Assembly: GCF_004010155.1 (NCBI RefSeq) | Contig: NZ_RRYH01000036.1 | Location: 1 to 51,550, forward strand | Length of the DNA stretch: 51,550 nt | From: Solirhodobacter olei | GTDB lineage: Bacteria; Pseudomonadota; Alphaproteobacteria; Rhodobacterales; Rhodobacteraceae | Direction: 5' to 3' | The notes under the pieces: model-generated | Told to the model about the DNA's origin: nothing | The model's database searches: none | The model's input: only the letters and a program-made list of their open reading frames with translations | Shown: positions 1-51,550 of the stretch, one piece after another | How the letters are laid out: each line of letters opens with the position of its first letter | Numbering within the stretch: the stretch's first letter is position 1 | Program-made: the position numbers and the translations under genes

Positions 1-341
1 AGGTCGAGACCGCGCTGCGTCACGCCGATCGGGCGCTTGAATATATGTGTGGTGGGCGTCAGGCCGCGCGGCTTCACCCAATCCTCTCCCTGCCGCATGT
101 AGGTCGTCTTCTCCTGGGCCCCCGCGAGCGAGATGCGCAGCGGCTCCCCGCCTTGAACGATCCCGAGCGGATCGCGCGTCAGGTGGCGGAGCGTCTCGGC
201 TATCTGCGCCTCGCTCTGCACCTCCCCCGTGATGACGAAGGGATTCCCCGCGTCCTGGCCGTGCGGCACGAACTGCATCGCCCCCACGCAATTATCGGCC
301 GCATGACCTATCCAATTGAAAAACACAGCAAAATAATATCT
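1..341 (-). pseudogene. hipA remnant (HipA kinase, N-terminal part lost)
   Basis: Read leftward, this stretch encodes a typical HipA segment: DNCVGAMQFVP, then ISLAGAQEKT (the loop that carries the autophosphorylated Ser in E. coli HipA), then TPTTHIFKRPIG. The frame is open to the window edge, so the C-terminal kinase part lies outside. Upstream the frame meets a TGA at 344-342, and the roughly 80 residues that should precede DNCVGA (the HipA_N region) are not recognisable. It is a different gene from the intact hipA at 657-1889, because the motif spelling differs. I infer a broken second HipA. A frameshift that I failed to follow upstream is the alternative. Confidence 0.7.
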
Positions 342-656
342 TCAAAAAGCAATATACCGTCGCGCTTACCGTCGAAAGGCCACCGCTTATGAAAACATTG
401 GGTTTTTCGGCTGATTGGAATGTGAAAAACTTCGCCATCTATCGCCGATGACGGCAAACACGATTTTTGAGCGTTCCAAGGCCGAAAGTCGCCGCCGCCA
501 CAGCATCCTATCGATTCTCGCCCCAATTGGCCATATGGAGCGAAAGATTTCCGCCGGTGGCATCCATCCGTCAACTCGTCGAAGGATGCCGGGCAGTCTC
601 TAGTTTTACCAGTCGTTCCATTTGCCTGACATAGAGGGATGAGCCATCTGTTATGT
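342..656. other. gap without recognisable gene
   Basis: This is the stretch between the hipA remnant and the stop of the intact hipA. It is less GC-rich than its surroundings, and the short open frames on either strand show no motif I recognise. It may hold decayed N-terminal sequence of the remnant hipA. Confidence 0.4.
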
Positions 657-1889
657 TCAAAGGCTCAGCGCGGCTTCGGTCTGATCGTTTACAAAGGCAG
701 GCTCGTAATCACGCACCAGCGCCCCCGACACGCCGACTTGCCGCAGCGCTTCACGCCAGCCATCAGAAATGCGTTGCGCCGTGTCACGGATCACCTGCCG
801 CGCTTCATCTTCTGCAATTTCGAAAAACTCGCAGGCTTCGAGCGCGAGCGTGATCGACCGGTCATGGGCGCCGCCCTCGATGATCGCTGTCTCGAGATGC
901 GGATTTCGGTCGGGCGCAGGGTTCACGTCAAAGACCGGCGACAATCGCCATTGCCCCCCACCCACATAGAGGAAGCCATGATTTTTCAGATGATCGTCCT
1001 TGTTGGACACGAGGATCGTGAAAATCAGACGCAGATAAAGTTCGCGGAAGTCGGCTTCCGGATCAGCGGCGCTGGCGCGGATGAAATCGACCATCTCCGT
1101 GTAGGAGCCGAGTTCCGTACCGGTCTTGCCAAGCGCGGTGCGAGCCGAGATATAGGGTATACGGGACGGCCCCCGTCGATCAAAGCGTTGCACAAGCGCC
1201 ACCGGAAAGGGAGTATCGGCCAGTTCCAGTCTGGCGGTAGGTGTACGAATGCCGCAGGCTTCAGCCAGGCGAAGCGTCGCCACCTCGACCCGCTCTATCG
1301 GCTGCTGATCGTGGACCGAGGTGAACTTGGCCAGCCAGAGCGTATCGCCATCCCGCACATTGGCTTTCGGGCGTGCGCCGCCGGAGCCGCCCGCGCCCGC
1401 CAGAGCCTGCATCTCCTCGGAAGAGATTTCCTTGCCCTGCTCATAAGCGCGGGCGATGGCCGTGAAGGCTTCCAGTTCGACGAGGCGCGGCACCGCATCG
1501 GCCGCTTTGCCCCTGATGATCTCTCCATCCTCGTTCTGAAAGCGCAATGCGCCCTGACGGCAGGCGTCACCGGACAGTGTCAGATACTCGAACTCGCTGA
1601 GGCCGTTGCCGTAGGCGCGTTCCAGAAGCCTTCGCCCCCAGCTATCTGGAGCGGCATCAGCGAACACCCCCGCCAGCGCATCGCGCATATGTCCTGGCTG
1701 ACCTGAAGTATGAAAGGGACCGCCTTCCAGCGATAAAGTCGGTTGCACGGCAAAGGCGCGCGGATTCTCGATCCACGCGGGACTATAAGCAAAGGTCGAG
1801 AACTGTCGCGGTCCTGCATGGGTAAAACGCAACTGACCAACCGTCGTGCGGCTTTCACCGAGAACGACATTGGCAAGATATTCCGCCAT
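657..1889 (-). CDS. hipA: HipA-family serine/threonine kinase toxin
   Basis: The 410-aa protein has the HipA layout. An N-terminal subdomain (about 1-110) is followed by the kinase core. Visible motifs are the glycine loop GGSGGARPK (167-175), ATP-contact Lys in LAKF (188), the catalytic segment NKDDHLKNH (296-304) and the metal-binding DVNP (321-324). Family knowledge: HipA kinases phosphorylate a translation target such as glutamyl-tRNA synthetase and are held inactive by HipB. The start codon overlaps the hipB stop by one base (TGATG), so the pair is co-translated. All catalytic residues are present, so it should be active. The substrate cannot be told from sequence. Confidence 0.93.
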   Translation of the reverse strand: MAEYLANVVLGESRTTVGQLRFTHAGPRQFSTFAYSPAWIENPRAFAVQPTLSLEGGPFHTSGQPGHMRDALAGVFADAAPDSWGRRLLERAYGNGLSEFEYLTLSGDACRQGALRFQNEDGEIIRGKAADAVPRLVELEAFTAIARAYEQGKEISSEEMQALAGAGGSGGARPKANVRDGDTLWLAKFTSVHDQQPIERVEVATLRLAEACGIRTPTARLELADTPFPVALVQRFDRRGPSRIPYISARTALGKTGTELGSYTEMVDFIRASAADPEADFRELYLRLIFTILVSNKDDHLKNHGFLYVGGGQWRLSPVFDVNPAPDRNPHLETAIIEGGAHDRSITLALEACEFFEIAEDEARQVIRDTAQRISDGWREALRQVGVSGALVRDYEPAFVNDQTEAALSL

Positions 1890-2266
1890 CAGAAGGAAGC
1901 CCCATCGGGGTCAACGATGTCCTTCCGGTCTTTCGCTGCCGCCGGTTTACCACTCTGCTTCCGAACCTTGGCGGTGAATGACTTGCCTCGTCGCGGCAGA
2001 TGCTCAGTTGAGAGCGCGAGCCCCAGATCATCCTTGCGAACATCGATCAGATCGGCCAGCCGCTCCAACAGCCCGAGAACGACGAGCACGTCGGCGAGCG
2101 TGCCGATTCCGACGCCGGGATCGCCCTTTTCGAGTCGAGCGATAGAGCTCGGTGATGTTCCAGCCCGAACTGCGAGATCGGCGACAGCGACATTGCGCCG
2201 CAAGCGCGCATTCCGAATATCCTGGCCGAGCCGTTCAAGAGCCGGACCAACTTTGGGAGACCCCAT
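1889..2266 (-). CDS. hipB: HipB-like XRE-family antitoxin
   Basis: This 125-aa protein carries a Cro/C1-type helix-turn-helix at about residues 10-70, including the motif AGTSPSSIARLEKGDPGVGIGT split over helices 2-3. A basic, Ala/Lys-rich C-terminal tail (about 90-125) is probably disordered, as in antitoxins whose tail is degraded. It lies directly upstream of hipA with a one-base overlap, the standard antitoxin-first order. It probably neutralises HipA and represses the operon from the AT-rich palindromes at 2277-2301. Confidence 0.9.
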   Translation of the reverse strand: MGSPKVGPALERLGQDIRNARLRRNVAVADLAVRAGTSPSSIARLEKGDPGVGIGTLADVLVVLGLLERLADLIDVRKDDLGLALSTEHLPRRGKSFTAKVRKQSGKPAAAKDRKDIVDPDGASF

Positions 2267-2320
2267 GATAATACACCATATATGACCGAATACAGCGTAT
2301 TATATGTCATATTTGCTGAG
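2267..2320 (-). promoter_or_regulatory. hipBA promoter/operator region
   Basis: This AT-rich stretch sits just upstream of hipB. It contains the palindrome CATATATG (2277-2284) and the inverted repeat AATAC-AGC-GTATT (2289-2301). On the minus strand a TATAAT-like -10 (2304-2299) overlaps the second repeat. A TTGATT hexamer lies upstream, but its spacing of about 19 is long. Operators overlapping the promoter fit HipB autorepression. This is inference from symmetry and position. Confidence 0.45.
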
Positions 2321-2482
2321 TTAAATCAAGATGCATGATAGCTGATGTGCAATAGTCTCGGCATCGACTCCCCACGCGGGCAGGAGCACGCGCATCTCAT
2401 ATGCACTCATAATGCGTCGTTTCTCCATGTTTTCAATCGGCGTGAATACTGCTCTCCAGGCTGTCGAGCCGGAAGAGCAAAA
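2321..2482. other. short gap with one tiny ORF
   Basis: No clear gene. A 35-codon ORF reads leftward from 2428 to 2321 (starting MEKRRIMSAYEM) just upstream of the hipBA promoter. It has no motif I recognise and no strong ribosome binding site. Confidence 0.3.
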
Positions 2483-2591
2483 TCAGGACCTGCATGATTC
2501 CCAAGGGCCAAAGAGCACATCCGCAGGGTAAGGGAGCGCCAGCCTTGGCATCTCGTCACGGCTCAGGAATTTGACGCGGCGGGTTTCCGGA
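2483..2591 (-). pseudogene. probable C-terminal fragment of a NUDIX hydrolase
   Basis: Read leftward from the IS boundary the frame gives ETRRVKFLSRDEMP, then LALPYPADVLFGPW, and ends at a TGA at 2483-2485. This resembles the C-terminal strand and helix of NUDIX hydrolases, where a hydrophobic strand is followed by a DELP-type turn. The NUDIX box itself would lie upstream and is missing, because the insertion sequence begins exactly there. No matching N-terminal half is visible on the other side of the IS, so a deletion or rearrangement accompanied or followed the insertion. The identification is tentative. Confidence 0.35.
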
Positions 2592-3587
2592 GGCGTTGTT
2601 GCAGAACTCTCGTCGTGAAGGATTCACATCACGAATCCATGCGGTTAGACGGGCGGCATGAGCAAGCCCAAGCCCGCTCGCTACCGCACGACGAACTGGT
2701 CAGCCTATCGACCATTGATGCGCCATGATCCGAGCACAATGGCGTGGGCTGCGCTCCGCAAGCGCGGGTCGTTGCTGATCTGGCTGGACAAGGAGATGGG
2801 CTGGCACGCGCCGCATGAGGGGCGCCCAGGGCGCCCGCCGGTCTTCTCCAATGCAGCGATCCAGTTCTGCCTGTCGATCAAGGTGCTGTTCTAGCTGCCG
2901 CTCCGGCAGACAGCCGGGATGATCGCGAGCCTCCTACGGCTCGCAGGACTGGACTGGCCCGTTCCCGACTACTCGAGCCTGTGCCGCAGACAGAAGACCC
3001 TCAAGGTGCAGATCCCCTATCGCCGCGCCGACGGGCCACTGAATCTGCTGGTGGACAGCACCGGGATCAAGTTTCTCGGCGACGGCGAATGGCAGGCCCG
3101 CAAGCATGGCGTTCAGGGCCGCCGCCAATGGCGCAAGATGCATCTGGCCATGGACACCGCCACCTCGGACATCCGCGCCATCGAGTTCACGCCCAGTCGG
3201 GAAGGCGACAGCCCCGTCCTGCCCGGCCTGCTCGACCAGATCCCCCAGGGCGAAGACATCGGCACCGTGATCGCGGACGGCGCCTACGACACCAGCCGCT
3301 GCCACTGCGCCGTCATCTCGCGCGGTGGCACTGCGATCATCCCAATCCGCAAGAACGGTCGTCCGTGGAAAGAGGACTGCCCGGCCGCCAGGGCGCGCAA
3401 CGAAACCCTCCGGGCCACGCGCCATTATGGACGCGCGTTCTGGAAGCGCCTGACCGGATACCATGCCCACAGCCGCGTCGCATTGATCAACCGCTTTAAC
3501 GCCCTCGGAACCGCAAAGATCGTCCGTGTGGCCTGAGCCTGAAGGGGAAAGGGGAAGTCACGCCTCAGCCCGCATTTCTGCACTGCC
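2592..3587 (+). mobile_element. IS5-family insertion sequence, inactive
   Basis: The element is bounded on the left by GGCGTTGTTGCAGAA (from 2592) and on the right by TTTCTGCACTGCC (3575-3587). These ends read as imperfect inverted repeats sharing GGC and TGCAGAA, with the right copy shortened. It contains one transposase frame and no passenger gene. Gene fragments abut both ends. The exact ends and any target duplication are uncertain because the right end looks eroded. Confidence 0.65.
2658..3536 (+). pseudogene. IS5-family (DDE) transposase, nonsense plus internal deletion
   Basis: The start MSKPKPARYRTTNW, GRPGRPPVFS, CLSIKVLF and later RRADGPLNLLVDSTG, GTVIADGAYD and RNETLRATRHYGR are typical of IS5-group transposases. 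The frame is interrupted by an in-frame TAG at 2892-2894, where family members usually continue FGLPLRQT; the same frame resumes at once. Asp residues of the DDE triad are present in VDSTG and ADGAYD. Near the end TGYHAHSRV joins directly to ALINRFNALG. From memory of the family, about 30 residues including the catalytic Glu (SRVEAKMR region) normally lie between them. The protein is therefore doubly inactivated. Confidence 0.85.
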
Positions 3588-3690
3588 GTACGAGAGGGCC
3601 ATTTCGACATGGCGACCTCGGTCTTCGAATTCGGTTGTGGCACCGGGCGGCTGGCTACCCGTCTGCTCGAGACGACCCTGCCGGACGCGA
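3588..3690 (+). pseudogene. fragment of a class I SAM-dependent methyltransferase
   Basis: Immediately after the IS right end the frame reads VREGHFDMATSVFEFGCGTG followed by RLATRLLETTLPD. FEFGCGTGRLA is a clear motif I (SAM-binding) of class I methyltransferases. It should be followed by the rest of a Rossmann domain, but after about 3690 the frame no longer resembles a methyltransferase. The 5' part was probably lost at the IS junction and the 3' part at a second junction. Confidence 0.55.
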
Positions 3691-3970
3691 GGCGGGGCCC
3701 GCCGATACTGCGTGACGGCGCGATAGACCCATCCCTTCTGAGACGACTTGTTGGCATTCGACCTGCTGCGATAGGTCATGCCGATGCTCTCCGAATCCAG
3801 CGGGCGGACGAGCACTGTGCTTGTGCCCACGACGGCGGGCGAGGCGGCCTGGACGGGATCTCGGATTAGAGGTTCTTCGATTTGCGAGGCGTGGGCTTTC
3901 TCAGGGCGCTCAATGCCCATCTGGTCAGCCTGAAGGCGCTCGACCGTCGGAAACGAGAGCGGCCGGCGGT
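3691..3970. other. unidentified degenerate stretch
   Basis: On the minus strand an open frame from about 3920 to 3558 reads TSTVLVRPLDSESIGMTYRS and SSQKGWVYRAVTQYRR. It looks protein-like, but it overlaps the methyltransferase fragment and has no family I can name. I treat it as a remnant of another rearranged gene. Confidence 0.3.
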
Positions 3971-4002
3971 GATAGAGAAAGCCGCCGCCTGATCCCGGCG
4001 GC
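3971..4002 (-). terminator. rho-independent terminator of the response-regulator operon
   Basis: GCCGCCG (3981-3987) pairs with CGGCGGC (3996-4002) around an 8-nt loop. On the minus strand the stem is followed by TTTCTCT (3980-3974). It lies about 50 bases past the stop of the leftward response regulator ending at 4052. Confidence 0.6.
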
Positions 4003-4051
4003 GCCTCCTTGAGCGATAGGAGAAAGGTGAGGCGGCGGTGCCGCCCCGTCC

Positions 4052-5002
4052 TCAGTGACGGCCCCCGGCCGCGACCCTGCGGCGGCCGTAATAGCCCGCC
4101 GCGCCATTGTCCATCGGGGCCTCCTGGGCCGCCCGCGTCGCGCTGCGGATGGCAAGGTTGAGCGAGTGCAGCGCCGTCCGGCCGGAGCGGACCTGACCGA
4201 CCCGGATCGGGTGACCGACGCAGATAGTCACCTCCAGGTCATGTGGCACGTCGGCCGCGTCGCGCGCCTCGGCGAAGCGAGCATTGGCGTCCTCGGCAAT
4301 TTTCTCCAGTTCGATATCCCCGGTCGAGCGCGCCACGCAGAGCAGCACCCCATCGCCGGCATGAGCCAGAAACAGGTCTCGCGGTGCGAGGCTAGCGATA
4401 ATCGCCCGTGCGCCGGCATCGACGATGCGGTCGAACTGCGGCCCCGCATGGGGCAAGCCGCGATGGTTCAACGCCACGATCTTGAAGGCGAAAATCTGCC
4501 GCGTGAAGAGTCCGGCAAGCGAGAGCCGCTTCACATAGTTCTCCAGCGCCAGGTAGTCGATCATTCCAGCAGGGCGCGGCGCCTCAGCTAACGCGGGCAC
4601 GGCCTGCGGGCCGAGGGTCTTCTGCCCCTCGATGAGGCGCCGGATCGTCGCCGCCTTCTCGTGGATCTGGCCCTTCACAATGGGCTTGGTTGCGTAGTCG
4701 AAGGCTCCGGCAGCAAAGGCGCGGTCGACATATGAGATGTCCGACAGAACCGTCAGCATCACCACCGGCGCTTTGGCATAGGCCGGCTGCGACTTGATCC
4801 AGCCGCAAAGCTCGATCCCGTCACGGCCCGGCATCTGGATGTCGAGGAAGAAGCAGTCGAAGGGAATCCTCGCCTGGCCTATCAGCTTCTCCGCCTCGTC
4901 GGCCGAGTCGGCCAACGCTACATTGCGATAGCCCTTCATGTGCAGGATGTCCCGGACCAGCTCGCGCACAAGCTCGTCGTCATCCACCACCATGATTTTC
5001 AT
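4052..5002 (-). CDS. response regulator, REC plus degenerate GGDEF-like domain
   Basis: The protein has 316 aa. An N-terminal receiver domain (1-120) has the acidic cluster DDD (7-9), phospho-acceptor D54 in FFLDIQMPG and K106 in YATKP. A linker leads to a second domain (about 150-305). It starts DYLALENYVKRL and contains AHAGDGVLLCVARS and VTICVGHPI, which map onto the DxLTGLxNR, GGDEF and SIG positions of diguanylate cyclases. The catalytic GGDEF signature is replaced by AGDGV, so no cyclase activity is expected. The start at 5002 is chosen because AGGAG precedes it; an ORF start 60 bases upstream lacks one. It is the last gene of the RR-HPt-RR set. The output is unknown, perhaps a protein-interaction or nucleotide-sensing module. 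Confidence 0.88.
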   Translation of the reverse strand: MKIMVVDDDELVRELVRDILHMKGYRNVALADSADEAEKLIGQARIPFDCFFLDIQMPGRDGIELCGWIKSQPAYAKAPVVMLTVLSDISYVDRAFAAGAFDYATKPIVKGQIHEKAATIRRLIEGQKTLGPQAVPALAEAPRPAGMIDYLALENYVKRLSLAGLFTRQIFAFKIVALNHRGLPHAGPQFDRIVDAGARAIIASLAPRDLFLAHAGDGVLLCVARSTGDIELEKIAEDANARFAEARDAADVPHDLEVTICVGHPIRVGQVRSGRTALHSLNLAIRSATRAAQEAPMDNGAAGYYGRRRVAAGGRH

Positions 5003-5131
5003 CGCGTTCTCCTGTTCGAATCGCGTGGGGTGCAGCTTCTGCCACACCTTGGTTCCTGCCAAACCCGCGACTGCCCCCCAGGCGCGAGCACTGCACTGCC
5101 TTCAACCCCCACCCAATTCCCTTCCGGAAGC

Positions 5132-5485
5132 TCAGTGAGCCCCGGTCTTCGACGCTGTTGCCCGCGCCATTTCGTCCATCATCGCATCGACCAGTTCCGT
5201 CACCTTGCGCGGCAACGGCCCCTTGGTCTGGCGTCCGTTCATCGGCGTCAGCACCGCGTCGACCTCCTGGGCCGCCTTGCCCAGCGAGGCGAAGCCGAGC
5301 GTCGCCGCGATACCTGTGGTCTTGTGGGCATCGAAGCGGATCTCGGTCACCGCCGCCTCGATCTCGACCGCCCGGTCCAGATCGCTGCGGACAGCCCGGA
5401 TCCGGCTCAGCCGCTCTGCTGTCTCGGCCACGAACCGCGGCCGGATGCTGTCAATCGTTGATGTGAGGCTTGCTGCCCTACGCAT
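5132..5485 (-). CDS. HPt domain phosphotransfer protein
   Basis: This 117-aa all-helical protein contains the HPt signature AHKTTGIAATLGF, with His54 as phospho-acceptor, followed by FASLGKAAQEVD as in helix 4 of HPt bundles. It is encoded between two response regulators, 9 bases after the upstream one, so it is co-transcribed. It most likely shuttles phosphate between the hybrid kinase encoded divergently (REC at its C terminus) and one or both neighbouring response regulators. That partner assignment is inferred from gene order only. Confidence 0.85.
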   Translation of the reverse strand: MRRAASLTSTIDSIRPRFVAETAERLSRIRAVRSDLDRAVEIEAAVTEIRFDAHKTTGIAATLGFASLGKAAQEVDAVLTPMNGRQTKGPLPRKVTELVDAMMDEMARATASKTGAH

Positions 5486-5494
5486 GAGGTCCCC

Positions 5495-6496
5495 CTAAAT
5501 CGCCCTGAGAAAACTGCCGAAAACGCCCATGCTCCAGCGCGCCGCCAGGGCGGCGGGCGTGGCCCGATGCGGCTGCGGCTGCAGCCGGTCGATCGCCACG
5601 CGCAGCGCGCTCACCGCCCCGCGTCCGGTCGTCTCGCCGCCAAGATGCGCGGGCGCGCCGGCGGTCAGCCGGATCCCCATACCCTCGCCGGCGCCGTAGT
5701 CCAGCCAAAGCTCTTCCGCCGCCTGGTTGACCGCCAGCTCGACCTCCGCAAGGTCAAGCGTATGGCCGCCCGAGACCACCGCCGCGAACACCCCCGACCC
5801 GGCATAGGAGACCAGCGGCCGATGGCCGAGAAGGGCCTCCAGCAGTGCTTCTGCCACGTCCGCCAGCATGTCGTTATACAGCGCCGGATGGCAACGAGCG
5901 AAGAAGGTCTCGATCCGGTCGATCCGGAAGGTGAAGAGGCTGGCACCGGCCAGGTCGCCGCGGTCGAGCCGCTGCAGATAGGTCTCCAGCGCGAGGTAAT
6001 CGATCCCGTTTTCCACCTCGCGCAGTGTCACCGGCGCATCGAATCCGACGCGGCGCGTCTGCGCCAGCTCCGCCTTCAGTGCGACGACCGAGGCCGCCGC
6101 CGCACGCATCCGCGCCTCGACATCCTCCTGGCGCGCGGCCTTGAGCACCCGGGCGGCGAGCGCTTTCGGATCGCAGGGCTTGGTGACATAGTCCGTAGCG
6201 CCGGCCGCGAAGGCCTTCAGCAGGGCTGGTTGGGACGAGAGTGAAGTGACCATGATCACCGGCGTGCTGGCATAGCCCGGCATCCGCCGCAGCATGCGGC
6301 AGAAGTCGAACCCGTCGGCGCCGGGCATCTGGATATCGACGAGGAAGCAACCGAAGAGGTCCGTCGACGCCAGAACGATCTCGCGCGCCTCCTCGGCGCT
6401 GGCCGCCGGCGTGACATCGCCGAAACCCGCCTCGCGGGCGGCCGCCTCGAGCATAGCGAGGCTCAGCGGATCATCATCGACAGCCAGGATCTTCAT
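5495..6496 (-). CDS. response regulator, REC plus degenerate GGDEF-like domain
   Basis: The 333-aa protein is a paralogue of the one at 4052-5002. Its REC domain (1-120) has DDD (7-9), D54 in FLVDIQMPG and K106 in YVTKP. A coiled linker at about 125-150 leads to a C-terminal domain from DYLALETYLQRL through SYAGSGVFAAVVSG to RLTAGAPAHL, aligning with GGDEF landmarks. The active-site signature is AGSGV, so it is again not expected to make c-di-GMP. It is the first gene of the leftward operon, with GGGAGA upstream of the ATG. Two copies of this rare architecture around one HPt suggest a branched relay. Confidence 0.88.
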   Translation of the reverse strand: MKILAVDDDPLSLAMLEAAAREAGFGDVTPAASAEEAREIVLASTDLFGCFLVDIQMPGADGFDFCRMLRRMPGYASTPVIMVTSLSSQPALLKAFAAGATDYVTKPCDPKALAARVLKAARQEDVEARMRAAAASVVALKAELAQTRRVGFDAPVTLREVENGIDYLALETYLQRLDRGDLAGASLFTFRIDRIETFFARCHPALYNDMLADVAEALLEALLGHRPLVSYAGSGVFAAVVSGGHTLDLAEVELAVNQAAEELWLDYGAGEGMGIRLTAGAPAHLGGETTGRGAVSALRVAIDRLQPQPHRATPAALAARWSMGVFGSFLRAI

Positions 6497-6810
6497 TCGA
6501 GTCCAGATTCTCCCTCAGGTTGCCACGAGCTTCCCGGCTCGCCGCATCCGGGCGCTTTGCCGAAACGGCGCTTTAGCGCTGATTTTCCTCAAATTACACG
6601 TGATTGAGGCAACAATTAGGCATACTTACCGGTCTCGGCCAATTCCTGCGCCACATTCGCTTTTGGTAATCTCAATGCCTTGGGCAAAAAAGTCACGTGC
6701 ACCGGCACAGGGACTGGATTTGCAATCAACAGTGGCAATACAACATAGTTTGCTCGATCATTAGGGAAAGCGCCGATCACGAAGCGCGGAGCAGGTATGG
6801 GTTCCGACGG
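6497..6810. promoter_or_regulatory. divergent intergenic region between the two signalling operons
   Basis: This 314-bp region must hold promoters for the leftward RR-HPt-RR operon and the rightward hybrid kinase. It contains two CACGTG palindromes (6597-6602 and 6694-6699) and a TTGCAA hexamer at about 6720 facing right. No convincing complete sigma-70 promoter could be assigned by eye. Confidence 0.35.
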
Positions 6811-9800
6811 ATGACAACCGCAGAGGACGCGCCGCAGGTCGCGCCCGTCTCGCCAGACATCGTCTGGTGGGAATGGTGTCTTTACGCTGTGGGGTTTCTT
6901 CTGTTTTGCACTGCCGGACTGGTGGCCAAGCCCGCCTACGCCGACGCGGTGGTGATGCCGCGCGGGGCTGGTATAGCGCTGGCGCTCCTGCTGGTGCTCG
7001 GCCGTCGCCACTGGCCAATGATCCTGGCAATCTCGCTGCTCGGCTGGCTGGCGGTGATGCGGGCGAGCGGCATCGCGTTCGACGCGGTCCACGTTCTGTC
7101 AGCCGTCGGGATCGCAGGCGTGCAAACGGCCCAAGCCTGGACCGGCGCCTTCGCTCTGCGTCGCCGCTTCGGCTTCCCAATGTGCTTGGACAGCGGGCGT
7201 GACGTGGCGCTGGCGGCTCTGGTGATTCTGCCGCCGATTTCGATGGCCGCAGCGGCGCTCGGGCTTCTGATCTTCCTGGCCTCCGGCGACGTTGCGCCGT
7301 CCGGCTTGCTGAGCAATTGGATAGTTTGGTGGGTCGGCGACCTGATCGGTATCTATATCGCATTGCCGCTGGCGCTCCTCTGGCCGTTCCGCGCGGCATC
7401 ACATTTCTACTGGAAGGGCGGAGCGCTGCCGCGGTTCAAGACCTCTGCGATCTACTGGATCCTGCTCTCGCTCCTTGTCACCATGGCGGGCTGGCAGGCG
7501 GTGACTTCGCTCATCGTCAACTTCAACAAGGGCGAGTTCGAGACCCTCGTGCACGACAACCGCGGCGCGCTGGACAACAGACTGCAGAGCATCGCCTTCG
7601 CGCTGGATGGTGCAAAGGGGCTGATCGAGGGTTCGCAGTCGGTCAACGCGCAGGAATGGCGCAAGTACTGCCAGACCCTGAACGTGCAACGCCGCCTGCC
7701 CGGCGTGATGGGGATCGGGCTCGTAGTGCCGGTCGCCAACGCCGACCTGCCGGCCTTCGAGGCGAACGAGCAACATCTCGGAGCGGGTGATCTGAAGATA
7801 CATCCGCCAAGCGACCGGCTTGAGCATTTCGTCGTGCAATATTTCGAGCCGCTCGCCATCAATCCCGGCGCGCTCGGGCTCGACATCGCGGCCAATCCCG
7901 ACGGTCACGCCACTGCACTGGCCGCCCGCGACAGCGGGGATCCGCGCATTACCCGTGGCATGAGCCTGATCGGCGAGCCCGACGTCGGGCCTGGTTTCCT
8001 TCTGTTTGACCCGATCTACAAATCGACTATCGCCCCGACGACCCAGGCCGGTCGCATCGCTGGCTTCTACGGCTGGGTCTATGCCCCGATCCCGGCCGCC
8101 GCGCTGGTCAAAGACCTGTCTTCGAGCCAGCATAAGAACCTCGCCATCACGCTTTACGACAGTTCGACGATCGCACCCGAGCATCTGATCTACAGCGCTG
8201 CGAACGACCGCGCGCACCATCCGGCTTATCGCGTGGTGCAAAAACTGCCGGTCTTCGGCCGCACCTGGACCATTGTCTGGCAAAGCACACCTGCCTTCGA
8301 GAATTCGGTCAACCGGGCCACGGCCTCGGTCACGTTGGCCGGCGGACTCGCCTTCACCGCGCTGCTTGGCTTCTACCTGCTGACGCTGACCCGACGGGAG
8401 GACAAGATCAGCGCCGAGGTCGCCGCGCGTACCCGCGAGCTGGCTGCGCAGATCGAGGAGAACCGCGCTATCATTCAGACCCCCAACGCCAATATCGCGA
8501 TGATGGACGCGCAGGGGAGGATCCTCTTCACGAACGAAGCCTTCACTCATCTCTTTGCAGCGCCTGGTACCGAGCTGCGCGGCCGACCGCTCGCCGCGCT
8601 TCTCGACGGGGCGACAGCGGATTACTTTGGCTGGTCCAGTCAACGCAGCGAGCCCACCAGCTTCCGCGCCGAGGTTCGTGCCACGGATGCCCGCGGCGAG
8701 CGAGTGATCCTCGATGTGCTGATCAACGCCTGGCTCTCGGCCGAAGGTGAGCGGCGCTACACAGCGCTGATCACCGACGTGACCGACAAACGCAGGGTGG
8801 AGCAGGAGTTGCGCCACGCTCAGCACCGGCTGGATGTCGCACTCACCGGCGCCAAGATCGGCGTGTTCGAGCTCGACCTGGCCACCAATGTCTCGATCGT
8901 CTCGCCCACATGGAAGCTGCTCTTCGGCTTCGCGTCGGATCAGGAGATCGATGCGCAGGCGGAATTCTTCGCCCGCATTCACCCCGACGACCGCCCCGCG
9001 CTGGAGGAGGCCGACCGCCAGTGCATTGAAGGCAAGACTGAACGTTCGATCTCCGAGATCCGGCTGCGCGTTGTCGACGGCAGCTGGCGTTGGTTCCGCT
9101 CGGAAGCGGTGGTGGGCGAGCGCGACGCCTCCGGCCGCGCTACTCGCCTGATCGGCGCGATGACCGACATCCAGGAGCTGGTTGCAAGCAAGGAGGCGCT
9201 ACGCACCAGTGAGGAACGCTTCCGCTCTGCAATTGAGGCCGCACCGGTCGGCACAGCCCTGATCGCGCTAGATGGCCGCTTCCTGAAGGTCAACAACGCG
9301 CTAAGCGGCCTCGTCGGCATGCCCGAGGCGGAAATTCTGAAGATACCCTTCCACCAATTTCTGCATGCAGATGACCGCCCCGCCGTGCGAGAGCAGGTGG
9401 CAGAGCTTCTCGCCGGCAAGTGCGAAAACTTTGCCGCGGAAATCCGTTGCCTGCATGCCGAAGGCTACGAGGTCTGGGGCAATCTCTCGCTCGCGCTGGT
9501 CCGCGACGGCATGGGCCGACCGGACAATTTTGTGGCACAGGTCCAAGACATCACCGAGCAGAAGAAGGTGGAGCGGATCAAGAATGAATTCGTCGCCACC
9601 GTCAGCCACGAGTTGCGCACGCCGCTGACCTCGATCAACGGCTCGCTCGGACTCGTGCTGAACGGCGTCGCGGGCACGGTGCCCGAGAAAGCACACAAGA
9701 TGCTTTCCATCGCCCACAAGAACTGCAGCCGGCTGATCCTGCTGGTCAACGACATTCTCGATATGGAGAAACTTTCCTCCGGCAAGATGACCTTCGATCT

Positions 9801-10689
9801 CGTCGAGGCGCCGATCGGCCAGCTCGTCGCTCAATCGGCGGCCGACACCCGGCCCTATGCCGAGCCGGCCGGCGTCCGCTTCGTGCTGACAGAGCCGGAG
9901 GAGGAGCTCTACGCCCGTGTCGACACCAACCGCTTCCAGCAGATCATGGCTAACTTACTGTCGAACGCGGTGAAATTCTCGCCTCCGGGCGGCGCGGTGG
10001 AAATTGCCACCGAACGCCTCGGCGGGCTGGTTCGCGTCACTGTGACAGATCACGGCTCTGGCGTGCCGGTAGAGTTCCGCTCCAAGATCTTTGGGGCCTT
10101 CAGCCAGGCGGATTCCTCCTCCACGCGTAAGAAACCCGGCACCGGCCTTGGCCTTTCGATCACCCGCCAGATGGTGGAGCGGATGGGCGGCACCATCGGC
10201 TTCGATTCCGAGCCGGATGTGGAAACCACCTTCTGGTTTACGCTGCCGCTGTCTAACACTCACGAGGCCGCGACGACGCCGCTGGAGAAGACCGAACCGA
10301 TCCCCGCCGTTGACCGCCCCCGCATTCTCCATGTCGACGAGGATTCGGACTTCTCGCATATCCTCGCCGCCTCCTTCGGCACCCGGGCAGAGATCGTCCA
10401 TGCCCGCTCGCTGGTCGAAGCCCGGGGGCTGATCGAGGCCACGCCCTTCGACCTCGCCATTCTCGACGAGACCGGCCAAGACGGCGATTGTGGCCGAATT
10501 ATTGCGCTTCTGTTGGAACGCAACCCCGACATTCCAGTGATCGCACTAACCGCCAACGATGTGCCCTGGCCTAGCCATCTGGTGCGCCGCACCTTCGTGA
10601 AAACGCGCACACCTGAGCAGAAGATCGTGGTGGCCTGCCTCAATTACATCCGCGCGCGGCCCAGGCAGACCAGACAAGCTGCGGAATAA
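6811..10689 (+). CDS. hybrid histidine kinase, MASE1-CHASE-PAS3-HisKA-HATPase-REC
   Basis: The protein has 1292 aa from the ATG at 6811. In order: a MASE1-like multi-span membrane region (about 15-235), an extracytoplasmic CHASE domain (about 240-440), a TM helix (about 507-527), three PAS domains (about 548-660, 672-790 and 803-920), and HisKA with H933 in VSHELRTP. Then come HATPase_c with NLLSNAVKF and GTGLGLSI (about 1045-1130) and a C-terminal receiver (about 1168-1285) with D1219. The receiver starts RILHVDEDSDF and lacks a clear Thr after strand 4, so it may be weak. An earlier ATG (6697) is possible, but the added residues resemble no domain. CHASE domains bind small extracellular ligands. 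It is divergent to an HPt gene, a natural phosphate acceptor. Confidence 0.9.
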   Translation: MTTAEDAPQVAPVSPDIVWWEWCLYAVGFLLFCTAGLVAKPAYADAVVMPRGAGIALALLLVLGRRHWPMILAISLLGWLAVMRASGIAFDAVHVLSAVGIAGVQTAQAWTGAFALRRRFGFPMCLDSGRDVALAALVILPPISMAAAALGLLIFLASGDVAPSGLLSNWIVWWVGDLIGIYIALPLALLWPFRAASHFYWKGGALPRFKTSAIYWILLSLLVTMAGWQAVTSLIVNFNKGEFETLVHDNRGALDNRLQSIAFALDGAKGLIEGSQSVNAQEWRKYCQTLNVQRRLPGVMGIGLVVPVANADLPAFEANEQHLGAGDLKIHPPSDRLEHFVVQYFEPLAINPGALGLDIAANPDGHATALAARDSGDPRITRGMSLIGEPDVGPGFLLFDPIYKSTIAPTTQAGRIAGFYGWVYAPIPAAALVKDLSSSQHKNLAITLYDSSTIAPEHLIYSAANDRAHHPAYRVVQKLPVFGRTWTIVWQSTPAFENSVNRATASVTLAGGLAFTALLGFYLLTLTRREDKISAEVAARTRELAAQIEENRAIIQTPNANIAMMDAQGRILFTNEAFTHLFAAPGTELRGRPLAALLDGATADYFGWSSQRSEPTSFRAEVRATDARGERVILDVLINAWLSAEGERRYTALITDVTDKRRVEQELRHAQHRLDVALTGAKIGVFELDLATNVSIVSPTWKLLFGFASDQEIDAQAEFFARIHPDDRPALEEADRQCIEGKTERSISEIRLRVVDGSWRWFRSEAVVGERDASGRATRLIGAMTDIQELVASKEALRTSEERFRSAIEAAPVGTALIALDGRFLKVNNALSGLVGMPEAEILKIPFHQFLHADDRPAVREQVAELLAGKCENFAAEIRCLHAEGYEVWGNLSLALVRDGMGRPDNFVAQVQDITEQKKVERIKNEFVATVSHELRTPLTSINGSLGLVLNGVAGTVPEKAHKMLSIAHKNCSRLILLVNDILDMEKLSSGKMTFDLVEAPIGQLVAQSAADTRPYAEPAGVRFVLTEPEEELYARVDTNRFQQIMANLLSNAVKFSPPGGAVEIATERLGGLVRVTVTDHGSGVPVEFRSKIFGAFSQADSSSTRKKPGTGLGLSITRQMVERMGGTIGFDSEPDVETTFWFTLPLSNTHEAATTPLEKTEPIPAVDRPRILHVDEDSDFSHILAASFGTRAEIVHARSLVEARGLIEATPFDLAILDETGQDGDCGRIIALLLERNPDIPVIALTANDVPWPSHLVRRTFVKTRTPEQKIVVACLNYIRARPRQTRQAAE

Positions 10690-10866
10690 CCGTCAGGTGG
10701 CTGCTCAGCCTTAACGGCACATTTTGGATAAAAGTTGCCACAATTTCCGCATATTTGTGCGGGAAGGTTTCGGCTGGCGCAGGATATTTTCGGGGCCCCA
10801 ACCCGTCAGCCGGGGCGCAAATAGGCGGAGAGGGCCGGGGAAACCGGCAACGAGGGAGTGACGATT

Positions 10867-12441
10867 ATGAATGGGGGTCTCGCACATTTCGCGAGCACGC
10901 TGGGTAGTGACCTGACAACGCCTGTTGCAATTGCCGTTCTCGCCTGCTTCGTGGCAATTTGTGCCGTCGCAGCCGTCGTTTACCTGCTGATCAACCGCCC
11001 TCAGGTGGCTTCGCGCGCCGCCGAGGCCGAGCTAGAGATCCTCTGGCAGGCCATGGACGCCCATGCGATGGTCAATATTTCGGACCAGGACGGCCGCATC
11101 GTCTATGTCAATGAAACCTTCCTAACGCTGACAGGCTATCCGCGCGAGGAGCTGATCGGCCGCCGTATCCGCGACTTCCTGCTGAGCGCCGAATCGAATG
11201 ATGCCGATGCCGTCGCCGGTGTCGTCAGCCGGGGCGCCACCTGGGTTGGCGAGACCAAGTTCCGCCGCAAGGATGGCAGCCTTTTCTGGACCCGAACCAC
11301 CATCGTCGCGCTGCGCGACCGCAACGGAGGCATCGTCCGCACAGTCTCGATCCGCACCGACATCACGGAGAGCAAAATGCGCCAGGCCGAGGCGCACAGC
11401 CGCGCCTTGCTCGACGCACTCCATGACGAAGTCTATATGTTCTCGCCCGTCGACCTGCGATTAATCTACCTCAACCGTCACGCTCGCGCCTTCCAGGGGT
11501 GGACCGACGAGGAATGCCGAACAAAATCACTCTTCGACACCGACGACATGTTCGACGAGGGCGAGTTCCGCGCTCGTGTCCAGCCGCTTTTGAACGGCGA
11601 CACCGAGGTGTTAACCTATGAAAGTGCTCATCGCGGCCGACCGGTGGAGATTAACCTTCAGCTTGAGGGCAGCTACGACGGAAAGGCATATTTCCTCGCA
11701 GTTGTGCGCGACATAACCCAGCGCAAGGAAGTGGAGGCTGCCCGCACTGCCTTCGTGGCCACCGTCAGCCACGAGCTGCGCTCGCCGCTGACCTCGGTTA
11801 TGGGAGCGCTGAAGCTGATCACCGCCGGCGCCTTCGGCGCGCTGCCCGAAAAGCCCTCGGCGCTCCTGGATGTTGCACTGCGCAACGTCGACCGAGTGGT
11901 TTTGATGATCAACGACCTTCTAGACCTTGAGAAGCTCGACGCCGGCAAAATGGAGATCGAGCTGGAACCGACGGATCTCTCCGCCCTGGTCCAGGAAGCG
12001 ATCGCCGGCAACACCGCCTATGCCGAAGAGCTTGGCGTCTCAATCACCAGCGAGGGACTGGAATGCCCCTGGATCTTCAATGGCAACCAACAGCGCATGA
12101 TTCAGGTGATGAACAACCTTTTGAGCAACGCCGCGAAGTTCTCGCGCCCCGGCGGCGAGATTAAGGTGTCAGTCCGCGAGCGGGACGATTCCCTTCAGCT
12201 TCTTGTGCAAGACAGCGGCGTGGGCATCCCGAAGGAGGCCCAAGGGAATGTGTTCGAACGCTTTGCTCAAGCCGGCAGCAAAGATCAGGGCCGCCGTAGG
12301 GGAACCGGGCTTGGCCTTTCCATCTCAAAGGCGATTGTCGAGCATCATGGTGGCGTGATCCGCTTTACCAGCGAGGTCGGAGTCGGTACGACGTTCTGGA
12401 TTGATCTGCCGAAGCGGGACGAGTTTCGGGGGGCTGCCTGA
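10867..12441 (+). CDS. PAS-domain sensor histidine kinase
   Basis: The protein has 524 aa. One N-terminal TM helix (about 18-40, LACFVAICAVAAVVYLL) is followed by PAS domain 1 (about 58-170, VNISDQDGRIVYVNETF) and PAS domain 2 (about 180-290). HisKA has H302 in VSHELRSP. HATPase_c has NNLLSNAAKF, DSGVGIP and GTGLGLSISK. There is no receiver domain, so phosphate must pass to a separate regulator, most simply the CheY-like protein 63 bases downstream. The ATG at 10867 is preferred over a GTG at 10858 because GAGGGAG is correctly spaced before it. Its HisKA/HATPase core resembles that of the upstream hybrid kinase, which suggests duplication. Confidence 0.9.
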   Translation: MNGGLAHFASTLGSDLTTPVAIAVLACFVAICAVAAVVYLLINRPQVASRAAEAELEILWQAMDAHAMVNISDQDGRIVYVNETFLTLTGYPREELIGRRIRDFLLSAESNDADAVAGVVSRGATWVGETKFRRKDGSLFWTRTTIVALRDRNGGIVRTVSIRTDITESKMRQAEAHSRALLDALHDEVYMFSPVDLRLIYLNRHARAFQGWTDEECRTKSLFDTDDMFDEGEFRARVQPLLNGDTEVLTYESAHRGRPVEINLQLEGSYDGKAYFLAVVRDITQRKEVEAARTAFVATVSHELRSPLTSVMGALKLITAGAFGALPEKPSALLDVALRNVDRVVLMINDLLDLEKLDAGKMEIELEPTDLSALVQEAIAGNTAYAEELGVSITSEGLECPWIFNGNQQRMIQVMNNLLSNAAKFSRPGGEIKVSVRERDDSLQLLVQDSGVGIPKEAQGNVFERFAQAGSKDQGRRRGTGLGLSISKAIVEHHGGVIRFTSEVGVGTTFWIDLPKRDEFRGAA

Positions 12442-12504
12442 GCAACCGCCCATCCAAAGTCCCTCGCCGGCCGTCCCGGACCAAGACCGACAGAAGGGGG
12501 CTCC

Positions 12505-12891
12505 ATGAGTTTGCCGAAGATCCTGCATGTTGAAGACGACCCCGACATCCGCGAGATCGCGCTGTTGGCCCTCGACACCGTTGGCGGGCTCGACGTGGTG
12601 CAGTGCCCTTCCGGCCAGGAAGCGCTCGACTGCGTCGCCGACGTGGCGCCGGATCTCTTCCTGCTTGACGTGATGATGCCCGGCATGAACGGCGAGGAGA
12701 CCTTCCTCGCTCTACGCGCGATGCCTCAATTCGCGGGCACTCCGGCGGTCTTCATGACTGCAAAGGCCCAGCCCACGGAAGTGGCCCGGCTACGCGAGCT
12801 AGGCGCCGACGACGTGATCACCAAGCCCTTCGACCCGATGACGCTCGCTCAGCAGATCGTAGAGATCTGGAACCGCACCAAGACTAATTGA
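12505..12891 (+). CDS. single-domain response regulator
   Basis: This 128-aa CheY-like receiver has the acidic pair in HVEDDPD, phospho-acceptor D55 in LFLLDVMMPGMNG, Thr in FMTAKA and Lys in VITKPFDP. It has no output domain, so it acts by protein contact or as a phosphate sink or relay step. GGGGG lies just upstream of the ATG (AGAAGGGGGCTCC). It follows the PAS kinase gene in the same direction, which is its probable partner. Confidence 0.9.
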   Translation: MSLPKILHVEDDPDIREIALLALDTVGGLDVVQCPSGQEALDCVADVAPDLFLLDVMMPGMNGEETFLALRAMPQFAGTPAVFMTAKAQPTEVARLRELGADDVITKPFDPMTLAQQIVEIWNRTKTN

Positions 12892-12898
12892 ACCTCCC

Positions 12899-12925
12899 CG
12901 GCCGGGCGGCTGTGGCGCCCGGCCG
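12899..12925. terminator. bidirectional hairpin between convergent genes
   Basis: CGGCCGGGCG (12899-12908) pairs perfectly with CGCCCGGCCG (12916-12925) around a 7-nt loop. It sits between the stops of the rightward response regulator (12891) and the leftward aldehyde dehydrogenase (12939). No T tract follows on either strand, so termination strength is uncertain. Confidence 0.5.
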
Positions 12926-12938
12926 AAGCGGCTGCGCC

Positions 12939-14453
12939 TCAGCGCAGGTCTTCGGGCAGCAGCGCCTCGGGGATCGCCTGGTAGCAGACCGGACGCAGGA
13001 AGCGCCGGATCGCCAGCGTCCCTACGCTCGTCGCGCCGAAGTTGGTCGAGGCCGGGTAGGGCCCGCCGTGAACCATCGCATCGGCGACTTCGACCCCGGT
13101 CGGGAAGCCGTTGGCGAGGATCCGACCCGCCTTGCGCTCCAGCACCGGCATCAGCCGCCCGGCGAGCGCCGTGTCCCCCGCATCCATATGCAGCGTGCAG
13201 GTGAGCTGTCCGGCGAGGCTTTTGGCCACCGCCACCATCTCGGCCTCATCGGCAACCCGCACAATCAAGCCGAGCGGCCCGAACACCTCCTCGCCCAGCT
13301 CCGCATTGGCGAGCCATTCGGCGCCGGTGGTCTGGTAGACATAAGGCGTCGCGTTGCGCCGGTCGCAGACCGAGGTCAGCACCTCCTGCACCCCGGCGGT
13401 CCCTGCCACCCGCTCCACGCCCGCGCGATAGGCCGCCGCGATCCCGTCGGTCAGCATGGTCTGCGCCGGCACCTTGGCAAGCGCTGCTTCCGCCGCCGCC
13501 ACGAAGCGGTCGGCATCACCGCCGTCGATCGTCACCACCACGCCCGGGTTGGTGCAGAACTGCCCCGCGCCCATGCTGAGCGAGCCGGCCCAGCCGGTCC
13601 CGACCGCATCGGCCCGCGCCGCCATCGCCTCGGGCAGCAGGAACATCGGGTTGACCGAGCCCAGCTCGCCGAAGAACGGAATCGGCTCCGGCCGTTGCGC
13701 GCATAGGTCGAACAGGGCCCGCCCCGCGCCGAGCGAGCCGGTGAAGCCCACCGCCCGGATCAACGGATGCTGCACCAGCGCCGCGCCCAGATCCCGCGTC
13801 GAGCCCTGGATCAACGAGAACACACCCCCCGGCAGGCCGCAGGCAGCCACGGCCTCGGCAATCGCCTCGCCCACGATCTCGCCGGTGCCGGGATGGGCCG
13901 GATGGCCCTTCACCACCACCGGGCAGCCCGCCGCCAGCGCCGCAGCGGTATCCCCGCCCGCGGTGGAGAAGGCGAGCGGAAAATTCGACGCGCCGAAGAC
14001 CGCGACCGGACCGATTGGCCGCTCGATCATCCTGAGGTCGGGGCGTGGCAGTGGCGCACGGTCCGGCAGCGCCTTGTCATGGCGGCGGTCAAGATAGGCG
14101 CCGTCGCGGATATGCGCCGCGAAAAGCCGAAGCTGCCCGGTGGTCCGCCCACGCTCGCCCTCAAGGCGTGCTGCGGGCAGGCCGGTCTCGGCCGTACCGA
14201 TGGCGGTGATGTCCGCGCCGCGCGCCTCGATCGCATCTGCGATTTTTTCCAACAGCTGGGCCCGCGCCTCGCGGCTGGTCCAGCCAAAGGTCTCGAAGGC
14301 GACTTCTGCTGCCTCGACGGCGGCGGCCACCTCGGTCACGCCGCCCTCGGCGACGGAAAAGCCCGCCCCCTCGGCGGGCGAAGAGGTGAAGCGCTCATCC
14401 GAGGCGACGTGTGCCCCGGCGATCAGGTGGTTGCCATGGGGAACGAAAGTCAT
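12939..14453 (-). CDS. 2,5-dioxovalerate (alpha-ketoglutarate semialdehyde) dehydrogenase
   Basis: This is a 504-aa aldehyde dehydrogenase. Landmarks are N157 in GASNFPLAF, the NAD(P)-loop VGFTGSLGAG, general base E263 in FFGELGSVNP and nucleophile C300 in GQFCTNPG. FFGELGSVNP and GQFCTNPG are typical of the ketoglutarate-semialdehyde dehydrogenase branch, which oxidises 2,5-dioxopentanoate to 2-oxoglutarate as the last step of the Weimberg-type arabinose/xylose and hydroxyproline pathways. It is the third gene of a leftward operon with an aldose dehydrogenase and an AraD1-family protein, which supports that role. Length is normal for the family. Confidence 0.88.
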   Translation of the reverse strand: MTFVPHGNHLIAGAHVASDERFTSSPAEGAGFSVAEGGVTEVAAAVEAAEVAFETFGWTSREARAQLLEKIADAIEARGADITAIGTAETGLPAARLEGERGRTTGQLRLFAAHIRDGAYLDRRHDKALPDRAPLPRPDLRMIERPIGPVAVFGASNFPLAFSTAGGDTAAALAAGCPVVVKGHPAHPGTGEIVGEAIAEAVAACGLPGGVFSLIQGSTRDLGAALVQHPLIRAVGFTGSLGAGRALFDLCAQRPEPIPFFGELGSVNPMFLLPEAMAARADAVGTGWAGSLSMGAGQFCTNPGVVVTIDGGDADRFVAAAEAALAKVPAQTMLTDGIAAAYRAGVERVAGTAGVQEVLTSVCDRRNATPYVYQTTGAEWLANAELGEEVFGPLGLIVRVADEAEMVAVAKSLAGQLTCTLHMDAGDTALAGRLMPVLERKAGRILANGFPTGVEVADAMVHGGPYPASTNFGATSVGTLAIRRFLRPVCYQAIPEALLPEDLR

Positions 14454-14472
14454 GCTGTCTTCCTCTCGAGAT

Positions 14473-15408
14473 CTATTCGATGAAAGCCGCTACCGGCACA
14501 CGGTCGCCCAGCAGGAAGGCATCCGCACAGATTCGCAGCGGCGCGATGTCGACATCGCTTTGGCGGGTCGCGATCAGCTCCGCGAAGCGCCGATAGATGC
14601 TCGGATATTCGCTCTTCCCGCCGACATCAACCGCTTGGCCGTCGATCTCCAGCGTCCCGCCGCCGTGGGAGAGCTTGAGGCTCCGTCCATCGGCTACCAC
14701 CTCGATGTCCCAGGTCTGCGGCCCCTCCTGGCGCCAGTCGAAGACAGCGGAAACAGGCACGTTCTCCGGCCCCCGCATGGCGAGCTCGGCGCCGATCGGC
14801 ATGGCGCAGTTCTCCGGCACCTCCAGCCGCGCCGCGGCAACATGCATCTGCCCCGGGAGGATCTCGGTGAGGATGGAAAGCGCGTTGATCCCGGGATCGA
14901 AGACCCCGAACCCGCCCGGCCGCCAGACCCAGTCCTGTCCAGGATGCCAGCGCCGCACATCTTCCTTCCAGGTGATCGCCACCCGCTCCACCGCGCGGCC
15001 CTTCAGCCAGTCGGCGGCGGGCGCGACACCCGGGGCGAAGCGCGAATGCCAGGTCGCGAACAGTACAACGCCCGCCGCCTCTGCCGCCCCTCGGATCGTC
15101 TCGATCTCGCCCAGCGTGGCCGCCGGGGGTTTCTCGATCAGCAGGTCCCGCCCTGCCGCGATAGCCTGAAGCGAGGCCTCGAGTCGCGCCGAAGGCGGGG
15201 TGCAGAGCGCGACCGCCGCCTTGGGCCCCGCCGCGAGGTAGGTCTCGAGATCGACGAAATTCGGCACCCCGTCGACGGAAGCGTTGCGCGAGACGGCAGC
15301 GGCCAGCCGCATCCGCGGCTCCCCGGCAATGGCGGGGAGGTGCTGGTCGCGGGCGATCTTGCCCACGCCCACCACGGCGACGGGGATCGGATCTACGGCC
15401 TCAGCCAT
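14473..15408 (-). CDS. Gfo/Idh/MocA-family D-galactose / L-arabinose 1-dehydrogenase
   Basis: The 311-aa protein has an N-terminal Rossmann fold starting VAVVGVGKIARDQHLPAI and the Gfo/Idh EKPPA motif. A C-terminal substrate domain includes WKEDVRRWHPGQDW and GFGVFDPGINALSI. The latter strings are characteristic of bacterial aldose 1-dehydrogenases that oxidise D-galactose or L-arabinose to the lactone. Start 15408 is chosen over a longer frame because AAAGGA precedes it and the glycine motif then lies near the N terminus. It lies 19 bases from the downstream dehydrogenase gene and 13 from the upstream AraD1-like gene. It would catalyse the first step of the pathway. Galactose versus arabinose preference cannot be decided here. 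Confidence 0.85.
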   Translation of the reverse strand: MAEAVDPIPVAVVGVGKIARDQHLPAIAGEPRMRLAAAVSRNASVDGVPNFVDLETYLAAGPKAAVALCTPPSARLEASLQAIAAGRDLLIEKPPAATLGEIETIRGAAEAAGVVLFATWHSRFAPGVAPAADWLKGRAVERVAITWKEDVRRWHPGQDWVWRPGGFGVFDPGINALSILTEILPGQMHVAAARLEVPENCAMPIGAELAMRGPENVPVSAVFDWRQEGPQTWDIEVVADGRSLKLSHGGGTLEIDGQAVDVGGKSEYPSIYRRFAELIATRQSDVDIAPLRICADAFLLGDRVPVAAFIE

Positions 15409-15421
15409 GATGCATCCTTTC

Positions 15422-16396
15422 CTAGAGCGCGCGCACCGTGGCCGGCCGAGCCGGCGCCACCGCGAGCGGATTGACCAGCGGCAAGCCGAACTCGGGTGCC
15501 GAGATTTCGAAGGCGTCACCGGGCTCCGTCTTCACCCCGTCGGCGAAGCTCAGCGTAGCGGTGCCGAACATATGGATATGCACATCGCCCGGGCGGCGGA
15601 AGAGGTCGTATTTGAAATGGTGGTGTTCCAAGTTGGCGATCCAGTGGGACATGTTCGCCTCGCCCGACAGGAACGGCTTTTCCCAAATTACCTCGCCGCC
15701 GCGCCGGATGCGCGAGGTGCCGCGGATGTCCTGGGGCAGGGGGCCTGCGAGCAGCTCTGGCCCCACCGAGGCGGGGCGCAGCTTGGAATGGGCGAGCCAA
15801 AGGTAGTTGCCCTTCTCGGTCACATGGTCCGAGAATTCATTGGCCAGCGCGAAGCCGAGCCGCCAGGGCGTGCCATCTGGCCCGATGATGTAGAGCCCTG
15901 CGATCTCAGGCTCCTCGCCGCCGTCCTTGGCGAAGGAAGGAGAGGTGAGTGCCGCGCCCGGCGCCACCAGCCCGTCGCCATTGCCCTTGTAGAACCACTC
16001 CGGCTGCACGCCTTCCGCGCCGCCGACCTCGCCACCGGCCGGCTTACCGCCCTCGATGCCCATCTTGAACATCTTCATCGAGTCGGTCAGCTCCGTCGCC
16101 CCGTGCATCGCGTCCCGCGCCGAGGCGGAGCCGAGATGGGTGAGGCCAGTCCCGGTCAGATGCAGATGCGCCGGATCGGGATGGCGTAACGGCGTGTCGA
16201 TCTTTCCCGCGGCCAGCAGCGCCGCAGGATCCTCTGCCGGGCCGTCGCCATGGGCCGTGACGACCTCGGCAAGGGACCGGCCCGCGCCGATCGCCTCCAT
16301 GGCCAGCGCATAGACCGTCTGGGCGCCCAAGACGCGATGCGCCGTGCCGTCCCGACGGCAGATCACGCCGCCATCCTTCAACTGAATGAGATGCAT
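15422..16396 (-). CDS. AraD1/GguC-like fumarylacetoacetase-fold protein
   Basis: The 324-aa protein matches the AraD1/GguC family by YNLWLAHSK-like GNYLWLAHSKLRPASVGPEL, DIRGTSRIRRGGEVIWEK and DVHIHMFGTATLSF. These proteins belong to the FAH superfamily and are found in L-arabinose and galactose loci of rhizobia and relatives. A dehydratase or hydrolase role on a 2-keto-3-deoxy sugar acid is proposed for the group. GGAGGA precedes the ATG at 16396; the longer frame has no ribosome binding site. It is the first gene of the leftward operon and divergent from the GbpR-like regulator. As no DHDPS-type KDA dehydratase is present in the window, this protein is the best candidate for that step. Confidence 0.82.
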   Translation of the reverse strand: MHLIQLKDGGVICRRDGTAHRVLGAQTVYALAMEAIGAGRSLAEVVTAHGDGPAEDPAALLAAGKIDTPLRHPDPAHLHLTGTGLTHLGSASARDAMHGATELTDSMKMFKMGIEGGKPAGGEVGGAEGVQPEWFYKGNGDGLVAPGAALTSPSFAKDGGEEPEIAGLYIIGPDGTPWRLGFALANEFSDHVTEKGNYLWLAHSKLRPASVGPELLAGPLPQDIRGTSRIRRGGEVIWEKPFLSGEANMSHWIANLEHHHFKYDLFRRPGDVHIHMFGTATLSFADGVKTEPGDAFEISAPEFGLPLVNPLAVAPARPATVRAL

Positions 16397-16512
16397 TCGA
16401 TCCTCCCCGGAGCCGCGCGCGTCCCCGCCGCGGGCGGGCGCAGAGTAGACAGGAGACGGTATACCATTCAAATTACAAGTCGGACGATCTTCATATCATT
16501 TCTGGTATACAC
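16397..16512. promoter_or_regulatory. divergent promoter with paired GGTATAC sites
   Basis: The 116-bp gap between the AraD1-like gene and the LysR gene holds GGTATACC (16458-16465) and TGGTATACAC (16503-16512), about 45 bases apart. The second abuts the LysR start codon, leaving no room for a normal ribosome binding site. Paired symmetric sites in a shared promoter fit binding by the adjacent LysR protein and autoregulation. The assignment is inference. Confidence 0.55.
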
Positions 16513-17448
16513 ATGCCCCAGAGTCTCTCCACCCGCCTGCAGATCAAGCACCTGCGCCTGATCACTGCCGCTGCCGATCTCGGCCAGCTTTCGCTTGCTG
16601 CTGAGCGGGTCGGCATCACTCAGCCGGCGGCCTCACGGATGCTCTCGGCAATCGAGGACATGGCCGGCGCCCCTGCCTTCGAACGTCACCCGAAGGGCCT
16701 AACGCCCACACCGCTGGGCGAGGCGCTGCTGCGCCATGCCCGCAACGTTCTGGACGAGCTGAGCGAGGCTGCGCAGGAGATTGAAAAGCTCACTCAGGGC
16801 GGCGGCGGGTTGGTCCGCGTCGGCGCCGTCACCGGGGCTGCGGTCAGCGCCGCCGTCCCGGCCCTGCGCCGGCTGAAGGAGCTGGCACCCGAGGTGGAGT
16901 TGCACATCGACGTCGCGTCCAGCGAGGAGCTGGTGAAGGGTCTGGTCGAGCTGCGCCACGACATGGTCATAGGCCGCCTTCCACCCGACGCAGCACCCGC
17001 GGATTTCACGCTAATGCCCGGCGCGACGGAGCGGCTCAGCATCGTCACCAGCCGGCGCCACCGGCTTGGTGGCCGCAAGGTTCCGCTGGCCAATCTCTCG
17101 GGTGAGCCTTGGGTGATCCAGGGCCCCGGCGCGCCAATCCGACAGGCATTGGAACAGGCCTTCGTGGAGGCGGGCGCGCCGGTGCCTGGCAACGTTGTAA
17201 ATACCGGATCGCTTCTCGTGACCCTTACCCTGCTGGCCGAGACGGCGGTTCTGGCCCCAATGGCCCGCGAAGTGGCAAACCTTCTGACCGCCCGCGAGCC
17301 GAGCCTGACGACCGTCCAGATCGATCGCGAGATCACAGTAAGCCCCTATGCGTTGATCACACTGCGCGGCCGCCGCCTGTCACCTGCCGCGATGCGCTGC
17401 CGGGGGCTTTTGTCGAACATGATGCAGGTCTGCCGACAGGCGGGTTGA
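16513..17448 (+). CDS. GbpR-like LysR-family regulator of the sugar-oxidation operon
   Basis: The 311-aa protein has an N-terminal winged helix-turn-helix (about 5-70: LSTRLQIKHLRLI, GQLSLAAERVGITQPAASRM) and a C-terminal LysR substrate-binding domain (about 98-300). SRLQIKHLRLI followed by QLSLAAERVGITQPAAS is typical of GbpR, the galactose/arabinose-responsive regulator next to gguC and chvE in Agrobacterium relatives. It is divergent to the AraD1-like gene, the usual arrangement. No Shine-Dalgarno is visible before the ATG, because a GGTATAC operator lies directly against it. Translation may be leaderless or inefficient. Confidence 0.9.
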   Translation: MPQSLSTRLQIKHLRLITAAADLGQLSLAAERVGITQPAASRMLSAIEDMAGAPAFERHPKGLTPTPLGEALLRHARNVLDELSEAAQEIEKLTQGGGGLVRVGAVTGAAVSAAVPALRRLKELAPEVELHIDVASSEELVKGLVELRHDMVIGRLPPDAAPADFTLMPGATERLSIVTSRRHRLGGRKVPLANLSGEPWVIQGPGAPIRQALEQAFVEAGAPVPGNVVNTGSLLVTLTLLAETAVLAPMAREVANLLTAREPSLTTVQIDREITVSPYALITLRGRRLSPAAMRCRGLLSNMMQVCRQAG

Positions 17449-17504
17449 CCCTCTTGCCGCGGTCGCGCGGAAGGCGTACCGGCGGAGGGAAAGGAGTCCT
17501 CCCC

Positions 17505-17942
17505 ATGTACAGCCATATCCTGATCGCGACGGATGGAACCGAGCTCGGCGAGCGCGGCCTCGACCAAGGGCTGAAGCTCGCCAAGGCGCTTGGCGCGAAC
17601 GTCACAGTGCTGACCGTGGTAGAGCCGATCACCGGCCTCGCGATGGAGGCGCTGGTGCAGGGCGAGGCCTTCGACACCTACGAGACCCGGCTCAATGACG
17701 CGCTGGCCGAGATCGAGAACGCGGTGCAGGCGAAGGCATCCGAAGTCGGGCTTCCGGTCGAGTTCCTCCGCGAGACCGACGGCGCGCCCGCAGCGGCGAT
17801 CATCCGCACCGCCGAGACGAAGGGCTGCGACCTGATCGTGATGTCAACCCATGGCCGCGAGGGCATCGAGCGGCTGGTCAGCGGCAGCCAGACCGCCCGG
17901 GTCGTGGCGCATAGTACGCTGCCGGTGCTGGTGGTTCACTGA
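17505..17942 (+). CDS. universal stress protein, UspA family
   Basis: This is a 145-aa single Usp domain. ILIATDGTELGERGLDQGLK occupies the first strand-helix, and the ATP-binding STHGREG and SGSQTARVV motifs lie in the C-terminal third, ending PVLVVH. AAAGGAG is spaced 8 bases before the ATG. It lies 56 bases after the LysR gene in the same direction, so it may be co-transcribed. The motif includes the nucleotide-binding HG-x9-GS pattern, which points to the ATP-binding subclass. Confidence 0.9.
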   Translation: MYSHILIATDGTELGERGLDQGLKLAKALGANVTVLTVVEPITGLAMEALVQGEAFDTYETRLNDALAEIENAVQAKASEVGLPVEFLRETDGAPAAAIIRTAETKGCDLIVMSTHGREGIERLVSGSQTARVVAHSTLPVLVVH

Positions 17943-17994
17943 GCCGCGGCGGCTCTGTCTGGTCGTAGCCAGCAGCCGGTCGCCCCCCCGAAGG

Positions 17995-18020
17995 GTAATG
18001 CGCGCCGGAGCGCGCATTAC
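17995..18020. terminator. bidirectional terminator hairpin
   Basis: GTAATGCGCGC (17995-18005) and GCGCGCATTAC (18010-18020) form a perfect 11-bp stem with a CGGA tetraloop between the convergent UspA and sugar-binding-protein genes. The AT-rich base of the stem gives A and T residues at the hairpin foot on both strands. Confidence 0.65.
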
Positions 18021-18026
18021 TGTCAT

Positions 18027-19019
18027 TCAGTGCTTCAGGCAGGTGTTGGCATTCGCCCAAGTGCAAGTGTCGAGGCCGGTGTAGTAGATCGGCTTGACGG
18101 TCTTGCCGGTAGCAAGGTCGTGCATGACCATCGCCGCCTGGTAGCCCATTTCCTCCGGCCTCTGGCCGACGAGCACGTTGACCTTATGGTCCTTGAGCGC
18201 GGTCAGCTCCGGCCCGAGCGTATCGGCCGAGACGATCACGAACTTGCCGTCCTTGATCTTCGACATGAGCGGCGCGACGACCTGCGAATAGGCCTGTGGC
18301 GCAAAGAGCGGCCAGCCACCCTCAAGCACGAAGGCCTGCAGGTTGGAATTCGCGGTCAGCGTATCCTGCATCATCTGGTTGGCCTTGGCCGCGTCGTCGT
18401 TCACGTAGAGCGGGCAGGCGTTGATCTCCTTCCAGCCGTTCTGGCCGGTCAGCTTGTCCACGCCCTTCTTGCCGGCCAGCGTATCCCGCGTCCCCGCAGC
18501 GCGTTGGTTGATGTTTTCGGCCGCCGGGTTGCCGAGGACGAGGCAGATATTGCCGCCCTTTGGCATCAGCTTTTTCAACTGTTCGCCAAGCTTCACGCCC
18601 AGCTCGTAGTTGTTGGTGCCGACATAGGTCTTCCGCAGCGCTGCGTCCTTCGGCAGCAGGTCTGCGTCTGCGGTAATGATCGGCGTCTTGCCGGCATCGC
18701 GCTTCAGGGTCTCAGCCACAGCTGGCGCATTCGAGGGCGAGATAGCCATTGCGGCGACGCCCTTGGTCAGCAGGTCGTTGATAATGCGGACCTCGGCGCC
18801 TTCATCGGCTGCCGTCGCGGGGCCGGTGTAGTAGCAGCTGTAGCCCTCTTTGTGCAGCGTCTTGTTGGCGCGTTCGCAGCCTTGGTGCATGAGGTCGAAA
18901 TACGGGTTGTCGAGCCCCTTCACCACAAGCGCGAGCGTCTTGTAGTCCTTCGCCGATGCCGATCCCGCCATGATGGCGGCAGCGCCGAGCGCCGCAAAGC
19001 AGATGGACGATATCCTCAT
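18027..19019 (-). CDS. periplasmic sugar-binding protein (CUT2 type)
   Basis: The 330-aa protein has a Sec signal peptide ending at about SASA-KDY (residue 23/24) and a Peripl_BP_4 fold. Landmarks are LALVVKGLDNPYFDLMHQG, INDLLTKGVAAMAISPSN, PIITADADL, YVGTNNYELG and FVIVSADTLGPELTAL. GAGGAGGAGA precedes the ATG. Two Cys near the C terminus (TCTWANANTCL) could form a disulphide. It follows the permease at 19207-20202 in the same direction, but a terminator-like hairpin separates them (19130-19165). It probably belongs to the short-ATPase transporter (20254-20994). The ligand is unknown; the pathway context suggests an aldose. Confidence 0.88.
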   Translation of the reverse strand: MRISSICFAALGAAAIMAGSASAKDYKTLALVVKGLDNPYFDLMHQGCERANKTLHKEGYSCYYTGPATAADEGAEVRIINDLLTKGVAAMAISPSNAPAVAETLKRDAGKTPIITADADLLPKDAALRKTYVGTNNYELGVKLGEQLKKLMPKGGNICLVLGNPAAENINQRAAGTRDTLAGKKGVDKLTGQNGWKEINACPLYVNDDAAKANQMMQDTLTANSNLQAFVLEGGWPLFAPQAYSQVVAPLMSKIKDGKFVIVSADTLGPELTALKDHKVNVLVGQRPEEMGYQAAMVMHDLATGKTVKPIYYTGLDTCTWANANTCLKH

Positions 19020-19119
19020 TGTCTCCTCCTCCTCAGGTTGGTCTTCGATCGCGCGTAACTCCCGTGTGTCGGGAAGGGTATTGGCCGGCGCGAGCGCGCG
19101 TCACATCCCGCCGGAAGGT

Positions 19120-19165
19120 CAAAAAGGTTGGGCAGCGCCCGATAGGAGAGCGGCGGGCGCTGCCC
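19120..19165 (-). terminator. rho-independent terminator between permease and binding-protein genes
   Basis: GGGCAGCGCCCG (19130-19141) pairs perfectly over 12 bp with CGGGCGCTGCCC (19154-19165). On the minus strand the stem is followed by AACC and then TTTTT (19124-19120). This meets the form of an intrinsic terminator for the operon ending with the permease at 19207. It implies a separate promoter, or controlled read-through, for the binding protein downstream. Confidence 0.65.
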
Positions 19166-19206
19166 GGCGGCTGGCGGTCGCACGGACGGAGCAGGCGTTA
19201 GGGCGC

Positions 19207-20202
19207 TCACTCGCCACGGCGATCTCCTCCCAGCCGGTTGAAGAGGACGGCAAGGATGATGAAGCTGCCGACGAAGGTGCCCTGCCAGAAGGAATTGACC
19301 CCGAGCAGGATCAGGCTGTTGCGGATCACCTCGATCAGCGCCGCGCCAACGACTGTCCCAAACGCGCCGCCGATGCCGCCCATAAGGTTGGTACCGCCCA
19401 CGACCGAAGCCGCAATGACGCGAAGTTCGTCGCCAGTGCCGAGGCCCGTTGTCACGGCGCCGAGCCAGCCCACTTCCAGGATTGCCGCCACCCCGGCCAT
19501 CAGCCCGCAGATCACGTAGACCGAGCAAGTTATCGCCCGCACTGGCACCCCGGTCAGGTTGGCCGCCTGCCGGTTGCCGCCGACCGCATAGACATAGCGC
19601 CCCCAGCGAGACCAGACGAAGGCCACAAAGAAGATCACTGCGAAGACCAGCAGGAACCAGACAGGGTTGGCCACGCCCAGGAAGGAGCCTCCGCCGAGCG
19701 CCAGAAGGCTGTTCCCACCCGGCCCGAAATCGAAGATCGTCCGGTTGTTGGAGATCACCATAGCAAGGCTGCGGGCCACGCTGAGCATGCCGAGCGTGAC
19801 GACGAAGGGCTGCATGTCGAGATAGGCAATAAGGATCCCGTTCACGAGGCCGACAAGACCGGCGGTCAGAAGGGCCATGCCGATCCCGGCCCAGAGCGGC
19901 CAGCCGGCATTCATCACCACGGCCAGCACGATGCCGCTGATCCCGATGGTCGATCCGACCGAGAGGTCGATCCCGCCAGTGATGATCACTGCGGTCATCC
20001 CAAGCGCGACAAGGGCGACGAAGGCGAAGTTCCGTGTGACGTTGAACAGGTTCTGCGAGGTGGCGAAGGTCGACGTGACGATGGACAGCAGAACGCAGGC
20101 CACCACCGTCGCGATTACCACCCAAAAGACATGGTTGGAGACGATCGCGCTCCAGCGGGTATGGGTCTGCGGGTCCTGCGGCTCGTCGGAAAGTGTCGTC
20201 AT
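19207..20202 (-). CDS. sugar ABC transporter permease (RbsC/BPD_transp_2 family)
   Basis: The 331-aa membrane protein has about eight to ten hydrophobic helices. It shows VTRNFAFVALVALGMTAVII, TGGIDLSVGSTIG, MQPFVVTLGMLSVARS, GRYVYAVGGNRQAANLTGVP and GGTNLMGGIGGAFGTVVGA, hallmarks of CUT2 permeases. ACAGGAGC precedes the ATG at 20202. A longer start at 20250 is possible but lacks a good ribosome binding site. It follows the short ATPase gene with little spacing. One permease gene is usual, acting as a homodimer. Confidence 0.88.
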   Translation of the reverse strand: MTTLSDEPQDPQTHTRWSAIVSNHVFWVVIATVVACVLLSIVTSTFATSQNLFNVTRNFAFVALVALGMTAVIITGGIDLSVGSTIGISGIVLAVVMNAGWPLWAGIGMALLTAGLVGLVNGILIAYLDMQPFVVTLGMLSVARSLAMVISNNRTIFDFGPGGNSLLALGGGSFLGVANPVWFLLVFAVIFFVAFVWSRWGRYVYAVGGNRQAANLTGVPVRAITCSVYVICGLMAGVAAILEVGWLGAVTTGLGTGDELRVIAASVVGGTNLMGGIGGAFGTVVGAALIEVIRNSLILLGVNSFWQGTFVGSFIILAVLFNRLGGDRRGE

Positions 20203-20253
20203 CCTTTGCTCCTGTCCGGCCCCGGCGGTCTTGCTGCTGTCATCCCGCATGGC

Positions 20254-20994
20254 TCAGGCCGCCTCGATCGCACCGGTGATGAGGCCGGTGACCTCCTCTG
20301 GAGAGGAGTTGGCGGTGGGCTTGTCGGCGACCTTGCTGCCCCGTCGCATGACCACCACGCGGTCGGCCACCGTGAAGACGTCCGGCATGCGGTGGCTGAT
20401 CAGGATCACCGCGATCCCCTGATCGGATAGGCGGCGGATCAGATCCAGCACCTCTGCTACCTGCCGGACGGAGATTGCCGCCGTCGGCTCGTCCATCAGC
20501 ACCAGCCGCGCCTCGGCGAGGCGGGTGCGCGCGATGGCCACCGCCTGCCGCTGCCCGCCCGACATCTGGCGGACGAGGTCGCGCGGCCGGGTCTCCGATT
20601 TCAGTTCCTTGAAAAGCGTGGCGGAGCGGCGATACATCTCCTTGTGATCAAGGAAACGGAAGGGCCAGACTCCGAAGCGCGGCTCCCGCCCGAGAAAGAC
20701 ATTGGCCGCCGCCGTGAGGTTGTCGCAGAGTGCGAGGTCCTGGTAGACCACCTCAATCCCCTTGGCGCGGGCGTCGATCGGCTTGTGGAAATGGACTTCC
20801 TCGCCGTTGATGCGCAGTTCGCCATGCGAGGGTGGGAAGTTGCCCGCGATGATCTTCACCAGGGTCGACTTGCCGGCGCCATTGTCGCCCATCAGCCCCA
20901 GCACTTCACCCGGTTCCATATGCAGCGTGACATCCGTCAGGGCGCGGATCGCGCCGAAATGCTTGGAGACGCCGTTCAGTTCCAGAAGGCTCAT
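20254..20994 (-). CDS. sugar ABC transporter ATPase, single-domain CUT2 type
   Basis: The 246-aa ATPase has Walker A GDNGAGKST, Q-loop VVYQDLALCDNL, signature MSGGQRQAVAIAR, Walker B LVLMDEPTAA and H-loop ISHRMPDV. Unlike the usual CUT2 ATPase of about 500 residues with two nucleotide domains, this has one complete domain, as in FrcA-type fructose transporters. It lies between the dehydratase and the permease in the same operon, together with the binding protein at 18027. The pair thus forms a second transporter distinct from that at 22773-26400. Confidence 0.9.
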   Translation of the reverse strand: MSLLELNGVSKHFGAIRALTDVTLHMEPGEVLGLMGDNGAGKSTLVKIIAGNFPPSHGELRINGEEVHFHKPIDARAKGIEVVYQDLALCDNLTAAANVFLGREPRFGVWPFRFLDHKEMYRRSATLFKELKSETRPRDLVRQMSGGQRQAVAIARTRLAEARLVLMDEPTAAISVRQVAEVLDLIRRLSDQGIAVILISHRMPDVFTVADRVVVMRRGSKVADKPTANSSPEEVTGLITGAIEAA

Positions 20995-21033
20995 TCCCGT
21001 CTCTTCCCTTACCCTTACGTGCCCACTTCGCCC

Positions 21034-22776
21034 TCAGTGGCTGTGCCGCCCTACGGCCTTGCCGCGGCTTCCTTTGAGAAAATCCATGTCGGCGCCGGCC
21101 TCGGCACCCTCGACGTGATCGTGGTAAAGCTGCGCCCAACCCCCCGAGGGTCGCTCGACATTCGGGGACCAGCTCTCCAGGCGCGCGTTCAACTCCATGT
21201 CGGAGATATCGAGATGCAGCCGTCGGTTCGGCACGTCGAGCTCGATGAAATCGCCGGTCCGGACGATCGCCAGGGGCCCGCCCCGCGCGGCCTCGGGCGC
21301 GGCGTGAAGGACGACCGTGCCGTAGGCGGTGCCCGACATCCGCGCGTCGGAGATCCGCACCATGTCCGTGATCCCCTTGCGGAGCACCTTCGGCGGCAGC
21401 CCCATGTTGCCGACCTCGGCCATGCCGGGGTAGCCGCGCGGGCCGCAGTTCTTCAGGACCATCACGCATGTCTCATCGATCTCGAGGCTCTCGTCGGCGA
21501 TCCTGGCCTTGTAGTCGTCGATATCCTCGAACACGACGGCACGGCCGCGATGGACCATCAGATGCGGGCTTGCCGCGGAAGGCTTGAGCACTGCGCCGCG
21601 CGGCGCGAGATTGCCGCGCAGAACGACGATGCCGCCATGGCTAGTCAATGCCTTGTCGAGCGGGCGGATGACGTCCTCGTTCCAGTTCCGGACCTCCTTC
21701 ACCTCGTCCCAGATCGGGCCGCCGGAGACGGTCAGCGCCTCGCGGTGGAGATGCCCGGCCTCGCCGAGGGCGCGGATCACCACCGGCAGCCCGCCGGCAT
21801 AGAAAAACTCCTCCATCAGGTATTTGCCCGAGGGCATGAGATTGACGATTGTTGGGATGTCCCGGCCGAGCTCGTCCCAGTCGTCCAGCGTCAGCTGTGC
21901 TCCAACCCGGCCGGCAAGCGCAAGAAGATGGATAACCGCATTGGTCGATCCGCCGATCGCGCCGTTGACCCGGATCGCGTTCTCGAAGGCCTGCCGTGTC
22001 AGCACATCGGAGGGCTTCAGGTCGTCCTTCACCATCTGCACGATCCGCCGCCCCGTCACCTGGGCGATCATCCGGCGTCGCGCGTCCACTGCCGGGATCG
22101 CCGCATTGCCGGAAAGCGCCATGCCGAGCGCCTCGGCCATGGAGGCCATGGTCGAGGCCGTGCCCATCGTGTTGCAGGAACCGGGCGAGCGGCTCATCGC
22201 CGCCTCGGCGTCGAGAAAGTCGGCCTCCGTCATCGTGCCGGCCTTCACCGCCTCCGACATCTGCCAGAGCGCCGTGCCGGAGCCGACCCGTTCGCCGCGG
22301 AACCAGCCGTTCAGCATCGGCCCACCGGAGACGACGATCGCGGGCAGATCGACGCTGGCCGCCCCCATCATCAGGGCGGGAGTGGTCTTGTCGCAGCCCG
22401 CCATCAGGACGACACCGTCGACCGGATTGCCGCGCAGCGCCTCCTCGACATCCATCGCGGCGAGGTTGCGGAACATCATCGCGGTGGGTCGGAGCGAGCT
22501 CTCCCCGGTCGAGAAGACCGGGAACTCTACCGGGAGACCGCCCGCCTCGTAGATGCCGTGTTTCACCCGCTCCGCCAGATCCCTCAGATGGGCATTGCAG
22601 GGCGTCAGGTTCGACCAGGTGTTGCAGATACCGATAACCGGGCGACCGTCGAAGAGATCGGCCGGCAGGCCCTGGTTCTTCATCCAGCTGCGGTAATAGA
22701 TATTGTCCTTCGCGGTTCCGCCATACCACTCCTGCGAGCGCAGCTGCCGCGGCCAGGATGCGGGAACGAAACTCAT
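21034..22776 (-). CDS. IlvD/Edd-family aldonate dehydratase (L-arabinonate dehydratase type)
   Basis: The 580-aa protein carries the Fe-S ligand cysteines of the family: C60 (CNTWSNLTPCNAHL), C128 (MAGCDKTTPALMMG, with K129) and C201 (PGSCNTMGTASTMA). RSQEWYGG near the start, KNQGLP and GGPMLNGWFRG are typical of sugar-acid dehydratases rather than IlvD proper. The expected reaction is aldonate to 2-keto-3-deoxy aldonate, linking the aldose dehydrogenase to the later steps encoded at 12.9-16.4 kb. Its ATG overlaps the upstream permease stop (ATGA, 22773-22776); a much longer frame to 23262 merely runs through that permease gene. It lies inside a transporter operon, between two ABC systems. 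Confidence 0.9.
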   Translation of the reverse strand: MSFVPASWPRQLRSQEWYGGTAKDNIYYRSWMKNQGLPADLFDGRPVIGICNTWSNLTPCNAHLRDLAERVKHGIYEAGGLPVEFPVFSTGESSLRPTAMMFRNLAAMDVEEALRGNPVDGVVLMAGCDKTTPALMMGAASVDLPAIVVSGGPMLNGWFRGERVGSGTALWQMSEAVKAGTMTEADFLDAEAAMSRSPGSCNTMGTASTMASMAEALGMALSGNAAIPAVDARRRMIAQVTGRRIVQMVKDDLKPSDVLTRQAFENAIRVNGAIGGSTNAVIHLLALAGRVGAQLTLDDWDELGRDIPTIVNLMPSGKYLMEEFFYAGGLPVVIRALGEAGHLHREALTVSGGPIWDEVKEVRNWNEDVIRPLDKALTSHGGIVVLRGNLAPRGAVLKPSAASPHLMVHRGRAVVFEDIDDYKARIADESLEIDETCVMVLKNCGPRGYPGMAEVGNMGLPPKVLRKGITDMVRISDARMSGTAYGTVVLHAAPEAARGGPLAIVRTGDFIELDVPNRRLHLDISDMELNARLESWSPNVERPSGGWAQLYHDHVEGAEAGADMDFLKGSRGKAVGRHSH

Positions 22777-23780
22777 TGCGCACTCTCCGCCGCCGGGCGC
22801 CCGACGGTCGCGTCGCGCGCGGCCCGGGCGCCGTTGCGCTTCTCGCGGAAGCGGCCCCATTGCTGGTCCAGCGTGACCCCGATCAGGATCACCCCGCCCA
22901 TCACCGCGAAGTTGAGCGAGGAGGGAATGCCAAGCAGGTTCACGAGGTTCTGCAGCTCCTGAAGCAGCACAACACCAAGGATCACACCAACCAGCGAACC
23001 CTCGCCGCCCAGCAGCGAGAACCCACCGAGCACTGCCGCAGCGATGGCGTAGAGCTCGTAGAAGTTGCCGTGCGAGGCCGGCGCGATCGAACGGGTATAC
23101 ATCGCAAAATAGAGCGCCGAGATCGTGTTGAGGATCTGGCAGATGACATAGGCCCAGACGATCACGCGATCGGTCTTGATGCCGGAGTAGCGCGCCGCCT
23201 CCTCGTTCTTTCCTACCGCGTAGAGGTATCGCCCGAAGGTCGATCGGTGGAGCACGATCCACATGATCGTGCCCACGATCGCCAACGCGATGACCGAGGC
23301 GGGAATACCCCAGAGCTTGCCGGTCGTGATCCCCTGGAGCACCGGAAAGTTCTGGTTGAAACCGAAGCCCGCGGTTGCGTCATGCGTGTAGAACCGGGCG
23401 ATCCCGCGATAGATGAGAAGGCCGCAGAGCGTGACCACGAAGGGCTGCAGCTTCACCTTGGTGATCAGGTAGCCATGGGCAAGACCGATCAGCACGCCAA
23501 GGGCCAGCATCAGGACCACCGCCACCGGCCAGGGCAGACCCTCGGTCGCGACAAAATCGACGAAGAGCACACCGATCAGCGCCATCATCGACCCCACCGA
23601 AAGCTCGATGCCGCCGGTGATGATCACGAAAGCCTGCCCGAGCGCCGAGAGCCCGAAGAGGCCTACGAGGTTCGAGGTGTTGGAGATGTTGATCGGTAGG
23701 AGGAAGCGCGGGTTGAGAACCGCGACGACGGCGCCCACAGCGAGGATCAGGAGGAGAAGGCCAAGGTCTTTCTTGTTCAT
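22773..23780 (-). CDS. sugar ABC transporter permease (CUT2)
   Basis: The 335-aa membrane protein has the family landmarks LGQAFVIITGGIELSVGSMM, KLQPFVVTLCGLLIYRG, GRYLYAVGKNEEAARYSGIK and LGGFSLLGGEGSLVGVILG. The C terminus is basic and cytoplasmic (RFREKRNGARAAR). Both ends are translationally coupled: its ATG overlaps the stop of the ATPase gene (23777-23780) and its stop overlaps the dehydratase start (22773-22776). It partners the two-domain ATPase and the binding protein at 25435. Confidence 0.9.
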   Translation of the reverse strand: MNKKDLGLLLLILAVGAVVAVLNPRFLLPINISNTSNLVGLFGLSALGQAFVIITGGIELSVGSMMALIGVLFVDFVATEGLPWPVAVVLMLALGVLIGLAHGYLITKVKLQPFVVTLCGLLIYRGIARFYTHDATAGFGFNQNFPVLQGITTGKLWGIPASVIALAIVGTIMWIVLHRSTFGRYLYAVGKNEEAARYSGIKTDRVIVWAYVICQILNTISALYFAMYTRSIAPASHGNFYELYAIAAAVLGGFSLLGGEGSLVGVILGVVLLQELQNLVNLLGIPSSLNFAVMGGVILIGVTLDQQWGRFREKRNGARAARDATVGRPAAESAQ

Positions 23781-25327
23781 GCTATCGCTCTGGCGGTTAG
23801 GTTTCGACCCACGGCGAGGAGCAGGATGTTCTCCTCGCTGAACTCTTCCGGCGCCAAGACGCCGGTGATTGCGCCCTCGTGCATCACTGCGATGCGGTCG
23901 GAGACGCCGATGACCTCCTCCATGTCCGAGGAGATCATCAGAACTGCCACACCTGCATCAGCGAGCCGCCGCATCAGTCTGTAGATCTCGGCCTTGGCGC
24001 CGACATCGATACCGCGGGTCGGTTCGTCGAAAATCATCACGCGCGGCTTCATGGAGAGCCACTTGGCCAGCACGACTTTTTGCTGGTTGCCTCCCGAAAG
24101 CGTCTTGGCCGCGACCGAGAGCCGCGCCGCGCGGATGTCGAGTTCGGCCTGCTGGCGCGCGGCGGCCGCCGTTTCACGCTGGCGCGACACGATCATCCGG
24201 CGGGAGTAGGATCGCAGATCTGGCAACGAGACGTTCTCTGCGATGGACATGTCGAGCAGGAGGCCGGTCGACTTGCGGTCCTCAGGCACCAGGAAGATGC
24301 CGCGCGCCACCGCATCGGCAGCCGAGCCGAGCGCGAGCGGCGTGCCGTCGAATTCGAGGACCCCCGCCAGCATAGGGTCGACGCCGAAGAAGGTGCAGGC
24401 GAGCTCAGTGCGCCCGGCTCCGACCAGGCCGGCAAGCCCAAGGATCTCGCCCCGATGCATATCCAGATCGACGGGCTTGCCCGGATGGGCATTGGTCTGC
24501 ACCCCGCGGGCGCGCAGGATGACCTTCCCAGCCCGCACCGAGCTCGCCCGCACCTGGGCCTTCAGGTCGCGTCCGATCATCAGCTTGACCATGGCGTCGT
24601 GGGTGATCTCCTCCCGCGCGAGCGTTCCGGCCAGCGCCCCGTCACGCAGCGCCACGACACGATCCGCTGCCCGCTCAATCTCGTGCAGGCGGTGGGAGAT
24701 GAAGATCACCGAAATGCCGTCGGCCCGAAGCCCTGCAATGATATCGAGCAGCTTCTCTGTTTCGGCGATCGGAAGGCTCGAGGTCGGCTCGTCCAGGATC
24801 ACGAGCCGGGCCTTCATCGAAAGCGCCTTGGCGATCTCCACCATCTGCCGTTGCGCGAGCGAGAGGGAGGAGAGCGGCGTATCGGGCCGGAAATTCGCGC
24901 CAATCCGCTCTAGAAGTGGGGCGACCATCGCCCGCATTTTATCTGTGTCTACGAGGTTCAGCCAGCCGGCCTTCCGCGGCTCGCGGCCGATGAAGACATT
25001 GGCGGCGACATCCAGATTGTCGAAGAGGTTCAGTTCCTGATGCACGAAGGCGATGCCGGCGCCGATGCTCTCGGCCACGTCGAGCGCCTCGTGCGGCACC
25101 CCGTCGATCGTGATCGTGCCGCTGTCGGGCGCAACAATCCCGCCGAGGACCTTCATCAGGGTCGATTTGCCCGCGCCGTTTTCGCCAACGAGTCCGATGA
25201 CCTCGCCGGGGGCGACGGTCATCGAGAAGCGGCTCAGCGCGACGACGCCGGGGTAGGTCTTGCGAATGTCGGCGAGCGTCAGGAACGGCTCGGCAGGCCG
25301 GCTCGGCGCGATCGGTCTATCAGGCAT
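23777..25327 (-). CDS. sugar ABC transporter ATPase, two-domain CUT2 type
   Basis: This 516-aa tandem ATPase resembles RbsA/XylG/MglA. The N-terminal half has Walker A GENGAGKST, signature LSLAQRQMVEIAKALS and Walker B LVILDEPTSSL. The C-terminal half has a degenerate Walker A (GLAGLVGAGRTEL), signature LSGGNQQKVVLAKWLS and Walker B VMIFDEPTRGID. This asymmetry is normal for the family. The ATG at 25327 has AGCAGGA just upstream; another ATG lies two codons before. It stands downstream of the binding-protein gene across a strong hairpin (25356-25390). Confidence 0.92.
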   Translation of the reverse strand: MPDRPIAPSRPAEPFLTLADIRKTYPGVVALSRFSMTVAPGEVIGLVGENGAGKSTLMKVLGGIVAPDSGTITIDGVPHEALDVAESIGAGIAFVHQELNLFDNLDVAANVFIGREPRKAGWLNLVDTDKMRAMVAPLLERIGANFRPDTPLSSLSLAQRQMVEIAKALSMKARLVILDEPTSSLPIAETEKLLDIIAGLRADGISVIFISHRLHEIERAADRVVALRDGALAGTLAREEITHDAMVKLMIGRDLKAQVRASSVRAGKVILRARGVQTNAHPGKPVDLDMHRGEILGLAGLVGAGRTELACTFFGVDPMLAGVLEFDGTPLALGSAADAVARGIFLVPEDRKSTGLLLDMSIAENVSLPDLRSYSRRMIVSRQRETAAAARQQAELDIRAARLSVAAKTLSGGNQQKVVLAKWLSMKPRVMIFDEPTRGIDVGAKAEIYRLMRRLADAGVAVLMISSDMEEVIGVSDRIAVMHEGAITGVLAPEEFSEENILLLAVGRNLTARAIA

Positions 25328-25355
25328 GGTCATCCTGCTCAGGCGGAAAGGGGCA

Positions 25356-25390
25356 GGCTGCGCCGGCGGGCTTTCGCCTCCGGCGCAGCC
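25356..25390 (-). terminator. intercistronic hairpin after the binding-protein gene
   Basis: GGCTGCGCCGG (25356-25366) and CCGGCGCAGCC (25380-25390) form a perfect 11-bp stem with a 13-nt loop, between the binding-protein stop (25435) and the ATPase start (25327). No T run follows on the minus strand. It is more likely an mRNA-stabilising or partial-termination element that raises binding protein over membrane components. Confidence 0.5.
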
Positions 25391-25434
25391 ATTCAATGGG
25401 TCGGGTCGCGCGCTGCGCGGCCCTCCGAGGTCCG

Positions 25435-26400
25435 TCAGGAGCCCTTCATCATCTTTTCTTGTTGCGCCGCGTAGGCATCAACATTGGCCTTGTTGATGAT
25501 CTTGGTCGGGATGATGATCAGGTGATTGGCGGGCACGCCGGACTTGTCGCCTTTGACGTATTTTGCCATCAGCTTCATGCCCTGGTAGGCCCATTGGTAC
25601 GGCTGCTGCACCACGGTGCCTGCGATCACGCCTTGCTTGATGCCGCCGAGGGTGACCGGATCGCCGTCAAAGCCGACCACGGTGATCTTGCCGAGTTCAC
25701 CCGCATCCTTCAGCGCCGCATAGATTTCCGGCGTGTTGTAGGAATAGATCCCGACGAGGCAGTTGACGTTCGGGTCGGCAACCAGCGTGTCGGCCACGTT
25801 CTTCTTCGCCGCCGTCTGGTCCATGTTGTCGCCGCGCACGTCGATCAGCTTGATCTTGGTGCCTTTGATCCCCTCCTTGAAGCCCTCAATGCGCTCCTGG
25901 GAGTTGGCGGCGCCGGGCAGGCCGACGAAGCCCATGCAGGTGCCGCCGTTCGGCATCGCCTTCTTGGCAATCTCGGCCGCCTGTTTGCCGGCGAGCACGT
26001 TCGACGAGCCGATATAGGCGATCCGGTTCGACTTCGGTGCGTCGCTGTCGGTGGTGAAGAGGTCCGTCTCGCTCGCGATCTTGTTCAGCATCCCCGTCGC
26101 CGTGTTGGGATCGATGGTGGACATCATGATCCCCTTGGCACCGGCGGTGACGAGGTTGTCGAGGAGCTGTTGCTGCGCAGCCGATGTGGCCTGGTCAGGA
26201 TACTGCAGTGACATGTCGAAATTCGGCAGTTCCTTCTGCGCGGCCTTCACGCCCGCGGCGGCCGCCTTCCAGAAATCGGAAGAGCCGTTGGTGACGAAAA
26301 CCAGCATCGGTTTTGACGCGGCCATTGCCGGTGTCTGCGCAACAGAAGCCAATACGAGACCGGCCGCCGCCGAAGCGGCGATTCTGGTAGTGAATTTCAT
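25435..26400 (-). CDS. periplasmic sugar-binding protein (RbsB-like)
   Basis: The 321-aa protein has a Sec signal peptide ending near TPAMA-ASK (residues 25-28) and a Peripl_BP_4 fold. Landmarks are LVFVTNGSSDFWKAAAAGV, LLDNLVTAGAKGIMMSTIDP, LFTTDSDAPKSNRIAYIGSS, GKITVVGFDGDPVTLGGIK and VVQQPYQWAYQG. GGGAGGA precedes the ATG at 26400; upstream in-frame ATGs have none. It is the first gene of the leftward operon (binding protein, ATPase, permease, dehydratase, second ATPase and permease). It is divergent to the LacI-GntR fusion regulator, which probably controls it. Confidence 0.9.
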   Translation of the reverse strand: MKFTTRIAASAAAGLVLASVAQTPAMAASKPMLVFVTNGSSDFWKAAAAGVKAAQKELPNFDMSLQYPDQATSAAQQQLLDNLVTAGAKGIMMSTIDPNTATGMLNKIASETDLFTTDSDAPKSNRIAYIGSSNVLAGKQAAEIAKKAMPNGGTCMGFVGLPGAANSQERIEGFKEGIKGTKIKLIDVRGDNMDQTAAKKNVADTLVADPNVNCLVGIYSYNTPEIYAALKDAGELGKITVVGFDGDPVTLGGIKQGVIAGTVVQQPYQWAYQGMKLMAKYVKGDKSGVPANHLIIIPTKIINKANVDAYAAQQEKMMKGS

Positions 26401-26582
26401 ATTTATCCTCCCTTGGAGCAGGCCTCCCCGGCCGCTCTCTCCCTTCGACCAATTCCACAACAAGCGCAAAACCTTGCGCATGGGTTCGGGTAAGACACGC
26501 CGGAAGTTGTACTTCCCATTCGCCCCTTGTCCCACACTAGTCACACTAAGTTTCTGGATTGAGACGAGTCAACAGGCTAGAA

Positions 26583-26641
26583 TTCAGTATGATTTTGGAT
26601 AAATTCCGTTTTCAGTATAAATAAACTATTGATATTTATCA
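26583..26641. promoter_or_regulatory. candidate operators in the divergent promoter
   Basis: The 348-bp AT-rich gap between the binding-protein gene and the LacI-GntR gene contains a direct repeat TTCAGTAT (26583-26590 and 26611-26618, 28 bases apart). It also holds a perfect inverted repeat TGATA-TT-TATCA (26630-26641). Two kinds of sites would suit a regulator with two different DNA-binding domains. The assignment rests on symmetry and position only. Confidence 0.45.
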
Positions 26642-26748
26642 GTTGCTTAAGATGACGACGTGCAAGCGATGCCAATTCCGATTACCGGAGCGCGAGCTAT
26701 TCGGATTACTAATATTAAGTGGTGTATGGACGGGGAGGGGAGACTGAA

Positions 26749-27699
26749 ATGGGACGAAAGCGAAGCCAGGCGCCGACAATGAATGACATTGCCGCGGCCG
26801 CCGGATGTTCACAAACAACGGTGTCGTTCGTTCTGAATAACGTCCCCGGTCATTCGATTCCGGAAGAGACTCGCAGACGCGTTGCGGAGGCCGCAGTTGC
26901 GCTCGGTTATTCGGCAAGATCAGAAAAGCCGAAACAGGGCGCAGTGCGAGCGGGGCGTCAGGACCGAACCGGCCAGGGCACCAAGCCGCGGTCAACTACG
27001 GCGCGCGCCGCCGCCATTTCCTACACCGACAAGGTGGCGCGCGCGATCGCAATCGACATCCTGTCGGGCCGGTACCCCGAGGACCGGACGCTGCCACCGG
27101 ACCTCGACCTCAGCTCCCGCTTCGGCGTATCCCGCACAGTCCTGCGCGAGGCCGTACGCGTCCTGACCGGAAAGGGGCTGCTGGAGGCGAAGCCTGGGGT
27201 GGGGACCAAGGTTCGGCAGAGGTCCCAATGGCACATCTTCGACCCCGACGTGCTGATCTGGCAGGCCGATGCGGGTCTCGGGAAGGAGTTCATGCGCCAT
27301 CTAGGCGAGATGCGGCTGATCCTCGAACCCGAGGCGGCCGCCCTGGCGGCCCGGCGGCACGCTGATTTCGACGTCGACCACCTGTTCCGGCTGACCGAGA
27401 GAATGGCCGCACGAGGAATTGTCGCAGAGGCTTTCGCCCGGGCGGACCTGGAGTTTCACCTTGCTGTCTCTGCGGGCTCTGGGAATCCCTTCCTGAGTGC
27501 GATCAGCGCGTTGATCGAAGTCTCGCTGACGGCCTCCTTGCGGCGAAGTTGGCCCGGCGACGACCCTGGTGGATCACAGCACTCAGCCATGGCGCACCGA
27601 GCCATCGCGGAGGCGATCTCCGTCGGCGACAGCGACGCGGCCCGAGAGGCGATGCGGAACGTCATCAACGAGGGTATCAACCGGTCGGTGCGCCGCTAG
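26749..27699 (+). CDS. LacI-HTH / GntR-FCD fusion transcriptional regulator
   Basis: The protein has 316 aa. Residues about 10-57 form a LacI-type DNA-binding domain: TMNDIAAAAGCSQTTVSFVL followed by PEETRRRVAEAAVALGY, including the hinge-helix equivalent. A basic linker (about 58-90) leads to a GntR winged helix (about 92-160: IAIDILSGRYPEDRTLPPDL, LSSRFGVSRTVLREAVRVL, GLLEAKPGVGTKV). An FCD ligand domain (about 180-305) follows, with metal ligands in ADLEFHLAVSAGSGN and AHRAIAEAI. LacI domains are normally fused to a periplasmic-binding-protein fold, not to FCD, so this is a protein with two DNA-binding domains. GGGGAGGGGAG precedes the ATG. It is divergent to the sugar transporter and dehydratase operon. 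FCD effectors are often sugar acids, which suits the dehydratase. Confidence 0.9.
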   Translation: MGRKRSQAPTMNDIAAAAGCSQTTVSFVLNNVPGHSIPEETRRRVAEAAVALGYSARSEKPKQGAVRAGRQDRTGQGTKPRSTTARAAAISYTDKVARAIAIDILSGRYPEDRTLPPDLDLSSRFGVSRTVLREAVRVLTGKGLLEAKPGVGTKVRQRSQWHIFDPDVLIWQADAGLGKEFMRHLGEMRLILEPEAAALAARRHADFDVDHLFRLTERMAARGIVAEAFARADLEFHLAVSAGSGNPFLSAISALIEVSLTASLRRSWPGDDPGGSQHSAMAHRAIAEAISVGDSDAAREAMRNVINEGINRSVRR

Positions 27700-27829
27700 C
27701 GGTCGTGGTCGCGGCCTGTGAAGGTTTTTGCGCCCGATCTTGGGCATTACCACCAGGCTGATATGGACGCATCGAGCCTGAGCCGGCAGGCCTCAAACCC
27801 GCCGGGCTCATACCATTCGAAGCCGCGCC

Positions 27830-29179
27830 CTAGCGCATCTGCAGCACGATCACCTGCGGGCTCGCCGGGTCGGTCTTCTTGCGCAAATCGGCCACGGCCT
27901 TCGCCGTGACCGGCCCGCCACGGTTCCCCCAGGCACTGCGCACGAAGCTGAGGACCTGCGCCACCTGCTTGTCCGACAGCTGCGCCCGGTAAGGTGGCAT
28001 CCGGTAGGAGTCCGGCATCCCATTCGCCATCACCCGGCCGGAGCCGTTCAGCACGATGTTGATCTGCGAGGCGGCATCCGGGACCAGCGACGAGGTCGAC
28101 CCCGCCAACGCGGGGATCCACGGGCTCTGCCCCTTGCCGTCGGGCTGGTGGCAGAAGCTACACTTGGCCGCGAAGGTCTGAGCTCCTGGCACCGAGCTAC
28201 GCTTGGCGGGCGCGAGATCCGCCACGGCCGTGGCGCTGTAGGCCCAAGGCTTGCCATCCCGCGCAGGATCGCCCGGAAGCGACTTCAGGTAATGCGCGAT
28301 CGCATGCAGGTCGGCGTCGGTCAGAAACTGGGTAGAGTTGTTGTAGGCATCCAGCATGGAGCCGAAGACAACCCCGTGCCCGTTCCGGCCGTTCTTCAGG
28401 AAGGCATAGATATCCGCTTCGCGCCAGCGGCCGATCCCGGTGTTCGGATCGTTCCGCAAGCTCGGCGCGTACCAGCCGTCCAGCAGCGCCCCGGAGAGAT
28501 AGAGCTTGCCGCCCTGGTCCATCGCCTTCTCATTGAAGGCGGCTCCGCGCGGGGTGTGGCAGCTGCCGCAATGGCCCGGCCCCTGAACGAGGTAGGCCCC
28601 GCGGTTCCATTCGGCGTCCTGCGTCTTCACCGGCTGATAAGGCGTGTCGGGGGCGAAGACGAGGTTCCAGAGGGCGATGGGCCAACGGATATTCCAGGGC
28701 GAGGGGATTTCCGAAGGCTTGTCTGCCACCGCGGCCGGCGCCACCTCGTGCGTGAAATAAGCGTAGAGCGCCCGCACATCCGCATCGCTCATCTTCGAAT
28801 AGGACGGATAGGGCATTGCCGGATAAAGCCGATGCCCATTGGCCGCCACGCCGTGGCGCACCGCGCGGTCGAAGTCGGCCAGTGTGTATTTGCCGATCCC
28901 GGTCTTCGGATCGGGCGTGATGTTCGTGGTGTAGATCGCCCCGAGTGGCGTGCCCATCTTCAGCCCGCCTGCAAAGGGTTTGCCACCGGGTACGCTGTGG
29001 CAGGCGACGCAATCGGCGGCGCGGGCTATGTATTTGCCCTTCGCAATCAGATCGGGTGAGGGCGTGGCAACGGCCGCGACGGCGTCGAAGGGAGAGGCGG
29101 GCTTGCGCGTGACATACCAGGACAGCCCAGCGGCCACGACAAGGACGATCGCGATGAGGGTGAACAGGATCTTTTTCAA
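27830..29179 (-). CDS. membrane-anchored triheme cytochrome c, electron acceptor of the Mo hydroxylase
   Basis: The 449-aa protein has an N-terminal TM anchor (about 4-22) and three c-type heme motifs: CVACH (57-61), CGSCH (204-208) and CSFCH (340-344). Later Met ligands lie in MPYPSYSKM and MPPYRAQLSD contexts. Three-domain cytochromes of this type accept electrons from periplasmic alcohol or aldehyde dehydrogenases and pass them to the quinone pool or oxidases. It is the third gene after the 2Fe-2S and molybdenum subunits, 107 bases downstream across a hairpin. The active sites should face the periplasm. Confidence 0.92.
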   Translation of the reverse strand: MKKILFTLIAIVLVVAAGLSWYVTRKPASPFDAVAAVATPSPDLIAKGKYIARAADCVACHSVPGGKPFAGGLKMGTPLGAIYTTNITPDPKTGIGKYTLADFDRAVRHGVAANGHRLYPAMPYPSYSKMSDADVRALYAYFTHEVAPAAVADKPSEIPSPWNIRWPIALWNLVFAPDTPYQPVKTQDAEWNRGAYLVQGPGHCGSCHTPRGAAFNEKAMDQGGKLYLSGALLDGWYAPSLRNDPNTGIGRWREADIYAFLKNGRNGHGVVFGSMLDAYNNSTQFLTDADLHAIAHYLKSLPGDPARDGKPWAYSATAVADLAPAKRSSVPGAQTFAAKCSFCHQPDGKGQSPWIPALAGSTSSLVPDAASQINIVLNGSGRVMANGMPDSYRMPPYRAQLSDKQVAQVLSFVRSAWGNRGGPVTAKAVADLRKKTDPASPQVIVLQMR

Positions 29180-29246
29180 AGGAAGCTCCGGCTATGGGAG
29201 GGCGCCACTCCGGCGGACGGGGACGCCCGCCGGGTCGAGGACCAGC

Positions 29247-29272
29247 GGCATGGCCGTGAGGCCGGCCATGCC
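29247..29272 (-). terminator. intercistronic hairpin before the cytochrome gene
   Basis: GGCATGGCCG (29247-29256) pairs with CGGCCATGCC (29263-29272) around a 6-nt loop, between the molybdenum-subunit stop and the cytochrome start. No T tract follows. It may attenuate or protect rather than terminate. Confidence 0.4.
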
Positions 29273-29286
29273 CGCAAGTGACGCCG

Positions 29287-31545
29287 TCAGGTCGCGAGGG
29301 ACAGCTTGTCGAGCGGCATCGAGCGCACCCGCTTGCCTGTCAACGTAGAGACCGCATTGGCGATGGCGGCGGGCACGGCCGGCAGCGGTGGCTCGCCGAT
29401 CCCGCCCATCTGCGCCCCGCTTTCCACCACCTTGACGTGAATACGCGGCGCGCGGTCCGGCGGCAGGATCGGGTAGAGGTCGTAGTTGCGGGCCTCCGGC
29501 TCGCCGTTTTTATAGACGACCTGCTCCATCAGCACCTGCGAGACGCCGAGTGTCGCCGCTGACATCGCCTGCAGCTTGATGATCCCTGGGTTCACGATGC
29601 TGCCTGGGTCGATCGCTTCCCAGACATCGTGGACTACGACCTTACCGGCAGCGTTGAGCGAAACTTCCGCAATCGCAGCCGCCTCGCTTCCGAAAGGCGA
29701 GGCCATGGCGACGCCGCGCGCGCGGCGGCTGCCATCGGGCGCGGTGAACGGCCCGCGCTTCCAGCCGCCAGACAGCTCGCCCACGGCCTTCAGAAGCGTG
29801 GTGAGGCGGTCGTTCCCCTCCAAGAGCTTCAGGCGCAGGGCATAGGGATCCTTGCCGCCGGCATCGGCCATCTCGTCGAGGAAGCCTTCGTAGAGGAAGT
29901 CGTTCATCGAATGGCCGACCGAGCGCCAATAGGCCAGCGAGGTCGGGTTCTTCACGTAGACCTGCGCGATGCGACGGTTGGGGATGGCGTAGGCCTTCCC
30001 CGTCAGCCCCTCGACCGCGTTGGAGTCGACCTTGTTCGGGTTGTGGCCATTGAGGGATTCTGCTGGGCCTTCGCAAGCACTGATGGCTTCGATCGCCACC
30101 GGCATTCCGCTGGCGTCGAGGGCGCCGCGAAAGCGGACGGCAGCCATCGGGCGCAGCGGGTCGCGCAGGAACTCCTGCTCACGCGTCCAGATCACCTTCA
30201 CCGGGCGACCCGTGGCCTTGGAGAGCGCGACGGCCTGCGGGTAAGGGTTGGCGCCCGGATAGAGGAAGTGTCGCCCGAAGAAGCCGCCGAGGATTGGCGA
30301 ATGAATGTTCACCTGCTCCAGCTTCAGCCCCGCGGTCTTCGCAATCTGGGCCTGGAACTGCTCCGGCGCCTGGTTTGGCAGCCATATGTCGAGCGTGCCA
30401 TCGGCATTGAACCGGGCGAGCGTAGAGGCGGGCTCGAGCTGGGCATGGTGGACGTACTGGCTATGGTAAGTGGCCGAGACCGTCTTTCCGGCCGAGGCGA
30501 AGGCGCTCTTTAGGTCGCCATGGGTTTCCGCCTCCTTGCCGTCACCCTTGGTCTCCATGAGCTGGCGGGTGAAGGCCTCAGTCGAGAAATCGGCCGGCAT
30601 GTAGCGGATCTTTGCCTTCTCGGCCGCGCTCGGCTCTTGCCAGTCGACCTGCAGCGCATCCGCGCCCAGCTTGGCGACCCAGAAGCGTTCAGCCACCACG
30701 GCGACGGCGCCGTCGAGCTTGTGGACCGAGTGGACGCCTTTCATCGCCTTCACTTCGTCGAGGTTGCGAACGACGCCGGGTTTCAGCCCAAGCCGCGGGG
30801 CGTGCTGGACGGCGGCATGCAGCATGCCTTCGACCTTGCAGTCCATCGCGTAGATCGCTTTGCCGGTCGATTTTTCCGGCACGTCGAGCCGCTTCAGCGG
30901 CTGCCGGATCCAGCGGAAGTCCTTCGGGTCCTTCAGCGTCACGCTCTTCGGATCGGGCACTGGCAGGTCCAGCGCGTCCTTGGCAAGATCACCATAGGCG
31001 ATCTTCTGTCCGGTGGACTTGTGGATCACGTGACCGGGCTCGGTCGTGAGTTCCCCGATCGGCGCATTCATCCGGGTTGCGGCGGCCTGCAGCAGCATGT
31101 TGCGGGCCAGCGCCCCGAGCTTGCGCATTGTGGTGTAGCTCGACCGGGTGGAGAAGCTGCCGCCGGTGATCCGCATCTTGCCGAAGACGACGAGGTAGTC
31201 ATGCCCCGCCGGGGCGTTCTCGACGATGAAGCTTTCGGGATCGGCGTCGAGTTCCTCGCCGACGATCTGCGCCATGCCGGTGAAGATGCCCTGGCCGCCC
31301 TCGTTGAACGGGCTCAGGAAGCGGACGCGGTTGTCAGGCCGGATCTCGAGGAATGCCGGGACGTTGGTTCCCGGCGCCATCTGCGCGGCGCCCGCAGCGC
31401 GGGCGGGCTGCAGAGGGATGCCCATGCCGATGACCAGCGCGCCTGTAGCGACGCCGGCAGAGGTTTGCAGGAAGCGACGGCGGGAGAGGTTCTGCGGGCT
31501 GTCGCCTGCGAGATCGCATGCCGGGGTCGGATCGTGATCGTTCAC
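29287..31545 (-). CDS. Tat-exported molybdopterin-binding subunit, xanthine-dehydrogenase family
   Basis: The 752-aa protein has a twin-arginine signal (SRRRFLQ at about 21-27, then a hydrophobic stretch and ARA). The body carries aldehyde-oxidase/xanthine-dehydrogenase landmarks: LEPASTLARF, GGFFGRHFLYPGA and, near the C terminus, GGIGEPPLPAVPAAIANAV with the catalytic Glu. It fits the IorB/aldehyde-dehydrogenase group that uses a 2Fe-2S subunit and cytochrome c instead of FAD. The GTG start at 31545 overlaps the upstream stop (GTGA). The substrate is unknown; an aldehyde, aldose or N-heterocycle is possible. Confidence 0.9.
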   Translation of the reverse strand: MNDHDPTPACDLAGDSPQNLSRRRFLQTSAGVATGALVIGMGIPLQPARAAGAAQMAPGTNVPAFLEIRPDNRVRFLSPFNEGGQGIFTGMAQIVGEELDADPESFIVENAPAGHDYLVVFGKMRITGGSFSTRSSYTTMRKLGALARNMLLQAAATRMNAPIGELTTEPGHVIHKSTGQKIAYGDLAKDALDLPVPDPKSVTLKDPKDFRWIRQPLKRLDVPEKSTGKAIYAMDCKVEGMLHAAVQHAPRLGLKPGVVRNLDEVKAMKGVHSVHKLDGAVAVVAERFWVAKLGADALQVDWQEPSAAEKAKIRYMPADFSTEAFTRQLMETKGDGKEAETHGDLKSAFASAGKTVSATYHSQYVHHAQLEPASTLARFNADGTLDIWLPNQAPEQFQAQIAKTAGLKLEQVNIHSPILGGFFGRHFLYPGANPYPQAVALSKATGRPVKVIWTREQEFLRDPLRPMAAVRFRGALDASGMPVAIEAISACEGPAESLNGHNPNKVDSNAVEGLTGKAYAIPNRRIAQVYVKNPTSLAYWRSVGHSMNDFLYEGFLDEMADAGGKDPYALRLKLLEGNDRLTTLLKAVGELSGGWKRGPFTAPDGSRRARGVAMASPFGSEAAAIAEVSLNAAGKVVVHDVWEAIDPGSIVNPGIIKLQAMSAATLGVSQVLMEQVVYKNGEPEARNYDLYPILPPDRAPRIHVKVVESGAQMGGIGEPPLPAVPAAIANAVSTLTGKRVRSMPLDKLSLAT

Positions 31546-32012
31546 AGCGTCTCTCCCTTGTTGGCGCCGAGACCGGCGAGGTCGAGCATGGCGTCGTTAA
31601 TCACGTTATAGGTGCCGCAGCGGCAGAGATTGACCATCGCGGCGGCGATCTCATCACGAGAGGGTTTGGCGTTCTCCTTGAGCAGTGCCGTCGCGGCCAT
31701 GACCTGACCCGACTGGCAGTAACCGCATTGCGGCACCTGGTGGGCGATCCATTTCTCGACCACGCGCTGGCCCACCGGATCAGCTTCGATCGCCTCGATC
31801 GTGGTGACCTGGGCATCGCCCACACTGCTCAGCGGCGTGACGCAGGAGCGCACGATCTTGCCGTCCAGCATCACCGAACAGGCACCGCACTGCGCCAGGC
31901 CACAGCCGAACTTGGTGCCGGTCATGCCGAGCTCGTCCCGGATGACCCAGAGGAGCGGCGTATCCGGATCGGAATTCACCTCGACCATCTGGCCGTTGAC
32001 ATAAAGCTGCAT
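31542..32012 (-). CDS. 2Fe-2S subunit of the Mo hydroxylase
   Basis: The 156-aa protein has an N-terminal plant-type 2Fe-2S cluster (C37, C42, C45, C57: FGCGLAQCGACSVML, SC). A C-terminal helical 2Fe-2S domain carries C96, C99, C130 and C132 (QCGYCQSGQ, LCRCGTY). All eight ligands are present. GGGAGGGAG precedes the ATG at 32012; a longer frame to 32273 lacks family similarity. There is no signal peptide, as expected for a subunit carried out with the Tat-tagged partner. It is the first gene of the leftward operon. Confidence 0.93.
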   Translation of the reverse strand: MQLYVNGQMVEVNSDPDTPLLWVIRDELGMTGTKFGCGLAQCGACSVMLDGKIVRSCVTPLSSVGDAQVTTIEAIEADPVGQRVVEKWIAHQVPQCGYCQSGQVMAATALLKENAKPSRDEIAAAMVNLCRCGTYNVINDAMLDLAGLGANKGETL

Positions 32013-32360
32013 GAAACTCCCTCCCACACGTATCGCGCCGGGAAAACCCGGTCGTTGTATGATGCAACTTAGTGCGAGGTCGGGATTTGGCACGGCTCCT
32101 TTCAAGTTTTTTCCATGGCTTGGGTCGGACGGCTCGGCACACTGGTGCAGGGCGGTCATCTCGGAGCGGGGTGACGCCTGGGCTGCATTGCCGAGCAAGG
32201 AGAGTGGCCTTCGGGAACCCTTCTCCTGACACGCACGGAGAGCAGCCCAGATCCCGCCGGTCTTCACAGGCATATCATAGTGTTTCCGTCGGGATTTATT
32301 GATCTGACAGATTTTGTCGGGTAATGAGGTGTCAACGAATCCTCAGATAAGGTGCGCACG
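32013..32360. promoter_or_regulatory. divergent intergenic region, Mo hydroxylase / iron uptake
   Basis: The 348-bp gap without a gene must contain promoters in both directions. A short inverted repeat GTTG-N7-CAAC (32054-32068) lies about 45 bases upstream of the 2Fe-2S gene. An AT-rich stretch at 32270-32310 could be the rightward promoter. I see no clear Fur or iron-control-element match. Confidence 0.35.
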
Positions 32361-32696
32361 ATGTCCCGGATGTTCCAATTTGCTGCGGCGGTCGTGGTCG
32401 TCATGGCCCATCCCGTCTTCGCCGCGGGGACGGGACCGGTGGTGACCTTCAAGGACGGCGTGATCTCGCCGCAGGTCATCGAGGTGCCGGCCGGGCAGGC
32501 CGTCAGGCTGACCGTCAAGAACGAAGGCAAGGGACCGGCGGAATTCGAAAGCAAACGCCTGCACATCGAACAGGTCATCGCCGCCGGGACCAGTGCCGAG
32601 ATCGAGTTGCGGGCCTTGCCGGCGGGGCACTATCCCTTCGTCGAGGAATTTCACGAGAACCTGGCCACCGGGCGGGGCGAGATCGTCGCCAAATAG
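32361..32696 (+). CDS. periplasmic cupredoxin-like protein of an FTR1 iron uptake system
   Basis: The 111-aa protein has a signal peptide (cleavage near HPVFA-AGT) and a cupredoxin beta-sandwich: FKDGVISPQVIEVPAGQAV, LTVKNEGKGPAEFESKRLHI and LPAGHYPFVEEFHENLATG. EFES, the YPFVEEFH segment and the absence of a classical Cys/Met copper site match the Cupredoxin_1 proteins next to FTR1 permeases (FtrB type). It lies 27 bases upstream of the FTR1 gene. AAGG precedes ATG 32361, which is preferred over a GTG three codons earlier. Confidence 0.82.
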   Translation: MSRMFQFAAAVVVVMAHPVFAAGTGPVVTFKDGVISPQVIEVPAGQAVRLTVKNEGKGPAEFESKRLHIEQVIAAGTSAEIELRALPAGHYPFVEEFHENLATGRGEIVAK

Positions 32697-32723
32697 GTTG
32701 CAGACCCTACGTGGGAGGGTGTC

Positions 32724-33572
32724 ATGAACGGACAGATCATCTTCATCCTATGGCGCGAGAGCATCGAGGCGCTTCTGGTGATCGGCATCCTTGCCGGCTG
32801 GCTGGCCCACGAGCGTGCCGGGCGCCGCGCCACGCTGTATTTGTGGGGTGGTGTTGCGGCTGGACTTGCTTTGGCCCTGGGCTTCGCGCTGACGATTCTG
32901 GGCTTTTCCCAAGTGCTGTCCGCCGGGCTGCGCCAAGACATGCTGACCGCAATGGTCTTTCTCGCGGCCGGGTTGATCGTGCAGATGGTCGTCTGGATGC
33001 GCGCGCACGGCCGGACGTTGAAGCGCGACATCGAAACGGGACTGAGCGCCGCTGCCGGGGCCAACCACTGGTGGGCGGTCTTCGTATTGGCAATGCTTGC
33101 GGTCGCCCGCGAAGGTAGCGAGACGGTCGTGTTCCTATACGGCTCCATCGCCGCGGCGCAGGGCGAGGCGTTGACGGGCGTCCTTTCGTCGGTGGTGATC
33201 GGGATCGGGGCCGCGATTGTCACCTATGTCCTCCTGCGGGCCGGGACGCGCATCCTGCCGTGGCGTGGCTTCTTCCGGCTGTCAGAGGTGATGCTGTTGC
33301 TTCTCGGCTGCGCACTGTTCGTCACCGGCGTCGGGGACCTGGTGGCCGCAGGGTTCTTGCCGTTCCAGGCCCCTCTCTGGAACACCGGCGCCATCCTCGA
33401 CGACAGCACCCGCCTCGGAGGCCTGGTTTCGGCACTGACAGGCTATCGGTCGGCACCGGATGGGGTGACGCTGGGGGCCTGGATCGTTTACTGGGGGACG
33501 GTGCTCGGCATCCTGCGGCTTCAAAAACGCGCCAAGAGAGGAGGCGGCACCCAAATGTCCGCCGCCGAATAG
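32724..33572 (+). CDS. FTR1-family iron permease
   Basis: The 282-aa protein has about seven TM helices and two REXXE iron-binding motifs: RESIE (11-15) and REGSE (129-133). It belongs to the FTR1/EfeU/FtrC family, which moves ferric iron after oxidation of ferrous iron. The preceding cupredoxin gene points to the FtrABCD-type system. However, neither the P19 (FtrA) protein nor the FtrD ferredoxin is present on either side, so the set is incomplete here. The gene after it is not related. Confidence 0.9.
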   Translation: MNGQIIFILWRESIEALLVIGILAGWLAHERAGRRATLYLWGGVAAGLALALGFALTILGFSQVLSAGLRQDMLTAMVFLAAGLIVQMVVWMRAHGRTLKRDIETGLSAAAGANHWWAVFVLAMLAVAREGSETVVFLYGSIAAAQGEALTGVLSSVVIGIGAAIVTYVLLRAGTRILPWRGFFRLSEVMLLLLGCALFVTGVGDLVAAGFLPFQAPLWNTGAILDDSTRLGGLVSALTGYRSAPDGVTLGAWIVYWGTVLGILRLQKRAKRGGGTQMSAAE

Positions 33573-34257
33573 ACGGCAACGGAAACGTCGACAGGCCTCG
33601 CGATCCAAGTTGACCTTGGCCTGGTTCGACGGTTCGGCCATTTGAGGGTAGCCAGGAATGATATAGCCTAGCAAGGAATGGTCTAGCGTTGCTCGTGCTC
33701 TGGAGGACTGGCTTCATCCCCGGTAGAGCAACCGCCCCGCATTCAGCCAGAAGGACGGCAGGCGAAGGGGCGTCCCGACAGCCGCCGGACCAACTCCTTC
33801 AGCGCCCCGCAGATCTCATCTCTCAGGAACCGGTGCCTTGCCGCACCTCACGATAGAGCGCAGGTCAGGTTAGTGGCGGCCAGACGGCCAAGTGACCAAG
33901 GGCCAAGGCTGGTTACGCAGGGCACGGGACGACCGCGGGCGCGTATCTTGCACCTCCCGACGACCGGCTTGGCGTAGGTCGTGCAGGGGATCTGGTCGGC
34001 AATCACCTAGATACGCTTGGGTAGGTTGCGTTTGCCGCCCAGCCGAACCGCAACTGGAAAGACTAATGAAACAGGGGTTTACGCGAAGTTCATGAAGCTG
34101 CTCCAGCGGCTCGCCTTCCTCGAAACGCTTCATGAACGTATCAGTCAATCAGCTCCAAATCACAAACATGCATTTTGGATCCACCTTTCTATTGCAATTT
34201 GCAAAGATAGACTCCGTTATTGGAATGAGATGAGGGCGCTGCAGGGGGAGCTGCGCT
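33573..34257. other. 685-bp gene-poor, degenerate stretch
   Basis: No intact gene. On the minus strand one broken frame around 33900-34060 reads KRNLPKRI, stop, VIADQIPCTTYAKPVVGRCK and IRARGRPVPC, which looks like decayed coding sequence of an unknown family. An 11-bp inverted repeat, GTTCATGAAGC (34088-34098) and GCTTCATGAAC (34127-34137), is also present. The stretch is probably old mobile-element debris. Confidence 0.35.
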
Positions 34258-34527
34258 ATGGCTTACGCAGCAGTAGGATCTGCATTCATTGAACACGCGG
34301 TTACCGGCGTGATCTGTGGGGTTGCCTCCGACGATCTGAATTGGGTCGTTCAGGAGGTCCGCTTTGACGGACAATTGGAAACGGTCCGCTACGGCCAGTG
34401 CAACCACCCCAATCTGGGCCTTCTCAAATGGGCGATCTGGGAGCTACTTGACGGGACGCTTGACGATTTCCAAGCCGACGTCGGACCGCACAAGCTCGTC
34501 ATGGATTTTGCGCTGGAGCAAATCTAA
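34258..34527 (+). CDS. small protein of unknown function
   Basis: This 89-aa ORF begins MAYAAVGSAFIEHAVTGVIC and continues LNWVVQEVRFDGQLETVRYG and LLKWAIWELLDGTLDDFQAD. GGGGGAG lies about 9 bases before the ATG. There is no recognised domain, signal or membrane helix, although an alternating strand-helix pattern is plausible. It stands alone in a degenerate region with no operon partner. It may be a genuine orphan or a fragment. Confidence 0.4.
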   Translation: MAYAAVGSAFIEHAVTGVICGVASDDLNWVVQEVRFDGQLETVRYGQCNHPNLGLLKWAIWELLDGTLDDFQADVGPHKLVMDFALEQI

Positions 34528-34637
34528 CACGTGCGTCCGTCAGGTGTCTCAAGCCAGTTTCGCGCCTCGCCGCAGACCTCCGTCGGCCCAACGCAAAGCA
34601 CGGAAATCGCGAGTGGCAAGTATTCCCATCAATCAAA

Positions 34638-35525
34638 TTAGCAGACGACCTCGGCTATGGCCGTACAGATGCCGGGCAGGGGGGCGGGCAGGGCGCCCGC
34701 ATATGCCAGCACGATGGGCTCTTCAGCCTCGGGGTCTGTTATGCGTGCAGATCCGAGCGGCGTTCCGTCGTAGCTAAGCAGCCCAGCCGGGGACGTATAG
34801 CTGATTCCCACACCTTCGCCGTTCGCAGCGAGGCTCCGCAAGATTTCCACCGTCGCGGCCCTGTGGCTTATCCGAGGTAGAAGCCCCTTCGCCCGGAACA
34901 GTCGCAGCATGTGCTGGCTTGAAAGGCCCTGTTCCGCAAGGATGAGCGGGCGTTCCGCCAGATCGGCGAGACAGACGTCCTGGAAAGCCGCCAGAGGGTC
35001 GTCATCCGCAAACCACGCGCGAGGCGCGACCCGGATGCAGGTTCGGCGTTCGAAGCTTGCGTCCAGTCCGAGGTCGTAGGTCAAGGCGAGGTGGATCTGC
35101 CCGGCCAACACACCCTTGGTGAGGGCCTCGAAGGACTCGATCCTGGTTTGGACATCAATATCCGGAAAGTACTGACGCAATCGCCGGAGCACAGGCGCAA
35201 GGTAGTGCGGGGCCAAGTCTTCGAAAAACCCGATGGTCACCTGCCCAACCCGTCGGCTCCCAAATGCGCGCGGGTCCTCCAGCCGGGCGGCATCAGCCAG
35301 GAGCGTTGCTGCGTCCGCGAGAAACAACCGCCCGAAGGTGGTTGGCGAGATCGACGCTCCCTGACGGCGGTTGAAGAGCCTTTGCCCGAGATGCGTCTCC
35401 ACTTGAGTGAGAGCGACCGAGAGGGCGGGCTGCGAAACATTCAACTGGCGGGCCGCAACAGTCAGACTGCCGGCCTCCGCAACCCCGACGACATATTCAA
35501 GCTGTCTAAGCGTAAGATATAGCAT
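34638..35525 (-). CDS. LysR-family transcriptional regulator
   Basis: The 295-aa protein has an N-terminal winged HTH (TLRQLEYVVGVAEAGSLTVA, ARQLNVSQPALSVALTQVE) and a LysR substrate-binding domain from about 90. It is divergent from a phytanoyl-CoA-dioxygenase-like gene with 84 bases between starts, so it most likely regulates that gene. An ATATG-N9-CATAT inverted repeat lies in the gap. The effector is unknown. Confidence 0.9.
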   Translation of the reverse strand: MLYLTLRQLEYVVGVAEAGSLTVAARQLNVSQPALSVALTQVETHLGQRLFNRRQGASISPTTFGRLFLADAATLLADAARLEDPRAFGSRRVGQVTIGFFEDLAPHYLAPVLRRLRQYFPDIDVQTRIESFEALTKGVLAGQIHLALTYDLGLDASFERRTCIRVAPRAWFADDDPLAAFQDVCLADLAERPLILAEQGLSSQHMLRLFRAKGLLPRISHRAATVEILRSLAANGEGVGISYTSPAGLLSYDGTPLGSARITDPEAEEPIVLAYAGALPAPLPGICTAIAEVVC

Positions 35526-35531
35526 GTGCTA

Positions 35532-35550
35532 ATATGTATCTTATCCATAT
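35532..35550. promoter_or_regulatory. candidate LysR binding site
   Basis: ATATG (35532-35536) and CATAT (35546-35550) are inverted around 9 bases, just upstream of the LysR gene start and within the divergent promoter shared with the dioxygenase gene. Size and symmetry fit a LysR-type T-N11-A box. Confidence 0.45.
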
Positions 35551-35609
35551 ATTATTTGAAATTAACATCTGCTTTGGCACATTGGAAACAAGCCAAAGGG
35601 GACCCCCAA

Positions 35610-36407
35610 ATGTTGCATGCGCTCTTGACCCCAGAACATGTGGATAGCTTCCAGCGCGATGGCGTGGTTCTGGTTCGCGGCTTGTTCAAGGATCATGTTG
35701 ACCTGCTCCGCAGCGGGATCGAACGGAACATGGCTCAGCCAAGCGAATATGCCGCTGAGAACCTCAAAGCCGGTGAAGGCGGCCGTTTCTTCGACGATTA
35801 CTGCAACTGGCAACGAATCTCGGAGTTCAAGGAGGTCATCACCACCTCTCCCGCGGCGGCGGTGGCGGCCGATCTCATGCAATCCGCTACGGTCCAGATG
35901 TTCCATGACCATGTGCTGGTGAAGGAGCCCGGCACGTCCAAGCCGACGCCCTGGCACCAGGATGGTCCCTACTATTTCGTCGAAGGCCGGCAAACGATCA
36001 GTTTCTGGTCGCCGCTTGATCCGGTGCGCGAAGCCTCGCTACGATGCGTTGCGGGCTCGCACCTTTGGGAGAAGCCGGTTCTTCCAACGCGCTGGCTGTC
36101 CGAGGAGAATTTCTATCCCGATGAAGATGCCTACATGCCGGTTCCGGACCCAGACGCCGAGGGGATGAAGGTCCTCGAATGGAATATGGAGCCCGGTGAT
36201 GCGGTCGCTTTTCATTATAGCACGCTTCACGGCGCCCGAGGCAACGAGACGGCATCACGCCGACGCGCCTTTTCCCTGCGCCTTCTGGGAGATGACGCCC
36301 GCTATGTAGAGCGACCGGGCCGAACTTCGCCGCCGTTCCCCGGTCATGGAATGAAGGCGGGTGACCGACTGCGGGAAGATTGGTTCCCGGTAGTGTACCG
36401 GCGCTAG
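35610..36407 (+). CDS. phytanoyl-CoA dioxygenase (PhyH) family Fe(II)/2-oxoglutarate oxygenase
   Basis: The 265-aa protein has the double-stranded beta-helix iron triad H116, D118 (PWHQDGPYY) and H207 (STLHGARGN), with the 2OG-binding Arg in SRRRAF. AAAGGGG precedes the ATG at 35610; the longer frame from 35526 is not supported. Family members hydroxylate varied small molecules, often free carboxylates rather than CoA esters. It is divergent to a LysR gene and has no other metabolic neighbour, so the substrate cannot be guessed. Confidence 0.85.
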   Translation: MLHALLTPEHVDSFQRDGVVLVRGLFKDHVDLLRSGIERNMAQPSEYAAENLKAGEGGRFFDDYCNWQRISEFKEVITTSPAAAVAADLMQSATVQMFHDHVLVKEPGTSKPTPWHQDGPYYFVEGRQTISFWSPLDPVREASLRCVAGSHLWEKPVLPTRWLSEENFYPDEDAYMPVPDPDAEGMKVLEWNMEPGDAVAFHYSTLHGARGNETASRRRAFSLRLLGDDARYVERPGRTSPPFPGHGMKAGDRLREDWFPVVYRR

Positions 36408-36764
36408 CGGCCCGAATTGACTCCCGCAGAAGCATTCTGCCGCCACATTCTAAGTACTGAGTATCGGGCGCCCACCCGACGATCCAGCATCCGCGAAATG
36501 GCAGTTCTGCTCAACTTGAGCTCTTAAATGAGTTGGACAGAACAATGCCCCAAGCGCCACCGAGGCATTGATGCTGTTCTCCGAGCCGAGATCCAAGCAT
36601 GCGAACAATGGGACGCGGCTGAACGCCGAGCTAGAGCAATAGAGCAAACCAAGAAACGAGGGTGTCTACGAAACGCGGCCCCATTCAATTTGGATTTCCA
36701 GAGCGAGTGCACCGAAATCACCGGCTCTCCGACTCCTCCACCTATCCAATTGATTTTAAATAGT
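36408..36764. other. gap with no supported gene
   Basis: This 357-bp stretch is visibly less GC-rich than flanking operons. An 80-codon rightward ORF at 36528-36770 (MSWTEQCPKRHRGIDAVLRA...) has no ribosome binding site and no recognisable motif. I do not call it a gene. Confidence 0.35.
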
Positions 36765-37271
36765 TTATAGCGACCTCTCCAAATTAGACGACAGCCATCG
36801 CCCCAGTTGTTCCGGATCGTCCGATCCTACGAGTGGGGCCATCCAAGCGGCGGCTTCATCCTGAGATAAAGTCGGAAATATGCTACTCTCCTTCCGGAGG
36901 CCAGATAACTCGGCCAAGATGCCGAACATGCGCACAACACCATACGCTGCCAAGTTGTTGACGTGGACTGCAATTGGAATATCACGAGTTGCGTCGGCTA
37001 CAGCGCTCCGCTGCATTATGAATCTCCGCAAGTCGCTCTCGGCAAGCTTTGATACGCTGACGCCCCGCAGGTCCAGATAGGCGGCCATTCTAACACAATT
37101 TTCAGTTAGATTCTGCTTGGCCCATTCAGAGACGCGTTCATGGAACGAATGAAGATTAAATGGATCCCATGCGGCAACCATAATCACAGCTGAATTTCCA
37201 AACTGATCAATGCGTATCACTTCCTGACTTCCCAAATCCCCAACTTCACGCACCTTATAGTAGAAAAACAC
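36765..37271 (-). CDS. 168-aa protein of unknown function, possibly STAS-like
   Basis: The frame opens at a GTG (37271) with no clear ribosome binding site, so the true start may be internal. The sequence alternates strands and helices (NSAVIMVAAWDPFNLHSFHE, RMAAYLDLRGVSVS, IPIAVHVNNLAAYGVVRMFG), loosely like STAS/SpoIIAA-type small alpha/beta folds; that comparison is weak. Codon use is more AT-rich than that of its neighbours, suggesting transfer. It is convergent with the dioxygenase gene and has no operon partner. Confidence 0.5.
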   Translation of the reverse strand: MFFYYKVREVGDLGSQEVIRIDQFGNSAVIMVAAWDPFNLHSFHERVSEWAKQNLTENCVRMAAYLDLRGVSVSKLAESDLRRFIMQRSAVADATRDIPIAVHVNNLAAYGVVRMFGILAELSGLRKESSIFPTLSQDEAAAWMAPLVGSDDPEQLGRWLSSNLERSL

Positions 37272-37807
37272 GATTCGAAATTTCCGAATTTTCTTAGACT
37301 GTATGAAACTCTTTCAAGGAAAGTGAGCGCCCAGACCAATAGTCGTTTGCCGATGCAAACCCCAAAGCAACCACGCTTCGGGCCAACGCATTTGAAAGGA
37401 GATAAAAGGGGATAAGATTAGGGTCCACGTGGCACCCAGTCCTGGCCATTCACCGCCCAATTCGGCGTCGTTGCATCGGCCTGGCGGCGAGCCACGATCT
37501 ACGGAACACCATATAAGGATCATTTGAGATGACGTTCGAATTGAACGGGTGAGCTGTGATCTTTGTTGCTGTTCAGACAGGCGACTGAATTAGGTGTGGC
37601 GGTAGGGCCGGCGGCCACATGTCGCAAGTCTTTGGACGGGGCGGCGCGAACCCTACTGACGCACTTCTGTCAGGTGCCAAGTGCGCGAATTGGGAGAACG
37701 GACAGACACGCCAGGGACGTGCCCTGGCGGATGATATCCGACGTGCCCTAAGGCGGTCCACCGCGGTCTTGCAGAGCTCTTATCTGCGCGAAAACGGTAT
37801 CATCTCA
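37272..37807. other. gap with no recognisable gene
   Basis: This 536-bp stretch lies between the unknown protein and the end of the deacylase gene. The left half is AT-rich. The right half (37580-37770) is GC-rich, with overlapping short frames on both strands that resemble decayed coding sequence. No tRNA, terminator or family motif was found. Confidence 0.35.
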
Positions 37808-38752
37808 TTATGCATCAGTCAGGGCGAGCTCTTCACCGATGCCGAGAAGCGCTTCGCCCTCGTTCACCGACAAGCTCGTAAGACGATAGAGCAACAGACC
37901 ATCCTGCCCGGCGTTAACCTGCGCAAGTACCTCGCCAAAGATGGAACGAATTTCGCCTAGCGGCTCTCCTTTAGCAACGGGATCATCCGGTTCCTTGAAG
38001 CAATACCAAAGGCCTCTGCAAGGGGCGACCGGAACGGACATGGTAACAAGACGCGGTACAGCTTCCCCATTGGCGGGGGCCGTGCGGATCATTCCAAGAT
38101 GCGCCATAACTCGAGCAATCCCGTCGGTGATACGAGTCACCTTGTCATCGTCCCACAGGCCATTGCCGCTGACCTCCGGCAGGATACTTGGCACGCCCAG
38201 CTGACGCGCAGCCGAAACCGTGTGGCCCGGACTCCCGGAGGCAATGATCGTAGGCAGGCCAAAGGCCCGTGCAAGCGCGAGGGATGCGGCACAGCCATGC
38301 GGATAGATCACAAAAGGTGAAAGGGACTCGTCAAGGTCCCCTCCGTGCAGGTCCAGATAGGCATCCGCCAGCGGATAGACGCAAGTGACAAGCCAGTTCG
38401 CGAGTCTTTCGCTCGCACTACCGTCCGGCCGGCCGGGAAAGACTCGGTTTAAGTTCTGTCCATCCTCCGGCATCACGTAAATGCTACGTTTCCAAAAGCC
38501 ATTTACGTTGAGGATCGGCAGCACCAGAAGAGTCCCCTCCAACTCTTCGGGCTGCATCGTCGTCATGCGCGTAGCGGCTTCTATCGAACAGAACTCTGAC
38601 CCGTGAACGCCGGCGGTAATGACGAGAACCGGGCCGGGCCGAGTGCCTTCGATCAATGTATAGGGTATTTCGAGGTCATGGTCGGGTTTCAAATGGCCCT
38701 GAAGTTTGCGTGCTGAGCCAGTCTTCAGATTCGGTAGCGCCATCATATTCAT
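37808..38752 (-). CDS. AstE/AspA-family zinc deacylase
   Basis: The 314-aa protein belongs to the succinylglutamate desuccinylase/aspartoacylase (M14-like) family. Zinc ligands H50 and E53 (GVHGSEF) and H136 (DLHGGD), the NxNR motif QNLNRVFPG and catalytic E193 (LPEVSGNG) are present. A C-terminal beta domain (about 230-310) includes GLWYCFKEPDDPVAKGEPLG. It would release an amino acid from an N-acyl or amide conjugate. The ATG overlaps the M20 peptidase stop (ATGA, 38749-38752). It is the last gene of the GntR-headed leftward operon. Confidence 0.88.
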   Translation of the reverse strand: MNMMALPNLKTGSARKLQGHLKPDHDLEIPYTLIEGTRPGPVLVITAGVHGSEFCSIEAATRMTTMQPEELEGTLLVLPILNVNGFWKRSIYVMPEDGQNLNRVFPGRPDGSASERLANWLVTCVYPLADAYLDLHGGDLDESLSPFVIYPHGCAASLALARAFGLPTIIASGSPGHTVSAARQLGVPSILPEVSGNGLWDDDKVTRITDGIARVMAHLGMIRTAPANGEAVPRLVTMSVPVAPCRGLWYCFKEPDDPVAKGEPLGEIRSIFGEVLAQVNAGQDGLLLYRLTSLSVNEGEALLGIGEELALTDA

Positions 38753-40182
38753 TCTCTGCTGGTTTTGCGGACTGCGCCTTGCGAGGCCACTGCACGTATG
38801 TCTTCCGGGGCCATGCCTCCCAGACGGTCCAGCAGCCTTACCCAGGCAACGAGGCCCTGGCGCAGACTGGATAACCGGAAGAACTCGTTCGGTGCGTGGT
38901 AGTCCTCGTCTGCCGTCGAAAAGGAGAAGAACACCGTTCCCACCCCCAGCGCGCGACGAAACACGTCGGGAATGGGGATCGTCGCCCCCATGGCGACCCG
39001 TAGCGGCGGTGCACCCAGAACTTTGCCCAGAACCTCTTCGGCAAGGGCAAGCGCGGGATCGGCCGGGTCCAACGCGAAGGCTGCGCTACCCGGCCCGTGA
39101 CGAGTGAATTCCAGCCGGTACCCGGTGGGCGTAAGGCGGCGTAACTCTGCCTCCAGCGCCCGGGCCGCGCTGTCGGGCGTCTGTCCGGCGACGAGGCGGC
39201 AGGTGATCTTCACGCTTGCGTCGGTGGGGATGACAGTCTTGGTGCCGGCGCCGGCGTAGCCGCCGGAGATACCATTGAACTCCAGCGTCGGCTCCAGCCA
39301 TTGACGGCGCAGAAGAGTCTCGGCGTCGGGCAGGGGGTCAGGCAACTCCGCGCCAATCGAGACAAAATAGGCCGCGGGGTCGAAGTTTGCATGACGGATC
39401 GCATTGAGGATGGCGGGATCGGGCACAGCGGTCCCGTCGGAAAAGCCCGGGACAATGACACGGCCTACATCATCGTGGAGGGCTGCAAGCATACGTGTCA
39501 GCACTCGTATCGGGTTCGGGGCACTTCCGCCGTGACGGCCGGAATGCAGATCCTTTCCGGCGCCGGTCAGCCGCACCTCAAAAGCTACAAGGCCGCGGCC
39601 CGCGACCATCACGGATGGCAGGTCGGCCCGCCACATTGCGCCGTCGGCCGAAAGCACGAGATCGCAGGACAGACGCTCGCTTAGGCGCGCGACAGTCTGG
39701 GCAAAATGTGGGCTACCGGATTCCTCCTCGCCTTCGATTAGGAATTTCATGTTCAACGGCAGGCTGCCGCGCACGCGGGTGAAGGCCGCCGCGGCCTTGA
39801 TAGCGATCAGCAACGGGCCCTTGTCGTCCGACACGCCGCGCGCATAGAGCCGGCCGTCGCGCAGGGTCGGATCGAACGGGGGCGACTGCCAGGCCTCCAA
39901 CGGGTCGGGGGGCTGCACGTCGTAGTGTCCGTAGACCAGAACCGTGGGCGCACCCGGCACGTCGCAGCGCTCTGCGTAGACCGCCGGATGGCCACCGGTT
40001 TCTATCCGTTCGACCGTCTGGAAGCCGGCCCCGCGCAGCTGCGCGGCAACGAAATCTGCCGCGCGGGCAATCTCGGGCGCATAGGCAGGATCGGTACTGA
40101 CCGAGGCGATCCGGCAATAATCCATCAGGTCGGACAGGATGGCGGGCTCATCCGCCAGAAGCGCCGTTTCGACTTCGGTCAT
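38749..40182 (-). CDS. M20-family metallopeptidase (dipeptidase type)
   Basis: The 477-aa protein has di-zinc ligands H86 and D88 (GHYDVQPPDP), bridging D119 (SDDKGP), general base and ligand Glu 152-153 (EGEEESGS), and a C-terminal His in DEDYHAPNE. GHYDVQP and HAPNE are typical of CNDP/carnosinase-like dipeptidases, with a dimerisation domain at about 200-340. It lacks a signal peptide, so it acts on imported substrate. Both ends are ATGA-coupled to neighbours (40179-40182 and 38749-38752). Confidence 0.92.
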   Translation of the reverse strand: MTEVETALLADEPAILSDLMDYCRIASVSTDPAYAPEIARAADFVAAQLRGAGFQTVERIETGGHPAVYAERCDVPGAPTVLVYGHYDVQPPDPLEAWQSPPFDPTLRDGRLYARGVSDDKGPLLIAIKAAAAFTRVRGSLPLNMKFLIEGEEESGSPHFAQTVARLSERLSCDLVLSADGAMWRADLPSVMVAGRGLVAFEVRLTGAGKDLHSGRHGGSAPNPIRVLTRMLAALHDDVGRVIVPGFSDGTAVPDPAILNAIRHANFDPAAYFVSIGAELPDPLPDAETLLRRQWLEPTLEFNGISGGYAGAGTKTVIPTDASVKITCRLVAGQTPDSAARALEAELRRLTPTGYRLEFTRHGPGSAAFALDPADPALALAEEVLGKVLGAPPLRVAMGATIPIPDVFRRALGVGTVFFSFSTADEDYHAPNEFFRLSSLRQGLVAWVRLLDRLGGMAPEDIRAVASQGAVRKTSRE

Positions 40183-40937
40183 TTGCCCCCGTCCACGCTC
40201 AGGATCTGACCGGAAATCCAGCCCGCCTGTTCGGAGGCGAAGAACAGCACGGCATTAGAAATGTCGTCCGGATCGCCAAGCCGCTTCAGGGCGATACCTT
40301 CCAGCACGCGCTTCTGTCCATCGGGGCCCATGGCGTCCCATTGTCGTTCGGTCGTGGGGTTTGAGCGGACGAAGCCCGGCGCCACGTTGTTGACCGTGAT
40401 GCCCCATGGGCCAAGCTCGTGGGCCAGTTGCCGGGTCAGGCCGATCTGGCCCGCCTTGGCGCTTGCATAGGCCTGGATCCCGGTCAGGCTGATCCCGAGG
40501 CCCGCGCCCGAAGAAATGTTGACGACGCGTCCCTTGCCTTTGGCCTTCATGCCGGGTGCCACGGCCTGCGTCATGTAGAAGGCGCCGCTCAGGTTCACGT
40601 CGAAGATGACCTGCCAGTCCTTCTGGCTGATCTCCTCGATCGGGCGTCCTGCCTGTCCGCAAACGCCGCCTGCGTTGTTGACGAGGACATCGACTGCGCC
40701 GTCCACCTCCACGATCCCGGCGACAAGGCGCTGCACCGCGTCGCGGTCGGTCACGTCAAGGGTGTGAGCGGTGGTGGAGGCGCCGCAAAGGCGTTCCGTC
40801 TCGGCGAGTTCGTCGGCAACGACATCGCAGGCGTGAACCTTTGCGCCGCGGGAGGCGAAGGCCAGCGCGATGGCGCGGCCGAACCCGTGTGCTGCGCCGG
40901 TGACGATGACGGTGCACCCGTCGAAGCGGATGTTCAT
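40179..40937 (-). CDS. short-chain dehydrogenase/reductase
   Basis: This 252-aa classical SDR has the cofactor motif TGAAHGFG (13-20), NNAG (87-90), the catalytic Ser in NISSG (142-143), Y157 and K161 (YASAK). D38 after the second strand (VHACDVV) favours NAD(H). FGRAIALAFASRGAKV and the C-terminal SVDGGK are typical. It probably oxidises or reduces a hydroxyl or keto group of the compound handled by this operon. ATGA overlaps join it to the ketopantoate-reductase-like gene and the M20 gene. Confidence 0.92.
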   Translation of the reverse strand: MNIRFDGCTVIVTGAAHGFGRAIALAFASRGAKVHACDVVADELAETERLCGASTTAHTLDVTDRDAVQRLVAGIVEVDGAVDVLVNNAGGVCGQAGRPIEEISQKDWQVIFDVNLSGAFYMTQAVAPGMKAKGKGRVVNISSGAGLGISLTGIQAYASAKAGQIGLTRQLAHELGPWGITVNNVAPGFVRSNPTTERQWDAMGPDGQKRVLEGIALKRLGDPDDISNAVLFFASEQAGWISGQILSVDGGK

Positions 40938-41968
40938 GCCTCGATCTCCCGTGCAGCCGTGCCTGCCAGCTCTTCAATGTTGGTGCTGGACAGTGGGCGT
41001 TCCGCCCGTTCGATCTCGTGGATCAGTTCGATGAGACGCGCCGTGATCTGGCAGGGCAGCCCCCGGCGTGTACCCGCCTCGACGATCGGGCCAAGCTGCG
41101 CATCGACCTCGGTCGGACGCTTCCGCACGGCGAGGTCGCGCCAGATCCCGGAATGCGACTTCAGCGACCGGCGATTGTGCGCGACCATCAGGTCGAAGGA
41201 CCGCGTCGTTTCCGACGCCGTGGCTGTGGGCGTGAAGGCTGTCGGCTCAAACCCGTCGAAGCCCTGCAGCGCGACGCCTTCGGCCGCGGCGATGCGGCCA
41301 ACCTCAAGCGCAAGCGCGGTCAGGACAGGCCTGCTTTGCGGATCGTCAAGCACATCGGCGATGCTGTCGTTGGTCACGGCCGTTCCGAACAGCAGCGCGC
41401 CGTAGATCAGCTTGCCCCAAAGGTAGCCCCAGATGTTATCGGTCAGAACGGCGTTCGGTTCGAACGTCTTCAGCTGTTTCCAGATCGCCTGCACACGCGG
41501 GCTGGTGCTTCCGTCCAGTTCGCCCACTACCACTGCGCCACGGCCGCTGTAGTGCACGACGCCGGGTTCCAGGTAGTCTGCGCCGAAATTCACGAAACAG
41601 CCGATGGTGCGGTCCGCGCCGATCTCGGCAGCGATAACCTTCTCGTTCAGGCCGTTTTGGGCGGAAACGACATGCCCGTCCGCGGCGATGAAGGGGGCAA
41701 GGGAACGGATCGCCTCGGCCGTATGCTGGGCCTTCACGCAAAGGTAGACATTGCGAAAGGTGCCCGTCAGTTCCTCCGGCAGGCAGGCCGCGGCGGTCAC
41801 TGTGTCTTCAAAGATCGGCCCCTCGATCCGGAGGCCCTTTGCCCGGATCGCCTCCACATGGTCGGCCGCGCGGTCCACGAAGACGACCTTCTGGCCAGCG
41901 CGCAGGAAAGCCGCGCCAAGCGACCCGCCGATGGCGCCGGCGCCCCAGATCAGGGTGGTGTCGTTCAT
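40934..41968 (-). CDS. ketopantoate reductase (ApbA/PanE) family protein
   Basis: The 344-aa protein has a Rossmann N terminus (WGAGAIGGSLGAAFLRAG, then FVDRAADHVEAI), a VYLCVKAQHTAEAI strand and AQNGLNE. A C-terminal helical domain contains the catalytic Lys region WGKLIYGAL. Family enzymes reduce 2-keto acids with NAD(P)H; remote members act on other keto or hydroxy acids. I place the start at 41968, where ATG overlaps the creatininase-family stop (ATGA) as at every other junction here. An ATG two codons upstream is also possible. A role in pantothenate synthesis is unlikely in this context. Confidence 0.87.
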   Translation of the reverse strand: MNDTTLIWGAGAIGGSLGAAFLRAGQKVVFVDRAADHVEAIRAKGLRIEGPIFEDTVTAAACLPEELTGTFRNVYLCVKAQHTAEAIRSLAPFIAADGHVVSAQNGLNEKVIAAEIGADRTIGCFVNFGADYLEPGVVHYSGRGAVVVGELDGSTSPRVQAIWKQLKTFEPNAVLTDNIWGYLWGKLIYGALLFGTAVTNDSIADVLDDPQSRPVLTALALEVGRIAAAEGVALQGFDGFEPTAFTPTATASETTRSFDLMVAHNRRSLKSHSGIWRDLAVRKRPTEVDAQLGPIVEAGTRRGLPCQITARLIELIHEIERAERPLSSTNIEELAGTAAREIEA

Positions 41969-42666
41969 GCCCATGGCCCCTCGAGCAGCGCGCGCGTCTC
42001 TTCGACCGCGACATCCCAGATCGACTGCATCTCTTCATCCGAGCGCTGGTAGTAGCCGCCGAAATTTCCATCACCGAGGTAGGCGCGCACACCCTTCGGG
42101 TCCATCACACGCATCCGGCCAAGGTCGATCATCGGCTTTTGCTGGGTTGGCAGTTCCACGCCCGGCAGGCGCGTCCAGGGGAAGTTTTCCATCCAAGACG
42201 CGTGCGAGGCGACAGTGTCGATCTCCTGGACGCGAGCAAAGGTCTTGGGGGCGTTCCACCAGTTGTGGAACTTCACGGCGACGCCCGGATTCTCAGCCAT
42301 CCATTCGATGGCCAGCGCCCCGGCCGGTTGATTGCCGCCATGCCCATTCACGATCAGGATGCGCCGAAACCCCTGGGCGGCCATACAGTTAAGGATGTCC
42401 CGCACGATCCGGGTATAGGTGTCCACGCGCAGGCTGATCGAGCCCGGATAGCCAAGGAAATAGGGCGTAAGCCCATAAGCCACTACAGGGAAGACCGGCA
42501 CGCCAAGCTGTTCGGCAGCATCGGCCGCCACCTTTTCCGACAGGATTGAATCGACCGACAGCGACAGGCCGGCATGTTGTTCGGTGCTGCCCAGTGGCAG
42601 GATCGCGCGGTCGTCGCGCTCGAGGTAATCCTCGACCATCTGCCAGTTCATGTCGGTTATCTTCAT
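41965..42666 (-). CDS. creatininase-family amidohydrolase
   Basis: The 233-aa protein has the family metal site: E29 and H31 in PLGSTEQHA, D39 (SVDS), H109 in NGHGGN and a late Glu in SHASWMEN. Family members hydrolyse cyclic amides (creatinine) or formamides (FAPy deformylase, mycofactocin peptide maturation). The usual E-x-H-G-x-H-L-P is altered to EQHAGLSLS, so the substrate differs from creatinine. It is the first metabolic gene after the regulator, overlapping it by ATGA (42663-42666). Opening of a lactam or removal of an amide cap is plausible. Confidence 0.88.
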   Translation of the reverse strand: MKITDMNWQMVEDYLERDDRAILPLGSTEQHAGLSLSVDSILSEKVAADAAEQLGVPVFPVVAYGLTPYFLGYPGSISLRVDTYTRIVRDILNCMAAQGFRRILIVNGHGGNQPAGALAIEWMAENPGVAVKFHNWWNAPKTFARVQEIDTVASHASWMENFPWTRLPGVELPTQQKPMIDLGRMRVMDPKGVRAYLGDGNFGGYYQRSDEEMQSIWDVAVEETRALLEGPWA

Positions 42667-43652
42667 GGCTCCGTCTTCCTCCTCGTCGGTTTCGATACAC
42701 CGGCCTTATTGACAAAGGGCCGGACAAAACGGTCCACGTCGCCGGGGTCGGGGATGTGGCTGTATTCGATGAATTGCGCGCCTTCTCGTGCGGATCGGGT
42801 GACGGCATCCGCCCCGGTTGCGAAGACGATGACGTCGCGGTCCGCCAGAAGTTCGGGGGCGGCCGGGTCATCTTCGTTCAGCGCCACAATATCGCGCACG
42901 TGAGGCGCGAAGCGTTGCACGCCCGACCGGATGATCGGCAGGAAGTCGATGAATTTCGACGCAACCGCCACCCGCGCCATAGGGCTCAGGGAGGCCAGCC
43001 GAAGCCGTGTTTCTTCCGACGGGATGAAGCGTAGAGCGACGACCTTAGTGGCCGGAAACATAGTCGCGACATCCGTGCGCAGGTTGGAGAAGGTGATGAT
43101 GAGGTCAGCGCCGCCCGCGGCCGCCTTGGTCGCGGGCTCCTTCTGGATCGCATCCATCGTCATCGGGCGCACAGAGGCGATCTCGCCCAGTTGCTGTTCA
43201 ACCTGCCGGGCGTAGCGCCCAGTCGCCTCGGCGAACAGGCCGACGATGACGATGCTGGCCTGGCGCCCGACGCTATTGCGCAGGGCCACGCGTTGCGACA
43301 GCAGAGCCGCCAGTTCTGTCGCCTGCACCCCGATGCTTTCGCCGTAGTCAAGGATGCGGTCGATTTCCCAATGCAAGTTGTCGATTTCCGGGCGCATCGC
43401 CATCTGCGCCTTCACGCTGTCAGTAACGTAGGTGCCAGAGCCAGCCCGCGCCTCCACTAGCCCCTCGCGCTTGAGTTCGGCATAGGCCTGGTTGATCGTC
43501 ATGGGCGCCACGGCCAGATCCTCGGCCAGTTCGCGGACCGAGGGGAGGCATTCGCCGATGGCAAGCTCGCCGCAGGCGATGGCGTATTCGATCGTTCCCT
43601 TTATCTGCCGCCAGACTGGCGTGCCCGAGGCGCGGTCGATTGAGAAGTCCAT
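42663..43652 (-). CDS. GntR-family regulator with periplasmic-binding-like C-terminal domain
   Basis: The 329-aa protein has a GntR winged helix (about 10-75: PVWRQIKGTIEYAIACGELA, SVRELAEDLAVAPMTINQAY, GLVEARAGSGTYV). A long C-terminal alpha/beta domain (about 110-315) has strands such as ASIVIVGLF, ADLIITFSNL and DVIVFATGADAV. This resembles periplasmic-binding-protein-like effector domains rather than FCD or UTRA. It heads the leftward operon. It is also divergent to the peptide-transporter operon across a 199-bp gap with an exact inverted site pair, one copy 13 bases from its own start. It likely represses both directions and itself. Confidence 0.9.
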   Translation of the reverse strand: MDFSIDRASGTPVWRQIKGTIEYAIACGELAIGECLPSVRELAEDLAVAPMTINQAYAELKREGLVEARAGSGTYVTDSVKAQMAMRPEIDNLHWEIDRILDYGESIGVQATELAALLSQRVALRNSVGRQASIVIVGLFAEATGRYARQVEQQLGEIASVRPMTMDAIQKEPATKAAAGGADLIITFSNLRTDVATMFPATKVVALRFIPSEETRLRLASLSPMARVAVASKFIDFLPIIRSGVQRFAPHVRDIVALNEDDPAAPELLADRDVIVFATGADAVTRSAREGAQFIEYSHIPDPGDVDRFVRPFVNKAGVSKPTRRKTEP

Positions 43653-43664
43653 GCATCACCATCA

Positions 43665-43675
43665 AAAGTGTTATA
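43665..43675 (-). promoter_or_regulatory. operator half-site pair, proximal to gntR
   Basis: AAAGTGTTATA lies 13 bases upstream of the GntR start codon. It is the exact reverse complement of the site at 43809-43819 near the transporter gene. One copy at each end of the divergent promoter suggests coordinated repression, possibly by looping. Confidence 0.6.
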
Positions 43676-43808
43676 TTAGAATAGAACAGCTTATGCTTCG
43701 CGGCAAGGCGTTTCTGCCCAACCAGTAATCATGTTGTGCGGCCCCCCCTTGGATTTTCTGATTATTTTATTGACATGCCTTAGTACGATATGAAAGCCTA
43801 ATCTGTGC

Positions 43809-43819
43809 TATAACACTTT
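43809..43819 (+). promoter_or_regulatory. operator copy, proximal to the transporter operon
   Basis: TATAACACTTT is the exact reverse complement of 43665-43675. It lies 32 bases upstream of the binding-protein ATG, where it would overlap the core promoter. Confidence 0.6.
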
Positions 43820-43851
43820 AACCAATGACAACGTCAACAGGAAGGTGCGAG

Positions 43852-45441
43852 ATGAAGAAGACTTTGGCCGGCGCGTTCGCGGCAGCGCTGATGCTGAGCG
43901 CCGCGCAACCAGCTCTCGCCGTCGAGCGGGGCGGGACCCTTGTTTATGGGCGCTATGCGGACAGCCTGTTCCTCGACCCCGTTCTCAACGATGCGAACGT
44001 GGACATCTGGGTGCTGTCCAACCTTTACGACACGCTGCTTTTGCCGACCGACAACGGGCAGGGGGTCCAGGCCGGGATTGCCACGAAATGGGATGTGTCG
44101 GCAGACGGCATGTCCGTGACGCTTCAGCTGCGTAAAGGAGCGAAGTTCTCCAACGGCCGCGACATCACCCCCGAGGATGTCATCTGGTCGCTGGAGCGCG
44201 CCGCCAACCCTAAGAACGGCATCTGGAACTTCCTGATCTCGTCGATCGACAAGGTGGTTCCGGATGGGAGCGACGGCGTCAAGATCATGCTCAAGCATCC
44301 TGACCCAGCCATTCTGCATGCGCTGACCGTGTTCAACACCGCGGTCATGCCGGAGAAGGAATTCGAGGCTGAGCCCGGCAATACGGACGAGGCAAAGGCC
44401 CGCGAATTCGCCAAGGACCCGATCGGGTCTGGCCCCTTCGTGCTAAAAAGCTGGGTACATGGCCAGTCTATGACGCTGGTGCGCAACCCTTATTATTGGG
44501 CCAAGGGTTCGGACGGAAAGGCGCTGCCCTACCTCAACTCGGTTGTCTTCAAGGTCATCCCGGACGATGCGACCCGGATCCTTCAGTTGCAGTCCGGCGC
44601 GCTGGACGGGGCGGAGTTCATCCCCTACGCCCGTGTGCAGGAGCTCAAGAAAGCTTCAGGCATCAACATGGAACTCTACCCCTCCACTCGGGTCGAATAC
44701 GTGACGATGAACGTGCGCAAGGATGTGGCTGGCAAAGCCAACCCGCTGTCGAATCCTGAGGTGCGGCAGGCGCTGAACTACGCCACAAACAAGAAGGCGA
44801 TCATCCAGATCGTTACGCATGGTGTGGGCTCGCCCATGTCCTCGTTCATGTCCTCGGCCACGCCACTGCACGCGGGCAAGGGAGAGCTTTACCCCTATGA
44901 TCTCGCCAAGGCGAAGGCGCTGATGGCGAAGGCGGGCTACGGCAAGGGGTTCTCGACCTCGCTGCTGGTTCTGGCCGGCAATCAGGACGAGCTTTCGATC
45001 GCCACCATGCTGCAGCAGATGTGGGGGCAGATCGGCGTGAAGCTACAGCTTCAACAGGTCGACAACGCGACGCGCACGGATGAATACCGCAAGGGCGATT
45101 TCTCGATGCGGCTGTCAGCATGGACCGATGACATCGCTGACCCGAGCGAGATCACATCCTATTTCGCCTATTCGCCGACGATCCAGTCACTCCATACCGG
45201 CTGGAAGAACGACACGGTCGACAAGCTCTTTGTGCAGTCCCAATCTCAGATGGACGCGGCCAAGCGCAAGGAGGAATACGCAAAGATCCAGCAGATCTTC
45301 AACACGACCGGGCCGACCGTTTCTCTGTACCAGACGCCCTATCCAGTGGCGCTGCGCAAGGATGTCCACGGTTTCGTGCAGATCCCGCTGGGCAACAACA
45401 TTTTCCGCGGGGCCTGGGTGTCGAAGAAGACCTCCAACTGA
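43852..45441 (+). CDS. peptide ABC transporter substrate-binding protein (SBP_bac_5)
   Basis: The 529-aa protein has a signal peptide MKKTLAGAFAAALMLSAAQP with cleavage near ALA-VER. It is a family 5 solute-binding protein (DppA/OppA/NikA): ATKWDVSADGMSVTLQLRKG, KFSNGRDITPEDVIWSLERA, DPIGSGPFVLKSW, NPYYWAKG and ALNYATNKKAI. AGGAAGG precedes ATG 43852. It is the first gene of the rightward operon and is followed by a strong hairpin before the first permease. The ligand is unknown; the operon's peptidases and amidases suggest a peptide or N-acylated amino compound. Confidence 0.92.
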   Translation: MKKTLAGAFAAALMLSAAQPALAVERGGTLVYGRYADSLFLDPVLNDANVDIWVLSNLYDTLLLPTDNGQGVQAGIATKWDVSADGMSVTLQLRKGAKFSNGRDITPEDVIWSLERAANPKNGIWNFLISSIDKVVPDGSDGVKIMLKHPDPAILHALTVFNTAVMPEKEFEAEPGNTDEAKAREFAKDPIGSGPFVLKSWVHGQSMTLVRNPYYWAKGSDGKALPYLNSVVFKVIPDDATRILQLQSGALDGAEFIPYARVQELKKASGINMELYPSTRVEYVTMNVRKDVAGKANPLSNPEVRQALNYATNKKAIIQIVTHGVGSPMSSFMSSATPLHAGKGELYPYDLAKAKALMAKAGYGKGFSTSLLVLAGNQDELSIATMLQQMWGQIGVKLQLQQVDNATRTDEYRKGDFSMRLSAWTDDIADPSEITSYFAYSPTIQSLHTGWKNDTVDKLFVQSQSQMDAAKRKEEYAKIQQIFNTTGPTVSLYQTPYPVALRKDVHGFVQIPLGNNIFRGAWVSKKTSN

Positions 45442-45451
45442 CAGGCTGATC

Positions 45452-45478
45452 GGGCAGGCGGCATCACGCCGCCTGCCC
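45452..45478 (+). terminator. intercistronic hairpin after the binding-protein gene
   Basis: GGGCAGGCGGC (45452-45462) and GCCGCCTGCCC (45468-45478) form a perfect 11-bp stem with a 5-nt loop between the binding-protein and permease genes. No T tract follows, so partial termination or mRNA 3'-end protection giving excess binding protein is likely. Confidence 0.55.
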
Positions 45479-45503
45479 ATGTCCGACGATCGGAGGGACA
45501 TTC

Positions 45504-46442
45504 TTGCATCTGTTGCTCTACGTCCTGCGCCGGATCATTCAACTGATCCCGACGCTTCTGTTCATCGCCCTCGTGGTGTTCCTGCTTGTCCACCTGCTGC
45601 CGGGCGATCCAGCTAGCGCTATGCTGGGCGACAGGGCCCTGACGGCGGACGTGAACCGGATCAACCATGAGCTTGGGCTTGACCGGCCGCTGCCGGTTCA
45701 GTTTCTGCTGTTCCTGCGCAATCTCCTGCACGGCGATCTTGGCCGCTCGATCCAGTTGCATCAGTCGGTGGTGTCGCTCATCGAGCAGCGCCTGCCGGTA
45801 ACAATCCTGCTGACCGTCATGTCCGCGCTCGTCGCCGTCGTCCTCGCGCTGCCTTTGGCCTTTGTCGCCGCCCTGCGCCGCGACCGCGAGGCCGACGTGC
45901 TGATCCGGGGCACGTTCCAGATCGGGCTGTCGATGCCGGTCTTCTACATCGGCCTTCTGTTGCTGACCTTTTTCGGGGCCTATCTGCGCTGGTTTCCCGT
46001 GGGTGGCTATGGCGACACGTTCGCGAGCCACCTTTATCACCTTTTCCTTCCGGCCCTGACGCTGGCGCTGAGCCTGTCTGCGGTGCTAATGCGCAACCTG
46101 CGTCAGGCTATACTGTCGGTAATCGGGGCCGAATACGTGGATTTCGCGCGCGCCAAGGGGTTGCCTGCGCGGCTGGTACTGTTGCGCCATGTACTGCGCA
46201 ACGCGTTAATATCGACGGTGACGCTGTTCGGGCTTCAGATTGGCACGCTTCTGGGCGGCGCGGTGGTGACCGAGACAGTCTTTGCCATCCCGGGCGCCGG
46301 ACGCCTGATGATCGAAAGCATCTACGGCCGCGACTACCCGGTCGTGCAGGGCACGACCCTGTGCCTCGCCGTGGTCGTTTCACTCACCTTCCTTCTGACG
46401 GACCTCATCCAGGTCATGCTTGATCCGAGGCTTTCACGATGA
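45504..46442 (+). CDS. peptide ABC transporter permease (DppB type)
   Basis: The 312-aa protein has six TM helices and the DppB-type N terminus (LRRIIQLIPTLLFIALVVFL, HLLPGDPA). Other landmarks are the extracytoplasmic NRINHELGLDRPLPVQF, the EAA loop EYVDFARAKGLPARLVLLRH and the end VMLDPRLSR. Translation starts at a TTG (45504) with CGGAGGGA spaced 5-6 bases before it. The weak start, after a hairpin, suggests low permease expression relative to the binding protein. It overlaps the next gene by ATGA (46439-46442). Confidence 0.92.
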   Translation: MHLLLYVLRRIIQLIPTLLFIALVVFLLVHLLPGDPASAMLGDRALTADVNRINHELGLDRPLPVQFLLFLRNLLHGDLGRSIQLHQSVVSLIEQRLPVTILLTVMSALVAVVLALPLAFVAALRRDREADVLIRGTFQIGLSMPVFYIGLLLLTFFGAYLRWFPVGGYGDTFASHLYHLFLPALTLALSLSAVLMRNLRQAILSVIGAEYVDFARAKGLPARLVLLRHVLRNALISTVTLFGLQIGTLLGGAVVTETVFAIPGAGRLMIESIYGRDYPVVQGTTLCLAVVVSLTFLLTDLIQVMLDPRLSR

Positions 46443-47290
46443 CCTTCGCCCTGTCGTTACGCGGCCAGCGCCGGAAGACGCGAGCCCGCCGCATTCCCGT
46501 TTCGTTGATAGTCGGGGGCGCGATGCTGGCAATCCAGCTTCTGCTGGCGGTCTTCCCATCGGTCTTCGCGCCATATGCGCCAGACAGCTTCGACTACAAC
46601 GCGCTGATGCAGCCACCTAGCCTTGCGCATCTGTTCGGCACCGACAACTTCGGACGCGACGTGCTGAGCCGTGTCATCCATGCCTATTCGGTGGACATGC
46701 AGATCGCCTTCTTCGCGACAGTCCTTCCATTCCTTTTCGGCACCTCGATAGGGGCGGTGATAGGCTATACCGGCGGGCTGGCCGAGACGATCTTCGGCCG
46801 GCTGGTGGATGCGATCATTACATTCCCCTTCCTCGTGCTGGTCATCGCCATCGTGGCCGTCCTCGGGCCAGGGCTCAATAACATGTATATCGCCGTAGGC
46901 GTGGTGGACTGGGTGTTCTACGCGCGCCTCGCCGTGGCAGAGGTGAAGGTGCAGAAGCGCCTCGACTACGCCGAAGCGGGCCGGGCCATGGGCTACAGCC
47001 CCGCGCGGATCGTGTTCCGCCACCTGATGCCGAACATCATCACGCCTCTAATCGTCTATTGGATGACAGACATGGCACTGGCGATCCTGCTGGGGTCGAG
47101 CCTTGGTTACCTTGGCCTCGGCGCGCAGCCGCCGATTGCCGAATGGGGCGTGCAGATCGCAGATGCGAAGAACTTCATGGGGACGGCTTGGTGGATGTCG
47201 GTCTTCCCCGGCGTAGCGATTGTCGTGGCAGGGCTGAGCTTCAGCCTGACCGGTGATGGCGTGGCGGAAAAAATGAGAACGCGGCGATGA
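46439..47290 (+). CDS. peptide ABC transporter permease (DppC type)
   Basis: The 283-aa protein matches the DppC family by LFGTDNFGRDVLSRVIHAY, the EAA loop DYAEAGRAMGYSPARIVFRH, LMPNIITPLIV and SSLGYLGLGAQPPIAEWG. It forms the heterodimeric channel with the upstream permease. Coupled by ATGA overlaps on both sides. Confidence 0.93.
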   Translation: MTFALSLRGQRRKTRARRIPVSLIVGGAMLAIQLLLAVFPSVFAPYAPDSFDYNALMQPPSLAHLFGTDNFGRDVLSRVIHAYSVDMQIAFFATVLPFLFGTSIGAVIGYTGGLAETIFGRLVDAIITFPFLVLVIAIVAVLGPGLNNMYIAVGVVDWVFYARLAVAEVKVQKRLDYAEAGRAMGYSPARIVFRHLMPNIITPLIVYWMTDMALAILLGSSLGYLGLGAQPPIAEWGVQIADAKNFMGTAWWMSVFPGVAIVVAGLSFSLTGDGVAEKMRTRR

Positions 47291-48282
47291 AGGCTGGCCT
47301 TTCCCTTGAAGTGAAGAACCTGTCTACGACGTTCGAAACGCCGCTCGGTGCCGTGACCGCCGTCGATGGTGTGAGCTTTGACGTGCATCCAGGTGAGGTC
47401 CTGGGGCTAGTAGGGGAATCCGGGTCCGGCAAGAGCGTCACACTGCGGTCTCTGATCGGATTGATCCATCCGCCGGGCAAGGTAACCGGGCAGGTGACAT
47501 GGAACGGGCAGGACCTGCTTTCGGTGCCGCCGGGCCGCCTGCGCCGCGTGCGCGGGGGAGAGATCGCGATGATCTTCCAGGAGCCGATGACCGCGCTTAA
47601 CCCTGTCCTGACCGTCGGCCTGCAGGTCGAGGAAAACCTTCGCGCTCATACCGCGCTTGATCGGGGCCAGCGCCGGGCGCGGGCGATCGAACTGTTCGAT
47701 CTTGTCGGCATTCCGGACGCGAAGCGGCGGCTTGAGAACTACCCCCACCAGTTCTCGGGCGGGATGCGGCAGCGTGTGATGATCGCGATCGCATTGGCTA
47801 GCAACCCCAAGCTTCTCCTGGCGGACGAGCCGACGACCGCGCTGGACGTGACGATCCAAGACCAGATCCTGAAGCTGATCCTGTCGCTGCGCGATGAGTT
47901 GCAGATGGGCGTCGTACTGGTCACGCACGACCTTGGGGTCGTGGCGGGCACCTGCGACCGCATTGCAGTGATGTACGCCGGGCGGATCGTTGAGTCGGGC
48001 AGCGTGCTGGAAATCTTCGACGGACCCCGCCATGCCTACACGCGGGGGCTTCTGGCGTCGGTTCCGCAGGCGGGGGCCGAGCGCGGGCCACTTCTGGCAA
48101 TTGAGGGCACGCCACCGGCACTGTCGGCCCTTCCCACCGGTTGCGCCTTCGGTCCGCGGTGCAGTTTCGCAAACGATGCCTGCCGGGCCACCCGGCCTGA
48201 GTTGGCGGAGATCGGGCCCGGTCGGCAGGTCGCCTGCCTGCACCATGAAACCGTTGCGGCAAGCAAGGGGCAATTCGCATGA
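47287..48282 (+). CDS. peptide ABC transporter ATPase (DppD type)
   Basis: The 331-aa ATPase has Walker A GESGSGKS, FSGGMRQRVMIAIALA signature, Walker B LLLADEPTTALD and H-loop VTHDLGVV. A C-terminal oligopeptide-transporter extension carries the cysteine pattern GCAFGPRCSFANDAC. It pairs with the next ATPase. ATGA overlaps on both sides (47287-47290, 48279-48282). Confidence 0.94.
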   Translation: MKAGLSLEVKNLSTTFETPLGAVTAVDGVSFDVHPGEVLGLVGESGSGKSVTLRSLIGLIHPPGKVTGQVTWNGQDLLSVPPGRLRRVRGGEIAMIFQEPMTALNPVLTVGLQVEENLRAHTALDRGQRRARAIELFDLVGIPDAKRRLENYPHQFSGGMRQRVMIAIALASNPKLLLADEPTTALDVTIQDQILKLILSLRDELQMGVVLVTHDLGVVAGTCDRIAVMYAGRIVESGSVLEIFDGPRHAYTRGLLASVPQAGAERGPLLAIEGTPPALSALPTGCAFGPRCSFANDACRATRPELAEIGPGRQVACLHHETVAASKGQFA

Positions 48283-49280
48283 CAGATCCCACGCTGATCT
48301 CGCTCGAGGACGTGGGCAAGGTCTTCCCGATGAACAGTTCGCTGCTGCGCTTCATGCGGGGGCTGCCGCAATCGAGGGTAAATGCGCTGAACGGCGTGAC
48401 CTTCGAAATCCGACGCGGTGAGACGGTCGGCATCGTCGGCGAAAGCGGCTGCGGCAAGTCCACGTTGGCGCGCTGCCTCGTGCGTCTGCATGACTGCGAT
48501 TCCGGCCGGATCCGGTTCGAGGGCAATGACATCGCCGAGCTGGAAGGAGCGAACCGGCGGCAGTTCAACCGCCGTGTGCAAATGATCTTCCAAGACCCAT
48601 ACAGTTCGCTCAATCCCCGGATGAGGGTGCGTCAGATTCTGGCCGAGGCGCTGTCGGTCCACCGGATGCGCCCGAAGGCCGAGATCCCCGCCCGGATAGC
48701 GGAGCTTCTGGACACCGTGCGGCTGCCCTCAGACGCAGCGGACAAGTTCCCGCACGAATTCTCGGGTGGGCAGCGCCAGCGCATTGGCATCGCTCGCGCC
48801 CTTGCTGTGGAACCCGAGGTACTGGTGGCTGACGAGCTGGTCTCGGCCCTTGACGTGTCGGTGCAGGCGCAGGTGGTAAACCTGCTGCTGCGGCTTCAGA
48901 CAGAGCTTGGCCTGACCGTCGTCTTCGTGGCCCATGACCTACGGCTGGTGCGCCACATCTCGCACCGGGTCGTCGTCATGTACCTTGGCCGCGTGGTCGA
49001 GATCGGTCCGACCGAGCGGATATTCTCGGCCGCGGCGCATCCCTATACGCAGGCCCTTCTGGCCGCTGCGCCTGAAATGGATCCACGCCACCGCAATACC
49101 AAACCTGCCGCGCGGGGGGAACTGCCCAGCCCATTGAACCTGCCACCGGGCTGTGCCTTCAATACGCGCTGCCCGTTGGCGACGGGCCGCTGTTTCACCG
49201 AGCGTCCCGAGCTTCGGGCAACGGAATACGGCCATATGGCCGCCTGCCACCTTGTCGATGCACATGCCGTTTCAGCCTGA
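48279..49280 (+). CDS. peptide ABC transporter ATPase (DppF type)
   Basis: The 333-aa ATPase has Walker A GESGCGKST, MIFQDPYSSLNPRM Q-loop, signature FSGGQRQRIGIARALA and H-loop VAHDLRLVRH. The Walker B reads VLVADELVSALD, with Leu where most DppF proteins have Pro after DE; the catalytic Glu is intact. The C-terminal cysteine pattern is GCAFNTRCPLATGRC. The gene ends 9 bases before the M32 carboxypeptidase gene. Confidence 0.94.
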   Translation: MTDPTLISLEDVGKVFPMNSSLLRFMRGLPQSRVNALNGVTFEIRRGETVGIVGESGCGKSTLARCLVRLHDCDSGRIRFEGNDIAELEGANRRQFNRRVQMIFQDPYSSLNPRMRVRQILAEALSVHRMRPKAEIPARIAELLDTVRLPSDAADKFPHEFSGGQRQRIGIARALAVEPEVLVADELVSALDVSVQAQVVNLLLRLQTELGLTVVFVAHDLRLVRHISHRVVVMYLGRVVEIGPTERIFSAAAHPYTQALLAAAPEMDPRHRNTKPAARGELPSPLNLPPGCAFNTRCPLATGRCFTERPELRATEYGHMAACHLVDAHAVSA

Positions 49281-49289
49281 GGTTTCCCG

Positions 49290-50804
49290 ATGAGCTACAC
49301 CGATTTCACCGCCGAACTGGCGGCCGTCAGCGATCTGCTAAGCGCGATCAACCTGCTGAACTGGGATGCCCGCACGCAGATGCCGCCGGACGGCGCGCAA
49401 ACGCGCTCCAAGCAGATTGCGACTCTGACCGCGATCGCGCGGGACGCGGCGGCTTCGGACCGGATGAAGGAGATCATCGCACGCGCTGAGGACGCTTTGA
49501 GCGATGCGCCAAAAACCGACCTGCGCCGCCGCGCGCTTGCGCAGGCCCGGCGCGAAATCGACATCCTGCGCCGTATCCCCGCCGCCCTGATTACCGAGAC
49601 GGCGGAGCTGAGCGCGATAAGCCATTCCCTTTGGGCCAAGGCGCGGGCGGCGGATGATTTCGCCCTGTTCGCTCCGGTGATCGAGAAGACCTTTGCCCTG
49701 CAACGCAGCATTGCCGAGGCGATCGGCTATGACGACCATCCCTATGACGCGCTGGTTTCGCGCTATGAACCGGGCATGACGCGGGCGAAGCTACGCCCGC
49801 TCTTCGACGCTTTGCGCAGCGGGATCGCGCCGCTGGTGGACCGAGCGCGGGGGGCGGAGGTGCGTACCGACTTCCTTTCCCGCGGGTTCCCAGTGGCGGC
49901 CCAGAGGGCGTTTGGCATCAAGTTGGCCGAACGGATGGGCTATGACATGACGCGCGGCCGCGTCGACGATACCGTGCACCCGTTCGAGATCTCGTTCACG
50001 CGGCAGGACGTGCGCATCACCAGCCGCTTTCGCGGGGATGCGATCTCGGCCGGGTTCTTCGCGCTCTGGCACGAGGCGGGACATGGGATGTACGAACAGA
50101 ACATAGCGCCAGAATTCACCCGCAGCATCTTCGCAACGGATCTGGTCAATCTCTACGCCGTTGGCGGCACAAGCTTCGGTGCGCATGAATCCCAATCGCG
50201 GCTGTGGGAGAACCGCGTGGGCCGCTCGCCCCGGTTCTGGGAACATCACTACTCCGAACTGCTCGCGGCCTTCCCGGACCAGCTGGCCGATGTCAGCGTC
50301 GAGGAGTTCTGGCGCGCCGTGAACCGCGCGGAGCCGGGCCTGGTACGCGTCGAGGCGGATGAGCTTACCTACGACATGCACATCATTTTGCGGGCCGAGA
50401 TCGAGATGGCGCTGCTCACGGGCGATCTATCGGTGGCCGACCTTCCAGACGCCTGGGCTGGGAAGATGCGCGACTACCTCGGCGTCACAGTGCCTTCCGA
50501 CCGGCTGGGCGTATTGCAGGACGTGCACTGGTCGCATGGGTACGTCGGATCCTTCCCGACCTACACGATCGGCAATGTCATGTCGGCACAGTTCTTCGAG
50601 GCCGCCATGGCGGCGCCTGGTGTCGCCGACGGGCTTGTGGCGGGGGACTACACTGAGCTGCGGGCCTGGCTGACAGAACACGTCTATCGCCACGGCCGGT
50701 CGCTTCTGCCGGACGAATTGCTGGTGTCTTCCACGGGCCGCAGCCTTGACACTGCGCCCTACCTTGCCGAGCTGTCGGCCAAGGTCGACCGGCTGACGGC
50801 CTGA
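49290..50804 (+). CDS. M32-family carboxypeptidase (Taq type)
   Basis: The 504-aa protein is of normal length for the family. The zinc motif is HEAGH (H261, E262, H265, in ALWHEAGHGMYEQ), with the third ligand E300 in AHESQSRLWEN. Other markers are the N-terminal LLNWDARTQMPP and DVHWSHGYVGSFPTYTIGN near the C terminus. It removes C-terminal residues from peptides in the cytoplasm with broad specificity. It lies in the transporter operon, so it probably trims the imported substrate. Confidence 0.94.
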   Translation: MSYTDFTAELAAVSDLLSAINLLNWDARTQMPPDGAQTRSKQIATLTAIARDAAASDRMKEIIARAEDALSDAPKTDLRRRALAQARREIDILRRIPAALITETAELSAISHSLWAKARAADDFALFAPVIEKTFALQRSIAEAIGYDDHPYDALVSRYEPGMTRAKLRPLFDALRSGIAPLVDRARGAEVRTDFLSRGFPVAAQRAFGIKLAERMGYDMTRGRVDDTVHPFEISFTRQDVRITSRFRGDAISAGFFALWHEAGHGMYEQNIAPEFTRSIFATDLVNLYAVGGTSFGAHESQSRLWENRVGRSPRFWEHHYSELLAAFPDQLADVSVEEFWRAVNRAEPGLVRVEADELTYDMHIILRAEIEMALLTGDLSVADLPDAWAGKMRDYLGVTVPSDRLGVLQDVHWSHGYVGSFPTYTIGNVMSAQFFEAAMAAPGVADGLVAGDYTELRAWLTEHVYRHGRSLLPDELLVSSTGRSLDTAPYLAELSAKVDRLTA

Positions 50805-50823
50805 CATTGCCGGGGATATTTCC

Positions 50824-51327
50824 ATGACTGACACCAGCCAGACCATCGTGACGGCCGACCTCTACGACGCCCACCATGACATCGTTCAAGTCTGCACCTT
50901 GCAGTTCCGATCCTTCGGTCGCCGCACAAGCTTCTGTGGCCCCTGTGAGACTTTGAGGGTTTTTCAGGATCACACGCCTGTTCTCGCCGCAGTGGTGGAG
51001 CCGGGCAGGGGCAGAGTGCTGGTCGTCGATGCGGGCGGTGAGCTTAAGATTGGAGTGATGGGAGACCGCATTGCCGGAAAAGCGCAGGAGAATGGCTGGT
51101 CGGGTGTGGTCATCAATGGCGCCGTGCGCGACACAATGGGGCTGAACGCGATTGATATCGGGGTAAAGGCTCTTGGCGCCACTGCGCGGCGAAGTTGGGT
51201 CCCCGCTTCGTCCAGCCGCGGTCAAGAACTTAATTTCGGGGGTACCCGGTTTCGCGCGGGTGACTGGATCTACGCTGATCTCGATGCCGTCATTGTCTCC
51301 AATGAGCCACTCACCATAGGGAGATGA
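50824..51327 (+). CDS. RraA-family protein, aldolase-type
   Basis: The 167-aa protein has the RraA fold: N-terminal TADLYDAHHDIVQVCTLQF, then VLVVDAGGELKIGVMGDRIA, GWSGVVINGAVRD and LNFGGTRFRAGDWIYADLDA. E. coli RraA, an RNase E inhibitor, lacks the Asp of the RD pair. This protein keeps GAVRD, the motif of divalent-metal 4-hydroxy-4-methyl-2-oxoglutarate / oxaloacetate aldolase-decarboxylases. It is the last gene of the rightward operon (19 bases after the carboxypeptidase), so a catabolic carbon-carbon cleavage or decarboxylation is more likely than RNase control. Confidence 0.82.
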   Translation: MTDTSQTIVTADLYDAHHDIVQVCTLQFRSFGRRTSFCGPCETLRVFQDHTPVLAAVVEPGRGRVLVVDAGGELKIGVMGDRIAGKAQENGWSGVVINGAVRDTMGLNAIDIGVKALGATARRSWVPASSSRGQELNFGGTRFRAGDWIYADLDAVIVSNEPLTIGR

Positions 51328-51550
51328 CGCTTTCATCCGCGTCCGACAAGTGAACCCTCAACGACTCCAGCGCGTGAGTCTGGTTGCCCAAAGCCGTTCA
51401 AAGGCTGCGATCCGCGCTCGTAGTCCTGGATGCCGCAACAGCATCCGCTATGCCTCTGGCAGACATTTATATTACATAATCTCTATTATCGCCTTTTGCA
51501 TGTGCACGCGGGCACATTCTAAACTCGGTTGCGACAAATCCCCTATCCTG
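51328..51550. other. right-edge non-coding stretch
   Basis: No gene, hairpin or repeat was recognised after the RraA gene. The last 80 bases are AT-rich and could be an upstream region of a gene beyond the window. Confidence 0.3.

Follow-up and report, generated by a model that had tools for sequence, protein, structure and literature searches.

Excerpts of published descriptions of the Pip systems, to which the Pip/Aap system of Pseudomonas belongs, report a LuxR solo and a proline iminopeptidase, name no creatininase-family amidohydrolase (CRN), KPR-like (ApbA/PanE family) dehydrogenase (KPR) or SDR dehydrogenase (SDR), and state that a close homologue of the AapF receptor from another species is unable to bind HEHEAA (PMC10134790, PMC11168924, PMC7301841). 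Other systems with which the locus studied here can be compared are creatinine degradation, the PanE/ApbA ketopantoate reductases, the Dpp and Gsi importers, and opine uptake in Agrobacterium through the receptors AgaA and AccA. The catabolic enzymes of Agrobacterium opine use belong to other families. Searching the open-licence literature by gene names, we found neither a described pathway with the gene set reported below nor a named substrate for its core, in agreement with the initial annotation, which knew of no characterised pathway with this set.

We analyzed the whole 51,550-nt stretch of Solirhodobacter olei DNA (NZ_RRYH01000036.1, assembly GCF_004010155.1), hereafter the window. All 13 open reading frames placed earlier were present at their coordinates, and Pfam agreed with the family assigned to 13/13 proteins (AstE, M20, SDR, KPR, CRN, GntR, binding protein, DppB/C/D/F, M32, and RraA; Table 1). 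For the binding protein, the start originally given, 43852, is more likely than the listed 43825, judging from the N terminus MKKTL... and the GGAAGG just 5' of it. The regulator had been described as lying between two operons; the divergent importer operon is indeed there, but the regulator gene itself heads the minus-strand operon, in which successive genes from GntR through AstE overlap by 4–10 nt. The contig ends 223 nt past RraA, so the plus-strand operon may extend outside the window. Catalytic motifs were found in M32 (HEAGH), M20 (GHYD and EGEEE), SDR (YxxxK), and RraA (D-x20-RD). Promoter and terminator scans performed no better than chance, and Rfam and tRNA scans returned no matches.

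Table 1. Genes and operator-like sites of the locus, with coordinates in the window
Feature	Position	Strand	Supporting match or residue
AstE/AspA-type deacylase (optional member)	37808..38752	-	PF24827 2.8e-27
M20 dipeptidase	38749..40182	-	PF01546/PF07687; NCBIfam PRK09104
SDR dehydrogenase, probably NAD-type	40179..40937	-	PF13561; Asp38 (presumed rule)
KPR-like (ApbA/PanE family) dehydrogenase, altered pocket, probably NAD-type	40934..41974	-	PF02558/PF08546; Asp34 (presumed rule)
Creatininase-family amidohydrolase (CRN)	41965..42666	-	PF02633 1.2e-41
GntR-type regulator, unclassified alpha/beta C-terminal domain	42663..43652	-	PF00392 1.9e-16
Operator-like palindrome 5' of regulator gene, TGTTCTATTCTAATATAACA	43669..43688	.	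score 23.2
Degenerate second operator-like site 5' of importer	43804..43823	.	matrix score 6.0
Dpp-type substrate-binding protein	43852..45441 (longest ORF from 43825)	+	PF00496 5.1e-98
DppB-type permease	45504..46442	+	PF00528, PF19300
DppC-type permease	46439..47290	+	PF00528
DppD-type ATPase	47287..48282	+	PF00005, PF08352
DppF-type ATPase	48279..49280	+	PF00005, PF08352
M32 carboxypeptidase	49290..50804	+	PF02074 4.1e-169; HEAGH
RraA-type protein (optional member)	50824..51327	+	PF03737; D-x20-RD

CRN passes the superfamily model PF02633 (143.1 bits versus a cut-off of 31.3) but fails the creatininase equivalog TIGR04448 (77.5 bits versus a cut-off of 235). The folds nearest to its AF2 model (pLDDT 92.9) are 3no4 and creatininase 1j2t (query-normalised TM 0.84 and 0.76, respectively), and its E29, H31, D39, and H109 align with what we take to be four metal ligands of creatininase, while Gly111 occupies the place of a further presumed ligand, Glu122. 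Creatinine catabolism was ruled out by the equivalog score together with the lack of any creatinase/M24 match among the 13 window proteins. KPR, for its part, passes the ketopantoate reductase subfamily TIGR00745 (167.1 bits versus 141.35) and keeps the catalytic Lys and Glu of PanE/ApbA as K188 and E289. In contrast, the residues that we take to bind ketopantoate (Asn180, Asn184, and Ser244) are Gly192, Phe196, and Gly276 in KPR, of which the first two are present in 51/51 aligned sequences and the third in 61/63, the remaining 2 being gapped. If these residue rules hold, KPR lacks the ketopantoate-binding pocket, and plain pantoate/ketopantoate metabolism was dropped because of the changed positions. 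Asp34 of KPR and Asp38 of SDR, presumably NAD markers, make both enzymes probably NAD-type; D38 and Y157 of SDR occur in 61/61 aligned sequences. Together, the scores and pocket residues would contradict or leave open the automatic names "creatininase family protein" and "2-dehydropantoate 2-reductase".

The solved sequence closest to the receptor is AapF (7kz8/7kz9; 250.6 bits, with the runner-up at 161.3), and, as in Pip/Aap, a peptide-type ABC importer lies near peptidases and the receptor retains the WTxD motif with its Asp. Since the AapF structure holds HEHEAA, a plant ethanolamine-type amide of this kind might be the substrate; we regard this as very unlikely, because the LuxR-type regulator and the proline iminopeptidase reported for Pip systems in the excerpts cited above are missing from the 13 window proteins, because the AapF homologue mentioned there cannot bind HEHEAA according to the excerpted review, and because M32 would be left unexplained. 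The five-gene importer architecture is that of Dpp and Gsi, but the receptor falls under both the DppA (153.5 versus 1005) and the GsiB (171.7 versus 594) equivalog cut-offs, and the DppC-type permease scores below cut-off for all NCBIfam Opp/Nik/Dpp permease models. In DppA, an Asp holds the free amine of the cargo. Receptor Asp436 aligns with what we take to be this residue and is present in 47/47 aligned window-type receptors, against 6/28 of other receptor types (7 gapped). This conservation disfavours N-capped or N-acylated cargo for the window-type importer, so that N-capped cargo was rejected for its receptor and the "capped or N-acylated" compound first suggested loses ground there, given the presumed amine-binding role.

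The receptor also shares its superfamily with AgaA and AccA, which raises the possibility that glycated or opine-like conjugates (lactams, imidazolones) are opened by CRN and oxidised by KPR. An imidazolone is a creatinine-like ring, and the creatininase fold of CRN and the pocket of KPR, unlike that of ketopantoate reductase, would suit such compounds. However, both opine receptors are more distant (AgaA 142.6 bits and AccA 58 bits, against 250.6 for AapF), and no kinase, deglycase, or guanidino-hydrolase was found in a sample of 30 representative neighbours; we consider this explanation decidedly improbable, although the explanation that we favour might include it as a special case.

The explanation that we favour, to which we give about even chances, is that the locus forms one regulon through which a peptide-like nutrient is imported and trimmed and its unusual residue degraded by a CRN-KPR-SDR core. 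The Dpp-type receptor would bind a short, free-amine peptide for uptake by the importer, and M20 and M32, going by their families, would trim it intracellularly and free the unusual residue. CRN may then hydrolyse an ordinary or cyclic amide of the residue, KPR may oxidise a 2-hydroxy-acid-type carbon with NAD, and SDR may oxidise a second hydroxyl with NAD, this order of the core steps being a guess. Where present, AstE would remove an acyl group, and RraA would split a 4-hydroxy-2-oxo acid or decarboxylate an oxaloacetate-like acid. Several amide hydrolases behind a single importer might also be expected of protection from a peptide-like antibiotic or toxin, but the importer dedicated to the locus, together with two dehydrogenases that are probably NAD-type and sometimes an aldolase-like gene, points to catabolism, and we hold a protective role to be highly improbable.

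As for the trimming and optional enzymes, M20 most resembles the cytosolic non-specific dipeptidases in sequence (424.4 bits versus a cut-off of 327 for NCBIfam PRK09104), with 2zof as its best solved relative. RraA passes the family model NF006875 (169.7 versus 136) and fails that of 4-hydroxy-4-methyl-2-oxoglutarate aldolase, NF009134 (129.2 versus 196); we take its D-x20-RD to be an aldolase/decarboxylase motif. AstE fails the ectoine deacetylase DoeB equivalog (73.5, cut-off 402.7) and, at E<=1e-40, was found in 1/61 genomes, the window's own.

To place the cluster among its relatives, loci were selected by CRN from the best 80 of the matches listed, giving a tally of 87: 77/80 best-matching loci and a further 10 wide loci from the genome of the window and related genomes. 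The tally excludes L048, L053, and L068, whose contigs have the same lengths as contigs of relatives; L035 and L036, halves of one contig break; the short loci L001-L030, including all relatives' matches below 54% identity; and L123-L135, which lie on plasmids. The initial annotation's gene set held together for the most part: among the matches listed, 49/56 full-flank loci group CRN, KPR, and SDR on one strand, 49 have a Dpp-type binding protein nearby (window-type in 32; 17/49 are only 20–50% identical to the window's and were taken in on a loose limit), M32 is nearby in 37, and M20 follows in 36. AstE, within the operon in 4 of the 56, and RraA, nearby in 7, did not hold and were rejected as core members. 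The cluster occurs in Alphaproteobacteria and Deinococcota and, by the names of MAGs, in Gemmatimonadota and Acidobacteriota. Even so, the trio is not obligatory: CRN stands without KPR and SDR at 6/56 full-flank loci among the matches listed, including this genome's second copy, and does so too on a plasmid of Klebsiella; Caballeronia and one Neorhizobium plasmid have KPR-SDR with no CRN inside 10 kb; and KPR is found by itself in Roseomonas. Among the few neighbours scanned at Verrucomicrobia-named CRN-only loci, none was informative.

The families of M20, M32, and Dpp are those of ordinary peptide use, so the locus could serve general scavenging of dipeptides or protein fragments, with CRN and the oxidoreductases as incidental passengers. 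We judge this unlikely, because CRN-KPR-SDR is steadier than the peptidases, albeit at loci picked by CRN, and because KPR is too rare for housekeeping peptide use: at E<=1e-60 it was found in 5/398 Pseudomonadota genomes, the window's included, in a survey that, after an initial pass, capped the candidates scored in each genome at 5 to 7. In all 5, it lies no more than 3.4 kb from CRN, and in 61 relatives 8/9 KPR places (E<=1e-40) adjoin CRN. Should the regulon reading be right, about 1% of the sampled Pseudomonadota, as well as members of other phyla as judged from record titles, would share this enzyme core.

That importer type differs between loci with the same core might suggest two unrelated operons lying back to back by accident. 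We rejected this as scarcely credible, since importer, regulator, and core share one strand in L097, L125, and L128 and paired operator-like sites recur (see below). Raw pairwise protein distances, shared ancestry included, also correlate for CRN-M32 (r 0.94), as they do for CRN-GntR (0.89) and CRN-KPR (0.88); for CRN-SDR and CRN-receptor the correlation is looser (r 0.70 each).

Both sides of the locus are probably governed by the single GntR-type regulator, as the predicted sites suggest. The palindrome consensus at related loci is TGTTCTA-N6-TAGAACA, and among the loci listed, 35/41 divergent loci with a window-type importer carry it on the regulator side and 29/41 on the importer side; with other importers, the numbers are 9/13 and 10/13. 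The regulator-side count uses loci that trained the matrix, except in a leave-one-out run on the initial 36 hand-picked loci, where it gave 31 sites, the same as the direct count, alongside 26 on the importer side; the full 41 adds the qualifying L036, L044, L050, L114, and L123. Background for the importer-side palindrome was 23/3600 shuffled importer-side regions and 9/1400 random pieces. In the 4.78-Mb genome, YGTTNTA-N6-TANAACR occurs at 1 place, the regulator-side site, and a reversed control pattern likewise at 1. Control of both sides, as first annotated, is thus likely in most relatives, but in the window itself the site before the importer is weak, with a matrix score that 8% of 40 shuffles reach. 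In L032, the window's nearest relative, the matrix scan found no importer-side site (score -0.1); the two loci have the half-site AAAGTGTTATAGCACA in common on that side. An exact 11-nt inverted repeat joins both window sites (43665-43675 / 43809-43819; 2 matches in the window versus 0.05 expected). The regulator may repress both divergent transcripts at the paired operators until the compound or a product binds.

Of the "GntR regulator with a binding-protein-like sensor" originally proposed, the GntR part stands. The C-terminal ~210 residues matched no convincing Pfam family in 39 members scanned, and AlphaFold2 gives them a confident alternating alpha/beta model (mean pLDDT 89.4). When the regulator was compared by profile with three window binding proteins, nothing was found. 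The 50 Foldseek matches listed comprise regulators of the GntR family and DNA-binding domains of AraR, aligned chiefly across the DNA-binding half; those to GabR and PdxR mostly cover longer stretches, but at an rmsd of about 20. Full-length models of PdxR, EhuR, and MocR match within the first 90 residues only, far under cut-off. Since none of these Pfam, profile, or listed Foldseek matches reveals the class of this domain, the label "binding-protein-like" is tentative.

Relatives retain the core while exchanging what surrounds it. In a second lineage, another importer type is accompanied by an isoaspartyl-peptidase-like gene of the Asparaginase_2 family and a PuuE-like deacetylase, and CRN has an Asparaginase_2 gene as its neighbour both in L111 and at the second CRN copy of this genome. 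These neighbours would fit a salvage route for isoaspartyl peptides or for cyclic-imide (aminosuccinimide-like) ones, in which CRN or the PuuE-like protein opens the ring and an isoaspartyl or ordinary dipeptidase follows. This scheme leaves the two conserved dehydrogenases without a role, and 0/13 window proteins belong to Asparaginase_2; we find it improbable, except perhaps as a special case of the regulon reading. The recurrence of much the same core with other importers and amide hydrolases suggests that the core suits one chemical group arriving in varied peptide linkages. Somewhat short of even, in our estimate, is the chance that a CRN or PuuE-like opener with KPR-SDR constitutes an undescribed core for one such group, probably a hydroxylated ring-forming residue, which would reach cells either alpha-linked (window-type importer, M20, and M32) or side-chain-linked (second importer and isoaspartyl-type peptidase). 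If so, the spread of the core over the phyla named above would imply a compound that is common, yet unrecognised, in soils, on plants, and in the marine environment, and functions could be assigned to proteins automatically named creatininase family protein, 2-dehydropantoate 2-reductase, and SDR oxidoreductase. The operator-like sites, dedicated receptor, and small gene set should make the substrate findable. Further exchanges around the core bring in an amino-acid permease, an S15 hydrolase, and MFS carriers, and MarR and IclR regulators also occur at related loci.

Two divergent groups totalling 13 open reading frames make up the cluster, and for all 13 proteins Pfam agreed with the gene-family calls of the initial annotation. 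Metal and catalytic motifs were found in the cluster proteins. From the regulator onward, each gene of the minus-strand group overlaps its successor by 4-10 nt, and the regulator is therefore the first gene of this operon. On the opposite strand, the M32 and RraA genes are separated by about 20 nt, and the contig ends 223 nt beyond RraA. Elsewhere in the window, a sugar-type cluster carries, as judged by eye only, an IlvD/EDD-like dehydratase and two ABC importers whose binding proteins are of type I.

Features of the cluster and its surroundings in the window
Feature	Position	Strand	Basis
GntR-type regulator, creatininase-family protein (CRN), KPR-like dehydrogenase (KPR), SDR dehydrogenase (SDR), M20 dipeptidase, AstE-type deacylase	within 37808-51327	minus	gene order
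Dpp-type importer (five genes), M32 carboxypeptidase, RraA-type protein	within 37808-51327	plus	gene order
Regulator gene	42663-43652	minus
Importer receptor (binding protein) gene	43852-45441	plus
Operator-like palindrome, regulator side	43669-43688
Weak operator-like site, importer side	43804-43823
PhyH-family dioxygenase divergent from LysR regulator, adjoining the cluster	34638-36407
Sugar-type cluster with aldehyde dehydrogenase and Gfo/Idh-type oxidoreductase	12939-26544

To follow the gene set across genomes, CRN was searched against a genome collection and the best 80 loci were taken. A CRN match of some kind was present in 27 of 61 related genomes, and a full-length match of at least 54% identity in 11 of them, at 12 places. 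We tallied 87 distinct loci, of which 56 have at least 9 kb upstream and at least 4.5 kb downstream. Among the matches listed, these 56 full-flank loci carried, downstream of CRN and on the same strand, KPR in 50, SDR in 49, M20 in 36 and AstE in 4, with the regulator upstream in 44; M32 (37), RraA (7) and a Dpp-type binding protein (49, only 32 of which are at least 50% identical to that of the window) lay nearby. Neither KPR nor SDR was found in six (L031, L041, L042, L087, L111 and L113). Phyllobacterium (L043), a soil relative that is not a pathogen, is among the bacteria with the operon.

Because the tallied loci had been chosen by CRN, we ran the reverse search from KPR. At E ≤ 1e-40, KPR occurred at nine places in 8 of the 61 relatives, with CRN touching or nearly touching it at eight of the nine. 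Among 398 Pseudomonadota genomes, KPR (E ≤ 1e-60) was found in five and CRN in seven, the window's own genome being counted in both; CRN lay within 3.4 kb of KPR in all five, on the opposite strand in two, and SDR, at the stricter E ≤ 1e-85, was found in three, adjoining KPR each time. M20 relatives (E ≤ 1e-60) are widespread (38/61 relatives), and M20 alone therefore says little. AstE (E ≤ 1e-40) was confined to 1 of 61 genomes, the window's own. The conserved unit originally proposed was thus borne out for CRN, KPR, SDR, M20, M32 and the importer, but not for AstE or RraA. The unit and its conservation are computational results, and it is much more certain that most of these genes belong together functionally than that the full mechanism discussed below is right.

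The ends of this unit vary. In a second lineage the receptor is of a different type, sharing about 25-28% identity with that of the window, and is joined by an Asparaginase_2-family (isoaspartyl-peptidase-like) gene and a PuuE-like deacetylase; Microvirga also has a cyclase-family protein and a peptidase of family S58. CRN-KPR-SDR-M20 was accompanied by an amino-acid permease in L090, L103 and L122 (titled Gemmatimonadota, Acidobacteria), with an S15-type hydrolase beside the permease in two of them. Rhizobial loci L062 and L065 combine a TetR regulator with an MFS carrier and an Xaa-Pro-dipeptidase-like amidohydrolase, and an Octadecabacter locus has a MarR regulator. Caballeronia combines an IclR regulator, MFS carrier, KPR, SDR and PuuE-like enzyme without CRN; in one Neorhizobium plasmid with KPR-SDR, no CRN was found within 10 kb; on a Roseomonas plasmid, KPR has neither SDR nor CRN alongside; and L080 has CRN-SDR without KPR. 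KPR-SDR can therefore stand without CRN, which is their usual, not obligatory, partner.

Several further arrangements were seen. Rhizobium plasmids L131 and L132 keep KPR-SDR apart from CRN in two nearby same-strand units, and in L131 the space between these units holds, on the opposite strand, an Asparaginase_2-family gene and a receptor of the second type. A second CRN gene of the window's genome, on contig 41 (about 9277-11196 in L031; 341-1657 in L002), is 71% identical, divergent from an Asparaginase_2-family gene and followed by a nucleoside hydrolase; the stretch contains neither KPR nor SDR. On a Klebsiella pneumoniae IncFIB plasmid (L123, 6330-14117), CRN is found with a related importer and GntR regulator; an IS5 element lies directly downstream, and the fetched stretch lacks KPR and SDR.

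Structure comparison of the predicted CRN model gave a creatininase fold, and E29, H31, D39 and H109, which we take to align with the creatininase metal ligands, are kept, although CRN falls far below the creatininase cut-off score. KPR keeps K188 and E289, and its Gly192, Phe196 and Gly276 align to Asn180, Asn184 and Ser244, presumably the ketopantoate ligands of ketopantoate reductase. KPR Asp34 and SDR Asp38 sit where the second strand ends, a position at which Asp generally favours NAD, suggesting that both enzymes use NAD, which fits oxidation. The M20 enzyme is closest, among solved relatives, to cytosolic non-specific dipeptidases. The closest solved relative of the receptor is AapF, the receptor of a plant-signal system, whose structure was determined with HEHEAA. 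Receptor Asp436, which we take to align with the amine-binding Asp of DppA, is kept in 47/47 window-type receptors versus only 6/28 of other types.

These features are consistent with a scheme in which a free-amine peptide would be taken up and trimmed inside, after which the CRN-KPR-SDR core would open and oxidize an unusual residue; we consider this full mechanism about evenly balanced between right and wrong, its cargo, order of steps and chemistry being our reading of the gene set. The cluster parts are known families, except for the sensor domain of the regulator, and the general plan of regulator, importer and hydrolases is common. The core with interchangeable ends appears undescribed: in agreement with the earlier statement that no such pathway had been characterized, gene-name searches of open-licence papers turned up no described cluster with this gene set, which is weak evidence of novelty. 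In 39 members, Pfam gave no convincing match to the C-terminal domain of the regulator (residues ~120-317), which AlphaFold2 modeled confidently and which may be an undescribed sensor domain.

We then examined control of the two groups using a matrix trained on the regulator-side sites alone of 36 divergent loci, with which the importer side was scanned. The regulator-side palindrome TGTTCTA-N6-TAGAACA scored at least 10 in 31/36 loci (also 31/36 leave-one-out) and an importer-side copy did so in 26/36, compared to 23/3600 shuffled regions and 9/1400 random pieces from the same loci. For 13 divergent loci with other importers, the numbers were 9 (regulator side) and 10 (importer side). With a score of 23.2, the regulator-side site of the window is strong; it is the sole consensus-pattern match in the 4.78-Mb genome, where a reversed control pattern also matched one place. 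On the importer side, the matrix scan gave no site in the nearest relative, L032, and the half-site AAAGTGTTATAGCACA is common to L032 and the window. An exact 11-nt inverted repeat joins the window's two places, with no further copy in the window at up to one mismatch. That one regulator controls both sides is thus likely in most of the 41 divergent loci with a window-type importer (regulator side 35, importer side 29), but less so in the window itself, whose importer-side site is weak (6.0). Repression by the GntR-type regulator would act through these paired predicted operators. In Deinococcus plasmids L125 and L128 and in L097, a single strand carries importer, regulator and core. Locus L054, titled Mycobacterium sp. 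KBS0706, has an operon of alphaproteobacterial type with operator-like sites equal or nearly equal to those of L064 (Inquilinus MAG), and its title may be a misnomer.
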